Assembly: GCF_012933465.1 (NCBI RefSeq)
Contig: NZ_JABBND010000004.1
Span: 1-64,000 of the forward strand
Origin: Actinomycetospora sp. TBRC 11914
Lineage (GTDB): Bacteria; Actinomycetota; Actinomycetes; Mycobacteriales; Pseudonocardiaceae
Direction of reading: 5' to 3'
Length of the DNA stretch: 64,000 nt
How positions within the stretch are numbered: the first letter of the stretch is position 1; the number at the start of each line of letters is the position of its first letter. A program made the translations under genes and the position numbers. Positions 1 to 64,000 of the stretch are shown piece by piece. The notes beneath the pieces are model-generated. The model made no database searches and was not told where the DNA came from. It worked only from the letters and a program-made list of their open reading frames with translations.

Positions 1-30
1 ACACTTTCTGCTCACGAGCGCGCCAGCGCA
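1..30. repeat. Right half of palindromic 3'-end element (cut by window edge)
   Basis: The first 18 bases (ACACTTTCTGCTCACGAG) are identical to the right half of the 46-bp palindromic core found at 15394, 17699, 21752 and 25764. The flank that follows (CGCGCCAGCGCAC) resembles the outer arm of those copies. The stop codon of the aminotransferase-like gene lies inside it. The left half would lie outside the window. Confidence 0.75.
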
Positions 31-1229
31 CCCACCAGCGCGTCCACGTCGGCCCGCGACGTGTAGTGCGCCAGCCCGACCTTCACCACCCCGCCGATCT
101 CCGCCCCGCCGATCACCTCGAGCGCGCCCTGGTCGCCCGGGTCGATGAGCACGCACACGCCCTGGTCGGCGACCCGCTCGGCCACCTCCTGGGCGGTGCG
201 GCCGGCGACGAGGAACGCCACGGTCGGGATCCGGCGGGCCGGCTCGCCGAGCACCGTCACGCCCGGCACGAAGCGCAGCTCGGAGACGAGGTACTCGGTG
301 AGCTCGTCGTGGTGGCTGCGCAGCGAGGACATCGAGGTGAGGATGCGGTCGCGGCGCGAGCCGGAGGCGCGGTCGTCGAGGTCGGCGAGGTGGTCCACCG
401 AGGCGACCAGGCCGGCGAGCAGCGCGTAGGAGACGTCGCCGACCTCGAGCCGCTCGGGCCCGCGGGCCGCACCGTCGAACGAGACGGCCGGGAGCCGGTC
501 GAGCAGCTCCGGGGTGCGGAAGACCAGCGCGCCGACGGCGGGCCCGCCCCAGGCCGCCGCGGAGAGCACGATGACGTCGGCGCCCATCGTCTCCATGTCC
601 AGCGGCAGGTAAGGCGCCGCGGCGGAGGCGTCGACGACCATCAGCGGCTCGATGCCCGACGCCGGCGCGGGCAGCGCGTGCACCTTGCGGGCGATCGCCG
701 CGATCTCGGTGCGGGTGCCCAGGTGGCTGCAGGCGGCGGTCACGGTGACGACCCGGGTGCGGGCGCCGAGGAGGTCGTCGTACTGCCAGCTCGGCAGCTC
801 GCAGGTCTCGATGTCCACCTCGGCGGTGCGCACCGCCCCGCCCGCCCGGCCCGCGGCCCGGGCCCATGGGGCGACGTTGGCGCGGTCGTCCAGGCGGGAG
901 ACGACGACCTCGTCGCCGAGCGCCCAGGTGGTGGAGAGCACGTCGGCCAGCCGCTCGAGCAGCGCCGGCACCGAGGGGCCGAGGACGACCCCCTTCGGCT
1001 CGGCGCCCACCAGGTCGGCCACCGCGCGGCGGGCCGCGTCGACGATCGCCCCGCCGCGCTGGGAGGCGGGGAAGACCCCGCCCGGCGGGGCGACCGGGGC
1101 GCGCAGCGCGGAGGACACGGCCGTCGCGACCTGCTCGGGGACCTGCATCCCGGCGGGGGCGTCGAGGTGGACCCAGCCGTCACCGAGCGCGGGGACCTGA
1201 CCCCGGACCCGAGCGACGTCCACCGTCAT
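12..1229 (-). CDS. Cysteine desulfurase-like protein (aminotransferase class V fold) lacking the PLP lysine
   Basis: A 405-residue class V aminotransferase-fold protein. The N-terminal motif (VARVRGQVPALGDGW, HLDAPAGMQVP) and the position beside bpa, wzm, wzt and glfT1 match M. tuberculosis Rv3778c, recalled from memory. Where a cysteine desulfurase has Ser-x-His-Lys, this protein reads LSAAAWGGP, so the Schiff-base lysine is absent and true desulfurase activity is unlikely. I recall the mycobacterial homologue also lacking it, which would make this a conserved pseudoenzyme rather than local decay. A TACCGT hexamer 8 nt before the ATG suggests a leaderless transcript. The last codons and the stop lie in a palindromic repeat. 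The function is not known to me. Confidence 0.85.
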   Translation of the reverse strand: MTVDVARVRGQVPALGDGWVHLDAPAGMQVPEQVATAVSSALRAPVAPPGGVFPASQRGGAIVDAARRAVADLVGAEPKGVVLGPSVPALLERLADVLSTTWALGDEVVVSRLDDRANVAPWARAAGRAGGAVRTAEVDIETCELPSWQYDDLLGARTRVVTVTAACSHLGTRTEIAAIARKVHALPAPASGIEPLMVVDASAAAPYLPLDMETMGADVIVLSAAAWGGPAVGALVFRTPELLDRLPAVSFDGAARGPERLEVGDVSYALLAGLVASVDHLADLDDRASGSRRDRILTSMSSLRSHHDELTEYLVSELRFVPGVTVLGEPARRIPTVAFLVAGRTAQEVAERVADQGVCVLIDPGDQGALEVIGGAEIGGVVKVGLAHYTSRADVDALVGALARS

Positions 1230-1237
1230 GCTCCAGT

Positions 1238-1243
1238 ACGGTA
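1238..1243 (-). promoter_or_regulatory. Candidate -10 box (TACCGT), leaderless start of the aminotransferase-like gene
   Basis: On the minus strand TACCGT ends 8 nt before the ATG at 1229. The spacing puts the transcript start at or next to the start codon. No clear -35 box is visible. Confidence 0.4.
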
Positions 1244-1333
1244 CGTCGGCTCCGCCGCGTAGCCGAGGGCGGTCCGCGACTCCACCGCTCGTGGGCCCGG
1301 ACGGAGCAGGTCCGGATCCGTCAGGATGGCGGG

Positions 1334-1903
1334 ATGAGCGAGCAGCCCGAGGGACAGTCGGGCGACCAGGTCATGATCGTCGGACCGGACGGCACCCCGG
1401 TCGGCACGGTGCGCGTCCCGAGCGGCGAGTCCTCGCCCGTCGAGGAGGGCGAGGCCGCCGCCGAGGACCCGTCGTCGGCGGTCGAGGAGCCGGCGAAGGT
1501 CATGCGGATCGGCACCATGATCAAGCAGCTGCTCGAGGAGGTCCGCTCCACCGAGCTCGACGACGCGAGCCGCCGCCGGCTCAAGGAGATCCACGCGGCC
1601 TCGTTGCGGGAGCTCGAGGAGGCGCTCTCCCCGGAGCTGCGCGAGGAGCTGGCCCGGATCATCGCCCCGTTCGACGCGGAGGCCACGCCGTCCGACGGCG
1701 AGCTGCGCATCGCCCAGGCCCAGCTGGTCGGCTGGCTGGAAGGCCTCTTCCACGGCATCCAGACCGCGCTGGTCGCCCAGCAGATGGCGGCCCGGATGCA
1801 GCTCGAGCAGATGCGCCGCGGGCTCCCGGCGGGCACCGGGGGACGTTCCGGACGAGGCGGTACCGAGGCCGGCGGCGGGGGGACGACCGGCCAGTACCTC
1901 TGA
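1334..1903 (+). CDS. bpa: Bacterial proteasome activator Bpa (PafE)
   Basis: A 189-residue protein. The middle (about residues 50-165) is rich in predicted helix, as in the four-helix bundle of Bpa. A Gly-rich tail ends exactly in GQYL, the HbYX-like C-terminal motif by which Bpa docks on the 20S proteasome and opens its gate. In the family it forms a 12-mer ring and promotes ATP-independent degradation of unfolded substrates. It lies next to wzm, as Rv3780 lies next to the rfbE/glfT1/rfbD genes in M. tuberculosis. Start chosen at ATG (MSEQPEGQSG). The gap of 24 nt to wzm holds a possible wzm promoter. Confidence 0.92.
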   Translation: MSEQPEGQSGDQVMIVGPDGTPVGTVRVPSGESSPVEEGEAAAEDPSSAVEEPAKVMRIGTMIKQLLEEVRSTELDDASRRRLKEIHAASLRELEEALSPELREELARIIAPFDAEATPSDGELRIAQAQLVGWLEGLFHGIQTALVAQQMAARMQLEQMRRGLPAGTGGRSGRGGTEAGGGGTTGQYL

Positions 1904-1913
1904 GCCCCCCGGG

Positions 1914-1919
1914 TACGCT
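1914..1919 (+). promoter_or_regulatory. Candidate -10 box (TACGCT) for wzm
   Basis: TACGCT lies just after the bpa stop codon and ends 8 nt before the GTG at 1928. It supports that GTG as a leaderless start and gives wzm-wzt-glfT1 a promoter of its own. Confidence 0.4.
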
Positions 1920-1927
1920 CACCCGCC

Positions 1928-2884
1928 GTGGCCGTCCCAGCACTTGCGCGACGTGGCGCCGACGATCCGTCGGGGCCCGACGACGCCGCAGGGGCCCCTG
2001 ACCTGCACGCGCCGTCACCCCGATCGTGGCGTCGCGCCTTCGGCGACATCAGGCAGGCCATCGCGCAGCGCGAGCTCTGGGGCCACCTCGGCTGGCAGGA
2101 CGTCAAGCAGCGCTACCGGCGCTCCACCATCGGCCCGCTGTGGATCACCATCAGCATGGCGGTGACCGCGGCGGCGCTCGGCGGGCTGTACTCGCAGCTG
2201 TTCGGTCAGCCGATCGGCACCTTCATGCCGTACGTGACCGTCGGCTTCATGATCTGGTACTTCATCAGCGCCTGCGTGCTGGAGGGGACCGAGACCTTCA
2301 TCGCCAACGAGGGCCTCATCCGCTTCCTGCCGGCCCCGCTGATGATCTACGTCTTCCGCACGGTGTGGCGCCAGGTGCTGTTCTTCGCGCACAACCTGGT
2401 CGTCTACGTCATCGTGCTGGCGATCTTCTTCCCCGAGCTCACCCGGCCGTACCAGATGGTGCACCCCAACGGCGTCGTGCATCCGGGCCTGAGCTGGAGC
2501 GCACTGCTCGCCATCCCCGCGTTCCTGCTCATCGTGGTCAACGGGCTGTGGGTGACGCTGCTGTTCGGCATCATCGCGACCCGCTTCCGGGACATCCCGC
2601 CGGTGGTCTCGAGCTTCATGCAGCTCTTCTTCACGATGACACCGATCATCTGGACCACGGACCTGCTGCGCGGCGGGGCCCCGGGCAGCACGAAGGCCCT
2701 GGTCGAGTGGCTGGCGAAGCTCAACCCCTTCTACCACTTCATCGAGATCTTCCGGGCGCCGCTGGTGGGTCAGGTGCAGAGCTGGACGCACTGGGCCGTC
2801 TGCGGCGCGATCACGGTCATCGGGTGGACCCTGGCGCTGGTCGCGCTGCGCAACTACCGCTCCCGCGTCGCCTATTGGGTGTGA
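1928..2884 (+). CDS. wzm: ABC-2 type polysaccharide exporter permease (Wzm/RfbD)
   Basis: A 318-residue ABC-2 permease with a cytosolic N-terminus (about 60 residues) followed by about six hydrophobic segments. The entry motif (LGWQDVKQRYRRSTIGPLW) and the central MPYVTVGFMIWYF segment are typical of O-antigen exporters. It pairs with the ATPase that follows. In mycobacteria the orthologous pair (Rv3783/Rv3781) is implicated in moving the lipid-linked galactan precursor across the membrane. The neighbouring glfT1 and emb genes make galactan the likely cargo here. Confidence 0.92.
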   Translation: MAVPALARRGADDPSGPDDAAGAPDLHAPSPRSWRRAFGDIRQAIAQRELWGHLGWQDVKQRYRRSTIGPLWITISMAVTAAALGGLYSQLFGQPIGTFMPYVTVGFMIWYFISACVLEGTETFIANEGLIRFLPAPLMIYVFRTVWRQVLFFAHNLVVYVIVLAIFFPELTRPYQMVHPNGVVHPGLSWSALLAIPAFLLIVVNGLWVTLLFGIIATRFRDIPPVVSSFMQLFFTMTPIIWTTDLLRGGAPGSTKALVEWLAKLNPFYHFIEIFRAPLVGQVQSWTHWAVCGAITVIGWTLALVALRNYRSRVAYWV

Positions 2885-2909
2885 GCCGGCTAGCCATGGA
2901 AGAGATGTA

Positions 2910-3761
2910 ATGGTCTCGATCGACGTCCAGAACGCCTCCGTCGACTTCCCGATCTTCGACGCCAAGAACCGGTCGCTGAAGAAGTCGGTCCTCGGACGGG
3001 CCGGTGGGCACATCACCGACGCGAAGGTCCCCGTCGTGGAGGCCCTGCGCGACATCGACCTGAGCCTGCGCCAGGGCGACCGGGTCGGCCTCGTCGGGCA
3101 CAACGGTGCCGGCAAGTCGACGCTGCTGCGCCTCCTCGCCGGCATCTACGAGCCCACCCGCGGCCGCACGCGGATCGAGGGCCGCGTGGCGCCGGTGTTC
3201 GACCTCGCCGTCGGGATGGACCCGGAGATCTCCGGGCTGGAGAACATCCTCATCCGCGGGCTGTTCCTCGGGATGACCCGCAAGGAGATGGAGCGCCGGG
3301 TCGACGAGATCGCCGACTTCACCGAGCTCGGCGACTACCTCTCGATGCCGCTGCGCACCTACTCGACGGGCATGCGGGTGCGGCTCGCCCTCGGCGTCGT
3401 GACCTCGATCGACCCCGAGATCCTCATCCTCGACGAGGGCATCGGCGCGGTCGACGCGGCGTTCCTCGAGAAGGCCCGCGACCGCCTGCGCGACCTCGTC
3501 AGGCGCTCCGGGATGCTCGTGTTCGCCTCGCACTCCGACGAGTTCCTCGTCGAGCTCTGCGACACCGCGATCTGGATGGACACCGGCGTGATCCGGGAGC
3601 AGGGGCCGCTGCGCGAGGTGGTGAGCCACTACAAGGGCCGGGACCTGTTCGAGTCGCTGAGCCCGGAGACGCTGCGCCGCCTCGACCTGGGACACGAGAC
3701 CCCGCCCGAGAAGGCCCCGGCCACGGCGGAGCCGAGCGACGAGACGGTGGGCTCCGCGTGA
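2910..3761 (+). CDS. wzt: ABC polysaccharide exporter ATPase (Wzt/RfbE)
   Basis: A 283-residue ABC ATPase. Walker A (GHNGAGKST) begins at residue 63, the signature is the Wzt-type YSTGMRVRL, and Walker B is ILILDEGIGAVD followed by a switch histidine (ASHSDE). After the nucleotide-binding domain only a short tail remains. It lacks the C-terminal carbohydrate-binding domain of the O-antigen Wzt proteins that recognise a chain cap, as in mycobacterial RfbE. It follows wzm by 25 nt and overlaps glfT1 by 4 nt (GTGA), so the three genes are probably translationally coupled. Confidence 0.93.
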   Translation: MVSIDVQNASVDFPIFDAKNRSLKKSVLGRAGGHITDAKVPVVEALRDIDLSLRQGDRVGLVGHNGAGKSTLLRLLAGIYEPTRGRTRIEGRVAPVFDLAVGMDPEISGLENILIRGLFLGMTRKEMERRVDEIADFTELGDYLSMPLRTYSTGMRVRLALGVVTSIDPEILILDEGIGAVDAAFLEKARDRLRDLVRRSGMLVFASHSDEFLVELCDTAIWMDTGVIREQGPLREVVSHYKGRDLFESLSPETLRRLDLGHETPPEKAPATAEPSDETVGSA

Positions 3762-4672
3762 CGCCCGGGGGTCCCGACGACGAGGCCGTCTGGGCCGTCG
3801 TCGTCACCCGCCACCGGGCCGAGCTGCTCGCCGACGGGCTCGCCGTCCTGGCCAAGCAGACCCGCCGTCCGGACCACCTCGTCGTCGTCGACAACGGCCC
3901 GGACGAGGCGACCCGCGAGGTCGTGGCGGCCTGCGGGCTGCCCGCGACCTACCTGCCCTCGCGGCACAACCTCGGCGGCGCCGGCGGCTACGCGCTGGGC
4001 ATGCTGACCGCGCTCGCCGGCGGCGCGGACTGGCTCTGGATGGCCGACGACGACGGCCGCCCCGCCGACGAGCACGTGCTGGCGACGCTGCTCGACGTGG
4101 CCCGGCGGCGGGACCTCGCCGAGGTCTCGCCGGTCATCGCGAACGCGGCGGACCCCGAGAAGCTCGCCTTCCCGCTGCGGCGGGGACTCACGTGGAAGCG
4201 GTGGCGCCGCGACCTTGACGGGTTCGGGGACGGCGAGCTGATGCCCGGGATCGCGCACCTGTTCAACGGGGCGCTCTTCCGGGCGTCGACGCTGGACGTG
4301 GTCGGCGTGCCGGACCTGCGCCTGTTCGTCCGCGGCGACGAGGTGGAGCTGCACCGGCGCCTCATGCGCTCCGGGCTTCCCTACGGGACGTGCCTGACCA
4401 CGGCCTACGTCCACCCCGACGGTTCCGACGAGTTCAAACCGATGCTCGGCGGCCGGCTGCACGCCCAGGACCCGGGCGACGCGACCAAGAGGTTCTTCAC
4501 CTACCGCAACCGCGGCTACCTGCTGGCTCAGCCCGGCCTGCGCAAGCTCGGCGCCATCGAGCACCTGCGCTTCGGGTGGTACTTCCTCGTCGAACGACGG
4601 GACGTCCCGGCGCTGCGCGAGTGGCTGCGGTTGGTGCGGATGGGCCGGCGCGAGCGGTTCCGGCGCCCGTGA
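3758..4672 (+). CDS. glfT1: Galactofuranosyltransferase GlfT1 (galactan initiation)
   Basis: A 304-residue GT2-family enzyme. In mycobacteria GlfT1 adds the first two galactofuranose units from UDP-Galf to the rhamnosyl-GlcNAc-PP-decaprenyl linker on the inner face of the membrane. Visible motifs are the N-terminal nucleotide-binding strand (VVVTRHRAELL), NLGGAGGYALGM at about residue 69, and the metal-binding DDD triad at residues 97-99 in WMADDDG. The C-terminal part carries VRGDEVELHRRLM and a basic tail. The GTG start overlaps the wzt stop. Confidence 0.92.
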   Translation: MTPGGPDDEAVWAVVVTRHRAELLADGLAVLAKQTRRPDHLVVVDNGPDEATREVVAACGLPATYLPSRHNLGGAGGYALGMLTALAGGADWLWMADDDGRPADEHVLATLLDVARRRDLAEVSPVIANAADPEKLAFPLRRGLTWKRWRRDLDGFGDGELMPGIAHLFNGALFRASTLDVVGVPDLRLFVRGDEVELHRRLMRSGLPYGTCLTTAYVHPDGSDEFKPMLGGRLHAQDPGDATKRFFTYRNRGYLLAQPGLRKLGAIEHLRFGWYFLVERRDVPALREWLRLVRMGRRERFRRP

Positions 4673-4728
4673 GGCAGGTGCACCCGCCCGGCAGGCTCTC
4701 CCCGGCGACTTCGGAGGTCATACCCCCC

Positions 4729-4752
4729 ATGTCAGGACGCACCACGTGCTGA
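4729..4752 (+). other. Possible 7-codon leader ORF overlapping the emb start
   Basis: ATG at 4729 opens a 7-codon frame (MSGRTTC) whose TGA at 4750 overlaps the GTG start of the emb gene at 4746. A GGAGG lies at about 4712, some 14 nt before the ATG. It could couple translation or could be chance; nothing further supports it. Confidence 0.2.
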
Positions 4753-7700
4753 CGCCCGGCCACGCGACGACGGACACCGCCACCGCGGACCCGCAGGCCC
4801 CGCCGCAGAACAACGGCGTGCACGGCCCCGGTCTGCCGACGGACCCGTCGCCCGCCGAGGAGCGCCGCGCCCTGCGCCGCCTGCGCTGGCTCGCCGTCCT
4901 GCTCGGGGGGCTGGGCACGATCCTGGCGCTGCTCTTCCCGTTCCTGCCCGTCGTGCAGGACACCGCGACGATCCAGTGGCCGAGCCCGACGACCGGCACC
5001 CGCTCGGTCGACGCCCCGCTGGTCGCGTTCCGGCCGCAGACGATGTCGGCCTCGATCCCCTGCGCCGCGGTGCGCAGCCTCGACGCCCGCGCCCCGCAGC
5101 GCGCGACGGTGCTCTCCACGACCCCGCCGCTGTCGCCGAGCGGCCTGCAGGTCGGGCTGCAGCTCTACGTCGACAACGGCCAGCTCACCCTCACCGACCG
5201 CGGCCAGCAGTCCGCGCAGGAGCCGGTGCCGGCCGGGCCCTGCAACGTCACGATCACCTCCGACGGGGCGCAGACGGTCATCAACCTCGGCGCCGGCGCG
5301 GACGTCGTCATGGGCGGGGACTTCCGCCCGCAGGTCGTCGGCATCTACTCCGACCTCGACGCCGCGAAGGACCCGACGGCGGGCACGAGCGTCCAGGTCG
5401 TGCCGGACACCCGCTTCCAGACGACCGCGACCGCCCTCAAGGTGACGGCCGGGATCCTGGCGATCCTGTGCTTCCTCGGGGCGGTGTGGGCGCTGCACGC
5501 GCTCGACACCCGGGCCGGGCGCCGGGCGCCCCGCCTCGCCCCCCGGCGGTGGTGGCGGCCCACGGCCCGCGACGCCGTCGTCCTCCTCGGCCTGGCGGTC
5601 TGGGCGGTGATCGGCTCCCAGACCTCCGACGACGGCTACATCCTCGGCATCGCCCGCGCCCGCGAGAGCGCCGGCTACATCGGCAACTACTACCGGTGGT
5701 TCAACGTCCCCGAGGCGCCGTTCGGCTGGTTCTACGAGGTCTACTCGGTCTGGGTCCAGGTCAGCGACAACATCCTCTGGATGCGGCTGCCCTCGGTGTT
5801 CATGGGCATCGTGTCCTGGCTGCTGATCTCGCGGGAGATGCTGCCGCGTCTCGGTGTCGCGGTGCGCCGCTCGAAGGCCGCCGGCTGGGCCGCCGCGATG
5901 GTCTTCCTGATGTTCTGGCTGCCGTTCAACAACGGGCTGCGCCCGGAGCCGGTGGCCGTCATCTCCGCGCTCCTGGCGTTCTGCGCGGTCGAGCGGGCGG
6001 TCGCCACCCGCCGGCTCGCCCCCGTCGCGCTCGGCCTGGTGGCGGCGGCCTTCGCGCTGGCCGCCACCCCGACCGGCCTCATGGCGGTGGCGCCCTTCCT
6101 CGCCGCGGCCCGTCCGCTGTTCCGCCTCGTGCAGGAGCGGGTGCGCCGGCTCGGGTGGCTGCCGGTGCTGGCGCCGATCCTCGCGTCCGGCGTCGTGGTG
6201 CTCACCGCGATCTTCGCCGACCAGACGTTCGCCGCGGTCATGGAGGCCAACCGGGTCCGGTTCCTGATCGGGCCGAACTACACCTGGTACCAGGAGGTCG
6301 TCCGGTACGAGTCGCTGTTCTCGGTCTCCGCCGACGGCTCGCTGGAGCGCCGGGCGCCGGTGCTGCTGCTGATCCTCGGGCTCGTGGTGTGCCTCGTCGT
6401 GCTGCTGCGGCGCGACCGCATCCGCGGCGCGGCGCTCGGCCCGTCCCAGCGACTCATCGGCACGACGCTGCTGGGCTTCGTCGTGCTCGCCCTCACCCCC
6501 ACCAAGTGGACCCACCACTTCGGGGCGTTCGCCGCACTGGGGTCGGGCATGGCCGCCCTGACCGCGCTGGCCACGTCGTCGGACGTGCTGCGCTCCCGGC
6601 GCAACCGGTCGCTGTTCCTCGCCGCGGTGTTCGCGACGCTCGCGCTCGCGTTCACCGGCCCGAACACGTGGTGGTACACGAACAACTGGGGCGTGCCCTG
6701 GAACGACAAGTCGCCCTCCTACCACCACCACCAGGCCTCGACGCTCCTGCTCGCCGTCGCCGGGATCTTCCTGGTCGTCGCGGCCATCGAGCACATGCGC
6801 GGCATCCAGGAGCAACGCCCGCCGTCGTCGGGGGCCTGGCAGCCCGCCGGGCGGCTGGGACGTCTCGTCGCACCCGTGCTCAGCCGCGCGAAGCGGGTGC
6901 GCGGCTCGCGCTCGGCCAGCGCCGTCGAGCGCCGCGCCCGGGCGCTGCGGGTCGGTTCCGCCCCCATCGCCGTGGTGTGCGGGCTGCTGGTGCTCTTCGA
7001 GATGGCGTCGATGGGCAAGGGCATCGACAAGCAGTGGAACAGCTTCTCCCTCGGTGGCGACGTCGTGAAGCACCCGTTCTCGACCTCGTGCGGGCTGGCC
7101 GACCAGGTGCGCGTCGAGGGCAGCCCCGCCGCCGGGATCCTGCCGCCGGCGCCGCCGTTCACCGGGGTGGCGCCCTCGGCGAAGGGCGTGCTGCCGACCA
7201 TCGCGCCGCAGACCCCGGTCGCGCCCGGCCAGCAGCCCGCGCCGCTCCCGCCGGACACCGTGCAGGCCTCGAGCCCGCTCGCGCAGCTCGTCGACCCGAA
7301 CCCGCTGAACCAGGGCTTCCACGCCCAGGACGCCACCCCGCCGACCGGTGGCGGCACCGGCGTCTCCGGGTACGAGTACACGCTGCGCAACGACCTGGCC
7401 GGCCAGACGCTGGGCACGTTCGACAAGGAGGGGCGCGGCACCGGGATCCTCCGCACCCGGTGGCAGTCGGTGGACGACTCGCTGCGCTCCGGGCAGACCC
7501 CGCTGGTCATCAGCGTCGCCGGGCGGCTCAACGGTGGGAACAGCCTCTACCTGCAGTACGCCAAGCACCTGCCCGACGGCCGCATCCAGATCACCGGCCA
7601 GGACCCGATCGACGACGGCGCCGGCGGCGAGCCGCCGTGGCGCGAGATCAAGGTCAACCTCGCGTCGGGCAAGGGGGCGCAGGCCGACGAGATCCGGCTC

Positions 7701-8177
7701 GTCGCCCAGGACCGCGCCCTCGGCGTGGACGGGTGGATGGCGCTGGCCCCGATGCGCGGGCCGAAGCTCGTGCCGTTCACCCAGGCCGTGGGCCAGCAGC
7801 CGGGCTACCTCGAGTGGCCGGTGCAGTTCGCCTCGCCGTGCCTCAAGCCGTTCGACGTGCGGGACGGCATCGCCGAGGTCCCGACCTACCGGCTCATCGC
7901 CGACGCCTCGCAGTTCCGGATCGGCGGCGAGACCTGGTCGCAGCCGTCGGCGGGCGGGCCGATGGGCTGGATCGAGGTGCTGGAGAAGCAGCAGGACGTG
8001 CCGTCGTACCTGCAGGGCGAGTCGACCCTCGACTGGGGCCGGATCGAGAAGCTCGAGCCGTACGCGCCGAACACGGCCGCGCCCGACGTCGTGCGGGGCA
8101 CGAAGACGGTGTGGGGCCTGCACGGCGACGGGGAGATCGGCGACCCGCCGCCCGGTATCCCGTCGCCGGAGCGCTGA
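4746..8177 (+). CDS. Emb-type arabinosyltransferase (paralogue 1)
   Basis: A 1143-residue GT-C enzyme of the EmbA/B/C family, which extends arabinan with alpha-D-Araf from decaprenylphosphoryl-arabinose outside the membrane. Architecture: a first membrane helix near residue 45, an extracellular beta domain, a multi-helix membrane core, and a large C-terminal carbohydrate-binding region from about 750. The catalytic-loop acid pair is D295-D296 (SDDGY), and the conserved TPTKWTHHFGAF loop is present. LPFNNGLRPEP and EAPFGW recall EmbA. The residue matching M. tuberculosis EmbB Met306 is Ile (YILGIAR), as in EmbA. GTG start 73 nt after glfT1. The exact Emb class is not assignable by eye. Confidence 0.93.
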   Translation: MLTPGHATTDTATADPQAPPQNNGVHGPGLPTDPSPAEERRALRRLRWLAVLLGGLGTILALLFPFLPVVQDTATIQWPSPTTGTRSVDAPLVAFRPQTMSASIPCAAVRSLDARAPQRATVLSTTPPLSPSGLQVGLQLYVDNGQLTLTDRGQQSAQEPVPAGPCNVTITSDGAQTVINLGAGADVVMGGDFRPQVVGIYSDLDAAKDPTAGTSVQVVPDTRFQTTATALKVTAGILAILCFLGAVWALHALDTRAGRRAPRLAPRRWWRPTARDAVVLLGLAVWAVIGSQTSDDGYILGIARARESAGYIGNYYRWFNVPEAPFGWFYEVYSVWVQVSDNILWMRLPSVFMGIVSWLLISREMLPRLGVAVRRSKAAGWAAAMVFLMFWLPFNNGLRPEPVAVISALLAFCAVERAVATRRLAPVALGLVAAAFALAATPTGLMAVAPFLAAARPLFRLVQERVRRLGWLPVLAPILASGVVVLTAIFADQTFAAVMEANRVRFLIGPNYTWYQEVVRYESLFSVSADGSLERRAPVLLLILGLVVCLVVLLRRDRIRGAALGPSQRLIGTTLLGFVVLALTPTKWTHHFGAFAALGSGMAALTALATSSDVLRSRRNRSLFLAAVFATLALAFTGPNTWWYTNNWGVPWNDKSPSYHHHQASTLLLAVAGIFLVVAAIEHMRGIQEQRPPSSGAWQPAGRLGRLVAPVLSRAKRVRGSRSASAVERRARALRVGSAPIAVVCGLLVLFEMASMGKGIDKQWNSFSLGGDVVKHPFSTSCGLADQVRVEGSPAAGILPPAPPFTGVAPSAKGVLPTIAPQTPVAPGQQPAPLPPDTVQASSPLAQLVDPNPLNQGFHAQDATPPTGGGTGVSGYEYTLRNDLAGQTLGTFDKEGRGTGILRTRWQSVDDSLRSGQTPLVISVAGRLNGGNSLYLQYAKHLPDGRIQITGQDPIDDGAGGEPPWREIKVNLASGKGAQADEIRLVAQDRALGVDGWMALAPMRGPKLVPFTQAVGQQPGYLEWPVQFASPCLKPFDVRDGIAEVPTYRLIADASQFRIGGETWSQPSAGGPMGWIEVLEKQQDVPSYLQGESTLDWGRIEKLEPYAPNTAAPDVVRGTKTVWGLHGDGEIGDPPPGIPSPER

Positions 8178-8206
8178 TCGGGGCCGGTGCGCAGGTTCTG
8201 AGCGAG

Positions 8207-8243
8207 GGGCCCCTTCGGTCGCCTAGATCGACCGGAGGGGCCC
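8207..8243 (+). terminator. Strong hairpin terminator after emb paralogue 1
   Basis: Arms 8207-8221 and 8229-8243 pair over 15 bp with one G-U, around a 7-nt loop that contains CTAG. It starts 29 nt after the emb stop. No long T-run follows, which is usual for actinobacterial terminators. Confidence 0.7.
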
Positions 8244-8266
8244 TTCGTTCGTCGTGGGGCGGGCCC

Positions 8267-8442
8267 GGCCGAGTGGACCTCCAGGGCTGGGCGGGCAGCC
8301 GTGGGTGGCCACGAGCGAGGCCGAGTGGACCCCCAGGGCTGGGCGGGCAGCCGTGGGCGCCCACTCGGCGGAACTGGGTGGCCACGAGCGAGGCCGAGTG
8401 GGCCCACACGGTTGGCGCGGCAGCCGTGGAGGTCCACTCGGC
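8267..8442. repeat. Cluster of three imperfect direct repeats with inverted ends
   Basis: Three copies of a unit starting GGCCGAGTGG begin at 8267, 8319 and 8392. Copies 1 and 2 share about 50 nt (CCAGGGCTGGGCGGGCAGCC and GGTGGCCACGAGCGA); copy 3 is more diverged. Inverted forms (CCACTCGG) at 8361 and 8433 can pair with the unit starts. The cluster fills the 329-bp gap between the convergent emb and gtrA-like genes. No ORF in it looks real. Confidence 0.7.
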
Positions 8443-8506
8443 GCGCCCGGGCCGGCGGACCTGCCCCACGTGCCCCTCGACGTCGGGACCCGGACCCGCG
8501 ACGTGC

Positions 8507-9013
8507 TCAGTCCTTGAAGATGACCGTCCGCATCACGACGAAGTTGATCGACGTGGCGACCGCCTGCGCCACGAACCAGGACACCACCCCGGGCAGCGGC
8601 GGCGTCCCGACGCTCGGTGCCCCCATCAGGTGCAGCACCAACGACGCGACCGCGACATTGGCCACGAACGTCGAGCCGTAGAGCAGCACGAAGCCCAGGA
8701 AGCGCCCGCTCCCGCCCTTCGACGACGCGAAGGTGTACCGGCGGTTGAGCAGGTAGGCGGTCGTCGTGCCGAGGATGAACGAGATCCCCTTGGCCGCGGG
8801 CGCCCACACCCCGAGGTGGAGCAGCAGCTGGTAGACGCCGAGGTCCACGGCGGCCGCGACCACGCCGATCGCCACGAACCGCACGAGCTGGGCCTTGAGC
8901 CCCAGGGGCCCGGGCGCGGTGGCCGGACCGGCCGGGCTCGCCGACGCGGCCGTGGCCCCGTCGACCCCCTCGACCTCGGGGCCGGACTCCGGCGTGCTCT
9001 CCTCGACGCTCAC
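8507..9013 (-). CDS. GtrA-family small membrane protein (Rv3789-like)
   Basis: A 168-residue protein with four hydrophobic segments (VRFVAIGVVAAAVDLGVY, ISFILGTTTAYLLNRRYTF, FVLLYGSTFVANVAVASL, VVSWFVAQAVATSINFVVMR), the GtrA/DPMS-flippase-like pattern. The NRRYTF and NF-MR motifs are typical. The M. tuberculosis homologue Rv3789 sits beside dprE1 and has been proposed to move or anchor decaprenylphosphoryl-arabinose or the AftA machinery. The location among emb and dprE genes fits. The GTG start at 9013 (MSVEESTPES) is preferred because TACCCT lies 8 nt upstream and the divergent emb gene begins at 9105. Confidence 0.85.
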   Translation of the reverse strand: MSVEESTPESGPEVEGVDGATAASASPAGPATAPGPLGLKAQLVRFVAIGVVAAAVDLGVYQLLLHLGVWAPAAKGISFILGTTTAYLLNRRYTFASSKGGSGRFLGFVLLYGSTFVANVAVASLVLHLMGAPSVGTPPLPGVVSWFVAQAVATSINFVVMRTVIFKD

Positions 9014-9021
9014 GCCCAACG

Positions 9022-9027
9022 AGGGTA
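9022..9027 (-). promoter_or_regulatory. Candidate -10 box (TACCCT) for the gtrA-like gene
   Basis: On the minus strand TACCCT ends 8 nt before the GTG at 9013, in the 91-bp divergent region shared with emb paralogue 2. Confidence 0.35.
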
Positions 9028-9090
9028 CGAGCCCGGACCGCGGCGTCCCCACCCGGCCAGGCCCCCACCGGACCGAGACCGGAGCGTCGC

Positions 9091-9096
9091 TACCGT
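9091..9096 (+). promoter_or_regulatory. Candidate -10 box (TACCGT) for emb paralogue 2
   Basis: TACCGT ends 8 nt before the ATG at 9105, as expected for a leaderless transcript. No Shine-Dalgarno sequence lies between. Confidence 0.4.
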
Positions 9097-9104
9097 TCCC
9101 GACC

Positions 9105-12100
9105 ATGGCCGTCGTCGAGGACACCCCCGCCCGCGTGGCGGAGGGTCCCGGGAAACCGGACGAGCCGGACACGCCCAGCCGCTGGCGCGTCCGGTCCGGC
9201 TGGTTCCTCGCCGCCCTCGCGGCGCTCACCGTGCTGCTCGGCGTCGCGATCCCGTTCGCCCCGGTGTCGGCGGACGACCCCGTCGTCAGCTGGCCGAAGG
9301 CCGGCGAGCCGGCGACGTCGACCGCCGTCCCCCTGGTGCCGTACCGCCCGCTCGCGATGACCGCCGACGTCCCCTGCCAGGCCCTGCGCGGCGGGGGCGA
9401 CGCGCTGCGCACCGAGCCGGTCTCGGCGGGCACCCCCGGGCGCGGCCTGACGGTGTCGAGCTCGGGCGGTCGGGTCACGGTCACCAGCGACGGCGCGACC
9501 CTCGTCGACGAGGTCCTGCCGCTGACGTCGTGCACCTACCGGGTCGTCGCCGACGGCACCACGACGACGCTCTCCCGCGACGGCCAGGTCCTCTACTCCC
9601 AGCCCGGCCAGGCCCCACAGGTCGCCGAGCTCGCCACGGACGCCCCCGGCACCGCGGGTCTGTCCGCCACGATCCACCCCGACGACCGCTACTCCTCGGT
9701 GCCCGGCACCCTCAAGCTGACGCTGCTGATCCTGCACGTCATCGCGCTCGCGGCGACCATCGTGCTCGCCTGGCGGCGCTGGTGGGGCGGCCCCGGGCGG
9801 CTCGGGTTCACCCGACCACGATTCACGACGGCGGACGTGGCGGTGACCGTCGTCAGCCTCGTCTGGGTGGTGCTCTCGCCGCTGCAGAACGACGACTCGT
9901 GGTACCTGCTGATGGCCCGCAACGCCTCTCCCACGGGCTACATCGGCAACCAGATCTACATGTTCGACACGACGGAGAACCCCTTCGTCGGCAGCCAGTA
10001 CCTCATGGCGGTCTGGGGGCACCTCGGCGACGCCCTCGGCATGCCCGGGTTCGGCCTGCTCTGGATGCGTATCCTCCCGCTCCTGCTGGGCCTGCTCACG
10101 TGGTTCCTGCTGCGGGCCCTGCTCGCGACCGCGCTCGGCCGCATCGAGCGCCGGGCGTGGGTGCCCTGGACGCTGCTCGGCGCGCACCTCGCCTGGTTCC
10201 TGCCCTACGGCATGGCGCTGCGCCCCGAGGTGTTCATCGTGCCGCTGTTCGCCGCGGTGCTGCTGCTCTGCGAGGTGGCCCGCCGTCGGGAGGTCATCGG
10301 CCCGCTGATCCCGGCGACGGCGGTCGCGGCGCTCTCGGTGACGGTCTCGCCGTCGGGTCTGGTCGCCGCGGCACCCGTCGTCGTCCTCCTGCCGTGGCTC
10401 TACCGGTGGCTGCGGACGGCGAGCTGGCGGACCCGGCTCGGCGTCGTCGGCGCGGTGATCGCGGCGGGCACGATCGCGATCCCGGTCGGGTTCGGCGACG
10501 CCACCCTCGGCGACGTCCTCGAGGCCACCGACGTCCACTCCTGGTACTACGTGACCTTCCCCTGGTACGAGGAGTGGGAGCACTACAAGACCCTCATCGA
10601 GACCGGGACGTGGGGCCGGCGGCTGCCGGTGCTGCTCACCGTCGTGCTGCTCGTCGTGGTGTCGATCGGCTCCGGGCGCCGGGGACCGATCGGCGGCCCG
10701 GTGCGGGCGTACACCCTGTCCATCGCGGTCACGACGGCGGTGGCGCTCGGCCTGCTCGCGCTGGGCCCGACGAAGTGGGTGAACCACTTCGGCGCGATCG
10801 CCGCGCCCGGGACGGTGCTGCTGACGCTGGCGATGCTGCAGACGCCGCTGCCCCGCAGGCCCGGGGCGCTGATCACCGCGGCGAGCGTGGCACTGCTGAC
10901 CGGCGCGACCGTGCTCGGCTTCGCGGGCCCGAACACCTGGAAGCCCTACTCGGACCGGGGCCAGCCGTTCGGCAAGCACCTCGACCCGGACCTCTCCATG
11001 CTCGACCTGGAACAGCTCGCCCCGCACATCACCGACTCGCTCTACCTGCGCCAGTTCTGGTGGTGGGTGGGGCTCGCCGTGCTGGCCGGGCTCTTCGTGT
11101 GGTGGCGGCGCCGGCACCACCGGCCGTCGTTCGGGATCACCCCGGACCGCGCGGTGCTCGTGCCGTCGGTGGTGGTGCTGGGGCTGCTGATGGTCGCCGT
11201 CATGGCCTACGCGCCGATCGTGCAGGCGCCGGGCTGGTCGGTGGCCGGCTCCCAGCTGCAGGCGATCGCCGGGAAGCCGTGCCAGCTGGAGAACTCGGTC
11301 ACCGTCATGGCCGACACACCGCGCGACCTCGGCGCCCCGCTGACCCCCGAGACCCGCACCGGGGACTTCGCGCTGACCGCGCCCGGCAACGGGCCGCTCG
11401 ACCCGGCCCCGGTCCCTCCGCCCGGCCCGGCGCCCTCCGGCGTGGGCCCGACGATGTGGCACGACGCGGTCACCGACCCGGCCACCTCCGGCAACACCGA
11501 CCCCGCGACCACCGGCGGCACCGGCCTCGGGACGCTCACCACCGGCTGGTACCCGGTGCCGCCCGCCGTCGCCGGCGATCCCACCCCGGCCACCAACGTC
11601 GTCGTGCCCGTCGCGGGCAACGACCCGGACAAGCAGCGGGTCGTCCTCGAGTTCGGCTACGGGCCGGCGGCCGCGCCGACCCGCACCGTCGCGACGACCG
11701 TCAACCCCGCCTCCGGGCTGACCTCCCGCCAGTGGCAGGAGGTGCCGGTCCTGCTGCCGGCCGACCGGCCGAGCTCGGTGCGGGTGGTCGCCGAGGACCG
11801 GGTCGGGGGCCCGGACACCGCCCTCGCGGTCGCCCCGCCCCACCTCGCGGCGATGCAGCCGGTGCAGACGCTGGTCGGGCCGGACTCGACGTCGACGGTG
11901 CCGGTGTTCGCCGACCAGCTCTCGGCGGTGCTGTGGCCGTGCGTCGACCAAGTCGCGGTGCGGCACGGGATCGCGCCGACCCCGCAGGTGCGGCTCTCCG
12001 CCGCCGAGAACACGCCGGACTTCATCCTGACCAACCCGACCTACGAGTCGTGGGGCGGCACGATGGTCCAGTCCGAGCGGACCTGGGCGACCGTGCGGGT

Positions 12101-12281
12101 GTTCTCCGGGGTGTCGCCGGGCGGGCCGCCGACCCTGCAGTGGGGCAACGTCGACCGGATCGTCTACGACCACCCGGTCGACGGCTATGACCTGACGGTG
12201 AACCGGGTCGAGCGCGGGGGGCTGACCCGCTTCCCGACGCTCGCGACAGAGGCCTACTCGGGGCGTGAGTACCTCGGATAG
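9105..12281 (+). CDS. Emb-type arabinosyltransferase (paralogue 2)
   Basis: A 1058-residue Emb-family GT-C arabinosyltransferase. First helix near residue 40 (FLAALAALTVLLGVAIPF), then an extracellular domain, membrane core and C-terminal carbohydrate-binding part. The loop acids are D263-D264, but the motif is NDDSWY rather than DDGY, and the following segment (IGNQIYMFDTTENPF) departs from the other three copies. The conserved loop reads GPTKWVNHFGAIAA. The position matching EmbB Met306 is Met (YLLMAR). The end overlaps the next emb by 17 nt, so the two are co-expressed. The divergence suggests a distinct acceptor or linkage. Confidence 0.92.
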   Translation: MAVVEDTPARVAEGPGKPDEPDTPSRWRVRSGWFLAALAALTVLLGVAIPFAPVSADDPVVSWPKAGEPATSTAVPLVPYRPLAMTADVPCQALRGGGDALRTEPVSAGTPGRGLTVSSSGGRVTVTSDGATLVDEVLPLTSCTYRVVADGTTTTLSRDGQVLYSQPGQAPQVAELATDAPGTAGLSATIHPDDRYSSVPGTLKLTLLILHVIALAATIVLAWRRWWGGPGRLGFTRPRFTTADVAVTVVSLVWVVLSPLQNDDSWYLLMARNASPTGYIGNQIYMFDTTENPFVGSQYLMAVWGHLGDALGMPGFGLLWMRILPLLLGLLTWFLLRALLATALGRIERRAWVPWTLLGAHLAWFLPYGMALRPEVFIVPLFAAVLLLCEVARRREVIGPLIPATAVAALSVTVSPSGLVAAAPVVVLLPWLYRWLRTASWRTRLGVVGAVIAAGTIAIPVGFGDATLGDVLEATDVHSWYYVTFPWYEEWEHYKTLIETGTWGRRLPVLLTVVLLVVVSIGSGRRGPIGGPVRAYTLSIAVTTAVALGLLALGPTKWVNHFGAIAAPGTVLLTLAMLQTPLPRRPGALITAASVALLTGATVLGFAGPNTWKPYSDRGQPFGKHLDPDLSMLDLEQLAPHITDSLYLRQFWWWVGLAVLAGLFVWWRRRHHRPSFGITPDRAVLVPSVVVLGLLMVAVMAYAPIVQAPGWSVAGSQLQAIAGKPCQLENSVTVMADTPRDLGAPLTPETRTGDFALTAPGNGPLDPAPVPPPGPAPSGVGPTMWHDAVTDPATSGNTDPATTGGTGLGTLTTGWYPVPPAVAGDPTPATNVVVPVAGNDPDKQRVVLEFGYGPAAAPTRTVATTVNPASGLTSRQWQEVPVLLPADRPSSVRVVAEDRVGGPDTALAVAPPHLAAMQPVQTLVGPDSTSTVPVFADQLSAVLWPCVDQVAVRHGIAPTPQVRLSAAENTPDFILTNPTYESWGGTMVQSERTWATVRVFSGVSPGGPPTLQWGNVDRIVYDHPVDGYDLTVNRVERGGLTRFPTLATEAYSGREYLG

Positions 12282-15200
12282 GCCGTTGCGGCTGACCGCC
12301 CTGGTCGCCGGGCTCGTCTCGGTGCTCGCGGCCCTGGCGTTCCCGTTCGCCCCGGTGGCCCGGCCCGACGTCACGTACTCGTGGCCGGCGCCGGGCTCGT
12401 CGTCGCCGGCGCCCGCGGCGATCCCGATGCTGCCCTACCAGCCGGTGACGACGACGGCGTCGGTCACCTGCGACGCGGCCCGCGGCGTCGCCCCGGGCAC
12501 CGTCCTGCTCGCCACGACGCCCCCGCACCCCGACCCGTTGGCGGAACCGCTGCACGGGCTGACGATCACCGCGGGTCCCCCCGGGTCGAGGTCGCTGTCG
12601 GTGTCGGTCGGGGGGCACGACCTCCCGCCGGTGGCGCTGCCGGGCGGCCCGTGCACGATCCGCCTGGTCAGCGGCATCGAGGCGACGACGGTCACCCTGG
12701 TCGCGCCCGCGTCGGAGTCCGTGACGGTGGCCCGGCTCGACGGCGACACCCGGCCGGCCGTCGCGGGGGCGTTCACGGGGGCGCCGACGGCGGCCGGGGT
12801 GTCGCTGTCGGTGGTGGCCGACACCCGGTTCCAGACCTCGGCGAGCGGGTCGAAGATCGCACTCGGCGTGCTGTCGGTGGTCGCGTTCGCGGTGGCGCTG
12901 GGTGCGGTGGTGGTGCTGGCGCGGCGGCGTCAGGGTCGCTCGCGAGACGCCAGCGAAGCGTCGTTGCTTGCATCCAGTGGCAGAAAAGCCCCGTCGTCGA
13001 CCGGCGCGGGAGTCAGCGATGGTCCCCTATCGGCGTGCTCCCCTGCTTCAACACCTGACGTCGGGACGGAGGCTTCCTCACGTCCGCGGCCGCACCGGCT
13101 CGTCGACGTCGGGGTCGTCCTCGGGCTGCTGCTGTGGCAGGTCATCGGCCCGCTGACCGTCGACGACGGCTACATCGCGGGCATCGTGCGGTCCCGCGGT
13201 CAGAACGGGCAGGTCGGCACCGTCTTCCGCTGGCTGAACTCCCCCGAGACGCCGTTCGGCTGGTTCTACGACGTCCTCGCGCTCATCGCCCGCGTCGACC
13301 CCGCCCCCTTCTGGCTGCGGCTCCCGGCGACGGTGCTCGCGATCGTCGGGTGGTTCCTGCTCTCCCGCGCCGTCCTGCCGCGGCTCGGCCTGGAGCGCCT
13401 GCCCCGGCTGGTCCCCTGGCTCACCGGGATCGTCTACCTCGCCTGGTGGCTGCCCTACGACCTCGGTGTCCGCCCGGAGCCGTGGGTGCTGGTCGGGTCG
13501 ACGGCGGTGTTCGTGCTCGCCGAGCGGGCGGTCGAGCGCCGGTCGGTGACCCCGCTCGTCGTCGCGCTGCTGGTCGCCGGCATCACGCTCGCCGTCACGC
13601 CGACCGGGCTCATGGCGTTCGCGCCGCTGGTGGCCGCGGTCGTCCCGCTGATCAAGCTGGTCCGTGCCGACCCGCTGGGGGTGGCCACGTTCGTCGTCGT
13701 CGGGATCGCGGCGCTCGGGCTCACGCTCGTCCTCGTCTACGCCGACCAGACGTGGGCCTCGGTGCTCGACTCCGTCGGCATCCGCACGCTCATCGGCGGC
13801 GACCGGCCCTGGACCGACGAGTACGTGCGCTACACGTCGCTGCTGACGGTCGGCGACGCCGAGGGCAACCTCGGCCGCCGCGCACCGGTCCTGCTGCTGG
13901 CCCTCGCGCTCGGCGCGCTCGCGTTCGTCCGGAACGTGCCGCGACCGCCCGCGGCGCACCGGGTCGTCGTCACCACCCTGCTCTCGCTGGTGGCGCTGGC
14001 GTTCACCCCGACCAAGTGGACCCACCACTTCGGCGCGTTCGCCGTGCTGGGGACCGCGACGACGCTGCTGGCCCTCGACGCGTGGCTGCGGGCGCCCGCC
14101 GACGCCGAGCAGGCGCCGCGGCGGGCGGCGTGGGCGGTGGCGCTGGCGGCCGGGGCGTCGGGGCTCACGCTGGCGGGCTTCAACCAGTGGCACTGGATCT
14201 CCAGCTACGCGATCACGTGGTCGACGATCTCGCCGCAGCTGGGCGGGATCCGGTTCGCCGACGCGGTGCTGGTGCTCGGGGTCGTGCTCGCGGTGGGGTG
14301 CGCGGTCGTCGCGGTGCGCCGGACGCTGCGTCGTGAATGTGCAGATACGGACACTGAACGTCAGCGATGCGACACCGCTGACACCAGGCTCCTCGGGCTC
14401 GCCCCGGCCCTCGCCCTCGCCGTCGTCGTGCTCGTCGTCGCCATCGAGGTGCTCTCGTTCGCCCGGACCGCGGTGCAGCGCCGGGACTCCTACACGCTCG
14501 CCTCGGACTCGGTCGCGTCCCTGCGCGGGCGCTCGTGCGGGATCGCCGACCGGCTCCGCGTCGAGGCCGACCCCACCGCGGGGCTCCTCCCGGCCGACGG
14601 TCCCGGGCCCGTACCCGTGCCGACCGCATCCATGTCCGGCGCCGCGCTCCCCGGCTGGCACGGTCCCGGCGTCACGACGGGCTGGTACTCCCTGCCGCGG
14701 TCCCCGCAGAAGGACACCCCGATCGTCGTGACGCTCACCGGCCCGGTCGCCCACGGCGACGTCGTCGCCGAGCTCGGCACCCGGGGCCCCGACGGCACCG
14801 TCACCGACGTCACCCGCGTCCCGCTCGACGAGGACGCGACGCAGTTCTCGGTGTCGGCCTCGGTCGACGCGCCCCGCTCCCGGGACCTGCGGCTCGACCC
14901 GGCGCTCGCGACGACGCACGCCGCGATCCGGCTCGTCAGCAGCGCCGACACCCCCGCCGGCCGGGGCTTCACGGTCCCGCGCCTCCCGGTGACCGTCCCG
15001 TGGAACACCGTCCTGCCCCCGGGCACGCCCGCCGCGGACGACTGGCCGGGTGCCTTCCTCTTCCCCTGCACGCCGTTCCCGCCGCTGCGCGACGGGATCG
15101 CGGCCCTCCCCGGCTGGCGCGTCTCCACCGACGCCCGCAGCGAGGCCCAGTCGGGCTACATCAGCTACACCGCCTCCCAGGGCGGGCCGTGGACGACGGC

Positions 15201-15381
15201 ACGCGCGCTCGTCCGCCAGGTCCGCTACCCGGTCTACCTGCCGGGGCTGCCGCTGACCGACATCGCGAGCCTGGAGCGGTGGGTCCCGACGGAGCCGCTG
15301 GTCCCGCCGACGGTGACCCGCCACGACGTCGGGCAGTCCGGGCTCACGACGCCTGGCCCGCTGTCGATCGGGGACTCGTAG
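12265..15381 (+). CDS. Emb-type arabinosyltransferase (paralogue 3) with two atypical inserts
   Basis: A 1038-residue Emb-family arabinosyltransferase with acids D300-D301 (VDDGY), FGWFYDVLALIARVD, LRPEP-like VRPEP and the TPTKWTHHFGAF loop. Two segments look foreign to the gene: residues about 226-272 (a Ser/Ala-rich stretch at 12940-13085) and residues about 691-709 (14335-14395). Both have much lower GC and share the 10-mer GTCAGCGATG. Both keep the frame, and the first falls in the cytosolic loop after the first domain. The GTG start overlaps paralogue 2. The TAG abuts a palindromic element. Confidence 0.92.
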   Translation: MSTSDRPLRLTALVAGLVSVLAALAFPFAPVARPDVTYSWPAPGSSSPAPAAIPMLPYQPVTTTASVTCDAARGVAPGTVLLATTPPHPDPLAEPLHGLTITAGPPGSRSLSVSVGGHDLPPVALPGGPCTIRLVSGIEATTVTLVAPASESVTVARLDGDTRPAVAGAFTGAPTAAGVSLSVVADTRFQTSASGSKIALGVLSVVAFAVALGAVVVLARRRQGRSRDASEASLLASSGRKAPSSTGAGVSDGPLSACSPASTPDVGTEASSRPRPHRLVDVGVVLGLLLWQVIGPLTVDDGYIAGIVRSRGQNGQVGTVFRWLNSPETPFGWFYDVLALIARVDPAPFWLRLPATVLAIVGWFLLSRAVLPRLGLERLPRLVPWLTGIVYLAWWLPYDLGVRPEPWVLVGSTAVFVLAERAVERRSVTPLVVALLVAGITLAVTPTGLMAFAPLVAAVVPLIKLVRADPLGVATFVVVGIAALGLTLVLVYADQTWASVLDSVGIRTLIGGDRPWTDEYVRYTSLLTVGDAEGNLGRRAPVLLLALALGALAFVRNVPRPPAAHRVVVTTLLSLVALAFTPTKWTHHFGAFAVLGTATTLLALDAWLRAPADAEQAPRRAAWAVALAAGASGLTLAGFNQWHWISSYAITWSTISPQLGGIRFADAVLVLGVVLAVGCAVVAVRRTLRRECADTDTERQRCDTADTRLLGLAPALALAVVVLVVAIEVLSFARTAVQRRDSYTLASDSVASLRGRSCGIADRLRVEADPTAGLLPADGPGPVPVPTASMSGAALPGWHGPGVTTGWYSLPRSPQKDTPIVVTLTGPVAHGDVVAELGTRGPDGTVTDVTRVPLDEDATQFSVSASVDAPRSRDLRLDPALATTHAAIRLVSSADTPAGRGFTVPRLPVTVPWNTVLPPGTPAADDWPGAFLFPCTPFPPLRDGIAALPGWRVSTDARSEAQSGYISYTASQGGPWTTARALVRQVRYPVYLPGLPLTDIASLERWVPTEPLVPPTVTRHDVGQSGLTTPGPLSIGDS

Positions 15382-15451
15382 GTGCGCTCCGCGCCCGTGA
15401 GCACAAAGTGTCGCTATAGCGGCAGTCAGTGCTCACGAGCGCGGAGCGCAC
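15382..15451. repeat. Palindromic 3'-end element, copy A
   Basis: It begins at the base after the emb TAG. The 46-bp core is 15394-15439. Outer arms extend the stem to 23 bp (15382-15404 with 15429-15451, one mismatch). The centre is CGCTATAG. It lies between two genes of the same direction (emb and dprE1) and is the most diverged core on its right side (GCAGTCAGTGCTCACGAG). Confidence 0.85.
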
Positions 15452-15484
15452 CCAGGCCGCGGCAGGGCGCGCGACGTCGCGCGC

Positions 15485-15490
15485 TAGCCT
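15485..15490 (+). promoter_or_regulatory. Candidate -10 box (TAGCCT) for dprE1
   Basis: TAGCCT ends 7 nt before the ATG at 15498, downstream of palindromic copy A. This is consistent with leaderless transcription of dprE1-dprE2. Confidence 0.4.
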
Positions 15491-15497
15491 CGATCCG

Positions 15498-16868
15498 ATG
15501 CCTCGTTCCGTGGAGACCCTGGTCGGCTGGGCGCGGACCGCCCCGAGCCGCGCGACCGTGCTGTCCGGCGACGAGGTGACCTCGGACGAGAGACTCGCCG
15601 AGACGCTCACGTCCGCGGGCGCCCGCGGCGTGATCGCCCGCGGCCTCGGGCGCTCCTACGGCGACACCGCCCAGAACGCCGGCGGCCTCGTCGTCGACAT
15701 GACCGCGCGGGACCGCGTGCACGCGATCGACGCCGAGACCGGCCTGGTCGACCTCGACGCCGGCGTCTCGCTCGACCGCCTGATGCGCATCGCGCTGCCG
15801 TTCGGGCTGTGGGTGCCGGTGCTGCCCGGGACCCGCCAGGTCACCATCGGCGGCGCCATCGCCAACGACATCCACGGCAAGAACCACCACAGCGCGGGCA
15901 GCTTCGGCGACCACGTGGCCTCGATGGACCTGCTCACCGCGTCCGGGGACGTCCGCCGGCTCGAGCCGGACGGCCCGGAGTCGGAGCTGTTCTGGGCGAC
16001 GGTGGGCGGCATCGGCCTGACCGGCATCATCCTGCGGGCCACGATCCGCATGACGAAGACCGAGACCGCCTACTTCGTCGCCGACACCGAGCGCACGGCG
16101 AACCTCGACGAGACCATCGAGCGCTTCTCCGACGGGTCCGACGAGGCCTACGACTACTCCTCGGCCTGGTTCGACTCCATCTCGACCGGCCCCAAGCTCG
16201 GCCGCGCGGCGCTGGGCCGCGGCTCGCTCGCCCGCCTCGACGAGCTGCCCGAGAAGCTGCGCCGCGACCCGCTCAAGTTCGACGCCCCGCAGCTCGCGAC
16301 GCTGCCCGACGTCTTCCCCAACGGCCTGGCCAACAAGCTGACCTTCTCGGCGATCGGCGAGCTGTACTACCGCAAGACGAAGAACAAGCGGGGCCAGATC
16401 CAGAACCTCACGGCCTTCTACCACCCGCTGGACCTGTTCGGGGACTGGAACCGGGCCTACGGCTCGCAGGGCTTCCTGCAGTACCAGTTCATCGTGCCGC
16501 TGGCCGCCGAGGCCGAGTTCCGGGCGATCATCGCCGACATCGCCGCGTCGGGGCACGTCTCGTTCCTCAACGTCTTCAAGAAGTTCGGCGAGGGGAACCG
16601 CGCGCCGCTGTCGTTCCCGATGCCGGGCTGGAACATCTGCGTCGACTTCCCCATCGTCGACGGGCTCGGCCGGTTCTGCCGCGAGCTCGACGAGCGCGTC
16701 CTCGCCATGGGCGGGCGGCTCTACACCGCGAAGGACTCCCGCACCGACGCCGCGACGTTCGCGGCGATGTACCCGCGGCTCGACGAGTGGCGCAAGGTCC
16801 GCGACACGGTGGACCCGGACGGCGTGTTCGCCTCCGACATGGGTCGCCGCCTCGCCCTGACGTCCTGA
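15498..16868 (+). CDS. dprE1: Decaprenylphosphoryl-beta-D-ribose 2-oxidase DprE1
   Basis: A 456-residue FAD enzyme of the vanillyl-alcohol-oxidase fold, which oxidises decaprenylphosphoryl-ribose at C2 as the first step of epimerisation to the arabinose donor. The N-terminal FAD domain has [17 protein letters not shown] and [22 protein letters not shown]. The substrate domain carries the benzothiazinone-target cysteine at Cys381 ([10 protein letters not shown]) and the active-site lysine at Lys412 (YTAKDSR). Their spacing of 31 equals that of Cys387/Lys418 in M. tuberculosis. ATG 15498 is chosen from the N-terminal match ([17 protein letters not shown]) and the upstream TAGCCT. dprE2 follows after 62 nt. 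Confidence 0.96.
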
Positions 16869-16930
16869 GCTCGCGGCCTCCTGACCTGGGACTCCACCCA
16901 GAGCCTGACACCGACTGACAGGAACACCCC

Positions 16931-17686
16931 ATGATCGACGCCGTCGGCCACCCGTCGTCCCTGCTGCTCCTCGGGGGCACCTCCGAGATCGGCCTGGCCA
17001 TCGCCGAGCGCTACCTCGAGGGCGGCCCGCTGCGGATCGTGCTCGCCGGCCGCCAGTCGACCCGCCTCGCCGACGCCGCCGCCCGACTGTCCCGCGCTGG
17101 GGGCCACGTCGAGACCGTCGAGTTCGACGCCAAGGACGCCGCGGTGCACACCGAGGCGGTCCGCAAGGCGTTCGCCGGCGGGGACATCGACGTCGCCGTG
17201 GTCGCCTTCGGTCTGCTCGGCGACCAGGAGACGGCGTGGCAGGACATCGACGTCGCGGTGGAGCTCGCCGAGGTCAACTACGTGGCGGCGGTGTCGGTGG
17301 GCGTGGCGCTCGCGACGGAGTTCCGCCGCCAGGGCCACGGACGGATCCTGGCGCTCTCGAGCGTGGCCGGGGAGCGCGCCCGGCGCTCGAACTTCGTCTA
17401 CGGCTCGACGAAGGCCGGGATGGACGCCTTCTACACCGGCCTCACCGAGGCGCTTCGGCCCGACGGCATCGGCGTCACGATCGTCCGCCCCGGCTTCGTG
17501 CACACGAAGATGACGACGGGCATGGACGCCGCACCGCTCTCGACGACGCCGGAGAAGGTCGCCGAGATCGCGGTGGACGCCGTCACCAAGGGCCACGAGC
17601 TGGTGTGGGCGCCGGCCCCGCTCCGCGCCGTCATGTCCGTGCTGCGCCACATCCCGCGCCCGATCTTCCGGCGCCTGCCCGTATAG
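16931..17686 (+). CDS. dprE2: Decaprenylphosphoryl-2-keto-ribose reductase DprE2
   Basis: A 251-residue short-chain dehydrogenase that reduces the DprE1 product to decaprenylphosphoryl-arabinose, donor for all the arabinosyltransferases here. The N-terminal cofactor loop is GGTSEIGLAIAERY. The catalytic set is Ser144 (LALSSVAG), Tyr157 and Lys161 (YGSTK). The C-terminus has the hydrophobic and basic RHIPRPIFRRL tail. It is paired with dprE1 as in mycobacteria. The TAG is followed directly by palindromic copy B. Confidence 0.95.
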   Translation: MIDAVGHPSSLLLLGGTSEIGLAIAERYLEGGPLRIVLAGRQSTRLADAAARLSRAGGHVETVEFDAKDAAVHTEAVRKAFAGGDIDVAVVAFGLLGDQETAWQDIDVAVELAEVNYVAAVSVGVALATEFRRQGHGRILALSSVAGERARRSNFVYGSTKAGMDAFYTGLTEALRPDGIGVTIVRPGFVHTKMTTGMDAAPLSTTPEKVAEIAVDAVTKGHELVWAPAPLRAVMSVLRHIPRPIFRRLPV

Positions 17687-17756
17687 GTGCGCTCCGCGCT
17701 CGTGAGCAGAAAGTGTCGCTATAGCAGCACTTTGTGCTCACGAGGCCGCAGGCCAC
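17687..17756. repeat. Palindromic 3'-end element, copy B
   Basis: It starts at the base after the dprE2 TAG. The core is 17699-17744. On the right it encodes the last dozen codons and the stop of the convergent acyltransferase gene. The outer arms differ: GTGCGCTCCGCG on the left, CGCAGGCCAC on the right. Confidence 0.85.
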
Positions 17757-19230
17757 CCAGCGCGCGGCGGCAGGGCTCCTCGACCCACCGGTACGCGAGG
17801 TGGGCCACCAGCACGGACCCGACGAGCACGTGCGGCACCGCCAGCGCCGCGAGCGAGCTGTTCGGCGCCAGCGCCGGGAACCGCGTCATCGCCACCACGG
17901 TGATCTCGATGAGCGGGAAGTGCACGAGGTAGATCGCGTAGGAGATCCGCCCGCCGTGCTGCAGCCTCGGGTGCGACAGGAACCGCACCACCCCGCCCCG
18001 CGCGAGGCACAGCGCCCCGAGCAGCAGCGGGAACATCGGCACCGCGAACCACAGCCGGTCCGCCGCCGGGATCGCCGCCGAGGCCGGGGCGGAGGCCGCC
18101 CAGTAGGCCACCAGCACGGTCTCGGCCACCACGCCGAGCACGATCCGCTGCGCCCAGAGCTCCACCCGCGGGGTGCGCTCGATCCGCGCCACGACCAGCC
18201 ACGTCAGCATCCCCGCGGTGAACCCGCCGCCGATGCGCAGCGCCCACGCCCAGGCCCCCGTCTCGCCGGACTCCGCCGAGCCCAGCGACACCAGCGCGAT
18301 CGGTGAGGCGGCCACGACGGCGAGCGCGCCCAGCACCGGCAGCGGCCAGTTCCGGATGCGCCACGCGCCGAGCACGAGCAGCGGGAAGCACAGGTAGGCC
18401 AGCCACTCGGCGCTGACCGACCACGCGGGCAGCACGAACGAGATCCCCTCGATGCCCCGCGAGTCCCACAGCTGGGTCATCGTCAGCTGGCGCAACCAGC
18501 CCCACGGTCCGAGGTCGGGCTGCGGGGACTGCCACGTCACCACCCCGTCGTGCCCGAACGCCAGGCGGGCGGCGCACCAGACCCCGAAGGCGACCGTGAC
18601 CACGGCGTAGAGCGGCCAGACCCGGGCGACGCGCGCCCGCAGGAACGCCCAGACGCCGGCCGGCGTCGGGCGCTCGCCCAGGCGCGCCAGGTAGGCCCGG
18701 GTGAGCACGAGGCCCGAGAGCACGAAGAACAGGTCCACGCCGAGCGGCCCCGCGGCGACCAGCGGCGCGATCGGCGCGGTCCAGCGCGCGAACACGTCGC
18801 CGGGCACGTAGGAGGCGTGCAGGAGCAGCACCCACACCGCGGCGACGCAGCGCAGCCCGGTGAGCTGCGGGATGTCGCCCCGCGAGGTCCCGACGGCGGG
18901 TGTGCCCGGCCGCGGCTCCCGGGTGGGCGCGGCGACCGCCGGGGTCGGCGCGGTCCCGCGCGTGCGGGGCAGCGGCAGCACGGAGGGCGCCGAGGACAGC
19001 GCGGTCACGGTGGCACCCGACGGCGCCGCGGCGGGGACGGCCGCCAGCGGCGTCGTCGGCAGCCGCGTGAGGCCGGCGGCGCCCAGCGCGCCGTCCGGTC
19101 CGCGGCGACCGGTCCGTGTCGTGAGCGCGGTCAGCGTCCCCACGTGCTGCCTCCCCGACGGTCGTGGACTGGGCGACCCGGTCGGTGTGACCGCGCCGCT
19201 CGATGAAGGGAACGGCGCCGCGCGGCCCAT
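17719..19230 (-). CDS. Membrane acyltransferase (acyltransferase-3 / OafA family)
   Basis: About 503 residues. A Pro/Ala/Thr-rich N-terminal region of some 120 residues is followed by about ten membrane segments starting at QLTGLRCVAAVWVLLLHAS. The conserved family histidine is in that first helix. RARVARVWPLY and FVLSGLVLTRAYL are further family marks. Such enzymes O-acylate sugars of cell-surface polysaccharides using acyl-CoA. The acceptor is unknown, though the arabinogalactan genes make a wall glycan plausible. The C-terminus (RREHK-type, ending KVLL) is encoded by palindromic copy B. ATG 19230 has a GGAG 8 nt upstream; a shorter start inside the Pro-rich part is possible. Confidence 0.85.
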   Translation of the reverse strand: MGRAAPFPSSSGAVTPTGSPSPRPSGRQHVGTLTALTTRTGRRGPDGALGAAGLTRLPTTPLAAVPAAAPSGATVTALSSAPSVLPLPRTRGTAPTPAVAAPTREPRPGTPAVGTSRGDIPQLTGLRCVAAVWVLLLHASYVPGDVFARWTAPIAPLVAAGPLGVDLFFVLSGLVLTRAYLARLGERPTPAGVWAFLRARVARVWPLYAVVTVAFGVWCAARLAFGHDGVVTWQSPQPDLGPWGWLRQLTMTQLWDSRGIEGISFVLPAWSVSAEWLAYLCFPLLVLGAWRIRNWPLPVLGALAVVAASPIALVSLGSAESGETGAWAWALRIGGGFTAGMLTWLVVARIERTPRVELWAQRIVLGVVAETVLVAYWAASAPASAAIPAADRLWFAVPMFPLLLGALCLARGGVVRFLSHPRLQHGGRISYAIYLVHFPLIEITVVAMTRFPALAPNSSLAALAVPHVLVGSVLVAHLAYRWVEEPCRRALGGLRPREHKVLL

Positions 19231-19519
19231 TCCTGATACTCCGTTCAGTGGATCGACGGAGCGGGCCCCGGATAGCCGTCAGTACCTCGGGTCACGCCCG
19301 GCACGGTGGGTGACCGATCCGACCCGCCCACGCTCCTGGACCCCCTCGACGGGGCGGTCCGTCCTCCTCCCCGATGGAGTGCCGAGCCGCCCCGGCCGCG
19401 TCGTCACGACCCCGGTCACGGCCCGTGACTCCCGGACCCGGCCACGGGACCGGACGTGTGCCCGCCTACCGTGACCGGGTTGCCGCCGGAGGGGGAGGCG
19501 GCCGAGGAGGAACGTTGTC

Positions 19520-21739
19520 GTGACCAGGGGCCAGACCATGGCCGACCCGGGCCTGGGGCCCGAGTCGGCGCGCCCGGAACCGGCCGGGGATCACCCACAC
19601 GGGGTCGACCCCCACTCGAGGCACCCCGACGTCTCGCTCCTCGCGGTCGGTGGTTTCGCCGTGGTCACCGCGGTCGCGACGCTCGCGGTGAACGCGGCCT
19701 ACAACCAGGGCCACGTCGTCCCCCCGCTCGACGACGTCTACATCCACCTCCAGTACGCCCGCCAGCTCGGGCTCGGCGAGTTCCTGCGCTACCAGCCGGG
19801 TGCGCCGCCCACCACGGGCGCGAGCAGCCTGCTCTACGTCCTGCTGCTCGGCGTCGTGGCGGTCGTCGTGCCGTCGGGCCTGCTGCTCCACGCCGCGCTG
19901 GCCCTCGGGGTGGTGTGCTTCGCGGGCACCGTCGTGCTGGTCGCCCTGCTCGGCCGGGCACTGGCCTCGCGGCGCGCGGGCACCGTCGCGGCCGTCCTCA
20001 CCGCGCTGTGCGGGCCGCTGCTGTGGGGCGCCACGAGCGGGATGGAGGTCGGCCTCGTCGCGCTGCTCGCGACGGCGACGCTCCTGGCGTTCGTCCGCGA
20101 GCAGCACGAGGGCCGCTTCCGGGTGCTCCCGTGGCTCGCCACCCTGCTGGTCCTGACGCGGCCCGAGGGGCTCGTCCTCGTCGTCGCGGTCCTGCTCGGG
20201 GTGGCGGCGACCCTGGTCGCGCGGCACCGGCGCGGCCTCGACCCCGCCGGCCGGCTCGTCCCGGTCGCGACGCGCTGCCTGGTGCCGCTGGCCGCGGCGC
20301 TCGGGCAGTTCCTGCTGTACCGGTTGCTCACCGGGTCGGCGGAGAACAGCGGGATCACCGCGAAGTCGTGGTTCTCCCGGTCGCTGGGGTCACCGCTCGA
20401 GGTCCTCGACCGCGTCGTCGCGACAGTGCAGACCGCCCTGCAGCTCGTCGGCGGGGTCGCGACGACGGAGGTCGCGGGCCCCGGTGTCGCCGTGCTCGTG
20501 GCGCTGGGGCTGGCCGCGCTCGCGCTGGGCCGCCCGCCGCGCCGGATCGTCGCGGGCGTGCTCGGCCTCGGGCTGGCCGGGGTGCTCCTCGCGGTCGCCA
20601 CGCTGCAGACCGCGCTCTGGCAGGACGGGCGCTACCTGCAGCCCTTCCTGCCGGTCGTGGTGCTGCTCGCCGTCCTGGGGACCCGGGCCGTCGGGCGGGC
20701 CGCCGCCGACGCGCGCCGGGGCCGCGTGCTCACTGCGGGCATCGTCGCGGTGCTGCTCGCGTTCGGCCTCGTCTCGGCCCCGACCTGGGCGCTGCGCGGG
20801 GGTCAGCAGGCGTCGGGCATCCGCGAGTCCGCGGTGTCGGTGTCGCAGTGGCTGCACGGCCACACCCCGCCGACCGCGGTGGTCGGGGTCAACGACGCCG
20901 GGGCCGTCGCCTGGTTCTCCGGGCGGCGCGTGGTCGACCTCGTCGGCCTGACGACGCCGGGCCTGGCCCGCCCCGCCCTCGAGGGCTCGGGCGCGATGTA
21001 CGAGGCGCTGGCCCACCTGCCGGTGGACCGGCGGCCGACGTACTTCTCGGTGTTCGACCACACCGAGCTGCTCCCGGTCGGCGAGCTCCAGGCAGCGCGG
21101 ATCTTCGGCGATCGGCCGCTGGTCTCGTTCGACGCGAAGAGCCCCGACCGCGACCCCGGTCCCTTCGGCGGCATCTGCCAGACGACCGGCGACTGCCGGG
21201 TGATCAGCGTGTGGCGCGCGGACTGGTCGCACGTCGGCAGCGGCGACGCCCCCGACGCCCCGGTGCCCGGCCGCGTCGTCGACCACCTCAACGTCGGCGA
21301 CCTCGCCGACGAGGCCGCCCACGGCTACGGCGTCGACCGCGCCCTCGTCGGGCTCGGCGACTCCACCGAGGTGCGCTCCCAGGCCGACCCCGGCGGGCGG
21401 GTGGTCGTCGACAGCGGGCGCCACGTCGTCGGCGGGGAGCACTTCGTGCTGCGCGGGCTCACCCCCGGGCGGCCGGTGACCCTGACGGCGCGGGTCGACG
21501 CCCGCGAGCCGGTGGCGGACCGCAACACCGAGGCCGGCGTCGTCGCCGTGGGCGCGGACGGCCACCGGGTCGGCGACTGGGCGTTCGCCACGGGCCCCGG
21601 GTCGTGGGCGCAGTCGTCGGTGACGATCCCCGGTCCGGACGTCAGGTCCGGCACGCTCGAGGTCACCCTCGGCCCCCGTCAGCCCTACCTGGCGCCCTAC
21701 CCCGACTACCACTCGTTCGGCTACTGGGCGTCCCAGTAG
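19520..21739 (+). CDS. GT-C type membrane glycosyltransferase-like protein
   Basis: A 739-residue integral membrane protein with about ten hydrophobic segments and a C-terminal extracytoplasmic domain from about residue 450. The first loop has the acidic pair LDDVYIHLQYARQ, the GT-C hallmark. A later VGVNDAGAVAWFSGRRVVDLVGL motif recurs in related GT-C proteins of actinobacteria. The organisation recalls the arabinosyltransferase AftB, but I cannot assign a substrate. GTG is chosen because AGGAGG lies 9 nt upstream. The gene is divergent from the acyltransferase, with 289 bp between them and no gene seen there. The stop abuts palindromic copy C. Confidence 0.8.
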   Translation: MTRGQTMADPGLGPESARPEPAGDHPHGVDPHSRHPDVSLLAVGGFAVVTAVATLAVNAAYNQGHVVPPLDDVYIHLQYARQLGLGEFLRYQPGAPPTTGASSLLYVLLLGVVAVVVPSGLLLHAALALGVVCFAGTVVLVALLGRALASRRAGTVAAVLTALCGPLLWGATSGMEVGLVALLATATLLAFVREQHEGRFRVLPWLATLLVLTRPEGLVLVVAVLLGVAATLVARHRRGLDPAGRLVPVATRCLVPLAAALGQFLLYRLLTGSAENSGITAKSWFSRSLGSPLEVLDRVVATVQTALQLVGGVATTEVAGPGVAVLVALGLAALALGRPPRRIVAGVLGLGLAGVLLAVATLQTALWQDGRYLQPFLPVVVLLAVLGTRAVGRAAADARRGRVLTAGIVAVLLAFGLVSAPTWALRGGQQASGIRESAVSVSQWLHGHTPPTAVVGVNDAGAVAWFSGRRVVDLVGLTTPGLARPALEGSGAMYEALAHLPVDRRPTYFSVFDHTELLPVGELQAARIFGDRPLVSFDAKSPDRDPGPFGGICQTTGDCRVISVWRADWSHVGSGDAPDAPVPGRVVDHLNVGDLADEAAHGYGVDRALVGLGDSTEVRSQADPGGRVVVDSGRHVVGGEHFVLRGLTPGRPVTLTARVDAREPVADRNTEAGVVAVGADGHRVGDWAFATGPGSWAQSSVTIPGPDVRSGTLEVTLGPRQPYLAPYPDYHSFGYWASQ

Positions 21740-21810
21740 GTGCGCTGCGCGCTCGTGAGCAGAAAATGTCGCTATAGCGACACTTTCTGCTCACGAGGCC
21801 GGAGGCCACC
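21740..21810. repeat. Palindromic 3'-end element, copy C
   Basis: It fills exactly the space between the TAG of the GT-C gene and the mscL stop. The core 21752-21797 is a 46-bp palindrome with a single mismatch and the centre CGCTATAGCG. Confidence 0.9.
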
Positions 21811-22248
21811 TCAGCGGTCCTGGTGCGGGATCCGTCCTGCCGTGCCGCCGTCGTCGGGGCCGCGGCGGGGCTGCGCCTGCTGGCGCAGCAGATCGCGGAT
21901 CTCGGTGAGGAGCTCGACGTCCGTCGGCTCGGCCGGCCCGGCCTCCTCCCCGCGCTTGCGGCGGTCGGAGATGACCTTGAGCGGGTAGACGACGAGGAAG
22001 TAGATCACCGCGGCCGTGAGGACGAAGGTGATCACGGCGTTGATGAACGAGGCGTAGTCGAAGACCACGCCGTTGACCACGAACGAGCCCGCGAACTCGC
22101 CGCCGCCGGAGAGGAGCTGGATCAGCGGCTTGAGGAAGGCGTTGGTGGTGGCGGTGACCACCGCGGTGAACGCGGCGCCGACGACCACGGCGACGGCGAG
22201 GTCGACGACGTTCCCCCGGAGCAGGAAGTCCTTGAAGCCCTTCAGCAC
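21811..22248 (-). CDS. mscL: Large-conductance mechanosensitive channel MscL
   Basis: A 145-residue channel subunit, pentameric in the family, that opens under membrane tension to release solutes during hypo-osmotic shock. The N-terminal amphipathic helix (MLKGFKDFLLRGNVVDLAVAV) runs into TM1 with the family's small-residue pore lining (VVVGAAFTAVV). The periplasmic loop is short. TM2 (AVITFVLTAAVIYFLVVYPLKVI) is followed by the charged RRKR cluster and a C-terminal helix. GTG start with GAGGGG 6 nt upstream. Confidence 0.95.
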   Translation of the reverse strand: MLKGFKDFLLRGNVVDLAVAVVVGAAFTAVVTATTNAFLKPLIQLLSGGGEFAGSFVVNGVVFDYASFINAVITFVLTAAVIYFLVVYPLKVISDRRKRGEEAGPAEPTDVELLTEIRDLLRQQAQPRRGPDDGGTAGRIPHQDR

Positions 22249-22333
22249 CGCGGTCCCCTCGCACCAGGTAGCTCAAGACGTCGGCGGATTCACCAGCCGA
22301 TCCCGGCTGCACCGTAGGGCCCCCACCGACGAC

Positions 22334-22379
22334 GACGCGCCCGCCACGCCGAGGGGGGAGCTGGCGTGACGGGCGCGTC
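22334..22379 (-). terminator. Hairpin terminator downstream of the small secreted protein gene
   Basis: Arms 22334-22343 and 22370-22379 pair perfectly over 10 bp (GACGCGCCCG), with an inner ACGCC/GGCGT extension. It lies 32 nt beyond the stop at 22412. Confidence 0.55.
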
Positions 22380-22411
22380 GGCGGGGCCGGGTCGTGCAGG
22401 ACCCGGGGCCT

Positions 22412-22729
22412 CTAGTTGGAGGCGGCGATCGGGTTGTGGCAGGACTTGGCGTTGGTGGCCGAGTTGCCCTTCTCCGCCTTCGAGAGCAGCGGGATGTCAC
22501 CCGCGAGGTCCTGGACCGGGACCTGGACGCCGAGCGCGTTGACCGGGACGTCGTTGTTGCAGGCGTCGAGCGAGGTGTTCGGCGCGAAGTCGCTGGAGTT
22601 GATCAGGCCCTTCTGCACGGTCGCGCCGCTGTCGCCGTCGTGCGCGAACGCAGCACCCGTCATGCTGGTGAGTCCGGCGCCGATCAGCGACGTCGCCAGC
22701 ACGGCCTTGCGGAAAGCTCCCACGATCAT
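22412..22729 (-). CDS. Small secreted protein, rodlin/chaplin-like in style
   Basis: A 105-residue protein with a clear signal peptide (basic start, hydrophobic core, AFA cleavage site near residue 29). The mature part has two cysteines (DACNN and KSCHNP), Asn-rich patches and VPVNALGVQVPVQDLAG. That wording resembles small actinobacterial surface proteins such as rodlins and chaplins, but no family can be assigned with certainty. The two cysteines could form one disulfide. ATG 22729 is favoured over the upstream ATG because the signal peptide follows it directly and GAGAGG precedes it. Confidence 0.75.
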   Translation of the reverse strand: MIVGAFRKAVLATSLIGAGLTSMTGAAFAHDGDSGATVQKGLINSSDFAPNTSLDACNNDVPVNALGVQVPVQDLAGDIPLLSKAEKGNSATNAKSCHNPIAASN

Positions 22730-23082
22730 GTCCTCTCGATCTTTGGTCTTCGGGGGCGACCTGGTGATCGCGTGGCGCCACGTAATCAGAACGCGACGCA
22801 CCGTGTCCGACATGGGGCCGAGTGGGCGGTGGGGCCGGCCCTCACCCGTTGGGGACCGCGCTACGTCGCGACGTTCCGTACCCGGATGACCTTTCCGTCA
22901 CGTCATCCCGACACCACACACGATGATCACCCGGGCGAGGAGCGGGACCTGTCACGCTCCGCGTCGCAGGGTTTTCGCGACACCGTCACCTGCTGCGCCG
23001 AGAGGGGGACGAGGCGCGCCCAGTGGCGCCGGCCGTGTCGCGAGCCGGGAAGCGCCCCCGACGACCCGATAGCGTCCGCCGC
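22730..23082. other. Divergent intergenic region, no gene seen
   Basis: 353 bp between the secreted-protein gene and the MFS gene. It is less GC-rich than its surroundings. It holds a perfect 12-bp palindrome ACGTCGCGACGT at 22863-22874, which could be an operator, and the MFS -10 candidate at its end. No small ORF with a convincing ribosome-binding site is visible. Confidence 0.4.
23070..23075 (+). promoter_or_regulatory. Candidate -10 box (TAGCGT) for the MFS gene
   Basis: TAGCGT ends 7 nt before the GTG at 23083, again in the leaderless arrangement, and fixes that start over an upstream in-frame ATG. Confidence 0.4.
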
Positions 23083-24432
23083 GTGTCCACCGAGTCGGCC
23101 GCCGCGCCGCCGCGCACCCTCGGTCCGCTGGTCTCCTGGGCTGCCTGGGACTGGGGATCGGCCGCCTTCAACGCGGTCATCACGACCTTCGTCTTCACCG
23201 TCTACCTGACCTCCGGCGTCGCCGCCGACGAGGCCTCGGGGTCGTCCGCGCTGGCGAACACGATCGCCATCGCGGGAGTGCTCGTGGCGCTCACCGCGCC
23301 GGTCTACGGGCAGCGCAGCGACGCGTCGGGAGCCGAGCACGGCCGGCAGCGGCGCCTCGGCGCGCTCACCGCGGTGATCGTCGTCGCGACCGCCCTGATG
23401 TTCTTCGTGCAGGGCTCGCCGTCCTACCTGCTGCTCGGGCTGGTCCTCCTCGGGATCGGGACCTTCGCCTACGAGCTCGCGCAGGTGGAGTACAACGCGA
23501 TGATCTACCGGCTGGCGCCGCCCGGACGCACCGGGTGGGTGTCCGGCGTCGGCTGGTCGGCGGGCTACCTCGGCGGGATCGTGCTGCTGATCGTCTGCCT
23601 CGTGCTGTTCATCGCGCCGATCGGGGTCATCACGTTCCCCTCGCCCGACCTCGGGCCGCGGGTGATCGCCCTCGTGTGCGCCGCGTGGTTCGCGGTCTTC
23701 GCGATCCCGGTGCTGCTGATGCGCTTCCCGTACCCGGCGCCTCCCGGCGACGCCGAGGCCGCGCGCGTCGGGTGGTTCGGTTCCTACGCGCTGCTGGTGC
23801 GCCGGCTCGTCGCGCTCGGGCACAGCGACCGCAACCTGCTCGGGTTCCTCGTCGCGAGCGCGGTCTACCGCGACGGGCTGACCGCGGTGTTCACCTTCGG
23901 GGGCGTCCTGGCGGCGGGCACCTTCGGGCTCAGCCAGACCGAGGTCATCTTCTTCGCGATCGCCGCCAACGTGGTCTCGGCGGTCGGGGCCGTGGTCGGA
24001 GGCCTGTTCGACGACCGCATCGGGCCGAAGCGGGTCGTGGTCGTCTCGCTGATCGCGCTCGTGATCGTGGCCGCGGCGCTGCTCCCCGCGTCGGGGAAGG
24101 CGGCCTTCTGGACGGGCGGCCTGGTGCTCTCGCTGTTCGTCGGCCCGGCCCAGGCGTGCTCCCGCAGCTACCTCGCCCGGCTCGTCCCCCCGGGGCGCGA
24201 GGGAGAGATCTTCGGTCTGTACGCGACGACGGGCCGGGCCGTCAGCTTCCTCGCTCCCGCCCTGTTCAGCCTGTTCATCACGCTGTTCGGCGAGCAGCGC
24301 TGGGGGATCGCGGGGATCGGGATCGTGCTGCTCGTGGGGCTCGGCGCGCTGCTGCCGGTGCGGCCGGTGCCGGGGCGGGTGGGGGCCGGCGCGGCGTCCG
24401 TCGAGGCGGCGCCGTCGGCGGACGCCGGCTGA
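23083..24432 (+). CDS. MFS transporter, UMF1/Atg22-like family
   Basis: A 449-residue protein with about twelve hydrophobic segments. The opening (WAAWDWGSAAFNAVITTFVFTVYL), APVYGQRSD in loop 2-3 and GRTGWVSGVGWSAGYLGGI in the middle are characteristic of the UMF1 (Atg22-like) branch of the major facilitator superfamily. The substrate is unknown; eukaryotic relatives export amino acids from vacuoles. The GTG start is set by the preceding TAGCGT. It is a single gene, convergent with the next across 78 bp. Confidence 0.88.
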   Translation: MSTESAAAPPRTLGPLVSWAAWDWGSAAFNAVITTFVFTVYLTSGVAADEASGSSALANTIAIAGVLVALTAPVYGQRSDASGAEHGRQRRLGALTAVIVVATALMFFVQGSPSYLLLGLVLLGIGTFAYELAQVEYNAMIYRLAPPGRTGWVSGVGWSAGYLGGIVLLIVCLVLFIAPIGVITFPSPDLGPRVIALVCAAWFAVFAIPVLLMRFPYPAPPGDAEAARVGWFGSYALLVRRLVALGHSDRNLLGFLVASAVYRDGLTAVFTFGGVLAAGTFGLSQTEVIFFAIAANVVSAVGAVVGGLFDDRIGPKRVVVVSLIALVIVAAALLPASGKAAFWTGGLVLSLFVGPAQACSRSYLARLVPPGREGEIFGLYATTGRAVSFLAPALFSLFITLFGEQRWGIAGIGIVLLVGLGALLPVRPVPGRVGAGAASVEAAPSADAG

Positions 24433-24510
24433 GTAGCGCCGGCCGGCCGCGCCCGCGAGGGCACCGCAGGCAGGCCCGCGGGGCGCCAGAGCTGCCCCAC
24501 GTGCTCCTGA

Positions 24511-25215
24511 TCAGCCGAGACGGGCCGCGAGGAAGCGAATCAGCCGGGACGCCAGCTCGCCGACGAACGCCCAGAACACGGCGGCGATCAGCGAGTTCAC
24601 GATCAGCATGACGGTCGGGTTCGCGGGGACGAACAGGTCGCGGAACCCCAGGATGACGATGTCCGCGACGGCACCGACGAACTGCGCGACGCCGTTGGCC
24701 GGGTTGACCCCGACCAGGACCAGCACGACGTTCACCACGAGCACCAGGGCGAACAGCAGCGCCAGCGTGCGCACCACCGTGGCCAGCACGTTGCCGGTGC
24801 GCCAGGCGAGCTCACCGACGTCGATCGACCGGTGCCGCTGGGAGCCCGACGGCCGCTCCGGCTCGGCCCAGGACGTGTCCCCCCGGCCCCGCTGCGCCGC
24901 CGACCCGTCGTCGGCGATCCGCTCGGTCTTCTGCTCGGCGGGGGCGGCCGTCTTCTCGGTCTTCTGCTCCGCCGGCTGCTCGTGCTTCTCGGTCTTCTGC
25001 TCGCTGGGGGCGGCCGACTTCTCGGTCTTCTGCTCCGCCGGCTGCTCGTGCTTCTCGGTGGGGTCCTCGGAGGGCGCCTGCGCCTCGGCAGCCGCGTTCC
25101 CGGTCGCCTCGTCGTTCGCGGCGTGCCGCCCCGTGCTCTCGCCGGACGCGGCGTCCTGGGCGGCGCTCTCGCCGCCGGCCGACGCCGTCTTCTCCTCGGT
25201 TCCCTGCTCCGCCAT
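24511..25215 (-). CDS. Lys/Glu-rich repeat protein with two C-terminal membrane segments
   Basis: A 234-residue protein. Residues 1-130 are charged and low in complexity, with repeats of the type EKHEQPAEQKTEK. Two hydrophobic segments follow (about 145-170 and 205-225), with DVGELAWRTGNVLATVVRTLALLF and FVGELASRLIRFLAARLG at their borders. The membrane half resembles small actinobacterial membrane proteins of unknown role. The N-terminal half is probably disordered and cytosolic. A 41-bp perfect direct repeat inside the gene shows recent expansion. ATG start. Function unknown. Confidence 0.75.
   Translation of the reverse strand: MAEQGTEEKTASAGGESAAQDAASGESTGRHAANDEATGNAAAEAQAPSEDPTEKHEQPAEQKTEKSAAPSEQKTEKHEQPAEQKTEKTAAPAEQKTERIADDGSAAQRGRGDTSWAEPERPSGSQRHRSIDVGELAWRTGNVLATVVRTLALLFALVLVVNVVLVLVGVNPANGVAQFVGAVADIVILGFRDLFVPANPTVMLIVNSLIAAVFWAFVGELASRLIRFLAARLG
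24953..25059. repeat. 41-bp perfect direct repeat inside a coding region
   Basis: 24953-24993 and 25019-25059 are identical 41-mers in the same frame (66 nt apart). They encode the repeated HEQPAEQKTE segment of the Lys/Glu-rich protein. Confidence 0.85.
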
Positions 25216-25354
25216 GCGCCGAATGATGCACCGCCGTGCGCCGTCACCCGACGGCGGGCGCGTTCGCCGGTCGGGAAATGCGTTGAACCCGGCCCGGCGG
25301 GTCCGCCACCGTGGGGCGGCCGTGAGGTGCGCAACGGACGAGGAGGAGGCCCCC

Positions 25355-25789
25355 GTGGACGCCGCCGAGCACACCCCCACCGTGGTGCGCCCCCGCCTGC
25401 CCCGCGCCGAGTTCGCCGACGCGCTGGCCGCGTGGCTGGAGGAGGGCCTCGCCGCGCGCGGCGACGGCGCGTCGCCCGTCGGCGCGGCCGTCGTCCTCGT
25501 CCCGGAGTACCTCCACGCGGGCGCCCCCCGCGTCCTCGCCGACCTCGCCGCCCGCGACTGGACCGGCACCGTCGTCGCCGTCGTCGGCTACGGCGGCTGC
25601 ACCCGCGGCCGCCACGCGATCGAGGACGCCCGGGAGGTCCTCCGGGCGGCCGGCGCGGAGGTGCTCGGGGAGGCGCTGGGCATCGACGCCGCCCGGGTCC
25701 GCGCGACCGGCTTCGACGCCGCCGACGTGCTCCTGCGCGAGGCCCTCCTCGGTGCCCTCCGGGCTCGTGAGCAGAAACTGCCGCTATGA
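25355..25789 (+). CDS. NADPH-dependent FMN reductase-like protein (flavodoxin fold)
   Basis: A 144-residue protein. The parts VLVPEYLHAGAPRVLADL and GTVVAVVGYGGCTRGRHAIEDAREVLRAAGAEVLG follow the pattern of the second half of SsuE-like FMN reductases (P-Y--G-P--LK, then a Gly-rich strand-loop). The first part is shorter than usual and lacks a clear phosphate-binding loop, so FMN binding is uncertain. GTG is chosen because GAGGAGG lies about 7 nt upstream. The last codons (REQKLPL) and stop lie in palindromic copy D. Confidence 0.65.
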   Translation: MDAAEHTPTVVRPRLPRAEFADALAAWLEEGLAARGDGASPVGAAVVLVPEYLHAGAPRVLADLAARDWTGTVVAVVGYGGCTRGRHAIEDAREVLRAAGAEVLGEALGIDAARVRATGFDAADVLLREALLGALRAREQKLPL

Positions 25790-25822
25790 CGACACTTTCT
25801 GCTCACGAGCGCGGGAGCGCAC
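25752..25822. repeat. Palindromic 3'-end element, copy D
   Basis: The core is 25764-25809 (left arm with AACTGCCGCTATGAC replacing the usual AAGTGTCGCTATAGC). It spans the 3' end of the flavin-reductase-like gene and ends one base before the glfT2 stop. The two genes are convergent. Confidence 0.85.
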
Positions 25823-27832
25823 CTACCGGAAGCGCTCGAAGACCTGCTCGTCCCACGCCTCCCGGCTGACCAGCTCCGGCATGCCCTCGCGGTAGCGGCG
25901 ACGCAGCGCCGGCCAGGCCCGCAGGACCTGCTGGTGCAGCGCGAGCGAGACCCGCAGCAGCTCCCAGAACTGCCGACGGTCGCGCTTGCGGTACGTCACG
26001 CCGGTGCCGTCGGAGGTGGAGACGGTGGCGCCGTCGAGGCGGGAGAGCAGGAACCAGGTGCCGTGCTCGGCCGGGACGTTGCGCTGCGGCCGGTCCCAGG
26101 CCGCCCGGTCGGCGGGGCGCAGTTGGTGGGCCAGGGCCCCGGCCAGCGCCTTGACCTGCGCGACCTTTCCGAGCGGCGGCTCCGGCCACAGCTGGGCGGC
26201 GAGCGCGCCGATCGGCGGCTCGGGGAGGTCGCGGGCGCTGGGGTGGACGGTGCCGTCGGGGTAGCGCGCGCGGGTGGCGCGGACGCTGCCGAGCGTGGTC
26301 GGCAGGGCCCCGAAGAGCGCCTTCGGGCCCGAGAGGAAGTCGCGCATCGCCATCTGGTGCAGCGCGATCGCCGAGTACTCGAGCAGGAAGAGGTGCCGCA
26401 GGGTGCGCTTGAGCGAGTCGAGCAGCATCGGCTTCGGGTCGTCGGGGCCGTGCAGGGCGGCGACGACGAGCCGGTTGCGCGCGTGGAAGTAGGCCTGCCA
26501 GTCCGAGCTGTCGTCCTTCTCGACGAAGCTCATGTGCCAGATCGCGACGCCGGGCACGGTCGCCGTCGGGAAGCCCGCCGCGCCGGCCCGCAGGCCGTAC
26601 TCGCAGTCGTCCCACTTGATGAACAGCGGCAGCGGCTGGCCGACCTGCTCGGCGACGACGCGCGGGATCAGGCACATCCACCAGGCGTTGTAGTCGACGT
26701 CGGTGCGCCGGTGCATCCAGAGCGTCTCGCGCAGGGAGTCGACGGCGAAGTCGTGGTCGTCCTCGGTGTGCGGCGCGATCTGCCAGAAGAAGGTGTTCCG
26801 GTCGACCACCTCGCCCATGGCGTGCAGGTGCGACCGGGCCTGCAGGGACAGCATCTGCCCGCCGACCAGCATCGGGGCGCGGGCGAAGCGGGCGAACGCG
26901 AGCGCCCGCAGCACCGAGTCCGGCTCGAGGACGACGTCGTCGTCCATGAACAGGATGTGCTCGCAGTCGGTGTGCTCGAGCGCCTCGTACATGATCCGGC
27001 TGTAGCCGCCGGAGCCGCCGAGGTTGGGCTGGTCGACGATCCGGAGCCGGTCGCCGAGCAGCGCCGCGGCCTCGTCGTACCCCTCCTGGTCGCGGACCTT
27101 CGAGGTGCCCTGGTCGGGGATGACGACGGCGGTGAGCACGTCGCGCACCAGCGGGTCCTCGCCGAGGGCGCGCAGGGTGGCGACGCAGTCGGTGGGCCGG
27201 TTGAACGTCGGCATCCCGACGGTGACCGCGGCCCGCCCGGGCGCGGAGCGGTCGGCGTACCAGCCGCCGGAGACCAGGTCGAGGTGCTCGCTCTCGCTGG
27301 TGAGGTCGAACCAGATCCACCCGCCGTCCTCGAAGGGGCGCAGCGCGACGGGCACGTCGAGCGAGGTCTCGCCGGCGACGACCTCGCCGTGCACGTGGAC
27401 CGGCACCCCGCGCGCGGTGGAGCGGTAGACGTCGACGCGGCCGGCGCCGGTCAGGTGCAGCCGCAGGTGGACGGCGTCGAGGATCGACCAGCGCCGCCAG
27501 TACGAGGCCGGGAAGGCGTTGAAGTAGGCCGCGAACGACGTCTCGGTGCCCGGCGGGATCCGCACGGCGGTGCGGGAGAGCACCTCGGCGTGCCGGCCGC
27601 CGGAGGACGCGAGGTGCAGCACGAAGTCGTCGGCCTCGGTGTTCACCGTGCCCGGGCGCTCGGCGGTGGGCGCGGCCGAGCGCAGCGACGTCGCGGTGCC
27701 CTCGTCGAGGTAGAGCGCACGCACCGTCGCCGGGTCGGCGGGCCGGGGCAGGATGATCCGCTGGAGGAGGGCGGACTCGGCGTCGCGCACCGTCAGCTCC
27801 ACCGTCGACCGGCCCTCCCGCGTGCTCGTCAT
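25823..27832 (-). CDS. glfT2: Galactofuranosyltransferase GlfT2 (galactan polymerase)
   Basis: A 669-residue GT2-family polymerase that adds alternating beta-1,5 and beta-1,6 Galf from UDP-Galf. N-terminal beta-sandwich to about residue 215, then the GT-A domain (VTVGMPTFNRPTDC), then a helical C-terminal domain. The metal-binding triad is D297-D299 (FMDDD). The catalytic acid is in WDDCEY (D408-D409), and His433 is in IWHM. The D409-to-His433 spacing of 24 equals D372-H396 in M. tuberculosis GlfT2. NQPNLGGSGGY and FPASYWRRW are further family marks. ATG 27832 fits TACCGT 6 nt upstream. Confidence 0.94.
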   Translation of the reverse strand: MTSTREGRSTVELTVRDAESALLQRIILPRPADPATVRALYLDEGTATSLRSAAPTAERPGTVNTEADDFVLHLASSGGRHAEVLSRTAVRIPPGTETSFAAYFNAFPASYWRRWSILDAVHLRLHLTGAGRVDVYRSTARGVPVHVHGEVVAGETSLDVPVALRPFEDGGWIWFDLTSESEHLDLVSGGWYADRSAPGRAAVTVGMPTFNRPTDCVATLRALGEDPLVRDVLTAVVIPDQGTSKVRDQEGYDEAAALLGDRLRIVDQPNLGGSGGYSRIMYEALEHTDCEHILFMDDDVVLEPDSVLRALAFARFARAPMLVGGQMLSLQARSHLHAMGEVVDRNTFFWQIAPHTEDDHDFAVDSLRETLWMHRRTDVDYNAWWMCLIPRVVAEQVGQPLPLFIKWDDCEYGLRAGAAGFPTATVPGVAIWHMSFVEKDDSSDWQAYFHARNRLVVAALHGPDDPKPMLLDSLKRTLRHLFLLEYSAIALHQMAMRDFLSGPKALFGALPTTLGSVRATRARYPDGTVHPSARDLPEPPIGALAAQLWPEPPLGKVAQVKALAGALAHQLRPADRAAWDRPQRNVPAEHGTWFLLSRLDGATVSTSDGTGVTYRKRDRRQFWELLRVSLALHQQVLRAWPALRRRYREGMPELVSREAWDEQVFERFR

Positions 27833-27838
27833 GGACCG

Positions 27839-27844
27839 ACGGTA
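27839..27844 (-). promoter_or_regulatory. Candidate -10 box (TACCGT) for glfT2
   Basis: On the minus strand TACCGT ends 6 nt before the ATG at 27832, with no room for a ribosome-binding site. Confidence 0.4.
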
Positions 27845-27995
27845 GCGCCCGTCGCCCCGCGCACCCGGCCGACCCCGCCGGGCTCGGCCGGACGGCGCAA
27901 CCCGCCACCCTCGTGTGGAATGTCCGTTTCCTCCGGATCCGGTTTCGGGAAGATCAGGACTCCCGACCGGCTCTCCCCGAGGACGTGAGGCACCG

Positions 27996-29480
27996 ATGAC
28001 GCCACCGCCCGCTCCCGCCCCGTCCTGGTGGACCCGCCTCACCGGCCCGACGACCGGTCTGGTCGGGGACCTCGTCGGGCCCGCCGTCCGGGCGCTGGGC
28101 ATCGCCCCGGGCCGGCGCAGCAGCGGCCGGGCCGGACGCACCCACGTGGAGGTGCGCGGGGTCGACGGCCCCGACGGGGCGGCGGCCCGCAAGGAGCTCG
28201 TCGAGGAGCTGCTCGCCCTGCCGGGCGTCGACGGGGCGGTGGTGAACGCGGTCCTGGGTCGGGTCGTCGTCGACCACACCGCCGAGGTCGAGCTCGCCCG
28301 CATCGTCGCGGTGATCGAGGAGGTCGAGCGCCGCCGCGGGCTCGAGCGGGCCGCGCCCGACACCCACGGCAGCCACCCCGCCGACGTCACGCCGTGGTCG
28401 CGGCAGGTCCTCGCCCTGGGCGTGGACCTGGCGGGGCTCGGGCTCGCCGGCGTCGAGCGCGTGCTCGGGCTGGTGCCGCTGACCCGGGCGATCCCGCCCC
28501 TGCTCACCGGCACCCTCTCGCTGCTCGACGCCGTCCCGTCCACCCGCGGCGCGGCGGAGCAGACGGCGGGCGGCGCGGCCACCGAGTCGTGGTTCTCGCT
28601 CGGCAGCTCGACGCTGCAGGCGCTCGGGCGCGGTCCGGTCGGCCTGGTGACCGACGCCTGCTACCGGGCGGCCCGGGCCGACGAGGCCGCCGCCCGGACC
28701 TCGGCGTGGACCGCGTGGGACACCGGGTCGCCGCTCGCGGCGCACGCCGCGGAGCCCGTCGGCACGCGGGACCGGCCGGGCACGCTGCCGCGCGGCCCGG
28801 TCGACCACGTCGGCGACCTCTCCGGCGCCGCCGCCGTCACCGCGTTCGGTGCCGCGGCGTCGCTCGTGCCCGAGCGGGCCGCGGCGGCGCTGCTCGCCGG
28901 CGTACCCAAGGCCGCCCGGTGGGGGCGGGAGGCCTACGCGGCGGCCGCGCACCGGGCGGTGGCGGACCTCGGGGTCGTCAGCATCGACCCGAGCGCGCTC
29001 CGCCGCGCCGACAGGGTCGACGTGGTGGTGCTCGGCGAGGAGCTGGCCGGGCCGCTCGAGGACGCGGCCGGCGCCGTCGGCCGGGTGGTCGTCGTCGAGG
29101 ACGGGGCGACGGCCGATGCGGTGACACGGCTGCAGGCCGACGGGCACGGGGTCGCGCTGGTCTCGGCTGACGACGCCGAGGGGCTGGCGGCGGCGGACGT
29201 CGGGATCGGGATCGGGTCCGCGGTGCCGTGGAGCGCCGCCCTGCGCTGCGCCGACCCCGACCAGGCGCGGGCGGTGCTGGCCGCGGTCGCCGGGGCGCGG
29301 GCGGCGGCGTGGCGTGCCGCGGCGCTGGCCCTGGCCGGGTCGGCCGTGGGCGCGCCGATCGCCCTGACCACGGCGCTCGCCGGGCTCGCGGGGCGCACCA
29401 ACACCCCGGTCACGCTGGCGGCGCTGGCCGCCATCGGGGTGAACACGTGGGCGGGGCGGACCTGCGTGCCGCGATCGTGA
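27996..29480 (+). CDS. Degenerate P-type ATPase-like protein (CtpI N-terminal-region-like)
   Basis: A 494-residue protein. Residues about 47-115 resemble the HMA-like region at the start of the giant mycobacterial CtpH/CtpI ATPases (HVEVRGV, LPGVDGAVVNAVLGRVVVDH). Later parts imitate the P-domain end and final helices of a P-type ATPase (AAADVGIGIG near residue 405, then hydrophobic segments). The phosphorylation motif DKTGT and the TGE/TGES loop are absent. It therefore cannot be a working pump by itself and may be a stand-alone regulatory or structural relic. ATG with GAGG about 7 nt upstream. Divergent from glfT2. Confidence 0.7.
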   Translation: MTPPPAPAPSWWTRLTGPTTGLVGDLVGPAVRALGIAPGRRSSGRAGRTHVEVRGVDGPDGAAARKELVEELLALPGVDGAVVNAVLGRVVVDHTAEVELARIVAVIEEVERRRGLERAAPDTHGSHPADVTPWSRQVLALGVDLAGLGLAGVERVLGLVPLTRAIPPLLTGTLSLLDAVPSTRGAAEQTAGGAATESWFSLGSSTLQALGRGPVGLVTDACYRAARADEAAARTSAWTAWDTGSPLAAHAAEPVGTRDRPGTLPRGPVDHVGDLSGAAAVTAFGAAASLVPERAAAALLAGVPKAARWGREAYAAAAHRAVADLGVVSIDPSALRRADRVDVVVLGEELAGPLEDAAGAVGRVVVVEDGATADAVTRLQADGHGVALVSADDAEGLAAADVGIGIGSAVPWSAALRCADPDQARAVLAAVAGARAAAWRAAALALAGSAVGAPIALTTALAGLAGRTNTPVTLAALAAIGVNTWAGRTCVPRS

Positions 29481-29521
29481 GGGGAGGATCCGCTCGCTCT
29501 AGTGGTACGAGGGTTCCCCTC
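29479..29521. terminator. Possible weak bidirectional hairpin between convergent genes
   Basis: GAGGGGA at 29479-29485 can pair with TCCCCTC at 29515-29521 across a 29-nt loop. It sits between the convergent P-type-ATPase-like and esterase genes. The long loop makes it weak. Confidence 0.3.
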
Positions 29522-29576
29522 GCGCAGGAGACCCGACGGCGGCACGGCGGCGAGTACCCGCCCGGGTCCTCGGTGA

Positions 29577-30716
29577 TCACTGCTGCGGGCAGGGCGCCCC
29601 GGGCGGTCCGATGCCGAGGCGGGCGGCGATCCAGGGCAGCGAGTCGGCGAAGCCGGCCGAGAACACGTCGAACGTGTGCGCGCCGCCGGGGATGACCCGC
29701 GAGCACGTCGCGATCCCGGCCCGCCGCGCCGCCGGGACCAGTGCCGCCTGGGCGGCGGCCGGCTCCGGGTCCGCGTCGCCGACCTCGAACCAGCTCCCGA
29801 GCCGGGGGAAGCGCTCCCGGGCCAGCAGGTCGGCCGGCTCGTGGGCCGCGAACTGCGCGGTCGACCCGCCGAAGAGGCCGGCGATCGTCGACGCGGTGTC
29901 GGCGTTGGTGTCACCGAGGCGGGGGCCGGCGAGGCCGCCGTAGTCGCCGACCGTCCCGAAGAGCGTCGGGTGGCGCAGCGCCAGCATCAGCGCGCACGAG
30001 CCGCCCTCGGAGAAGCCCGCCACCGCCCAGCCCGGGCCCGGGGGCACCGTCCGGAACGTGTCCACGACGAAGCGCGGGACGTCCACCGTCAGCGCCGTCT
30101 CGACCCGGCCGACCGGCGAGTCGACGCACTCCGAGTCCGCCTCGAGCGAGCCGTTGACGTCGGGCGCGACCAGGATCGGCGCGACCCCCCGGTGGGCGGC
30201 CGCCCACGCGTCCGCGGTGGCGGTGGCCTGTCCGGCGCCGAACCAGACGTCCGGCCCGCCCGGTGTGCCGTGCAGCAGCACGACGACGGGCAGCCGCGGC
30301 CGGGGACGCCGGAACCACGCGGGCGGGACGTAGACCAGGGCGGGCCGGGCGACGAAGCCCGACACCGTCATGGGGACGACCAGGGGCGCGACGACGCCGG
30401 CCGCGGGCATCGCGGTGCGGCGTACCAGGGTGGCCAGCGGCACCTCGTCGGGTGGGATCCGCCCGAGCGCCTGGCCGAGTGTCCGGTCGAAGTCGACGTA
30501 GGTGTTGATCCCCGCGGCGAGGTTGAGCAGCACCAGGACGAGCGCGACGAGGCCCGTCACCAGCCGGGTCGGCCAGCCCCGACGGCGGATCGCGAGGACC
30601 AGCAGCGCCAGCGCCGCCAGGCCGGCCACCCCGAGGCCGGTGAGGAACGACCACTCGGTGATCGGGAGGTCGGCGACGCGCCGCGGGAGACCGGGCAGCC
30701 CGGCGAACCCCGGCAC
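29577..30716 (-). CDS. Membrane-anchored alpha/beta-hydrolase (esterase family, Ag85-like fold)
   Basis: A 379-residue protein with two to three N-terminal hydrophobic segments (residues about 20-75), then an extracytoplasmic alpha/beta-hydrolase domain. The nucleophile elbow is GFSEGG (Ser236), and the probable catalytic histidine is His347 in PGGAHTFDVF. LLHGTPGGPDVW is the oxyanion-side strand. The domain belongs to the esterase D/antigen-85 type superfamily, so an acyl transfer or deacylation on wall material is possible but unproven. It starts 4 nt after the glf stop, so it is co-transcribed with UDP-galactopyranose mutase. Confidence 0.8.
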   Translation of the reverse strand: MPGFAGLPGLPRRVADLPITEWSFLTGLGVAGLAALALLVLAIRRRGWPTRLVTGLVALVLVLLNLAAGINTYVDFDRTLGQALGRIPPDEVPLATLVRRTAMPAAGVVAPLVVPMTVSGFVARPALVYVPPAWFRRPRPRLPVVVLLHGTPGGPDVWFGAGQATATADAWAAAHRGVAPILVAPDVNGSLEADSECVDSPVGRVETALTVDVPRFVVDTFRTVPPGPGWAVAGFSEGGSCALMLALRHPTLFGTVGDYGGLAGPRLGDTNADTASTIAGLFGGSTAQFAAHEPADLLARERFPRLGSWFEVGDADPEPAAAQAALVPAARRAGIATCSRVIPGGAHTFDVFSAGFADSLPWIAARLGIGPPGAPCPQQ

Positions 30717-30720
30717 CGCC

Positions 30721-32407
<1,687 letters not shown>

Positions 32408-32488
32408 GCGGGCTCGGCATGATGAAGGTCCCTCGAGCTTGATCGTCTGGGGCGGAGTGGCACCCACCCGGGCCGTGGCGCCGACGCC

Positions 32489-33463
32489 TCAGCCCGGAAT
32501 CAGCGCCAGGGGTAGGGGGTCGGCTCCTGGCTGGCAGCTGGGCACTGCGCTCTCGCGGAGACGGACGTAGACCGAGGTCACGTAGTAGCCGTCGTGCAGG
32601 CGAAGCCAGGTCCGGGTGTAGCCGCGGGACATCGCGACGGGAGCAACTGCGTCACCGCCTTCGGCGCAGTCCACCAGTACCGGCGTTCCGTCCGGCACGA
32701 TGCGCCCTGTTCCCGTCAGGGGACCCTTCGAGGGCGAATTCCGTTCTGTGAGTCCGTTCGGTCCGGCTCCCTCGACTACTGCGGGCAGGCCCGACTCGAC
32801 CACCGGCGGAGGCGGAGGCGGGACGGCTCGGAAGGCCCAGAACGCCCAGAGGATCACTGCGAGCACGCCTGCTATCGCCAACGAGATGGCGAGATGGCGG
32901 TGGCGTCCGAGCCACGTCGTACTCTCAGTGGGCGGAAGCTGGATCGGGCCGGTGGGGGCCTCGTCTCGCGCATGGCCATCGTCGTCGCCGAGCGCACAGG
33001 ACGAGTACGGTCTGAATCCGGCCTCGGTGACGGTGAAGGTCGGCTCGGGCTCCGTCTCGGTCTCCGACTTCGATTCCGATTCGGATACGCGGTCGGGCTC
33101 GATGTCCGCTGGGTCGACCTCGGGACCAGTCGGAGCAGCCACCGGCACGGCCGAGTCTACTGTAGCGGCGTCCCAGAAATGACCGTGACGATCCTTGAAG
33201 TCGGCGGCATCGGCACCGGCGCAGAGCAGCAGTTCTTCGATTCGTTCCCAGCGAGCCGGCATCTTCTTGGGGTCGTTCAGGTACTGGCTGACGCGACCCT
33301 GACTGAGGTTCATGCTGTGTGCCAGCTCGCGCTGTTTCATCCCGGTACGGGCCATACCTCCACGGACGGCGGCCGCCAGTGCAGCATGGACTTCTTCGCG
33401 GCCCGCCCCTCCAGCGGTGACATGAGGATCGTTTACCGGGTCGGAAGCCTCCTCGTTGACCAC
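32489..33463 (-). CDS. XRE-family HTH regulator with a membrane anchor and extracytoplasmic domain
   Basis: A 324-residue protein with a Cro/C1-type HTH (GMKQRELAHSMNLSQGRVSQYLND, about residues 38-85). An acidic Ser/Glu linker (SESESKSETETEPEP) leads to one membrane segment (HLAISLAIAGVLAVILWAF, near 195), then a Pro-rich stalk and a C-terminal domain with two cysteines. This layout suggests a membrane-bound DNA-binding sensor. The GTG at 33463 is chosen because GGGGGAG lies 5 nt upstream; a TTG at 33502 is the longer alternative. It is divergent from a secreted peptidoglycan-binding gene. Codon use is less GC-biased than its neighbours, consistent with acquisition. Confidence 0.8.
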   Translation of the reverse strand: MVNEEASDPVNDPHVTAGGAGREEVHAALAAAVRGGMARTGMKQRELAHSMNLSQGRVSQYLNDPKKMPARWERIEELLLCAGADAADFKDRHGHFWDAATVDSAVPVAAPTGPEVDPADIEPDRVSESESKSETETEPEPTFTVTEAGFRPYSSCALGDDDGHARDEAPTGPIQLPPTESTTWLGRHRHLAISLAIAGVLAVILWAFWAFRAVPPPPPPVVESGLPAVVEGAGPNGLTERNSPSKGPLTGTGRIVPDGTPVLVDCAEGGDAVAPVAMSRGYTRTWLRLHDGYYVTSVYVRLRESAVPSCQPGADPLPLALIPG

Positions 33464-33549
33464 CGTGTCTCCCCCTGGCACCGTCTCGTCCTTCCGTCTC
33501 AACCCTGGCCACCCGGCCCCGGTACAGGTATCGCCACGACCCTGGTCCC

Positions 33550-33568
33550 GTTACCCCACTAGGTAAAC
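33550..33568. promoter_or_regulatory. Candidate operator TTACC-N6-GGTAA in the XRE divergent region
   Basis: TTACC (33551-33555) and GGTAA (33562-33566) form a perfect inverted repeat. Another GTTTACC half-site lies at 33431-33437, inside the first codons of the XRE gene. The TAAACT at 33564-33569 could be a -10 box for the rightward gene. Confidence 0.4.
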
Positions 33569-33741
33569 TCGCAGCTCAGATCGGGTATCGACGGGGAGGC
33601 ACCTGGCCCGGCGGCGGGGCCGGACCAGTAATCGAAATTGAGGCAAGAAAGCACTGGAATTACCGCGCGGCACTGTGGCCACATTTCTCCTCAGCAGCCC
33701 GGGACCACAACCCGGCGAACCACCTGGCGAGGAGACATCCC

Positions 33742-34770
33742 ATGAAGCGCACTCCAGCTCGACGTAGCAACATCGCAGGAACTCTGCGTCGATTCCTCAC
33801 GACCGCCGTCATCGGCTTCTTCGTACTCCTGGGACTTTCCCTGTACGGGAGCGGTGTCGCGTCCGCACAGACCGGCAGCAGCTTCGCGGGATGCCCGCAG
33901 CTCAACGAGGGCGATCGGGGACCGTGCGTGGAGAAGCTCCAGACCGAACTCAACGCCGTCCACCCCTACCACTTGGAAGTCGATGGGATTTTCGGGAAGA
34001 ACACCCGCATCGCGCTCCTCGACTTCCAGGGCCGGAACCATCGAACGCAGCCCTATCTGGGGGCCGACGGCCGCTTCGGCCCGGCAACGGCGAAGGAGCT
34101 CCAGTCTCAGTACGACCAGGTCACCAATAAGTCGGAGCCACCGACTCCTGGCGGTACCGGTGATCCACGCTCGGAGCCGCCCGCGAACCCGCCGGCGGCG
34201 GACCCTGCGCAGAAGCCGAACCCGCCGCGCAACCTCAACGGAAAGAACCCGAAGAGCAAGGAGGCGACGGCAGCGCACTGCGGCGACGACGCCTACACAG
34301 TGCAGTCCACGCCGATCATCGTCGAACGTCAGCGCACCACCGCCGAGCAGCAGAGCAGCAGCACGAACATCGGCGTCGACCTGGGCAAGAAGAAGAGTGT
34401 CGGGATCGGAACCGACGACAGCCAGAGCAAGCAGCTCGCGACGGTCGAGGTCGACGCCGGCACGCTCGAGGTCCGTTACAGCCCCTCCTGCGGCGTGGTG
34501 TGGGCTCGGGCCAGCACGGAGGAGACGACGGCACTCAGCGCCGTCGCAATCACCGACGGGCATCACCCGAAGAGCCAGCCGACTCGCCCCCGCGCTCCCG
34601 GCAGCTCGGTCCCGGCTGCCGTGTACTTCTCGCCGATGATCTCGGTCTCGCCGAGCGATCGTGTGCAGGCGAACATGACCGACGACGGCAAGGCCGGGGC
34701 CAAGTTGGCGGCCGACAAGCCTCACGGCACCGAGTACGTCGTCCTCAGTGCGGTCCCGGCTCCGAAGTAG
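33742..34770 (+). CDS. Secreted peptidoglycan-binding protein with a DUF2690-like C-terminal domain
   Basis: A 342-residue protein with a signal peptide (hydrophobic residues about 20-40, cut near ASA-Q). A PG_binding_1-type domain (residues about 50-125: LNEGDRGPCVEKLQTELN, VDGIFGKNTRIALLDFQ, LGADGRFGPATAKEL) is followed by a Pro-rich linker. The C-terminal domain has AHCGDDAYT and LEVRYSPSCGVVWAR, like DUF2690 domains that often accompany actinobacterial HTH proteins. GAGGAG lies 7 nt before the ATG. Its divergent partner is the membrane XRE protein, which may control it. It probably binds the cell wall; no catalytic residues are recognised. Confidence 0.8.
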   Translation: MKRTPARRSNIAGTLRRFLTTAVIGFFVLLGLSLYGSGVASAQTGSSFAGCPQLNEGDRGPCVEKLQTELNAVHPYHLEVDGIFGKNTRIALLDFQGRNHRTQPYLGADGRFGPATAKELQSQYDQVTNKSEPPTPGGTGDPRSEPPANPPAADPAQKPNPPRNLNGKNPKSKEATAAHCGDDAYTVQSTPIIVERQRTTAEQQSSSTNIGVDLGKKKSVGIGTDDSQSKQLATVEVDAGTLEVRYSPSCGVVWARASTEETTALSAVAITDGHHPKSQPTRPRAPGSSVPAAVYFSPMISVSPSDRVQANMTDDGKAGAKLAADKPHGTEYVVLSAVPAPK

Positions 34771-34834
34771 GCCGGTCGGCCGCCCGCTCCCGGAAAGGCG
34801 CGCGTCGTCCCGGCCGGGGCAAGCGAGGCAGGGC

Positions 34835-34867
34835 GGGCGGCGAGTCGAGCGCGTGGGCTCGCCGCCC
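34835..34867 (+). terminator. Hairpin terminator after the peptidoglycan-binding gene
   Basis: Arms 34835-34844 and 34858-34867 pair perfectly over 10 bp (GGGCGGCGAG) with a 13-nt loop. It lies in the 203-bp convergent gap, which shows no gene. Confidence 0.55.
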
Positions 34868-34973
34868 CCTTCGGCCCCGCCGGGATGAGGTCGATCAGAT
34901 CTCGAGGTAGGTGGTCGGCGATCGTCGGTGTCCGCCGCAGCCGCTCCAGCCTCAGGCCGTCGGGACTCGACGG

Positions 34974-36395
<1,422 letters not shown>

Positions 36396-36529
36396 GACGC
36401 CCCCTCGGTCGTTCGACCTGTCACTCGGGGTTCGCCCGTACAGAGCAGTGAGTTAGCGCAGAATCCGTACACGACCAGGTGATCACCGGCGCGTCACGGT
36501 GACGTGACGACCCGAGAGAGGACATCGCC

Positions 36530-37156
36530 ATGCGCCGCCCGGTCGCGCTGGTCGCCGCCGCGCTCCCTCCGCTGCTGCTCGCGGGCCTGGGCACGACCCA
36601 TCCGCTGATGCTCACGCCGGAGTCCGCGCCCTGGTGGCGTGACCTGCACGTGATCGGGCTGCTGCTCTTCCCGCTGCTCGCCCTCAGCCCCTGGGTCGTG
36701 GTCCGTGGTCGCGGCCGGCTGGTCGAGGCCGTCGTCGTCGTGCTCGGCTTCGTCTTCGCATGCTGCTATACCGCGCTCGACGTCCTCGCCGGCATCGGCG
36801 CCGGACAGGAGACCGTGGTGGTGGGGCCGGGGCCGTGGGTGCCGGCGCTGTTCGGGATGGCCGACCGGCTCGCGCTCCCGGGGGTGTACGCCTACCTGGC
36901 GAGCGCGGTGCTCGGCGGGGCGACGGCCGTCGTCGTGAGCCGGGGCGCGGTGGCGCGCACCGCCGCCGTCGTCGGGACGGTCCTGGTCGTCGGGGGCGCG
37001 TGGTCGTTCCTGACCAGCCACATCTACCCGCCGGTCGGGGTCGCGACGATGCTGGTGCTCGCGCTCGGGTGGACGACGCTCGCGGCGGCCGTCCCCCCGG
37101 CCGTCAGCTCGACGCCGCCCCGGCCGTCGCGGCGGCGGCAGCCTGCTCCCACATGA
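36530..37156 (+). CDS. Hypothetical membrane protein with about six segments
   Basis: A 208-residue hydrophobic protein with membrane segments around residues 5-20, 42-60, 65-90, 110-130, 140-160 and 165-185. It ends in a basic Arg-rich tail. No family motif is recognised. GAGAGG precedes the ATG by about 8 nt. Its 3' end overlaps the convergent small membrane protein by 53 bp. Function unknown. Confidence 0.7.
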   Translation: MRRPVALVAAALPPLLLAGLGTTHPLMLTPESAPWWRDLHVIGLLLFPLLALSPWVVVRGRGRLVEAVVVVLGFVFACCYTALDVLAGIGAGQETVVVGPGPWVPALFGMADRLALPGVYAYLASAVLGGATAVVVSRGAVARTAAVVGTVLVVGGAWSFLTSHIYPPVGVATMLVLALGWTTLAAAVPPAVSSTPPRPSRRRQPAPT

Positions 37157-37580
37157 GCAGGACGACGGCGAGCACGAACACCGCGAGCGGGGTGGGTATG
37201 CCGGGCAGCTGCGCCTCGGCGTCCCCGCGCCAGGTGCCGGTGCGCCGGATGCCGCCGAGGGCGGTCGACGCGTCGGGGTCGGGGACCCACTCCTGGTCGG
37301 ACTTCCACACCGAGCGGCGGCGGAAGTGGTACTCGCCCTCCGGCGTGGTCACCGACCAGTGCTTGCGCCCGATCCGGTCGGCGTGGGCGATCTCGGTGTC
37401 CCCACGGCTGAGCGCGTAGTGGCTGCCGGTCCAGGTGGAGCGGACCTCGTAGGCCGTGCCGTCGAGGGTGTACTCGACCCCGGAGCGCCACCCCTTCTTC
37501 TCGAGCACCAGCAGCGGCGCGCCGTCCTCCCGGACCTCCCAGCGGGGCCGGAACGACGAGACCCGGTGCGCCTCCAGCAT
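37104..37580 (-). CDS. Hypothetical protein with beta-rich domain and C-terminal membrane anchor
   Basis: A 158-residue protein. Residues 1-105 have alternating short strands (WEVREDGAPLLVLEKKGWRSGVEYTLDG, HYALSRGD, WSVTTPEGEYHFRRRS) like the PH-like or LURP-one-like beta-rich proteins of actinobacteria. One membrane helix (PLAVFVLAVVLLMWEQ) follows near residue 135. It comes 49 nt after the G1P-dehydrogenase-like gene on the same strand. Function unknown; the start is uncertain. Confidence 0.6.
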   Translation of the reverse strand: MLEAHRVSSFRPRWEVREDGAPLLVLEKKGWRSGVEYTLDGTAYEVRSTWTGSHYALSRGDTEIAHADRIGRKHWSVTTPEGEYHFRRRSVWKSDQEWVPDPDASTALGGIRRTGTWRGDAEAQLPGIPTPLAVFVLAVVLLMWEQAAAAATAGAASS

Positions 37581-37629
37581 GTCCGGATCGAACCAGGCGG
37601 CGCGCGCGGCCTCAAGGCGACCGGTGGCG

Positions 37630-38676
37630 TCAGGAGACGCGCTCGACGAACTCCTTGACGGCCCGGTCGACCGCGTCGTCGTCGAGCGCGCGGTGCTCCA
37701 GGACGGTGAAGCGGTCGGGCCGGGTGGCGGGAGCGGCCCGGACGGCGGTCGCGAACTCCTCGGCGCTCAGCCCGACGTCCCCGGGCCGGCGCGGGAGCCG
37801 GTGGCGGGCCAGGCACTCGTCGAGCTCGGCGAACGCGCGCTCGCCGTCGTCGCGCAGCGAGGCGGCGAACAGGGCGCCCAGGCCGGCGAGCTCGCCGTGC
37901 TGCCCGCGGCCGGGGAACAGCCGGTCGATCGCGTGGAGGATCTCGTGGTCGCCGCCGCTGCAGGGCCGGCTCGAGCCCGCGGCGGTCATCGCGATCCCGG
38001 AGAGCACGAGTGCCTCGGCGAGGACCACGAGGAACGCCGGGTCGTCGACGTGGCCCCGGTGGTGGAGCACCGACTCGGCCGCGAGGCGCGCGAACGAGAC
38101 GGCCAGCCCGTCCACCCGCTCGCCCCGCTCGCGCCCGGCCAGCTCCCAGTCGGCGATCGCCGAGAGGTTGCTGACCACGTCGCCGATGCCCGAGCGCACC
38201 ATCTCGACGGGGGCGCGGCCGACGTAGTCGAGGTCGACGACGGCCGCGATCGGCATGGAGACCCCGAAGGACTCCTTCCCGACCTCGGTGTCCAGCGACG
38301 AGACCGGCGAGCACACGCCGTCGTGCGCCAGGTTGGTGGCGACCGAGACCATCGGCAGGCCCAGGCGGGTGGCGGCGTACTTCGCGACGTCGAGCGTGCG
38401 GCCCCCGCCGATGCCGACGAGCGCGTCGAAGCCCCGCCCGCTGGCCCGCACCGCGTCCTGGAGGCGGACCGCCTCGTCCACCGAGCCGCCGTCGACCCGG
38501 AACACCGACGCGGTGGCGAGGGTGCCGCCGAGCCGGGCGGCGATCTCCTCGCCGAGCCCCGGGCCGACGGCCACGGCGACCTGGCCCCCGCCGCTGATGC
38601 GCTGGTCGGCGAGCAGGCGCGCGAGGCCGTCGACGGCGCCGGCCCGGATGTCGACCTCGAGGGGGCCGAGCAGCAT
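37630..38676 (-). CDS. sn-Glycerol-1-phosphate dehydrogenase-like enzyme (AraM/EgsA family)
   Basis: A 348-residue iron/zinc-dependent alcohol-dehydrogenase-fold protein closest in pattern to G1P dehydrogenases. The NAD site is GIGGGRTLDVAKYAA. Metal ligands are likely in ATNLAHDGVCSP (Asp), GGDHEILHAID (His) and GRGQHGELAG (His). Known members reduce DHAP to sn-glycerol-1-phosphate, the archaeal-type glycerol stereoisomer. It lies directly behind a sugar/polyol nucleotidyltransferase gene, so the product may be activated as a CDP-polyol for surface decoration. The start is ATG 38676 or an upstream GTG that would overlap the previous gene. Confidence 0.82.
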   Translation of the reverse strand: MLLGPLEVDIRAGAVDGLARLLADQRISGGGQVAVAVGPGLGEEIAARLGGTLATASVFRVDGGSVDEAVRLQDAVRASGRGFDALVGIGGGRTLDVAKYAATRLGLPMVSVATNLAHDGVCSPVSSLDTEVGKESFGVSMPIAAVVDLDYVGRAPVEMVRSGIGDVVSNLSAIADWELAGRERGERVDGLAVSFARLAAESVLHHRGHVDDPAFLVVLAEALVLSGIAMTAAGSSRPCSGGDHEILHAIDRLFPGRGQHGELAGLGALFAASLRDDGERAFAELDECLARHRLPRRPGDVGLSAEEFATAVRAAPATRPDRFTVLEHRALDDDAVDRAVKEFVERVS

Positions 38677-38681
38677 CCGGC

Positions 38682-39422
38682 TCAGCAGCGGCACGCGACG
38701 TCCCGCGCCCGGGCGAGGTCGGCGTGGTCGTCGACCTCCACCCACGTCGTCGGCCCGAGCGGGACGGGCCGGACGAGCCGGCCCCGGTCGGCGTACTCCT
38801 GGTAGCCGTCCTCGTAGTACAGCCCGTGGTCGCGTTCCCAGGTCGCCCGCAGCGCCTCGGTCAGCGGCTCCGCGGCCGCGGGCTCGATCAGCGAGACGCC
38901 GATGTACTCCCCGGCGGCCTCCGACGGCGCCATCGTCTTGGTGATCCGGGCGAGGTGGCCCCGCGCGTCGACGCGGACCTTCATCTCCTCGTCGGCGAGG
39001 GACTTGTCGGTGTCGAGCGCGAGGAGCACGCCCGGGCCGTCGGGGTCGCGGTGGGCGAGCAGCGTCTCCTCGACGCTCGGCGGGTGGACGGTGTCGCCGT
39101 TGACCAGCAGCACCCCCTCGCGGAGGTGGTCCCGCGCGGTCCACAGCGAGTAGGCGTTGTTGCGGTCCTCGGCGTGGGGGTTCACGACGAGCTCGAGGTC
39201 GACGCCGTGGCGCCTCTCGAGCTCGGGGCGCAGCACCTCGACGGCCTGGCGGGCGTAGCCGACCACGACGACGACCTGGCGCAGCCCGACCGCCGCGAGG
39301 TTGCGCAGGCAGACGTCGAGGATCGTCGTGGTCCCGTCGACGGGGACGAGCGTCTTCGGGACGGCGTCGGTGTAGGGCCGCAGGCGCCGGCCCGCGCCCG
39401 CCGCCAGGACCAGCCCGATCAC
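38682..39422 (-). CDS. Sugar/polyol-phosphate nucleotidyltransferase
   Basis: A 246-residue NTP-transferase-fold enzyme. The signature LAAGAGRRLRPYTDAVPKTLVPVDG holds the GxGxR and PK residues. NGDTVHPPS gives the metal-binding Asp, and VEVDDHADL the second. The compact size resembles choline- or glycerol-phosphate cytidylyltransferases of the LicC type more than full-length glucose-1-P enzymes. With LicD-like and G1P-dehydrogenase-like neighbours it probably makes a CDP-linked precursor. GTG start. Its stop is 5 nt before the next gene. Confidence 0.85.
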   Translation of the reverse strand: MIGLVLAAGAGRRLRPYTDAVPKTLVPVDGTTTILDVCLRNLAAVGLRQVVVVVGYARQAVEVLRPELERRHGVDLELVVNPHAEDRNNAYSLWTARDHLREGVLLVNGDTVHPPSVEETLLAHRDPDGPGVLLALDTDKSLADEEMKVRVDARGHLARITKTMAPSEAAGEYIGVSLIEPAAAEPLTEALRATWERDHGLYYEDGYQEYADRGRLVRPVPLGPTTWVEVDDHADLARARDVACRC

Positions 39423-39429
39423 GGCGCCT

Positions 39430-39476
39430 GCCCGGTCACTGCACCCGCCCAGTCACTGCACCCGCCCCGATCACTG
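39430..39476. repeat. Three short tandem repeats duplicating a gene end
   Basis: On the minus strand a 17-18 nt unit starting CAGTGA (stop codon of the coiled-coil gene) is repeated three times before the nucleotidyltransferase GTG. It looks like a small duplication of the 3' end of the upstream gene. Confidence 0.55.
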
Positions 39477-39824
39477 GGGCTCGACGTCGTGCGGGCGCAG
39501 CCGGTCGATGTCGATCTCGCGGTCGTGCAGCGGGAGCACGACCTCGGTGACGAGGTCGGTGAGCTCGGCGAGCCGGACGTTGAGCCGGCGGGACTCGTCG
39601 AGGTCGGCGTCGAGGACCTCGACCCGCTGGGCCAGCCGGTCGCGCTCGGCCACGAGGCGCGCGACCTCGTCGTCGAGCCGCGACACCACGGTCCGCAGCG
39701 CGGTCAGCTCCTCGCGGAGCAGCGCGACCTCGGGCGTGACCGCCCGGCCGGCGAGCCGCCGGGCGCGCATCACCGGCCCGCGCGTCACGACGGACCGGAC
39801 CCGGCCCGCCAGGCCCGCCCTCAC
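39471..39824 (-). CDS. Small coiled-coil protein
   Basis: A 117-residue protein dominated by one coiled coil (residues about 30-90: LREELTALRTVVSRLDDEVARLVAERDRLAQRVEVLD). It has a basic N-terminus and an acidic tail. The GTG overlaps the stop of the LicD-methyltransferase gene as GTGA, so translation is coupled and the two products may act together, for example as a scaffold. A longer GTG start at 39839 is possible. Similar coiled-coil tails are often attached to methyltransferases in polysaccharide clusters. Confidence 0.7.
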   Translation of the reverse strand: MRAGLAGRVRSVVTRGPVMRARRLAGRAVTPEVALLREELTALRTVVSRLDDEVARLVAERDRLAQRVEVLDADLDESRRLNVRLAELTDLVTEVVLPLHDREIDIDRLRPHDVEPQ

Positions 39825-41332
39825 CTGCGCGGCGTCCACGTCATCACCATCCTCGTCACGGCTTCCCGATCGGCCCGGACCGTGTCCAGCGGCCGCAGGC
39901 CGTACTGCTCCGCCTCGGCCAGGAGGTGCTCGACCGGCTCGGCGCCGTCGGCGATCTCCAGGTAGGCGCGCCCGTCGCGGCGCAGCGCCATCGCGAGCAG
40001 GCGGAACAGGTGGTGCCGCCCGCTGGGCCCGAGGCCCTCGACGACGCGGCGGACCACCACCGCCCACGGCAGGCGCCGCGCGCCGATCTCGGCGCCGAGG
40101 GCGATGGTCGTCCGCGGGTCGTAGAGGTTGAGCACCCGCGTGGCGAGCCCGGGCGTCGCGGGGATCGCCGCCACCGCCTCCCGGGACCAGTCGACCGCGA
40201 GGGTCTCGTGCCCCGCCGTCGCGAACCCGCGGGCGTCGACGCCGTTGCCGCAGCCGACGTCGAGCACCGGCGCCCCGGCGTCGAGGCGCTCGGCGACCCA
40301 GGCCGCGAACGACGACCCGGCGCCGGGGCCGTCGTGGCGCTCGGCGCGCAGCACGTCGTCCCAGTCGTCGCGGCCGCCGTTGAGACCCGGGAACCAGTTC
40401 TCCAGCCGGCGACGGGTCGCGGGGACGGTGTCGAAGCGGAACGCCGGGTCGGGCACGCGCCAACCCGGGCCGTAGTTGGCCTCGAGCTGGATCTCCGGCG
40501 ACCGCGGGGCCGGCTCGTCGCGGTCCTCCACCCGCAGCGGCACCGCCGGGAGCAGGTCCTCGCGGTCGGCGGGGTGGCGGATGCAGAAGACCTGGTGCCA
40601 CCAGCCGTCGGCGAACCAGCCCGCGAACACGTCGACGTAGTGGTCCGGGAGGCCCCGGTAGTCGAAGTGCATCTGCAGGTGGCCCGGGGAGTGGCGCACG
40701 ACGTCGAAGCCCGCGCGGCGCAGCGCCCGGCCGAGCGCGAACCCCTCACGGGCGACCTCGACGGGGTGGACGTGGCGGCTGACCCAGGCGAAGTCGACGT
40801 CGTCGTCGTGGCCGATGAGGTGACCGTCGCGCACCGGGCCCAGCAGGGTCCCGCCCGTGACGAACACGTCGAGCCCGAGCTCGTCCTCGAGCACCGTCCG
40901 GACCTGGTCGGCGTGGTCGAGCAGGCGCACGACGATGGACTCGTCGTGGTCGTCCAGGACGCGCCCGGCCCGGTCCCACTTGTTGACCACGAGGTCGCGG
41001 CCGTGCTCGTCGGTGAACGCCACGCGGCCCGGGTCGTCGGTGAAGGCGATCTCGGCCCGGGCCCAGACCTCGCCGTCGGCGACCGCGCGGAGCGCGAGCT
41101 CGGCGGACCCGCGCAGCGCCGCGAGGATGGCGGTGGGCCAGGGCACCGTCCGGTCGCCGTCCGCGGTCGCCTCGGCGGACTCGAGCCGGAACGACCACAC
41201 GCGGCGGCCGTCGAGCAGGACGTCGACGGCGCCCTCGGTCCGTCCGGGCGGGGCGGCGAAGTGGATCGCCTCGCGGTCGGCCTCGACGGGGCGCGCCACC
41301 GCGACCGGCTCCGCGGCGTCCGTCGTACCCAT
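39821..41332 (-). CDS. LicD-family phosphotransferase fused to a SAM-dependent methyltransferase
   Basis: A 503-residue two-domain protein. Residues about 120-310 form a LicD/fukutin-like nucleotidyltransferase domain (FVTGGTLLGPVRDGHLIGHDDDVDFAW, acids D176-D178). In the family this transfers phosphocholine or phospho-polyol from a CDP-linked donor to a glycan. Residues about 340-500 form a class I methyltransferase with VLDVGCGNG (Asp358 in motif I). The N-terminal 110 residues are beta-rich and unassigned. ATG 41332 is fixed by TACCGT 7 nt upstream. It heads a minus-strand operon with the coiled-coil, nucleotidyltransferase and G1P-dehydrogenase genes. Confidence 0.8.
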   Translation of the reverse strand: MGTTDAAEPVAVARPVEADREAIHFAAPPGRTEGAVDVLLDGRRVWSFRLESAEATADGDRTVPWPTAILAALRGSAELALRAVADGEVWARAEIAFTDDPGRVAFTDEHGRDLVVNKWDRAGRVLDDHDESIVVRLLDHADQVRTVLEDELGLDVFVTGGTLLGPVRDGHLIGHDDDVDFAWVSRHVHPVEVAREGFALGRALRRAGFDVVRHSPGHLQMHFDYRGLPDHYVDVFAGWFADGWWHQVFCIRHPADREDLLPAVPLRVEDRDEPAPRSPEIQLEANYGPGWRVPDPAFRFDTVPATRRRLENWFPGLNGGRDDWDDVLRAERHDGPGAGSSFAAWVAERLDAGAPVLDVGCGNGVDARGFATAGHETLAVDWSREAVAAIPATPGLATRVLNLYDPRTTIALGAEIGARRLPWAVVVRRVVEGLGPSGRHHLFRLLAMALRRDGRAYLEIADGAEPVEHLLAEAEQYGLRPLDTVRADREAVTRMVMTWTPRR

Positions 41333-41339
41333 GCCGGGC

Positions 41340-41345
41340 ACGGTA
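41340..41345 (-). promoter_or_regulatory. Candidate -10 box (TACCGT) for the LicD operon
   Basis: On the minus strand TACCGT ends 7 nt before the ATG at 41332. Confidence 0.4.
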
Positions 41346-41501
41346 CGGCCCACCACGAATCGGCCCGGCGTTTACCCCCGTCCCGGCGGCTCGCCGGGCA
41401 CGCGGTGCTCGTCGGCGCGGCGGGTTCTCCTACCCTGCGGGGAGGAGGACGACGCGCTCCCACCGGCGGTGAGCGCACCGGTCGGGGGAGAGGTGCGGAG
41501 C

Positions 41502-43379
41502 GTGACGGACGTGCAGACGGTGTCGACGACGAGCCCCGGCTCCGCCGCGCCCCCCGGGCGCCTCGTGGTGCAGCGCGGGCTGTTCACCGGACCGTCGGCC
41601 GAGATCCCCGACGAGATGTACGTCGAGGTCCTCGCCGGGCACGCCGAGCGGCGGCGGCGCCACGTGCGGGTGGGCACGTTCGGGCGGCTGTCGACGAACA
41701 CCTACTTCGGGCGCTTCCCCGCGTCCTACTGGCAGCGCTGGACGACGGCGCGCTCGGTGCGCTTCGAGGGCCGCATCAGCGGCGCCGGGCGGGTGATGCT
41801 GCGCGCCTCGGACACGAACGGCGTGCCGCGCACCGTGGCGGTGCACGACGCGCGGACCGAGGACGTCCGCCTCGAGGCGCGCCTGGACCGCTTCCTCGAC
41901 GGCGGCGGCCTGTGGGTCGAGATCGTCACCGACGACGCCGAGCTCCTGCTGCACGACGCGCGCTGGACCGTCGAGGCGCCGGCCGTGCGGCGGCACACCA
42001 GCATCGTCGTCTGCACCCACAACCGCGCGGACGACTGCGCCGCCACCCTCGCCGCGCTCGCCGACGACCGGGAGGTGCTCGGCGTCGTCGACGAGGTGAT
42101 CGTCGTCGACCAGGGGACCGACCCCGTCGAGTCGCGCGCGGCGTTCGACGACGTACGCGAGGCGATGGGCCCGACGCTGCGCTACCTGCGCCAACCCAAC
42201 CTCGGCGGGTCGGGCGGGTTCACCCGCGGGCTCCACGAGGTGGTGCGGGCCGCCGGCGACGTGCCCACGGACGCGCTGTTCATGGACGACGACGTGCGCT
42301 GCGAGCCCGAGGTCGTCGTGCGGCTGGCGGCGTTCGCGCAGTACACCTCGCACCCGACGATCGTCGGCGCCCAGATGCTCAACCTGCTCCACCCGACGCA
42401 GGTCCTCGCGGGCGCGGAGTACGCGGTCCTCGAGGACCTGACGAACGGCCACGTCGCGCCCGGCGCGGTCGGCGAGTCGGACGTGACCGCCTACTTCCCC
42501 GACGGCACGAAGAACGTCCAGGACCGGCGGGTCGACGCGGGCTACACGGGCTGGTGGTCCTGCCTGATCCCGGTCGAGGTCACGCGGTCGATGGGCTACC
42601 CGCTGCCGCTGTTCTTCCAGTGGGACGACGTCGAGTACAGCTACCGCGGCCGCGCGCACGGGTTCCCGACGGTGACCCTGCCGGGCGCGGGGCTGTGGCA
42701 CGCCGACTTCCCGTGGAAGGACTGGGACGACTGGCACCGCTACTTCAACCTGCGCAACGCCATGATCACCTCGGCGCTGCACAGCGGGTTCCCGGTGCGC
42801 CACCTCGCCGGGACCCTCGGCGACCTGCTGGCGCGCTACCTGGTGTCGATGAACTACGGGCTCGCGGCCACCCTGATCCGGGCCGTGGAGGACTTCCTCG
42901 CCGGGCCGTCGGTGCTCGACGACGGCGGCGTCGCGGCCACCGCCCGCATCCGCGGCGAGCGCTCGGCGTACCCGGAGACCGTCATGCACCCCGTCGACTC
43001 GGCGCCGGGGTTCGGGGCGAGCGAGATGCCGATCGTGCGGGCGGGCGGTGAGCCCTCGCGCACCAACCTCGTGATGGCGAAGCGGCTGGTCCAGCAGGCC
43101 CTCGGCCGGGTGCCCCACCCGGTCGGGGCGGTCGGGGCGGGCGAGGCGCACTGGTGGCACGTGTCGCTCTTCGACCGGGTCGCCGTCACCGACGCCGGCC
43201 AGGGCGGGGTGCGGCTGCGCCACCGGGACCCGGAGGCGTTCAAGCGCCTCGGGGTCGACGGCGCCCGGGTGCTCTGGCGCTTCGTGCGCGAGGGCGAGGC
43301 CGCGGCCGCGCGGTGGCGCGAGGCGGTGCCGCGGCTGGTGGGCGAGGACAACTGGCGCCGGCTCTTCGGGATCGGCTGA
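41502..43379 (+). CDS. GlfT2-like galactofuranosyltransferase, second paralogue
   Basis: A 625-residue GT2 enzyme with the full GlfT2 layout: beta-sandwich N-terminus (RFPASYWQRW), GT-A domain (SIVVCTHNRADDC, NLGGSGGFTRGL), DDD triad D262-D264, WDDVEY with D375-D376, and His400 in LWHADF. The D376-His400 spacing of 24 equals that of GlfT2. It is shorter than the first copy and clearly diverged. It may polymerise a second galactofuranan or add side chains. The GTG has GGGGAGAGG upstream. It is divergent from the LicD operon, suggesting a shared product. Confidence 0.88.
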   Translation: MTDVQTVSTTSPGSAAPPGRLVVQRGLFTGPSAEIPDEMYVEVLAGHAERRRRHVRVGTFGRLSTNTYFGRFPASYWQRWTTARSVRFEGRISGAGRVMLRASDTNGVPRTVAVHDARTEDVRLEARLDRFLDGGGLWVEIVTDDAELLLHDARWTVEAPAVRRHTSIVVCTHNRADDCAATLAALADDREVLGVVDEVIVVDQGTDPVESRAAFDDVREAMGPTLRYLRQPNLGGSGGFTRGLHEVVRAAGDVPTDALFMDDDVRCEPEVVVRLAAFAQYTSHPTIVGAQMLNLLHPTQVLAGAEYAVLEDLTNGHVAPGAVGESDVTAYFPDGTKNVQDRRVDAGYTGWWSCLIPVEVTRSMGYPLPLFFQWDDVEYSYRGRAHGFPTVTLPGAGLWHADFPWKDWDDWHRYFNLRNAMITSALHSGFPVRHLAGTLGDLLARYLVSMNYGLAATLIRAVEDFLAGPSVLDDGGVAATARIRGERSAYPETVMHPVDSAPGFGASEMPIVRAGGEPSRTNLVMAKRLVQQALGRVPHPVGAVGAGEAHWWHVSLFDRVAVTDAGQGGVRLRHRDPEAFKRLGVDGARVLWRFVREGEAAAARWREAVPRLVGEDNWRRLFGIG

Positions 43380-43509
43380 CGGCCGCGTCCGGGCGTCGGG
43401 CCGTGAGCGCGTTCCCGGTCAGCCGTGCTGTACCCGTCGGTGGCGGTGAGTCAGCTGGTCACCGAGCCGGTGCGCTCGTGATCCTGCCGGGGTGGGAGCA
43501 ACGGCGATC

Positions 43510-44979
43510 ATGACCCGTCCCGCGCTGCCGGTCCTCACGCGGACCTCGGTCGACCCCGACACGGCCCTGAGACGGGGGCGGGGGCTGCTCGCGGCCGCCG
43601 CCGGCGCGGTCGTGGGTGGTGCCGCGTGGTTCGTCATGCACCACGCGCTGGTGGACGACGCCTTCATCACCCTCTCCTACGCGCGGACCCTGGCCTTCCA
43701 CGGGCAGTGGGGCATGGTCGCCGGGATCCCGGCGAACACCGCCACGTCCCCGCTGCAGGTGCTGCTGCTGGCGGGCCTCACGGCGGTCGTGCGCGACGCG
43801 GTGGTGGCCGCCGGACTGCTCACCGCTCTCGCCCTGGCCGCGGTCGGCTGGAGTCTGCACCGGCTCGGCCGCTCGGTCGGGGCGCCGGCCGCGCCCTATC
43901 TCGCCGTCGCCGTCCTCGGCACCTCACCGCTGCTCGTCTCCACGATCGGGCTCGAGACCTACGTGGCCCTCGCGCTCCTCGCGCTCGCCGCGACCGCCCT
44001 GACCGAGCGGCGGATGGTGGCCTGTGGGTGTCTCGCCGGGCTGCTGGTGCTCTGCCGACCGGACCTCGGGGTCGTGGCCCTGCTCCTGCTCGTGTCGTGC
44101 GGGCGTGGACTGCCTCGTGCCGCGGTCGCGGCCGTCGTCACGTACCTGCCCTGGGCCGCGTTCGCCTGGTGGCACCTCGGATCGCTGATCCCGGACACGT
44201 GGGTGTTCAAGTACGGCGGCGCCGGGTTCGCGCAGGGGCTGCTCGTGCACTACTCCCACGAGCCCGCCGCGATCGCGCTCTCGCTCCTCCCGGCGCTCGT
44301 CGGCGTCCTCGCCCTGCCGTTCTGGTGGCGGCACCCGGCCGCCCGGCTCTGGGCGGGAGGCGCAACGCTGCACGTGGTGGCGCTCTCGGTCCTGGGCACC
44401 TGGATCTACCACTGGTACTACGGACCGGCGGTCGGCGCGCTGGCGATGCTGGGGTGTCTGGCCACCGCACGGGCACTCGCTGGGGGCGGGCTCCGGTGGT
44501 GGCTCCTGGTGCCGTCGAGCATCGCCGTCGTCGCGGTGTCGGCGGGCTTCCTCGTCGAGCACGGCGTGGTCCGTGACCGCGCCCCGGTCTCGATCAACTG
44601 GGCGAGCGAGGCCCAGTACCGCGCACTCGCGGCGACCCTCCCCGAGGGGGCAGTGGTGCAGAGCCCGGGGGAGGTGGGGACGCTCGCGTACTTCTGCCGC
44701 TGCGCGGTGGTCGACGGCCTGTCCGACCGCGGCTACCTCCCCGCCGCGCTCGACCGCGTCCTGGCGACCGTGCCGGGCCCCGCCCGCACCCTCCTGACCT
44801 GGAACTACCGGCACCTCGAGCGCCGCGCCCCGGTCCGGGCGACGTGGCGGGTGACGTCCGGTCTCGACACCCCCGGGCCGAACGGACCCGGTTTCCGTCT
44901 CGACGGGTCGTGGCCCGACCCCGCCGACCCGCGCAACCCGACCGACTCCCGCCGGGTGTTCGTCGAGCCCGTCCCCTAG
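43510..44979 (+). CDS. GT-C type membrane glycosyltransferase-like protein, AftB-like layout
   Basis: A 489-residue membrane protein with about ten hydrophobic segments. The first loop (HALVDDAFITLSYARTLAFHGQW) and the following ANTATSPLQVLLLAG closely parallel the DD-x-x-R-N-T-S/T pattern of AftB and relatives. AftB adds terminal beta-1,2-arabinofuranose in mycobacteria. The C-terminal part has CRCAVVDGLSDRGYLP, again like related GT-C proteins. The assignment to AftB itself is not secure because the C-terminal domain is short. ATG 43510 is used; GTG 43492 is possible. Convergent with aftA, gap 4 nt. Confidence 0.75.
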   Translation: MTRPALPVLTRTSVDPDTALRRGRGLLAAAAGAVVGGAAWFVMHHALVDDAFITLSYARTLAFHGQWGMVAGIPANTATSPLQVLLLAGLTAVVRDAVVAAGLLTALALAAVGWSLHRLGRSVGAPAAPYLAVAVLGTSPLLVSTIGLETYVALALLALAATALTERRMVACGCLAGLLVLCRPDLGVVALLLLVSCGRGLPRAAVAAVVTYLPWAAFAWWHLGSLIPDTWVFKYGGAGFAQGLLVHYSHEPAAIALSLLPALVGVLALPFWWRHPAARLWAGGATLHVVALSVLGTWIYHWYYGPAVGALAMLGCLATARALAGGGLRWWLLVPSSIAVVAVSAGFLVEHGVVRDRAPVSINWASEAQYRALAATLPEGAVVQSPGEVGTLAYFCRCAVVDGLSDRGYLPAALDRVLATVPGPARTLLTWNYRHLERRAPVRATWRVTSGLDTPGPNGPGFRLDGSWPDPADPRNPTDSRRVFVEPVP

Positions 44980-44983
44980 GAGG

Positions 44984-46891
44984 TCATCGGCGCACGACGA
45001 CCGTCCACGGCCCGACGTCCCGGCGCGCGAAGGCCGGCGAGTCGAACAACCGGGACGGGAACGCCACGGTCTCGGTCGCGACGTTCGGGTACCGGGGGAA
45101 CACGTCGTGGACGATCGTCGTCGTCAACGTCCCGTCGGGTCCCCGCCCGAACAGGAACGCCCGCGGCGCCGGCCACGGCGAGGCGTCGAGGCGCCGGAGC
45201 AGGTCGGCGGGGTCGGTCGCACCGGCCCACTGCCGCAACGCGGCGTTGCGCTGCTCGTACTGCGCGAGCGGGTTCGCGTAGTGCGGCGTCGACTGCTGGA
45301 AGCCGTGGAACGGCTGTTCCACGTAGAACTGCGTCGGCCCGCCCTGCACCACCGTCGCGTCCGCGGGGCGACCCGAGAGCTGGTCGACCGCGGCCACGAG
45401 CTGCGGCGCCCACGAGTCGACGCGGGCGGGGTCGAACGCACCGACGGCCGGGGCGCCCGTGCTCGGGTACGGGTCGGAGTACGCCTCCTGGACGGCGACG
45501 TCGTTCGCCGAGAGCGCTCCCTGCGCGCAGGCGGCGAGCACGACGACGCCCAGCACCCCGCCGAGGGCGCGCCAGCGCACCGCCCGCCACCGCGCCCCGG
45601 CGACGAGCACGGCCTCCGCGGCCGTCAGGACTCCCGCGACCACCAGCACGAGCTCCACGAGCGGCGTGAGCCGGAACGCGAGCGTCGTCTGTCCCACCAG
45701 CAGCGCGGGCAGCGTGAGGGCGAACCAGGCGTAGACGAGGAGCACGAGCACGGCGAGCGGCCGCGACAGGCGCGCGTGGCTGTGCCAGGCGAGCACGATC
45801 CCGAGCGTCCCGACGAGGCACATCGCGCCGATCGACGACGGCTGGAGCATGGGGAAGGTCCACACGCTGCCGTCGTAGGGCAGGTAGCGCTGCGCGTCGC
45901 TGCGTGGCAGTCCCCGCCCGAGGGCCGCGAGGGCGAAGGGCGCCCACACGACGAGCGCGAGCAGCAGGCCGATCACGACGACGACGGCGGCGCGCCCGAT
46001 CCGCGGGAGCACGTGGCGCGCCGGGCGCCCGAGCGTCGGGACCAGGGCCGTCAGGACGACGAAGACCCCGAAGAACCCGGCGTGCAGCGAGTACGTCACC
46101 GCGGCGACGCCGAGGTAGACACCGGTCGCGACGAGGGCAAGGCCGCGACGCCGGTGCGCGTCCGCCCGGATCGCTCCCCAGGCGATCACCGCCACCGCCG
46201 GCATGGGCGCGATGAGCAGCCAGGCGTACGGCTCGGCCGACGAGACCCCGAGGCCGACGATGGCGGTGGCCGTCGCGACGAGCACCGCCCGGGCCGGAGA
46301 CACGACGAGTCGCCACGCGGCGAAGGCCGCCCACGCGGCGACGGCGAGGGTGAGGATCGCCCAGATCTTGTAGAACTCCCACGCTGGGACACCCACCACG
46401 GCCGCCGCGCGCCCGCCCAGCCAGAACCAGCCGGCCGGATAGTACGACGGCAGGTCGAGGTAGTTCATGTCCGTCAGCGCCGACGTCGCCGCGTAGCGGG
46501 CCAGCGCCTGCGTGCGGAAGCTCTGGTCGATCGAGATGCCGCCGAGGTAGTAGTGCGTGCCCTGCAGCAGCAGGCCCGGCCACAGCGTGACCAGCAGCGC
46601 CAACAGGCCGGGGACGGCGAGGGTGGCCGCGGCGGCTCCCGCCCGGCGGCCGGACGCCGCGATGCCGACCAGGGCGGCCACGACGACCGCGCTGAGCGTC
46701 GCCGCGATCGCCGTCGCGGCGAAGGTCGGGAACGGGATCCGCAGCCGGCTGATCGCGACCTGCGCGGCGAGGGAGCACCCCAGGGCGACCAGGAGCCCGC
46801 CCACGGTGGTCCACCATCCCGGAGCCCGGCGGAGGGCCTGGACGGCGGGCGCCGCCGGGATGGTGGTCCTGCGCAGTCCGGTCGTGGACAT
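44984..46891 (-). CDS. aftA: Galactan 5-O-arabinofuranosyltransferase AftA
   Basis: A 635-residue GT-C enzyme that primes galactan with the first arabinofuranose from decaprenylphosphoryl-arabinose. Eleven or so membrane helices fill residues 25-455, and an extracytoplasmic C-terminal domain follows. The first large loop has the family signature GGISIDQSFRTQALARYA (Asp122), then NYLDLPSYYPAGWFWLGGR and EFYKIWAI. The length matches mycobacterial AftA (643). In M. tuberculosis aftA lies beside embC; here it is some 30 kb from the main emb group, within polysaccharide genes. ATG start with no close ribosome-binding site, so the start is slightly uncertain. Confidence 0.88.
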   Translation of the reverse strand: MSTTGLRRTTIPAAPAVQALRRAPGWWTTVGGLLVALGCSLAAQVAISRLRIPFPTFAATAIAATLSAVVVAALVGIAASGRRAGAAAATLAVPGLLALLVTLWPGLLLQGTHYYLGGISIDQSFRTQALARYAATSALTDMNYLDLPSYYPAGWFWLGGRAAAVVGVPAWEFYKIWAILTLAVAAWAAFAAWRLVVSPARAVLVATATAIVGLGVSSAEPYAWLLIAPMPAVAVIAWGAIRADAHRRRGLALVATGVYLGVAAVTYSLHAGFFGVFVVLTALVPTLGRPARHVLPRIGRAAVVVVIGLLLALVVWAPFALAALGRGLPRSDAQRYLPYDGSVWTFPMLQPSSIGAMCLVGTLGIVLAWHSHARLSRPLAVLVLLVYAWFALTLPALLVGQTTLAFRLTPLVELVLVVAGVLTAAEAVLVAGARWRAVRWRALGGVLGVVVLAACAQGALSANDVAVQEAYSDPYPSTGAPAVGAFDPARVDSWAPQLVAAVDQLSGRPADATVVQGGPTQFYVEQPFHGFQQSTPHYANPLAQYEQRNAALRQWAGATDPADLLRRLDASPWPAPRAFLFGRGPDGTLTTTIVHDVFPRYPNVATETVAFPSRLFDSPAFARRDVGPWTVVVRR

Positions 46892-46958
46892 CGGGCGACC
46901 AGGTACTCCTTCGGCGCTCGCGGGTGACCGAGGGTAGCGCGGGGCGCCCGGTGCACCC

Positions 46959-48980
46959 TCAGAGGCGCGCGACGACCGCGGGGTCGAGGCGGTAGACCGT
47001 GACCGTGCCGGCGCGGAACGCGGCCGTGAGCCCGGGGAGTCCGTCGAGGTCCTCGAAGCCGCGCGGCACGGTGAGCCGGTCCGCCTGCGGCCAGCCGAAC
47101 GGTGCCCCGCCCACGCCGATCGCCGGGGCCCGGGAGTCGACGTAGAGCCAGTCGACGTCGAGGTCGCGCAGGTCGCGGCGGACGACGGGGTCCCTCGGGT
47201 AGTCCCGGAACCCGCCCAGCAGCTGGTAGGTGTACGGCGCGCTCGCGCTCCCGAGGGTCGCGAGGTTCACGATCGGCAGGCCGTACTCGGTGTAGAGGAT
47301 CGTGGAGCCGTCGTTGGCCGAGTTGAGGATGCGCTGGCCGGGCCGGACCTGGCCCGCGAGCCAGGCCGCCGCGGCCTCGTCGTCGGCGTCCACGCGGGTG
47401 AAGTCCGGTGTCGTGAACCGGGACGCGACGGCGTTCTCGTCGATCCGTGCGTACCCGTAGCCCGGCCCGACCGCGTAGAGGGCCACCAGGAGCAGCAACA
47501 GGCCGGACGTCACCCAGGGCACGAGGGCGGGCGTGCGACCGGGCACCCGCCGGGCGATCCACCGCGCGGCGAGCGCGAGCCCGAGCGCCCCCGCCGGCAC
47601 CCCGAGCAGCGTCAGGTGCGACCACACCCGCGGCTCGGAGTTGTAGAAGAACCCCGTGACGATCCCGGCGGGCCCCTTGCCGGGGCCGACGAAGTAGGAG
47701 ACGACGACCAGGAGCCAGACCGCCGCGGCGACGAGCAGCGCACCGCAGCGCCGGGCCACCACGAGCACGAGGACGCCCCCCAGGACCAGCGCGGCGGCCG
47801 CGACCTGGGACCGGGCGCTGTCGGGGTCGAGGTACCCCCCATAGGCGAACGTGAGCGCCTTGCCGACGGCGAGGGCGACGGGGCGGTTGGGCGTGGCGGT
47901 GACGAAGGCGGTGGTCGCGGCGACCGCGGAGGAGCCCGCGAGGAGCGTCGGCAGGGCGACGACCACGCCGAGGACCGCGGCCGGCCAGAACGCCCGGACG
48001 AACCGGGCCAGATCCCGCCGCCCGTGGCGCAGCACGTCGACCGCCAGGTAGACGACCGCGGTGACGCCGATCGTCACCAGCGCGCTCGGGTGGACGGCCG
48101 CGGCACCCGCCGCGGCGACGCCGGCCCCCAGCAGGACCGCCCGCGGTACCCGCCGCCACGAGACCAGGGCGGCCAGCACGAGCGCGGCCAGCGTGAACGC
48201 CACGGCGTTGGGGAGGATGCCGCCGTCGTGGGCGAGCTGGACGCCCGGCCGGTACATCGTCGCCGCGAGCACGGCGGCGACCCCGCCCGCACCGGCCGCG
48301 CTGTCGCGGGCGTAGCCGGCGGCCCGGCCGAGGGCTGCGGTCAGGACGGCGAGGGCGAGGGGGAAGCCCACGCCGACGAGCACCAGCGCGAGGGCGTTGA
48401 CGGCGACGACGACGCTGCCGGTCAGCTGGGTGACCACCGCGGCGAGGAGGTGCAGCCCCGCCGGGTAGAACAGCACTCCCCCGCCGGTCAGCACGTCGGT
48501 CGGGGCCAGCTCCCAGGGCGCTCCCACGCCGGTCCGCGCGATGTACGAGGACAGCGCGAGGTGGAAGATCATGTCGTGCTCCTGCGGGTAGGTCCGCAGG
48601 GACCAGCCGAATCCGCCGAGCCAGGTCAGGACGCTCACCACGACGGCGACGGCGACGGTCGCGACCCCGAGGACGGCAGCCCCGGCCCGCCGCGTGCGAC
48701 GCGGCCGGACCTCGCGGACGCGCCCGCGGGTGCGCAGGACCAGGCGCAGCACCCCGACCGCGGCCAGGAGGAACGAGGCGACACCCAGCGCCACCACACC
48801 GAACCGTGCACCGACGACGCCGGTGACCACCCCGGTGACGGAGGCGACCGCGACCGACGAGGGCGCCGCGAGGACCGCCACCCAGAGGGGGCGCCCGACC
48901 CCCAGCGCGACCAGTGCGGCGCTGCCCGGGACCAGGACGACCAGCAGCGCGACGACCACAGCGAGCGTCTCGGGGACCAC
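46959..48980 (-). CDS. Large membrane protein of DUF6541-like GT-C type
   Basis: A 673-residue protein with about 14 hydrophobic segments and a C-terminal soluble part from about 530 (ILNSANDGSTILYTEYGLPIVN). The loop with WSLRTYPQEHDMIFHLALSSYIARTG and the FYPAGLHLL motif match the uncharacterised GT-C family I know as DUF6541, found in actinobacterial polysaccharide clusters. The donor and acceptor are unknown. GTG is chosen because a perfect GGGAGGGAGG lies just upstream. Divergent from the flippase gene across 166 bp. Confidence 0.75.
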   Translation of the reverse strand: MVPETLAVVVALLVVLVPGSAALVALGVGRPLWVAVLAAPSSVAVASVTGVVTGVVGARFGVVALGVASFLLAAVGVLRLVLRTRGRVREVRPRRTRRAGAAVLGVATVAVAVVVSVLTWLGGFGWSLRTYPQEHDMIFHLALSSYIARTGVGAPWELAPTDVLTGGGVLFYPAGLHLLAAVVTQLTGSVVVAVNALALVLVGVGFPLALAVLTAALGRAAGYARDSAAGAGGVAAVLAATMYRPGVQLAHDGGILPNAVAFTLAALVLAALVSWRRVPRAVLLGAGVAAAGAAAVHPSALVTIGVTAVVYLAVDVLRHGRRDLARFVRAFWPAAVLGVVVALPTLLAGSSAVAATTAFVTATPNRPVALAVGKALTFAYGGYLDPDSARSQVAAAALVLGGVLVLVVARRCGALLVAAAVWLLVVVSYFVGPGKGPAGIVTGFFYNSEPRVWSHLTLLGVPAGALGLALAARWIARRVPGRTPALVPWVTSGLLLLLVALYAVGPGYGYARIDENAVASRFTTPDFTRVDADDEAAAAWLAGQVRPGQRILNSANDGSTILYTEYGLPIVNLATLGSASAPYTYQLLGGFRDYPRDPVVRRDLRDLDVDWLYVDSRAPAIGVGGAPFGWPQADRLTVPRGFEDLDGLPGLTAAFRAGTVTVYRLDPAVVARL

Positions 48981-49146
48981 GGCGCCTCCCTCCCCCCGGC
49001 TTGCGAGGCTAGCGAGGACCGGGGACCACGCCGCGGAGGACACCTCCGCCGACCGGAGGATGTCGTCGAGGGAGCCGACCGCGACCGGCGCTATCGTCGC
49101 CGTCACGTCCGGCGAGGACCGGACCGGCCGGGGAGGGGGCAACGAC

Positions 49147-50400
49147 GTGACCGTCCCCGTGCGTCGCCGCTCCCTCGGCGCCCAGGCCGCCGTCCCCGTC
49201 TCCCTCGTGCTCGTGGCGGGCACGGCCTACCTGCTCCTCATGGCCTCCGGGCACGTGCTCGACGGTGCCGCCTTCGCCGCGCTCACGTCCTTCTACCTGC
49301 TCGCCAACACGGTCGGCCGCGGCACGTTCGCGGTCCTCGAGCTGGAGCTCACCCGCACCGTGCCCCGCAGCCGGGCGCGCGGCGAGAGCATCGCGGGCCC
49401 CGTCCGCTCGGTCGCGCGCGGTGGACTCGTCCTGCTCGCCGTCGTCTGCGCCGCGCTGGTCGTCTCCGGCCCGTGGGTGGCCCACGTGGTCGGCGGCTGG
49501 CTCGAGCTGGTCCTGCTGCTGGTCGCCGCGCTCACGCTCGCCGTGTCCTCGCTCGTGCGAGGGCCGCTCGCCGGGGACCAGCGGTACGGGCTGTTCGCCA
49601 CGACCCTCGCGGTGGAGTCGGCGGTCTACCTGCTCGGTGCCGCGGGACTGCTCGTGGCCCGCGTGAACGCTCTGCCCGCCTGGACCGCGGTGCTCGCGGC
49701 CGCGCCGCTGGCCGGTGCGCTGACGGCCGTCGTGACCCGGCGCGCCCGGACCTCGGTGCGTCGGCTGTTGCGCCCGGACCCGGGGACGGGGTCGGTGGCG
49801 CGGGTCGGTCTCGCGACGCTCGCGGCCGGCTCGTCGCTCTATCTGTTCTCGCAGGCCGTGTGGAACCTGGGGCCCGTGGTCGCCACCGGACGCACCGCCG
49901 ACGGTGTCCTGGCGGCGGCGTTCGCGGCCTCCGCGGTGCTGCTGCGCGCGCCGGTCATGGCGTTCCCCGCGGTGCAGGCCCTCGTCCTCCCCCGGCTCGC
50001 GGCCGCGGAGCCGGGCACGCGCCGCGGCCGGGCGACGACGCGGCTGGTGGCGGTGTGCGCGGCGGCGGTCGTGGTGTGGGTCGTCGGGAGCGTCCTCGTC
50101 GCCCCGCCGGTGATCCGGGTCTTCTTCGCGGTGAGCGAGACACCGGCCCGCGGCATCCTGGCGGCGCTGGCGCTGTCGGTCGCGGTCGGCCTCGTCGCCC
50201 AGGCCACACAGACCCGCCTGCTCGCCGCGGGACGCACGGTGCTCGTGGCGGCGTCGTGGGCGGTCGGCACCGTCGTGCTCGTCGTCCCGGCCCTCGTCCT
50301 GCCCGACGCGGTCCTGGGGGCCGCGCTCGGGCAGCTCCTCGCCGCCGTCGTCGTACTGGGGATCCAGGTCGTGGCGCTACGCCACGGGGACGCCCCGTGA
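49147..50400 (+). CDS. MOP-family polysaccharide flippase-like protein
   Basis: A 417-residue protein with about twelve hydrophobic segments and the general layout of Wzx/MATE-like polysaccharide exporters. The middle part (LFSQAVWNLGPVVATGR, RAPVMAFPAVQALVLPRLA) resembles actinobacterial flippases. It would turn a lipid-linked glycan across the membrane, separate from the Wzm/Wzt route. GTG with GGGAGGGGG 8 nt upstream. The stop overlaps the next glycosyltransferase start (GTGA). Confidence 0.78.
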   Translation: MTVPVRRRSLGAQAAVPVSLVLVAGTAYLLLMASGHVLDGAAFAALTSFYLLANTVGRGTFAVLELELTRTVPRSRARGESIAGPVRSVARGGLVLLAVVCAALVVSGPWVAHVVGGWLELVLLLVAALTLAVSSLVRGPLAGDQRYGLFATTLAVESAVYLLGAAGLLVARVNALPAWTAVLAAAPLAGALTAVVTRRARTSVRRLLRPDPGTGSVARVGLATLAAGSSLYLFSQAVWNLGPVVATGRTADGVLAAAFAASAVLLRAPVMAFPAVQALVLPRLAAAEPGTRRGRATTRLVAVCAAAVVVWVVGSVLVAPPVIRVFFAVSETPARGILAALALSVAVGLVAQATQTRLLAAGRTVLVAASWAVGTVVLVVPALVLPDAVLGAALGQLLAAVVVLGIQVVALRHGDAP

Positions 50401-51416
50401 CCGCACGACCGACGCTCGGGGTGGTCGTGCTCGCCTACGGCGACGAGCCCTGGCTCGCCGAGTGCGTGGACTCCGTCCTCGCCTCGCACGGCGTGGAGGT
50501 GGACCTGGTCGTCGTGGACAACGGCTGCCGGGCCGCCGACCTCGAGCCGGTGGCGAAGCGGGACGACCTGGAGGTCCTGCGGCCGGGGACGAACACCGGA
50601 TTCGCCGGGGGCTGCAACCTCGGCGCCCGTCACGTCCGCGGCGAGTACCTGGCGCTGGTGAACTCGGACTGCCTCGTCGAGCCGGAGACCCTGGCCGCGC
50701 TCGCGGCCGTCGCGCGCGACCCCGCGGTCGGTCCGGTGATGGCGAGCATCCGGTTCGCCGACCGGCCGGGGATCCTGAACAGCGGCGGCAACCCGGTCCA
50801 CGTCCTCGGCACCTGCTGGGCCGGGGGCATCGAGGAGCCCGAGACGCGGCGCGCGCCCTACGACGTCGCGTCCGCCAGCGGCGCCTGCCTCCTGCTCCGC
50901 CGCGAGGTGTGGGACCGGGTGGAGGGCTTCGACGAGGAGTACTTCGCCTACCTCGAGGACACCGAGCTCAGCCTGCGCTGCCGGCGGCTCGGCCTGGCCG
51001 CCCGGTGCGTGCCGACCGCCGTCGCCCTGCACCACTACGAGTTCTCCCGCAACCCCCGCAAGATGTACCTCCTCGAGCGGAACCGGCTCCTGATGGTCGC
51101 GACGCTGTGGAGCCCGCGGGCGCTGGTGCTGCTCGCCCCCTTCTTCCTGGCCCTCGAGGCCGCGCTGCTGGTGCTGGCGACCGTCCAGGGCTGGGGCCGG
51201 GAGAAGGTCCGGGGCTGGCGCTGGGTCCTGGGCCACCGGGACCACCTCCGGCGTCGCCGCCGCCTGCTCGCCGCCGAGCGGACGGTGCCCGAGCGGGAGT
51301 GGCTGACGGTCCTGACGCCGGAGCTCGCGCCCCACGTCGTGGGGTCAGCCGCAGCGGCGCGGGCCGTCAACGTCGTCCTCGGTGGGTACTGGCGCCTCGT
51401 CCGCCGCCTGGTCTGA
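50397..51416 (+). CDS. GT2 glycosyltransferase, rhamnosyltransferase-like (WbbL type)
   Basis: A 339-residue GT-A enzyme. VVVLAYGDEPWLAECVDSVL is the nucleotide-binding strand. NTGFAGGCNLGARH, NSDCLVEPE (metal site), SGACLLLRREVWDRVEGFDEEYFAYLEDTELSLR and LHHYEFSRNPRKMYLLERNR are the set seen in WbbL-like rhamnosyltransferases. In mycobacteria WbbL attaches rhamnose in the arabinogalactan linker, and other members build surface glycans. The linkage to a flippase gene argues for a separate lipid-linked glycan, but a linker role cannot be excluded. Two hydrophobic C-terminal segments may anchor it. Confidence 0.85.
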   Translation: MTARPTLGVVVLAYGDEPWLAECVDSVLASHGVEVDLVVVDNGCRAADLEPVAKRDDLEVLRPGTNTGFAGGCNLGARHVRGEYLALVNSDCLVEPETLAALAAVARDPAVGPVMASIRFADRPGILNSGGNPVHVLGTCWAGGIEEPETRRAPYDVASASGACLLLRREVWDRVEGFDEEYFAYLEDTELSLRCRRLGLAARCVPTAVALHHYEFSRNPRKMYLLERNRLLMVATLWSPRALVLLAPFFLALEAALLVLATVQGWGREKVRGWRWVLGHRDHLRRRRRLLAAERTVPEREWLTVLTPELAPHVVGSAAAARAVNVVLGGYWRLVRRLV

Positions 51417-51779
51417 CGTCGGGTCGAGCCGGCTGCGCCACTCCACCTCCTCGAGCCGCAGCCGCAGGGCGCCGATCTCCTCGGCGAGCCGGCGCGTCTG
51501 CTCCTCGAGCACCCCGACCTCGATCGAGAGCTGCAGCGAGACGCCGAAGAGGATCAGGAGAGAGACGAGGAAGAGCAGGTTGCTCGGCACCGCGATGCCG
51601 AGCAGCGCCGAGGCGTGCGCGAGGGCCTCGGGGAAGACCGACAGGAGCACCGTCACGCCGGCGACGAGCACCCAGAGGAACGCGTACTTCTGACGGAGGC
51701 GCCGCCGTCGCAGCAGCTCGAAGACGAGGACGAAGGCGAGGATCGCCACGACGACCGTGACGATCGTGAGCCGGGCCAT
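51345..51779 (-). CDS. DUF2304 small membrane protein
   Basis: A 144-residue protein with three hydrophobic segments (residues 4-22, 33-50, 65-85), then a coiled coil (VGVLEEQTRRLAEEIGALRLRLEEVEW) and a charged tail. FELLRRRRLRQKYAFLWVLVAG is the DUF2304 signature. Such proteins commonly follow DPM1-like glycosyltransferases and may form a membrane partner for them, as here. It begins 1 nt after the stop of the GT2 gene. Its 3' end overlaps the convergent rhamnosyltransferase-like gene by 72 bp. Confidence 0.85.
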   Translation of the reverse strand: MARLTIVTVVVAILAFVLVFELLRRRRLRQKYAFLWVLVAGVTVLLSVFPEALAHASALLGIAVPSNLLFLVSLLILFGVSLQLSIEVGVLEEQTRRLAEEIGALRLRLEEVEWRSRLDPTSDQAADEAPVPTEDDVDGPRRCG

Positions 51780-51780
51780 C

Positions 51781-52560
51781 TCAGGTCGCCGTGGCCTCGA
51801 CCGTCGATCCGGGCCGGGCGATCGGGGCGCGGCGCGCGACCGCCAGCACGATCGCCGTCACGACCCGCACCAGGTACGCGGAGGACCGGAAGGCGTTCTG
51901 GCTCGGTGCCCCCGTGGTCCGCTCGCGCATCGCCACCGGCACCTGGGCGATCCGCAGCCGGGCGCGGCTGGCGAGGACGAGCGCCTCCACCGTGTCGCCG
52001 AGGTACTCCTCCGGGAAGTCGAAGGCGAAGAGCGACAGCGCCCGGCCGTTGACCATGCGGAAGCCCGACGTCGGGTCGGTCAGCGGGGTGCCCACCAGGC
52101 GCGAGAGCGTCGCGGCGAGCAGCCGCATCGCCCACCGGCGGGGACCCCGCACCACGTAGTCGCCGACGCCCGCGAACCGCGCGCCGACGACGATGTCGGC
52201 GTCGGCGAGGGCCGTGCGCAGGCGGGCGATGTCCGACGGGTCGTGCTGGCCGTCCGCGTCGACCTGGACGACGCAGTCGTAGCCCTCCTCGAAGGCGAAC
52301 CGGTAGGCGGCCCGCATCGCCCCGCCCACCCCGAGGTTGAAGGGCAGCGACATCACGCGGGCACCGGCGGAGCGGGCGACGTCGGCGGTGCGGTCGACCG
52401 ACCCGTCGTCGACGACGAGCAGGTCGGCCCCGGGCTGGTGGTGGCGCACCTCGGCGACGACCCGCCCGATCGACTCGGCCTCGTTGAGGGCCGGGAGGAC
52501 GACGAGCACCGGCGCGTGCGGCTGCCGGGTCGGAGGAGCGGCGGGAGCGGTCGCCGTCAT
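51781..52560 (-). CDS. GT2 glycosyltransferase, polyprenyl-phosphate-sugar synthase-like (DPM1 type)
   Basis: A 259-residue enzyme. VLPALNEAESIGRVV, LLVVDDGSVDRTADVA, the QVDADGQHDP metal site and GARF are the DPM1/Ppm1-type marks. It probably moves a sugar from a nucleotide to polyprenyl phosphate, making a donor for the GT-C enzymes nearby. No large C-terminal membrane domain is present; the adjacent DUF2304 protein may supply the membrane part. The start overlaps the previous methyltransferase stop (ATGA). Confidence 0.87.
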   Translation of the reverse strand: MTATAPAAPPTRQPHAPVLVVLPALNEAESIGRVVAEVRHHQPGADLLVVDDGSVDRTADVARSAGARVMSLPFNLGVGGAMRAAYRFAFEEGYDCVVQVDADGQHDPSDIARLRTALADADIVVGARFAGVGDYVVRGPRRWAMRLLAATLSRLVGTPLTDPTSGFRMVNGRALSLFAFDFPEEYLGDTVEALVLASRARLRIAQVPVAMRERTTGAPSQNAFRSSAYLVRVVTAIVLAVARRAPIARPGSTVEATAT

Positions 52561-53168
52561 ACGTCCTCCAGGGTCGCGACGGTGACGAACTCGTTGTAGG
52601 TGAACACCCGCCCCAGGGGGCGCGGGAAGGGGAACGAGCGCTGGGCGTCGAGCCGCGCGCCCAGGGCGGTGACGACCCCGGCGAGCGCCGCGTCGTCGAG
52701 GAACTCGGTGTGGGTGGCGTCCGACCGGAAGCCGCGTCGTTGGGGGCAGATCAGCACGAGGCGCGCGCCCGGTCGCAGGAAGCGCAGGTACGGGCGCAGC
52801 ACCTCGGCGCCGGTGCCCGGCGTCAGGTGCTCGAGCAGGTGCGCGGCGAGCAGGCCGTCGAAGGCGCCGTGCAGCTCGTCGGCACGGCCCTCCAGCTCGT
52901 CCACCGTGAGGGCCTGCAGGCCCCGCGCGCGGCAGGCCTCGACGGAGGTGGGGTTGTGGTCGACCCCGAGACTGTCCGCCGAGAGCGAGACGAGGTTGCG
53001 CCCGATCCCGCACCCGACGTCGAGCACGCGGCGGTCACCGAGCAGTCGGCGCAGGTTCCACCGGTAGGGCGCCTGCACGTCGAGCGCGCGCTTCCAGCCC
53101 GCGCGTTCGAGCCGCACCAGCCGGGCCGTGTAGGTGCGACTCTCGGTACCGCCTGTGCCCAAGGCCAC
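52557..53168 (-). CDS. SAM-dependent methyltransferase
   Basis: A 203-residue class I methyltransferase. Motif I is VLDVGCGIGRNLVSL, motif II lies near SLGVDHNPTSVEACRARG, and AAHLLEHLTPG and FLRPGARLVLICPQ follow. It probably methylates a sugar or lipid-linked intermediate of this cluster. The GTG at 53168 is preferred because TACCCT lies 6 nt upstream; the longer in-frame start would run through that box. It overlaps the DPM1-like gene by 4 nt. Confidence 0.82.
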   Translation of the reverse strand: MALGTGGTESRTYTARLVRLERAGWKRALDVQAPYRWNLRRLLGDRRVLDVGCGIGRNLVSLSADSLGVDHNPTSVEACRARGLQALTVDELEGRADELHGAFDGLLAAHLLEHLTPGTGAEVLRPYLRFLRPGARLVLICPQRRGFRSDATHTEFLDDAALAGVVTALGARLDAQRSFPFPRPLGRVFTYNEFVTVATLEDV

Positions 53169-53174
53169 CCTGTG

Positions 53175-53180
53175 AGGGTA
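53175..53180 (-). promoter_or_regulatory. Candidate -10 box (TACCCT) for the methyltransferase-GT2-DUF2304 operon
   Basis: On the minus strand TACCCT ends 6 nt before the GTG at 53168, in a 78-bp gap after the previous methyltransferase gene. Confidence 0.38.
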
Positions 53181-53246
53181 GTGAGAGCCGTTGCGCGCGC
53201 CGACGCGGCACCCCGACGGGGTCACCCGAACGGACGTCCGCCCAGG

Positions 53247-53972
53247 TCAGGCGCCGGTCGTGACGTAGAGCCTGCTGTCCCACCGGGGTCCGGCGCTGGT
53301 GTCCGGGTCGGCGGCGACCACGCGCGCGCCGAGGGACTCCACGAGCCGGCGCACCTCGGGCTCGGGCGTGCCGTGCATCTCCATGCCCCGCCGCAGGACG
53401 CGGGCCACCGGGACGGGCAGCCCCCCGAGCACCCGGCCCGCCACCGTCGAGGACGGGCGGGTCGGCATCTGGAAGACCACGACGCCGCCCGGCCGCGCCA
53501 CCCGCCGGAACTCGCGGACGTACCCGTGCGCGAGCGCCGGCGGCATGTGCTGCAGCACCCGGCACGAGTACACGAGGTCGACCGAGCCGGTCTCGATTGC
53601 GGCGAGGTCGGAGCCGGTGACCTGGACGAACCGGCAGGCCGCGTCGGGGACGATCTCGCGGGCCTTGGCGAGCATCGTCGGGGAGATGTCGCAGCCGAGG
53701 ACCTCGCCGAAGCCCGCCACGGCCAGCCCGTGCGAGAGCCGGCCGGCGCCGCAGCCGAAGTCGAGGGCCCGCCCGCGCCCGACGTCGAGACCGAGCTCCG
53801 CCAGGCGCGCCAGGACGGCCTCGATCTCGGTCACCCCGGTGGCCAGGAACTCCTCGGGGCCCCAGCGGCGGCGGCTCTTCCCGCGGTCGGTGAGCACCGC
53901 CCACATCGGGTCTTCCCCGCCCAGCTTCGTCCAGGTGCGGGAGACGTCGTCGATGTCGCGTTCGGTCGTCAC
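53247..53972 (-). CDS. SAM-dependent methyltransferase
   Basis: A 241-residue class I methyltransferase with ALDFGCGAGRLSHGLA as motif I, LGCDISPTMLAKARE, and SVDLVYSCRVLQHMPP. The N-terminal helix part (RTWTKLGGEDPMWAVLTDRGKSRRRW) is a known lead-in in polysaccharide-cluster methyltransferases. GTG with GGGAGA about 8 nt upstream. It comes 29 nt after the GT4 gene, so the two are probably co-transcribed. Confidence 0.83.
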   Translation of the reverse strand: MTTERDIDDVSRTWTKLGGEDPMWAVLTDRGKSRRRWGPEEFLATGVTEIEAVLARLAELGLDVGRGRALDFGCGAGRLSHGLAVAGFGEVLGCDISPTMLAKAREIVPDAACRFVQVTGSDLAAIETGSVDLVYSCRVLQHMPPALAHGYVREFRRVARPGGVVVFQMPTRPSSTVAGRVLGGLPVPVARVLRRGMEMHGTPEPEVRRLVESLGARVVAADPDTSAGPRWDSRLYVTTGA

Positions 53973-54001
53973 GGGGCGATTCTCCCGGGGGTCGCGGTCC
54001 G

Positions 54002-55132
54002 TCAGCCGGCGGCCTTGGTGAAGACCGCCTCGTAGTCGTCGAGCACGGACTCGACACTGAACGCCTCGGTCGCGGCGGCGCGACCGGCGGCGGGGTCGGG
54101 CGGATCGTCCCGCAGGCGGGCGAGCCCGTCGCGCAGCGCGGTCACGTCGGCGGCCGGCACGACCGTCCCGAACCCCGTCCGCTGGACCGGCAGCCGGACG
54201 CCGGGGAGATCGCTCACCAGCGCCGGGACCCCCGCGAGCATCCCGACGACCTGGACGATCCCGAACGCCTCGAACGCGTTCACCGACGGGAGCGCGAACG
54301 CGTCGATCGAGGCGTAGAACTCCGCGAGCCGCTGGTCGGGCACGAAGCCGAGCAGGTCGATGCGGTCGTCGTCGCCCGCGTGGGTGCGCACCCGGTCCAC
54401 CACGCTGCCTCCCGCCACCGACGCGTGCTCGCCGCCGATGAGCAGCCGCGCGTCCGGGTCGTCCAGGGCCAGGAAGGCGTCGACGAGGTGCTCGACGCCC
54501 TTCTCCTCGACGATCCGCCCCAGGAAGCCGACGTGGAAGCCGCGGCCGCGGCGGTAGGTCGGCTCGCCCGCGCCCACCGGGATGCACGGCGGCGGGATGG
54601 CGACCATGTTCGGGGCGATCACCGGCCAGAGCCGGCTACGGCGGGCGTAGTCCTCGGTGGACACGACGGTCGCCACCGAGCTCCGCAGGCCGGCCCGGCT
54701 GGACCGGTCGACGGCCTCCCGCTGGGCGACGTTGACGACGCCGGGCGGGAGGCTCACGTCGCAGTGGTAGGTCGAGACGACGGGGATCGGCGCGAGCCGG
54801 GTGAGCAGGCCGGCCTCGATGAGCGGCAGGTGCAGGTTCGCCACCCGGGAGCGGCGCATCTCGCGCAGCGCCATCCGTGTCAGGTTGACCCCGACGGTGC
54901 CCTTGCCCACCTTCGCCAATACCGGCGCCCGCACGACCCGCACCCCGTTGACGACGTCGTGGGTCGGCAGCGACGGATCGTGCTTGCTCGCGACCACGCA
55001 CACCCGCCACCCCCGGGCGGCGAGCCCCTCGGCCACGTCCCGGGCGACGTTCGTCAGACCGGACACGTAGGGCGAGTAGTAGGTCAGGACGATGACCAGA
55101 TCGTTCCGGACGGTCGGGTCCCTGCGCGCGAT
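54002..55132 (-). CDS. GT4 glycosyltransferase with apparent AUC start codon
   Basis: A 376-residue GT-B enzyme. VIVLTYYSPYVSGLTNVARDVAEGLAARG is the usual N-terminal domain start, HVGFLGRIVEEKGVEHLVDAF opens the C-terminal domain, and LPSVNAFEAFGIVQVVGMLAGVP holds the conserved E-x7-E. The family N-terminus runs upstream of the first GTG (55066), but no ATG, GTG or TTG exists in frame before the TGA. GGGAGG at 55145-55140 followed 7 nt later by ATC at 55132 gives a natural start (residues IARRDPTVRNDLVIV). If ATC is not used, a short form from 55066 would lose the first strand. Confidence 0.8.
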   Translation of the reverse strand: MARRDPTVRNDLVIVLTYYSPYVSGLTNVARDVAEGLAARGWRVCVVASKHDPSLPTHDVVNGVRVVRAPVLAKVGKGTVGVNLTRMALREMRRSRVANLHLPLIEAGLLTRLAPIPVVSTYHCDVSLPPGVVNVAQREAVDRSSRAGLRSSVATVVSTEDYARRSRLWPVIAPNMVAIPPPCIPVGAGEPTYRRGRGFHVGFLGRIVEEKGVEHLVDAFLALDDPDARLLIGGEHASVAGGSVVDRVRTHAGDDDRIDLLGFVPDQRLAEFYASIDAFALPSVNAFEAFGIVQVVGMLAGVPALVSDLPGVRLPVQRTGFGTVVPAADVTALRDGLARLRDDPPDPAAGRAAATEAFSVESVLDDYEAVFTKAAG

Positions 55133-55222
55133 GGCCGTGCCTCCCGTGCTCGTCGTGTGGACGACCGTCGCCGGCCGAGCTCATCCGGGGCACCACGGTA
55201 TCGCCTGACGGGATCGATCGAG

Positions 55223-57046
55223 TCACGCCCCGCAACGGTTCATCGGACAGAAGGGCACGATCCACGCACCGTCCGCCTCATGGGCCGCCCCACCACCGAC
55301 GGTCCGTGCCCAGGCGAGCACGGCGTCCGGATCCGCCACCGCCGAGGGCACCACCACGATCGCCGACACGTGCCGCGCCGCGAGGTCGGCCCGCGCGGCC
55401 GCCACGTCCCCGCGCCCGCCGTCGGCGACGCCTCGCTGGAACGCGCCGATCTCCCCTTCGTAGAGCACCGGGGTGGTGGGGCTGCCGCCGATGAAGTAGC
55501 CGCCGGTCTGCCGGAACGAGTACCCGGCGAGGGCCTGCCAGCGCAGCGGGTCGCCGCCGCCCAGCCAGGCCTGCGACGGTCGCGGCACCATCTCGACGAT
55601 CGGCGGCCCCCCGTCCGCCGCCGGCGGGCCGAGGCCCGGCGCACCGGCGGTGAAGAAGGCCGGCGCCCCGGGGTCGGTCGTGCGCTGGTCGTCGACCGGC
55701 ACCCAGGTCACCGCCGCCGCGAGGACGAGCACGACGACGACCCCCCGCGCCACCGACCGCCAGCGGCCGACCCCGCCCCGGGTGAGGTGCTCGAGCGCCA
55801 GCGCCCACACCGTGACCACCCCGAGCGCCACGAACGGCGCCAGTCGGCCGGCCTCGGCCTGCCCGACCAGCGGCAGGTCCACCAGCACCCGCCACGGCAG
55901 CGCCACCCCGGTGTCGCGCCCGAGCACGGCGACGGAAGTACCCAGCGAGAGCACCCCGAGCAGGACCGTGACGACCGCCGCGGTCACGACCGGCCGCGAG
56001 CGCACGAGCACCACCGCGGCGAGGAACACCAGCAGCATCGCCACGCCCAGGTAGGAGCCCTGCTCGCCCGGGTAGGCCCGCAGGTGCGCGGCCAGCGCGC
56101 CGGTGCCCGGCCGGATCGCGGTGAGCGGCGAGGGCACGACGAGGTTGGCGGCGTCGGCACCCATGGTCAGCGCGTCGCGGATCGGGCCCCGCGGCCGGCT
56201 GGGCCCGCGCAGCAGCACCCACGCGGGCCAGGCGCAGAGCACGGCGACGACGACGGCCGCCGCGGCCACTGAGCGGGCCACGTCCGGCATCCGCCGCCAC
56301 GCCGCGCGCGGCGCCGAGACCGCCAGCACGATGGCGACGACGACGAGCGCCACCGCCCCGAGCGCGACCGTCTGGGTGTAGAGCCCGACCTGCAGCGCCG
56401 CCGCCAGCCCCAGCAGCGCGCCGTCGCGCCAGGGCCGCGCGCGGCCCCCGTCGGGACCCCGCCCGGCGAACACCCGCACCGCCGCCCACAGCACCACCGG
56501 CGGGAACACCGACCACACGAGGTTCACGTGGCCCACCCAGGCGTGGGCGACCACGAACGGCGAGAAGCCGTACACCAATCCGGAGAGCGCGCTGATCCAC
56601 CGCGGGCCGACGAGGGTGCGCAGCGCCCGGTGCGCGGCGTACGCGGAGACGACCGGGCCGAGGATCATCGCGACGTTGTCGGCGACGACCGGTCCGGCGG
56701 TCGCCGTGACCGGCGCGAGCAGCACCCCGAGCACCGGCACGCCGGTGTTCCACATGCCGTTGACGCCGTCGGGCGCGTCCTGCCAGGTGGAGGTCAGCGG
56801 GTCCAGGCCGTGGCCGAGCGCGTACGGGATCCAGCCCAGCCACCACGCGAACAACGACGAGTCCGAGGACACCCAGCCGGTCGCGCGCCCGGCCAGGTCG
56901 GCGAGGACCCGGTGGTACAGCAGCGCGGACGCGGCGAGGTAGGCGACGACGATCCCGAGCTCGGCCGCGACGCGGGCGCCGCGCCGGGGGCGCGGCGGCG
57001 TCGGGTCACCGACCGCGGGCGGCCGGGAGGTCGTCGAGGTCGTCAC
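55223..57046 (-). CDS. Large membrane protein, GT-C-like, unassigned
   Basis: A 607-residue protein with about eleven hydrophobic segments. A first extracytoplasmic loop (WVSSDSSLFAWWLGWIPYALGHGLDPL) recalls actinobacterial GT-C or YfhO-like proteins, and HAWVGHVNLVWSVFPP is also characteristic. The C-terminal soluble part (about 470-607) has an FCPMNRCG end with two cysteines. Substrate unknown. GTG start with TACATT 8 nt upstream. Divergent from emb paralogue 4 across 100 bp, so both may serve the same polymer. Confidence 0.72.
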   Translation of the reverse strand: MTTSTTSRPPAVGDPTPPRPRRGARVAAELGIVVAYLAASALLYHRVLADLAGRATGWVSSDSSLFAWWLGWIPYALGHGLDPLTSTWQDAPDGVNGMWNTGVPVLGVLLAPVTATAGPVVADNVAMILGPVVSAYAAHRALRTLVGPRWISALSGLVYGFSPFVVAHAWVGHVNLVWSVFPPVVLWAAVRVFAGRGPDGGRARPWRDGALLGLAAALQVGLYTQTVALGAVALVVVAIVLAVSAPRAAWRRMPDVARSVAAAAVVVAVLCAWPAWVLLRGPSRPRGPIRDALTMGADAANLVVPSPLTAIRPGTGALAAHLRAYPGEQGSYLGVAMLLVFLAAVVLVRSRPVVTAAVVTVLLGVLSLGTSVAVLGRDTGVALPWRVLVDLPLVGQAEAGRLAPFVALGVVTVWALALEHLTRGGVGRWRSVARGVVVVLVLAAAVTWVPVDDQRTTDPGAPAFFTAGAPGLGPPAADGGPPIVEMVPRPSQAWLGGGDPLRWQALAGYSFRQTGGYFIGGSPTTPVLYEGEIGAFQRGVADGGRGDVAAARADLAARHVSAIVVVPSAVADPDAVLAWARTVGGGAAHEADGAWIVPFCPMNRCGA

Positions 57047-57054
57047 CGCCCGAG

Positions 57055-57060
57055 AATGTA
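57055..57060 (-). promoter_or_regulatory. Candidate -10 box (TACATT) for the GT-C-like gene
   Basis: On the minus strand TACATT ends 8 nt before the GTG at 57046. Confidence 0.38.
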
Positions 57061-57102
57061 CGACGCGGGCACGGCTTCACCGAGCCGGAGCCGCCCGGTT
57101 GT

Positions 57103-57108
57103 TAGCGT
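57103..57108 (+). promoter_or_regulatory. Candidate -10 box (TAGCGT) for emb paralogue 4
   Basis: TAGCGT lies 38 nt before the GTG at 57147. The transcript would have a leader of about 30 nt that includes GGGAG at 57134, so this gene would not be leaderless. Confidence 0.35.
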
Positions 57109-57146
57109 CGCCCCCGCAGGCACGGACGCGAGACGGGAGCAACGGC

Positions 57147-60100
57147 GTGGGCGGAGGCACCGAGGACGGTGTCGACGCGTCCGACCCCGATCCCGGCGCC
57201 ACCACCACGGCCGGCCTGCTGCTGCGCCGCCTGGTGCCGATGCGGTCCGGGCGGCTGGGCCCGCGGCGCCTCGTGCCCGTCCGGGCGAGCAGCGCCACCG
57301 AGACCGACGCCGAGGCCGACACCGGCACCGGCACCGACACCGGGCTCGACGCGGGCACCGAGCCCGTGACCGCCCGGCCGGACGCCGGGAACGGCCACGC
57401 CCCGGCCCCCGCCGAGGACGTCTTCACCCCCGACGACGACGTCCCGGACCACTGGGGCCCCGACGACTGGGGCCTCGACGGCCTGCTCGTCGCCCGGGTG
57501 GTCGCGGTGGCGTCCGCGCTGGTCGCCGTCGCGTGCGGGGTGCTGCTGCCGTTCGCGCCGGTGGTGCAGAACCACCCGGAGATCCGGTGGCCGCAGGACG
57601 CCACCCGGCCGCAGCCGACGATGCTGATGCTGACCGCCTACCAGCCGGAGTCGTTCTCGGCGCGGTTCAGCTGCCGGGCGGCCCGCGCGGCGGGCGCCAC
57701 CCCGGACGGCTACGTCCTGACGACGATGTCGCCGGGCTCGTCGGACTTCGACAAGAAGGCGCTCACGGTGCGTGTCCGTGCCGGTGAGCTGACGGTGCGC
57801 AGCGCGGGGCAGGACATCGTCGCCGAGCGGCTGCCCCCGGGCGACTGCTCCTACGAGGTCGACGGCACCGCCGCCCGGGTGGCGGTGAGCCGCGACGGGG
57901 TCCCGCTGGGCCAGCTGACCCCTCGCTTCGGGGAGGCCGACCCGGACGAGGTCAAGAACATCCCGCCGGACTCGCAGCCCGCGCCCAAGCCGATCAGCGC
58001 GCTCCCCGACATCGACGCGCTGTCGAGCTCGCTCGCCGCCCTCCCCGGCGCGACCCCCGCGGACCTGTCGGTCAGCGTGCACCCCGACGACCGCTACGCC
58101 AGCTCGCCGACCTCGTTCAAGTCGGGACTGATCACCGCGACCGTCCTCGCCGTCGTGCTGGGCGGCCTCGCGACGACGGTGGCCATCTGGCTCGGCCGCC
58201 GCCGGCAGCGGTACCGCGGCGCCACGCAGGACGCCGCCCCCGACCGCGCGCCACCCGGCGAGGGGTCGCGCTGGGCGCCCCCGGAGTGGGCCCCGGCGTG
58301 GTGGGCCCGCATCGACGCGAAGGTCCTCGCCGCGCTCGGCCGCTTCCGGCCCCGCCTGGTCGATCCCGTCGTGATCCTCGCCCTGCTCTCCTGGCTCTAT
58401 CTCGCCCCGCTGACCGACGACGACGGCTACTACTCGGCGATGGCCGCCGACGTCCCGTTCGCCGGCTACGTCCCGAACTACTACCAGCTCTACAACCAGG
58501 GCTTCACGCCGTTCTCCTGGCCGTACTACCTGCTCTCCTGGTGGCAGCAGGAGGCCGGCGTCTCCCCGGTCGCGCTGCGCGTGCCCGCCGTGGTCTGCGG
58601 GATCGTCACCTGGCTGGCGATCCGGGTCTTCGTGGCGCGCTGCCCGGGCGTGACGTTCCCGTGGCGCGACCACCGGTGGCTCGCGTCCGCGAGCCGGATC
58701 GTGCTCGCCGTCGCCTTCCTGGCGTGGTGGCTGCCCTACGACGTCGGCACCCGCCCCGAGCCCTACACCGCGGTGTTCGCGGCGCTGGCCCTCGCCGTCG
58801 TCGCCGAGGGCGTCGAGCGCGAGCGGATGGATCTCCTCGCCCTGGCGGTGGGCCTCGGCGGGATCGGGCTGATGACGGCGCCGACCGGGTTCATCTGCCT
58901 CGCGCCGCTGCTCGCCGCCGCCCCGAAGGCCTGGCGGGTGATCCGGGCGCGGTCGTCGCACTGGTGGGAGATCCCGCCGCGGTGGCTGGTGGTGATCGCG
59001 CCCGGGGCGCTCGGCGCGGTCGCCGGGTTCGCCGACGGCACCTACGGCGATTTCGTGCGGTCCCAGCAGATCTTCGCGCCGATCCAGCGGGCGCAGACCT
59101 GGTACCTGGAGTTCCAGCGGTACGCGAGTCTGCTCGACGAGACCTCGCGCTTCGGGACCTACGCCAAGCGCACCGCGGTGCTGCTCTGCCTGCTCGCGCT
59201 GGTCTGGTTCCTCGTCACCGCGGTGGTCGCCCGGGTCCGGGACCTCCCGGTGCCGCAGCGGCTGATGCTCTCGGGCTGGACGACGGTACTGGCGTTCGTG
59301 CTGCTGCTGCCGACGCCGAGCAAGCCCTCCCACCACTTCGGCGCGATCGCCGGGGTCGGTGCTCCCTTCCTCGCCCTCGTCCTGGTCGCCGGGCCGGGGC
59401 TGGTCCGGGCGTCGGTGCGCACGGTCCGCGCCCGCGAGGGCAAGGTGCCGGTCCCCGCCGTGCTCGCGTCGGCGGCCGCGGCGGTCGCGGTGATCGCGCT
59501 GGCGGGCCACGGCCGCAACCGCTGGGGCTTCATGTGGGGCCTCGGGATACCCTCCTGGCTGGACTACCCGTCGGTCAAGGGCTTCTTCTTCGACCAGCCG
59601 GTGTGGTGGGCCGTGCTGCTCGCGGTGCTCGCCCTCGGCGTCGCGCTAGTGACGACGTGGCGCGGGCGCGGCTGGCGGCCGTGGTCGCTGATGCTGGCCA
59701 TCCCGGTGCTGTGCACCGTGGCGCTGGCCGCGAGCACCGGGCGCATGATCTCGGACTTCGCGCTGTCCGCGGTGCACACCACGCAGACGTACTCCCCCGC
59801 GGCCGACGCGTGGCAGGACCCGTCGGCCTCCCGGTGCGGCGCCGAGCGGGCGATCGACGTGCTCACCCCGCAGCGCACCCCGCTGCTCCCGCTGCGACCG
59901 CTGCCCCCGCCCGACGACGACGGGGGCGACCAGGACCAGGCGTTCCCCCGCGACGCCACCCTGCCCACCAGCCCGCCGCCGTCCGACCTCCCGCGCGGGC
60001 TGCCGGTGTGGGGGAGCTTCCGCGCGCCCTCGGAGGGCCGCTCCCCCGACGCGCGGACCGGGACGTTCACCAGCCCCTGGTTCCGGCTGCCCTCGGGACC

Positions 60101-60737
60101 GACCCGCGACGTCGCCCTCACCACGGAGGTCTCGGGCCGGCTGGGACAGGGCAACTCGCTGCGCCTGGAGTACGCGCGGGGCGACGGGAGCGGCGCCCCG
60201 CTCGGCGCGAGCACCGTCCGCGAGACCAGCGACGGCACCGACTGGCGCACCGTGGACATGACGAAGTCGCAGGTCCTGCCGCCCGACGCCACGCTCGTGC
60301 GGCTCGTCGCCACCGACACCACCACCGACGTCGGCGGCTGGCTCGCCTTCACCGCCCCGCTGGCCCAGCGGTGGGCCCCGATGACCACGGTGCTCCCGCG
60401 GGACAACACCTACACGGTGGCCTGGGAGAACGCGTTCCTCTTCCCCTGCATCCACCAGCCGATCCAGCAGAACGGGATCACCCAGACCATGGACGGGTTC
60501 CTCGGCTACGGGGAGACCGAGGGGTCGGCGCTGGCGGACTTCACCGCGAAGCCGGACAACGGCGGCATCGTCGGGAACGCCTATCGCGAGGCGACGGTGA
60601 CCGAGCTGCGCACCCGCCTGCACGACTTCCCCGACGTCGACGACGACGTCTTCCTCATGCTCTTCGACCAGCCCTACCCGAGCGGGCGCTACACCCTCGT
60701 GCCCGGCTCCCGGGTGGTGTCCGGGGCCCAGCCGTAG
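57147..60737 (+). CDS. Emb-type arabinosyltransferase (paralogue 4, remote)
   Basis: A 1196-residue Emb-family protein, the longest of the four. An Ala/Thr/Asp-rich N-terminal extension of about 110 residues (with T-D/T-G repeats) precedes the first membrane helix (VARVVAVASALVAVACGVLLPFAPVV). The acids are D424-D426 (TDDDGYY). The conserved loop is altered to PTPSKPSHHFGAIAG, and the usual PFGW is PFSW. The EmbB-306 position is Met. The C-terminal carbohydrate-binding region is complete. The changed loop, with the Lys-Trp-Thr of KWTHHFG replaced, points to a different acceptor or donor. GTG with GGGAG 8 nt upstream; it is 42 kb from the other copies. Confidence 0.9.
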   Translation: MGGGTEDGVDASDPDPGATTTAGLLLRRLVPMRSGRLGPRRLVPVRASSATETDAEADTGTGTDTGLDAGTEPVTARPDAGNGHAPAPAEDVFTPDDDVPDHWGPDDWGLDGLLVARVVAVASALVAVACGVLLPFAPVVQNHPEIRWPQDATRPQPTMLMLTAYQPESFSARFSCRAARAAGATPDGYVLTTMSPGSSDFDKKALTVRVRAGELTVRSAGQDIVAERLPPGDCSYEVDGTAARVAVSRDGVPLGQLTPRFGEADPDEVKNIPPDSQPAPKPISALPDIDALSSSLAALPGATPADLSVSVHPDDRYASSPTSFKSGLITATVLAVVLGGLATTVAIWLGRRRQRYRGATQDAAPDRAPPGEGSRWAPPEWAPAWWARIDAKVLAALGRFRPRLVDPVVILALLSWLYLAPLTDDDGYYSAMAADVPFAGYVPNYYQLYNQGFTPFSWPYYLLSWWQQEAGVSPVALRVPAVVCGIVTWLAIRVFVARCPGVTFPWRDHRWLASASRIVLAVAFLAWWLPYDVGTRPEPYTAVFAALALAVVAEGVERERMDLLALAVGLGGIGLMTAPTGFICLAPLLAAAPKAWRVIRARSSHWWEIPPRWLVVIAPGALGAVAGFADGTYGDFVRSQQIFAPIQRAQTWYLEFQRYASLLDETSRFGTYAKRTAVLLCLLALVWFLVTAVVARVRDLPVPQRLMLSGWTTVLAFVLLLPTPSKPSHHFGAIAGVGAPFLALVLVAGPGLVRASVRTVRAREGKVPVPAVLASAAAAVAVIALAGHGRNRWGFMWGLGIPSWLDYPSVKGFFFDQPVWWAVLLAVLALGVALVTTWRGRGWRPWSLMLAIPVLCTVALAASTGRMISDFALSAVHTTQTYSPAADAWQDPSASRCGAERAIDVLTPQRTPLLPLRPLPPPDDDGGDQDQAFPRDATLPTSPPPSDLPRGLPVWGSFRAPSEGRSPDARTGTFTSPWFRLPSGPTRDVALTTEVSGRLGQGNSLRLEYARGDGSGAPLGASTVRETSDGTDWRTVDMTKSQVLPPDATLVRLVATDTTTDVGGWLAFTAPLAQRWAPMTTVLPRDNTYTVAWENAFLFPCIHQPIQQNGITQTMDGFLGYGETEGSALADFTAKPDNGGIVGNAYREATVTELRTRLHDFPDVDDDVFLMLFDQPYPSGRYTLVPGSRVVSGAQP

Positions 60738-60740
60738 GGC

Positions 60741-61463
60741 TCAGGCGCGCCGGAGCACGAACATCGACGACTCGCCGGTGCCGGGGCGCAGCAGCATCCG
60801 CCCGGCGACGAACTGCACGAACCCCGGGACGGCGTAGCGGGCCGCGTCGACGAGCTTCGGCAGCCGCGAGTACGGCACGTCCCAGAGCCCGTCGGTGCCC
60901 TCGCGCTCCACGTGGAACCCGTGCGCGCGCAGGAACGCGGCCCACTCGCCGTGCGGCTTGAGGTTGATGTGGGTGGGGTCGGCGAACCCCATCCAGCCGT
61001 CCCCGGCGAGCCGGCGGCCCCGGCCGGCGGGGTCGGGCATGACGACGAGGGCCTGCCCGCCCGGGCGCAGGATGCGCCGCCAGGTGCCCAGCACCTCGGT
61101 GGCGGTCGCGTCGTCGAGGTGCTCGAGCACGTGGATCGCGGTGAGGGCCCCGAAGCCGCCGGTGGGCAGCTCGTCGACGCTCGTGGTCACCGTCGCGCCG
61201 GGCGCGTTCGCGCGGGCGGTCGCGGCGCTGTACTCGGAGAGCTCGAAGCCCCAGGCCGGGCCCAGCGCGGAGAGCCGCCGCACGAGGTGCCCGGTGCCGC
61301 AGCCGAAGTCGAGATAGGGCCCGCCGTCGGTGTAGCGCGCGACGAGCCGGGTGTAGAGCCGCAGCGCGGGGCGGTCGCCGGCCTGGCCGTTCCCCGCGTA
61401 GTAGTCGGCGTCGTAGTGCTCGGCCGCGCCCTCGTGGCCGCCGGGCGCCTGTTCCGCACTCAC
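60741..61463 (-). CDS. SAM-dependent methyltransferase
   Basis: A 240-residue class I methyltransferase: AEHYDADYYAGNGQ lead-in, motif I YLDFGCGTGHLVRRL, then IHVLEHLDDATATEVL and ILRPGGQALVVMPDP. ADPTHINLKPHGEW is a known signature of polysaccharide-cluster sugar methyltransferases. The GTG has GGAGGGG about 8 nt upstream and overlaps the stop of the flippase gene (GTGA). Convergent with emb paralogue 4, gap 3 nt. Confidence 0.84.
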   Translation of the reverse strand: MSAEQAPGGHEGAAEHYDADYYAGNGQAGDRPALRLYTRLVARYTDGGPYLDFGCGTGHLVRRLSALGPAWGFELSEYSAATARANAPGATVTTSVDELPTGGFGALTAIHVLEHLDDATATEVLGTWRRILRPGGQALVVMPDPAGRGRRLAGDGWMGFADPTHINLKPHGEWAAFLRAHGFHVEREGTDGLWDVPYSRLPKLVDAARYAVPGFVQFVAGRMLLRPGTGESSMFVLRRA

Positions 61464-62809
61464 GTCGCCGTCCCCTCCGTCACGATCCCGTCGGCCGCCG
61501 TGTGCGTGCGCAGCAGCAGCACGGCGCTCACCACCGCGCCCACGGCCGACCCGACGCCGAAGGCCACCTCCCCGGCCACCACGACGCCCGGCACGAGCCA
61601 GAACATCACCGCCGCCACCACGAGCCCCGCGAGCCAGCTCGCCGCCACGTCGACGTGCCGGTCGCGGGCGACGTGGACCTGGGTCACCACGACCAGGCCG
61701 ACGTGGGCCAGCACCCCGGCGACGATCACCGCGAGCTGGGCGCCGGCGATCCGGTACTCCCCGCCGAACACCAGCGTGACGATCGGCGGGCCGAGCCACC
61801 AGGCCAGGGGCACCCCGACGACGGCGAGGCCGGCCAGCGCGGCCGCCCCCTTCCCGAGCAGCCGCAGCACCTGGCGTCGCCGGCCGGCCGCGAGGAGGCG
61901 CGTCAGGGTCGGCACCACCGCGGACTGGAGCGGCACCACCATCGACAGCGGCGCCTTGGCCAGGGTGAAGGCCGCGACGAAGACGCCGGCCGCGGCCTGG
62001 GCGCTGCCGTCGGCGAGCGCGACCACCACCACCGGCAGGCCGTTGAGCAGCAGCTGCGCGCACACCGACCCGACGAGCAGCGGCGTCGCCGTCCCCGCCA
62101 GCGCGCGCGTGCCGTGGCGGGCGGGGTCGGGCGCGACGACCGTGACCTCGCGCTCGGCGCGGCGCCACGCCGCGGGCAGCAGCGGCAGGTGGGCGGCGGC
62201 GATGGCCGCGACGAGCGCCCAGCAGTAGAGCGAGGCCTGCCGGCCGCCGACGACGAGCAGGACGACCGCGAGGCCCAGGCGCAGCAGCGCGTCGAGCACC
62301 ATCACCGCGCCGTGACGCACGAGGCGGTCGGTGCCGATGAGCACCCCGCGCAGCAGGAACTGGCCGGCCGAGACCACGCAGAGGGCGACCAGGGCCCCGA
62401 ACGCCCAGGGGTCACGGTCCAGCGAGCTGGCCACCACCGGCGAGGCCGCGAGCAGGACGACGAGGGCGAGCACCCCGAGCCCGGCCGCGGTGGCCGCCCC
62501 GGCGAGGAGCACCTGCCGTCGCGACTCGCGCAACGACAGCCGCCGCGCGAGCTCCTGCTCCAGCGGGAGGAACGGCCCGAAGCCCAGGACGAGCGCGAGA
62601 GCCCAGAAGGCGCCGAAGGTGGCGTACTCCGCCGGGGTCAGCGCCCGGGCGACCACCGCGAGGTAGACGTTGACCAGCAGGCCCGAGACGACGACGCCGA
62701 TCCCCGCCGACCCGACCAGACGTCGGGCCCCCGGCCCGCGCGGGCGGGCCGCGGGCGAGGGGCCGGAGGGGTCGGTCGTCGCACTGATGGAACGACGATA
62801 GCGACACAC
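61460..62809 (-). CDS. MOP-family polysaccharide flippase-like protein
   Basis: A 449-residue (or 442-residue) protein with about twelve membrane segments. It opens with GSAGIGVVVSGLLVNVYLAVVARALTPAEYATFGAFWAL, the usual first helices of Wzx-like flippases, and has the PLEQELAR motif of actinobacterial members. The coordinates use the GTG at 62809. However, TATCGT at 62795-62800 followed 6 nt later by ATC at 62788 (then SATTDPSG) imitates the leaderless starts elsewhere, so an AUC start is possible. Co-transcribed with the methyltransferase. Confidence 0.8.
   Translation of the reverse strand: MCRYRRSISATTDPSGPSPAARPRGPGARRLVGSAGIGVVVSGLLVNVYLAVVARALTPAEYATFGAFWALALVLGFGPFLPLEQELARRLSLRESRRQVLLAGAATAAGLGVLALVVLLAASPVVASSLDRDPWAFGALVALCVVSAGQFLLRGVLIGTDRLVRHGAVMVLDALLRLGLAVVLLVVGGRQASLYCWALVAAIAAAHLPLLPAAWRRAEREVTVVAPDPARHGTRALAGTATPLLVGSVCAQLLLNGLPVVVVALADGSAQAAAGVFVAAFTLAKAPLSMVVPLQSAVVPTLTRLLAAGRRRQVLRLLGKGAAALAGLAVVGVPLAWWLGPPIVTLVFGGEYRIAGAQLAVIVAGVLAHVGLVVVTQVHVARDRHVDVAASWLAGLVVAAVMFWLVPGVVVAGEVAFGVGSAVGAVVSAVLLLRTHTAADGIVTEGTAT
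62795..62800 (-). promoter_or_regulatory. Candidate -10 box (TATCGT) inside the annotated flippase 5' end
   Basis: On the minus strand TATCGT ends 6 nt before an in-frame ATC at 62788. If real, it places the start downstream of the GTG at 62809. Confidence 0.3.
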
Positions 62810-62904
62810 CCCCGGCCGATCACCGCTCGCCCGGGTGCGCCGATTGGTGCACCATCCCGGTGAATACCGTGTCACTCCCCTGTGTGACTCACCCGGCGTG
62901 AAGG

Positions 62905-62910
62905 TACGGT
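62905..62910 (+). promoter_or_regulatory. Candidate -10 box (TACGGT) for the 52-residue gene
   Basis: TACGGT ends 6 nt before the GTG at 62917, leaving no room for a ribosome-binding site. Confidence 0.4.
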
Positions 62911-62916
62911 GACGCT

Positions 62917-63075
62917 GTGTCCGTAGGGAAGGTCGTCGGCATCCTCGTGGCGATCCTCGTCGTCTTCTGGATCATCAGCTCCCCGACGACGGCGGCGCAC
63001 ACCGTCAACAACATCCTCGCCGACCTGGCGTCAGCCGGGGATTCGTTGATCACGTTCCTCCGCGGGATCGTCTAG
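62917..63075 (+). CDS. 52-residue membrane-anchored small protein
   Basis: A short gene: GTG, 52 codons, TAG. It has one N-terminal membrane segment (VVGILVAILVVFWIISSP), then an amphipathic tail (TAAHTVNNILADLASAGDSLITFLRGIV). Small proteins of this layout recur in actinobacteria, from memory. TACGGT 6 nt before the GTG gives it a leaderless promoter. Its TAG and the stop of the convergent Asp23-family gene overlap within CTAG. Function unknown. Confidence 0.65.
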   Translation: MSVGKVVGILVAILVVFWIISSPTTAAHTVNNILADLASAGDSLITFLRGIV

Positions 63076-63551
63076 AGCGTCGCGGCGGGGGCGCTCGGCG
63101 GGGGCGGGGTCGGCTGGTCCGCCGGGTCGTCGGCACCCGGCAGGTGCACGTCGGTGACGACGATGTTCAGCTCGGTGACCCGCACGCCCGCGATCTGCTC
63201 GACCGCCTCCGGCACGTGCCGGCGCAGCCCGCGCGTCAGCTCCCGGGCGCCCACGCCGTACTCGATCTCGACGTCCAGCCCGACCTTCGCGGTGTCGCCG
63301 TCGAGCTCGACCCGCACCCCGCCGACGTTCTCGGTGCTGCCGGTCAGGCTCTGGCGCACCGCCCCGATCGCGCGGGAGCCGGCCGCGCCGAGCGCCACCA
63401 CGCCGGGGATCTCGCGGGCGGCGTAGGCCACGACCTTCTGCACGACGGCGGGCAGCACCTCGGTGCTCCCCGTGACCGGGGTCCCTCCGGGCAGCCCCCC
63501 TCCGGGCGGCGGGGGCGGTGTGGGCGGCACGGGCGGCGTCGGGGTGCTCAT
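63072..63551 (-). CDS. Asp23/Gls24 family envelope-stress-type protein
   Basis: A 159-residue protein. The Pro/Gly-rich N-terminal 30 residues are followed by the Asp23 domain (EVLPAVVQKVVAYAAREIPGVVALG, VELDGDTAKVGLDVEIEYGVGARELTRGLRRHVPEAVEQIAGVRVTELNIVVTDVHL). In Firmicutes such proteins lie under the membrane and respond to wall stress; the actinobacterial role is unclear. The ATG overlaps the nhaA stop (ATGA), so it is co-translated with the antiporter. Confidence 0.9.
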   Translation of the reverse strand: MSTPTPPVPPTPPPPPGGGLPGGTPVTGSTEVLPAVVQKVVAYAAREIPGVVALGAAGSRAIGAVRQSLTGSTENVGGVRVELDGDTAKVGLDVEIEYGVGARELTRGLRRHVPEAVEQIAGVRVTELNIVVTDVHLPGADDPADQPTPPPPSAPAATL

Positions 63552-64000
63552 GGGGACTCTGTACCCGCTGCGGGGTCGGTCGCGTCACCCCTCGCCCGGA
63601 CGGGCCGTCGTCGAGCGGCCAGGCGCAGGACGAGCGTGGCGAGCAGCGTCGCGACCACCGACGCCGCGACCACGCCGGTCTTCACGTGGTCGTCGGCCGG
63701 GGTGCCGGGGCCGAAGGCCAGCTCGCCGATGAGCAGCGACACGGTGAAGCCGATGCCGCCGAGCAGGGCCAGCCCCAGGACGTCGTACCAGCACAGCGAC
63801 GCGTCGAGCTCGGCCCGGGTGAACCGGGAGACCAGCCACGTCGCCCCCGCCACGCCCACGGTCTTCCCGGCGACCAGGCCGACCAGCACCCCGAGCGTGA
63901 CGGCGTCGCCCAGGGCGCCCCAACCCCCGGCGTCCGCGACCGACACCCCGGCGGCGAAGAAGGCGAACACCGGCACCGCGACCCCCGCAGAGAGCGGACG
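63548..64000 (-). CDS. nhaA: Na+/H+ antiporter NhaA, C-terminal part (cut by window end)
   Basis: The last 150 residues of an NhaA antiporter; the N-terminal part lies beyond the window. VPVFAFFAAGVSV, GVLVGLVAGKTVGVAGATWL and GLALLGGIGFTVSLLIGELAF are conserved C-terminal helices. The protein exchanges sodium for protons across the membrane. The C-terminal tail is basic then acidic. Its stop overlaps the Asp23-family start. Confidence 0.92.
   Translation of the reverse strand, partial: RPLSAGVAVPVFAFFAAGVSVADAGGWGALGDAVTLGVLVGLVAGKTVGVAGATWLVSRFTRAELDASLCWYDVLGLALLGGIGFTVSLLIGELAFGPGTPADDHVKTGVVAASVVATLLATLVLRLAARRRPVRARGDATDPAAGTESP

Follow-up and report, generated by a model that had tools for sequence, protein, structure and literature searches.

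The palindrome that recurs at gene 3' ends in the window (the 64,000 nucleotides analysed here, from the start of an Actinomycetospora sp. TBRC 11914 contig) raises the question of what kind of element it is, and of whether its letters are kept as well as its shape. As originally noted, the window contains four complete copies plus a half copy, and the constant core is present in 4/4 full copies; it measures 40 bp from GTGAG to CTCAC, or 46 bp counting CTC and GAG. The full copies were located with cmsearch and the half copy was read from the sequence:

15378-15455, no strand assigned: copy A, full 78-bp element (90.2/87.4 bits), 40-bp core at 15397-15436
15384-15394, plus strand: left arm hairpin of copy A, GCGC stem, TCC loop, GCGC stem (loop GGA on the opposite strand)
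17683-17760, no strand assigned: copy B, core at 17702-17741
21736-21813, no strand assigned: copy C, core at 21755-21794
25748-25826, no strand assigned: copy D, core at 25767-25806
1-34, no strand assigned: half copy, the right half of an element, cut by the contig end since the window starts at contig base 1

The full unit of about 78 bp consists of the core palindrome flanked by two small arm hairpins, with a NAGGTG-like edge (N variable) at both ends. Constant GTGAG ends bound the core, whose length was 40 bp in 52/53 copies of the own genome and in 50/52 cores from seven stretches of six genomes, where 16-70 bp was allowed and reversed controls gave 0 matches. The core centre is also kept, as GCTATAGC in the own genome and as GTTAGAAC or GTTCTAAC in most of the copies shown from G098 and G105. 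With up to 2 mismatches, GAGCAGAAAGTG had 11 matches in the window versus 1.73 expected, a number reached in 0/100 shuffles.

The arms are of GCGC type on both sides of copy A and of GCGC (left) and GGCC (right) type in copies B and C, while copy D has a GGGA loop in its right arm and the arm of the half copy reads GCGC-GCCA-GCGC; overall, the arm loop was GNA or GNNA in 93/106 sides. Each arm folds on itself: a small self-paired hairpin was found in 26/26 rows, which are not independent because both strands of 13 copies were entered. In the same set, pairing between the two arms was no better than in shuffles and was rejected, so that the pairing first described between the outer arms of copy A has to be given up; it appears there because both arms are of GCGC type. 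The number of paired cells, the two-sided changed cells and the covariation score all exceeded 500/500 shuffles, and there was no excess of double-change pairs (number reached by 322/500 shuffles) or of pair types (276/500). As RNA, 25 of the 53 elements folded with a mean of -52.1 kcal/mol (z -8.4 versus mononucleotide shuffles). No T-run follows the stem (TTTT within 15 nt in 0/106 sides). An RNA-side constraint, as judged by GU versus AC mismatches in the core, was dropped, as 17 elements oriented by a single gene showed no bias (9 GU, 7 AC).

The genes around the window copies are as follows:

12286-15381, plus strand: Emb-type arabinosyltransferase gene upstream of copy A (Pfam PF04602, PF14896, PF17689)
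15510-16868, plus strand: DprE1-type oxidase gene downstream of copy A (Pfam FAD_binding_4, ALO)
16931-17686, plus strand: DprE2-type short chain dehydrogenase gene left of copy B (Pfam PF00106)
19520-21739, plus strand: 739-aa gene left of copy C, stop TAG, no Pfam match
21811-22248, minus strand: MscL gene right of copy C (Pfam PF01741), stop TGA
25823-27832, minus strand: GlfT2-type galactofuranosyltransferase gene right of copy D (Pfam PF19320, PF17994)

We take the oxidase to be DprE1 from the gene pair and its context, and the dehydrogenase presumably is DprE2; DprE1 is present in 18/18 genus genomes. Three copies were said to start right after a stop codon, and copies A, B and C each do directly follow an upstream TAG: that of the arabinosyltransferase gene (15379-15381) for copy A, that of dprE2 for copy B, where the facing acyltransferase gene (minus strand) stops inside the core, and that of the 739-aa gene for copy C, which indeed occupies the whole interval from one stop codon to the other (21739 and 21811). 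At the right edge of copy D lies the TAG of glfT2 (minus strand), and a plus-strand ORF of 393 aa (24608-25789) terminates in its core centre. The frame of this ORF is conserved at 49-62% in 6/7 relatives searched; a minus-strand ORF (24511-25215) that overlaps it is preferred by the gene caller and is also conserved. Placement of three copies between convergent genes, as proposed, is therefore seen for B and C and is probable for D, with copy A lying between tandem genes.

A search of the whole genome and of relatives showed that the family extends well beyond the window. The own genome contains at least 75 palindromes, and a 23-base half-element pattern (up to 3 mismatches) had 148 + 125 matches, versus 4 + 4 for the reversed control. 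The element model matched in 18/18 genus genomes, and other genera carry cores of equal length with different letters. Named strains of Actinomycetospora chiangmaiensis and A. soli also carry it. Searches with one own element gave no match in named plasmids or in named phages, nor did one element of G021 in named plasmids. In a check for fresh insertions in the close pair G017 and G002, the finder gave one doubtful match each in 69 and 120 kb; since the element model had 63 and 61 strand matches in these genomes, the finder appears to be unsuited to their dialect.

Positions were judged against gene ends called by our own codon-score caller. The 52 GTGAG cores of the seven stretches lie in 29 convergent, 22 tandem and 1 divergent gap, among 1188 adjacent gene pairs of which 230 are convergent and 234 divergent, and 0/52 lie inside predicted genes. 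The 3'-end placement originally described thus stands, and copies are neither scattered inside genes nor lacking elsewhere in the genome. A looser list of 24 elements had 4 within a predicted gene, two of them genes that end inside the element and two belonging to a GTGAAC subfamily. Counted by sides, a TAG stop lies at the element edge in 48/104 and a stop lies inside the element in 30/104. TAG stops were used by 26/38 element-ending genes of the own sample versus 39/305 other genes (odds ratio 14.8, p 7.5e-13); in other genomes the preference is weak or absent (G016 5/11, G014 4/10, G001 1/4, G098 2/7, G105 1/17). Other hairpins of the own genome share the 3' bias, lying in 19 convergent gaps, 28 tandem ones and a single divergent one, and vary in span from 27 to 62 nt.

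Occupied sites differ between species and are partly shared. The copy A site has no element in G001, G003, G013, G014, G015 and G016, each of which has a TAG at that place, and the element is absent even in the two nearest relatives by DprE1; this pattern suggests a gain. At the copy B site an element is present in G003, G014, G015 and G016, degenerate in G006, and was not seen in G001, G007, G011 and G012; at the copy C site it is present in G003, G013, G014 and G016 and was not seen in G001, G007 and G011. At the copy D site, G013 has just one arm, and G001, G003, G007, G011, G014 and G016 have no element. By eye, the stops of the facing frames at this site overlap at CTAG (G001, G014, G016) or TTAG (G003). 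The element was absent in 36/63 ortholog comparisons, which are redundant in that each element is counted once per partner genome; one of the 36 was degenerate by eye. Another stem of at least 10 bp was present at 14/36 of the element-less sites, versus 69/720 in controls. This figure does no more than suggest that hairpins have been swapped for each other, because the 14 include three stretches of coding sequence at site D as well as the degenerate copy.

Inner stems form species dialects (0.265 within versus 0.555 between groups, 0/2000 permutations), as compared in 96 elements of 9 groups; the comparison was restricted to cores that have both GTGAGCA and GCTATAGC, and three Saccharopolyspora species were treated as one group. 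Stem halves differed by 0.147 from their own partner and by 0.275 from a partner taken from another copy of the same group. With the nearest relative, same-site pairs were no closer than random copies (0.46 versus 0.47) at 4 of the 6 sites shared with G013, the omitted ones being one IS-interrupted and one degraded in G013; sharing with G013 is biased upward because some sites were fetched for having a G013 element. In an element shared by G014 and G016, the core and right arm are nearly identical and the left arm is wholly different. The original statement that sequence is conserved beyond shape thus holds within a genome but not between species, where inner stems have different letters that still pair and the core stays at 40 bp.

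The family was described as unfamiliar, and it had 0 Rfam matches above gathering score in the window and no description in the literature searched. REPs are described as short, GTAG- or CGTC-tagged palindromes that recur many times, chiefly in gaps between unidirectional or convergent genes, with a unit of 20-40 bp and with CGTC REPs lacking a dedicated transposase (PMC3733652). As characterised there, REPs resemble our elements in being short, numerous and placed mostly in such gaps, but differ in that the Actinomycetospora element has 78 bp, three hairpins, a stop codon at its edge, AGGTG with a variable preceding base instead of a fixed GTAG/CGTC tag, and species dialects at shared sites. 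The Y1 (RAYT) transposase PF01797 was not found in the own genome and was found in 0/18 genus genomes, versus 5/14 named control genomes; the suggested REP-type mobile element was therefore rejected in its RAYT-moved form.

Neisseriaceae DNA uptake sequences (DUS) are short and are used as terminators at 3' ends. They also have dialects (PMC3630211). Many copies, species dialects and 3'-end use are common to both, whereas DUS are short and mostly single, many of them inside genes, and the Actinomycetospora unit is a 78-bp palindrome. Outside full elements, the arm motif had only 12 scattered matches, besides the half copy cut off where the contig begins. Inside genes, GTGAGCA alone occurred 105 times in a 395-kb sample; a dinucleotide chain, which takes no account of codon usage, gives 39 expected overall.

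As to function, the GC-rich hairpin at the gene 3' end is that of a classical terminator and the T-run is missing. Hairpin-only (I-shaped) terminators have a stable 3'-end hairpin and no T-run, as was found here. Stable 3'-end stem-loops that prefer convergent gaps and positions just past stop codons have been discussed as possible bidirectional terminators (PMC1590033); unlike the stem-loops described there, our elements share letters and length within a genome and lack a T-run. A bidirectional terminator, as first suggested, remains the best function we can infer: location and folding fit, while the missing T-run and the fixed length speak against it, since a terminator needs no fixed length and the core has 40 bp in 52/53 copies where other hairpins span 27-62 nt.

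We favour, at a probability of roughly 0.6, bidirectional 3'-end elements, probably terminators, that have been spread and homogenised by copying. They would form a Pseudonocardiaceae 3'-end family of which the version studied here is the Actinomycetospora form. Each element may serve as the transcript end for one gene or for two convergent genes, its strong hairpin stopping RNA polymerase without a U-run, shielding the RNA 3' end, or both, and stop codons in the entered frames would ensure that a gene running into the element still terminates. Elements were presumably seeded at gene ends (copy A onto a pre-existing TAG) and later lost through deletion. The copies within a genome look homogenised, presumably by copying from one another, and such copying would explain why inner-stem dialects are species-specific although the sites are shared in part. 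No partner gene was found.

How the elements spread is the point at which other explanations have to be weighed. MITEs (RUP, Correia, Nezha) are small inverted-repeat units spread in trans, and inverted ends together with presence or absence at orthologous sites are also found here. A selfish, non-autonomous MITE-like element without host function, inserting at TA or stop codons and purged from genes, would explain the apparent gain of copy A at a TAG already present in six relatives, and dialects are compatible with bursts of spread. Of the 56 sides lacking an edge TAG, 7 have TA before GGTG, versus 1.1% of GGTG occurrences sample-wide, and 39 have TA, CA, TG or GA there, versus 14%; a simple TA target duplication is only a candidate, because CA, TG and GA are commoner there than TA. 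We nevertheless consider this explanation unlikely. Neither a clean target duplication nor any consistent flanking duplication was found at the elements, Y1, the transposase family searched, was not found in the 18 genomes, and the strict 3'-end placement is unlike that of MITEs, as is the lack of matching transposase ends in what was examined. Moreover, divergent gaps are as common as convergent ones and hold only 1/52 cores, so that purging of gene insertions alone is insufficient. A long autonomous element was considered for two half-sites facing each other 1.1 kb apart, a pair chosen among the matches listed, of 273 half-element matches; each half-site turned out to belong to a complete element, the two flanking an AbiEi-like gene.

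The constancy of the core length, with no matches in reversed controls, the constant GTGAG ends, the kept centre and mismatches without RNA-side bias would also suit the binding site of a dedicated dimeric or length-measuring protein, with the hairpin as a by-product and the dialects tracking changes in the protein; nucleoid, segregation, uptake or RNA-processing factors may be named as candidates. This seems somewhat less probable still, as a protein that reads bases would not require an inner stem that varies between species with pairing kept, the self-hairpins of the arms are a structure signal, and no candidate protein was found. That these are ordinary intrinsic terminators, alike by common descent or chance, is very improbable: location and folding are terminator-like, but the number of half-element matches, the dialects and the same-site copies of two species, which are not the most alike, contradict it, and the other gap hairpins vary in span. 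A bolder version of the terminator reading, which we regard as doubtful, is a self-spreading terminator, in which a Pseudonocardiaceae machine with a protein that measures the 40-bp hairpin would both end transcripts and insert copies of the element at stop codons. Each dialect change would then rewrite hundreds of gene ends together, and a gene-drive-like element would have been domesticated as the 3'-end signal of the genome.

If homogenised 3'-end elements are the right reading, a bacterial 3'-end signal evolves with its copies changing jointly instead of each site on its own, with positions that partly persist while letters change per species at fixed length. The elements would offer a natural system for transposase-less repeat copying, for the measuring of 40 bp and for the origin of terminators and stop codons via insertion. 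The high TAG use at element genes of this genome would be accounted for, and perhaps breaks between assembly contigs as well.

The element is a unit of about 78 bp at gene 3' ends, in which a 40-bp core running from GTGAG to CTCAC (46 bp with the adjoining CTC and GAG) lies between two arm hairpins. The positions found in the window (74% GC) agree with the four full copies and one half copy claimed in the original prediction:

Copy A, 15378-15455, full element
Copy B, 17683-17760, full element
Copy C, 21736-21813, full element
Copy D, 25748-25826, full element
Half copy, 1-34, at the contig start

From the outside inward the element consists of AGGTG, a small arm hairpin, about two bases, GTGAGCA, nine variable bases and the centre GCTATAGC, followed by the mirror image. 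In a 26-row alignment (13 copies, each in both orientations) every arm-stem cell is paired, and CG/GC swaps occur on both sides. A three-hairpin structure pairs 93.5% of cells compared to 85.1% when shuffled, above 500 of 500 shuffles. Pairing of one arm with the other was rejected (86.2% vs. 85.9% when shuffled, with 193 of 500 shuffles reaching 86.2%). Among 53 elements of the TBRC 11914 genome an arm stem of at least 4 bp is found on 94 of 106 sides; on the strand that places the arm after the core, its loop reads GNA on 87 sides and GNNA on 6. For the relatives G001, G014 and G016 the loop is GNA on 24 of 34 sides. Nine Saccharopolyspora copies are without such arms (stem of 4 on 1 of 18 sides) and by eye lie some bases past an ordinary stop.

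The core measures 40 bp in 52 of the 53 TBRC 11914 copies. Seven stretches, taken from six genomes that represent three genera, gave 52 cores, of which 50 have this length, in a search that permitted 16 to 70 bp and found no matches in reversed controls. Strong hairpins of other kinds between genes in the TBRC 11914 sample range from 27 to 62 nt. A sister subfamily with GTGAAC...GTTCAC ends and arm hairpins occurs in stretches L060:16842-16922 (core 40 bp by hand count), L064:17300-17376, L069:1354-1502 (two close cores) and L072:5673-5748. Stretch L014 shows, near 1535-1590, a tandem duplication of the right arm together with the CACCT at its edge, a possible trace of arm copying.

Consistent with the predicted position at gene ends rather than scattered inside genes, none of the 52 cores from the seven stretches lies within a predicted gene; the gaps holding them are convergent (29), tandem (22) or divergent (1). 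An arm could be read on 104 sides. The TAG of the edge serves as stop codon on 48 of these; 30 have a stop within the element, mostly the TGA of GTGAGC, 19 are without a gene and 7 show another arrangement. In the TBRC 11914 sample 26 of 38 genes ending at an element use TAG, vs. 39 of 305 other genes, a preference that is weaker or absent in other sampled genomes (1/17 in G105). At 39 of 56 sides without an edge TAG, GGTG follows TA, CA, TG or GA, which holds for 14% of GGTG occurrences in the sample overall. The edge A is therefore probably part of the element, with the preceding T retained where a stop results.

A covariance model built on 13 copies, both orientations entered, identified 24 elements in 395 kb of TBRC 11914 sequence and at least 75 element palindromes across the whole genome (6.5 Mb, 63 contigs). 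Extrapolating from the 395-kb search puts the genome total at perhaps about 400, counting weak elements. The weakest of the 24, at L062:6235-6274 between two convergent genes, has two TAG-edged arms and nearly no core, and is apparently a collapsed element. A half-element pattern (23 bases, up to 3 mismatches) gave 148 + 125 matches in this genome vs. 4 + 4 in the reversed control. Contigs C34 (window 1-34) and C11 (G000:C11:1-74) both begin inside an element and contig C4 starts with a half element (G000:C4:25-47), perhaps because hairpin repeats break the assembly.

Across the named genomes the 40-base core pattern was found at 80 loci at least, with 71 in Actinomycetospora and 9 in Saccharopolyspora among the matches listed. 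The covariance model matches all 18 genus genomes (G011 with four strand matches only) and 3 of 43 other genomes searched; one of these three, from another family of the same order (G060), has a single full element (L271:1501-1578), which may be foreign by transfer, or contamination. The pattern GTGAGTG..CACTCAC is present in 46 of 90 family genomes, two genomes with high controls being uninformative; site numbers run from 14 to 457 (controls 0 or 1) in 14 of the 46, which belong to 8 genera, and from 1 to 5 in most of the remainder. By eye, G021 and G019 follow the same arm and core plan in other letters. An exact-length pattern matches 5 of 246 class genomes, including TBRC 11914 (61 sites) and G332, from another actinomycete family, with five same-length GTGAG sites in other letters, palindromic to varying degree by eye; the other three have one site each, not palindromic-looking.

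Inner-stem letters form species-specific dialects: in 96 elements from 9 groups they differ by 0.265 within and 0.555 between groups (0/2000 label permutations reach this). At four sites that carry an element both in TBRC 11914 and in G013, the relative closest to it, the two copies differ from each other by 0.23, 0.46, 0.50 and 0.65 (mean 0.46), vs. 0.47 for random cross pairs; these G013 copies differ by 0.08-0.11 from other G013 copies, and the TBRC 11914 copies by 0.23-0.33 from others of their genome. Six of nine sites comparable with G013 are shared, including one degraded in G013 and one IS-interrupted in TBRC 11914, but three of the six had been selected on account of their G013 element; among the six sites selected without this criterion, three are shared. 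The sites of copy A and C3:199436 are empty in G013, and one arm is left at that of copy D. An element shared by G014 and G016 has a nearly identical core and right arm, with an entire left arm of another type. Together, the dialects, the same-site differences and this left-arm difference point to block copying between elements, not slow site-by-site change; the copies could arise by template switching or conversion, with AGGTG, GTGAGCA and the centre as the blocks in common. DNA uptake sequence dialects (PMC3630211) are the nearest parallel to such species-wide rewriting.

Copy A looks like a gain, since six relatives, including the two nearest by DprE1, have a plain TAG and no element at its site. 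Lost elements apparently leave traces in the form of arms or scars, with possible remnants in G013 at copy D and in G014 at the site of G016:84124. The 63 ortholog comparisons (27 present, 36 absent) are redundant by element and include one misflagged degenerate copy. Another stem of at least 10 bp was found at 14 of 36 element-free sites vs. 69 of 720 control windows; since one of the 14 is the degenerate copy and three are coding sequence at site D, this is a weak sign of a 3'-end function.

Location, structure, fixed length, dialects and presence or absence between species are all direct observations. As for function, RNA polymerase may halt at the element, or an RNA 3' end may be protected there, in both directions; the 3' bias, which other hairpins have as well, speaks in favour of a 3'-end function. 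Bacteria in general have stem-loops at 3' ends (PMC1590033). A simple terminator is disfavoured by the strict length, the lack of a T-run after the element and the lack of RNA-side bias in core mismatches. The strict core length may be set by a protein ruler or simply be inherited from shared ancestral copies. REP elements (PMC3733652) are placed alike and differ in size and tags; the REP-type mobile element suggested originally is not supported, as a search for RAYT, the Y1 transposase linked to REP elements, found none in 18 genus genomes. No published description of this element family was found in the literature searched.

The centre of one element is occupied by a transposase gene of 402 aa at L214:1102-2525, with an rve match and a weak match to the IS481 leucine zipper; G013 carries this element without the gene. 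At L213:1946-3045 two full elements, facing each other about 1.1 kb apart, flank a gene that weakly matches AbiEi_4. Copies A-D lie within positions 12286-27832 of the window, likely a gene cluster for cell wall arabinogalactan (Emb, DprE1, DprE2 and GlfT2 types); the relatives compared share its gene order except G015, with G013 viewed only in part. Left of copy D, at 24511-25789, two long ORFs overlap on opposite strands; both are conserved in relatives and either may be the gene.
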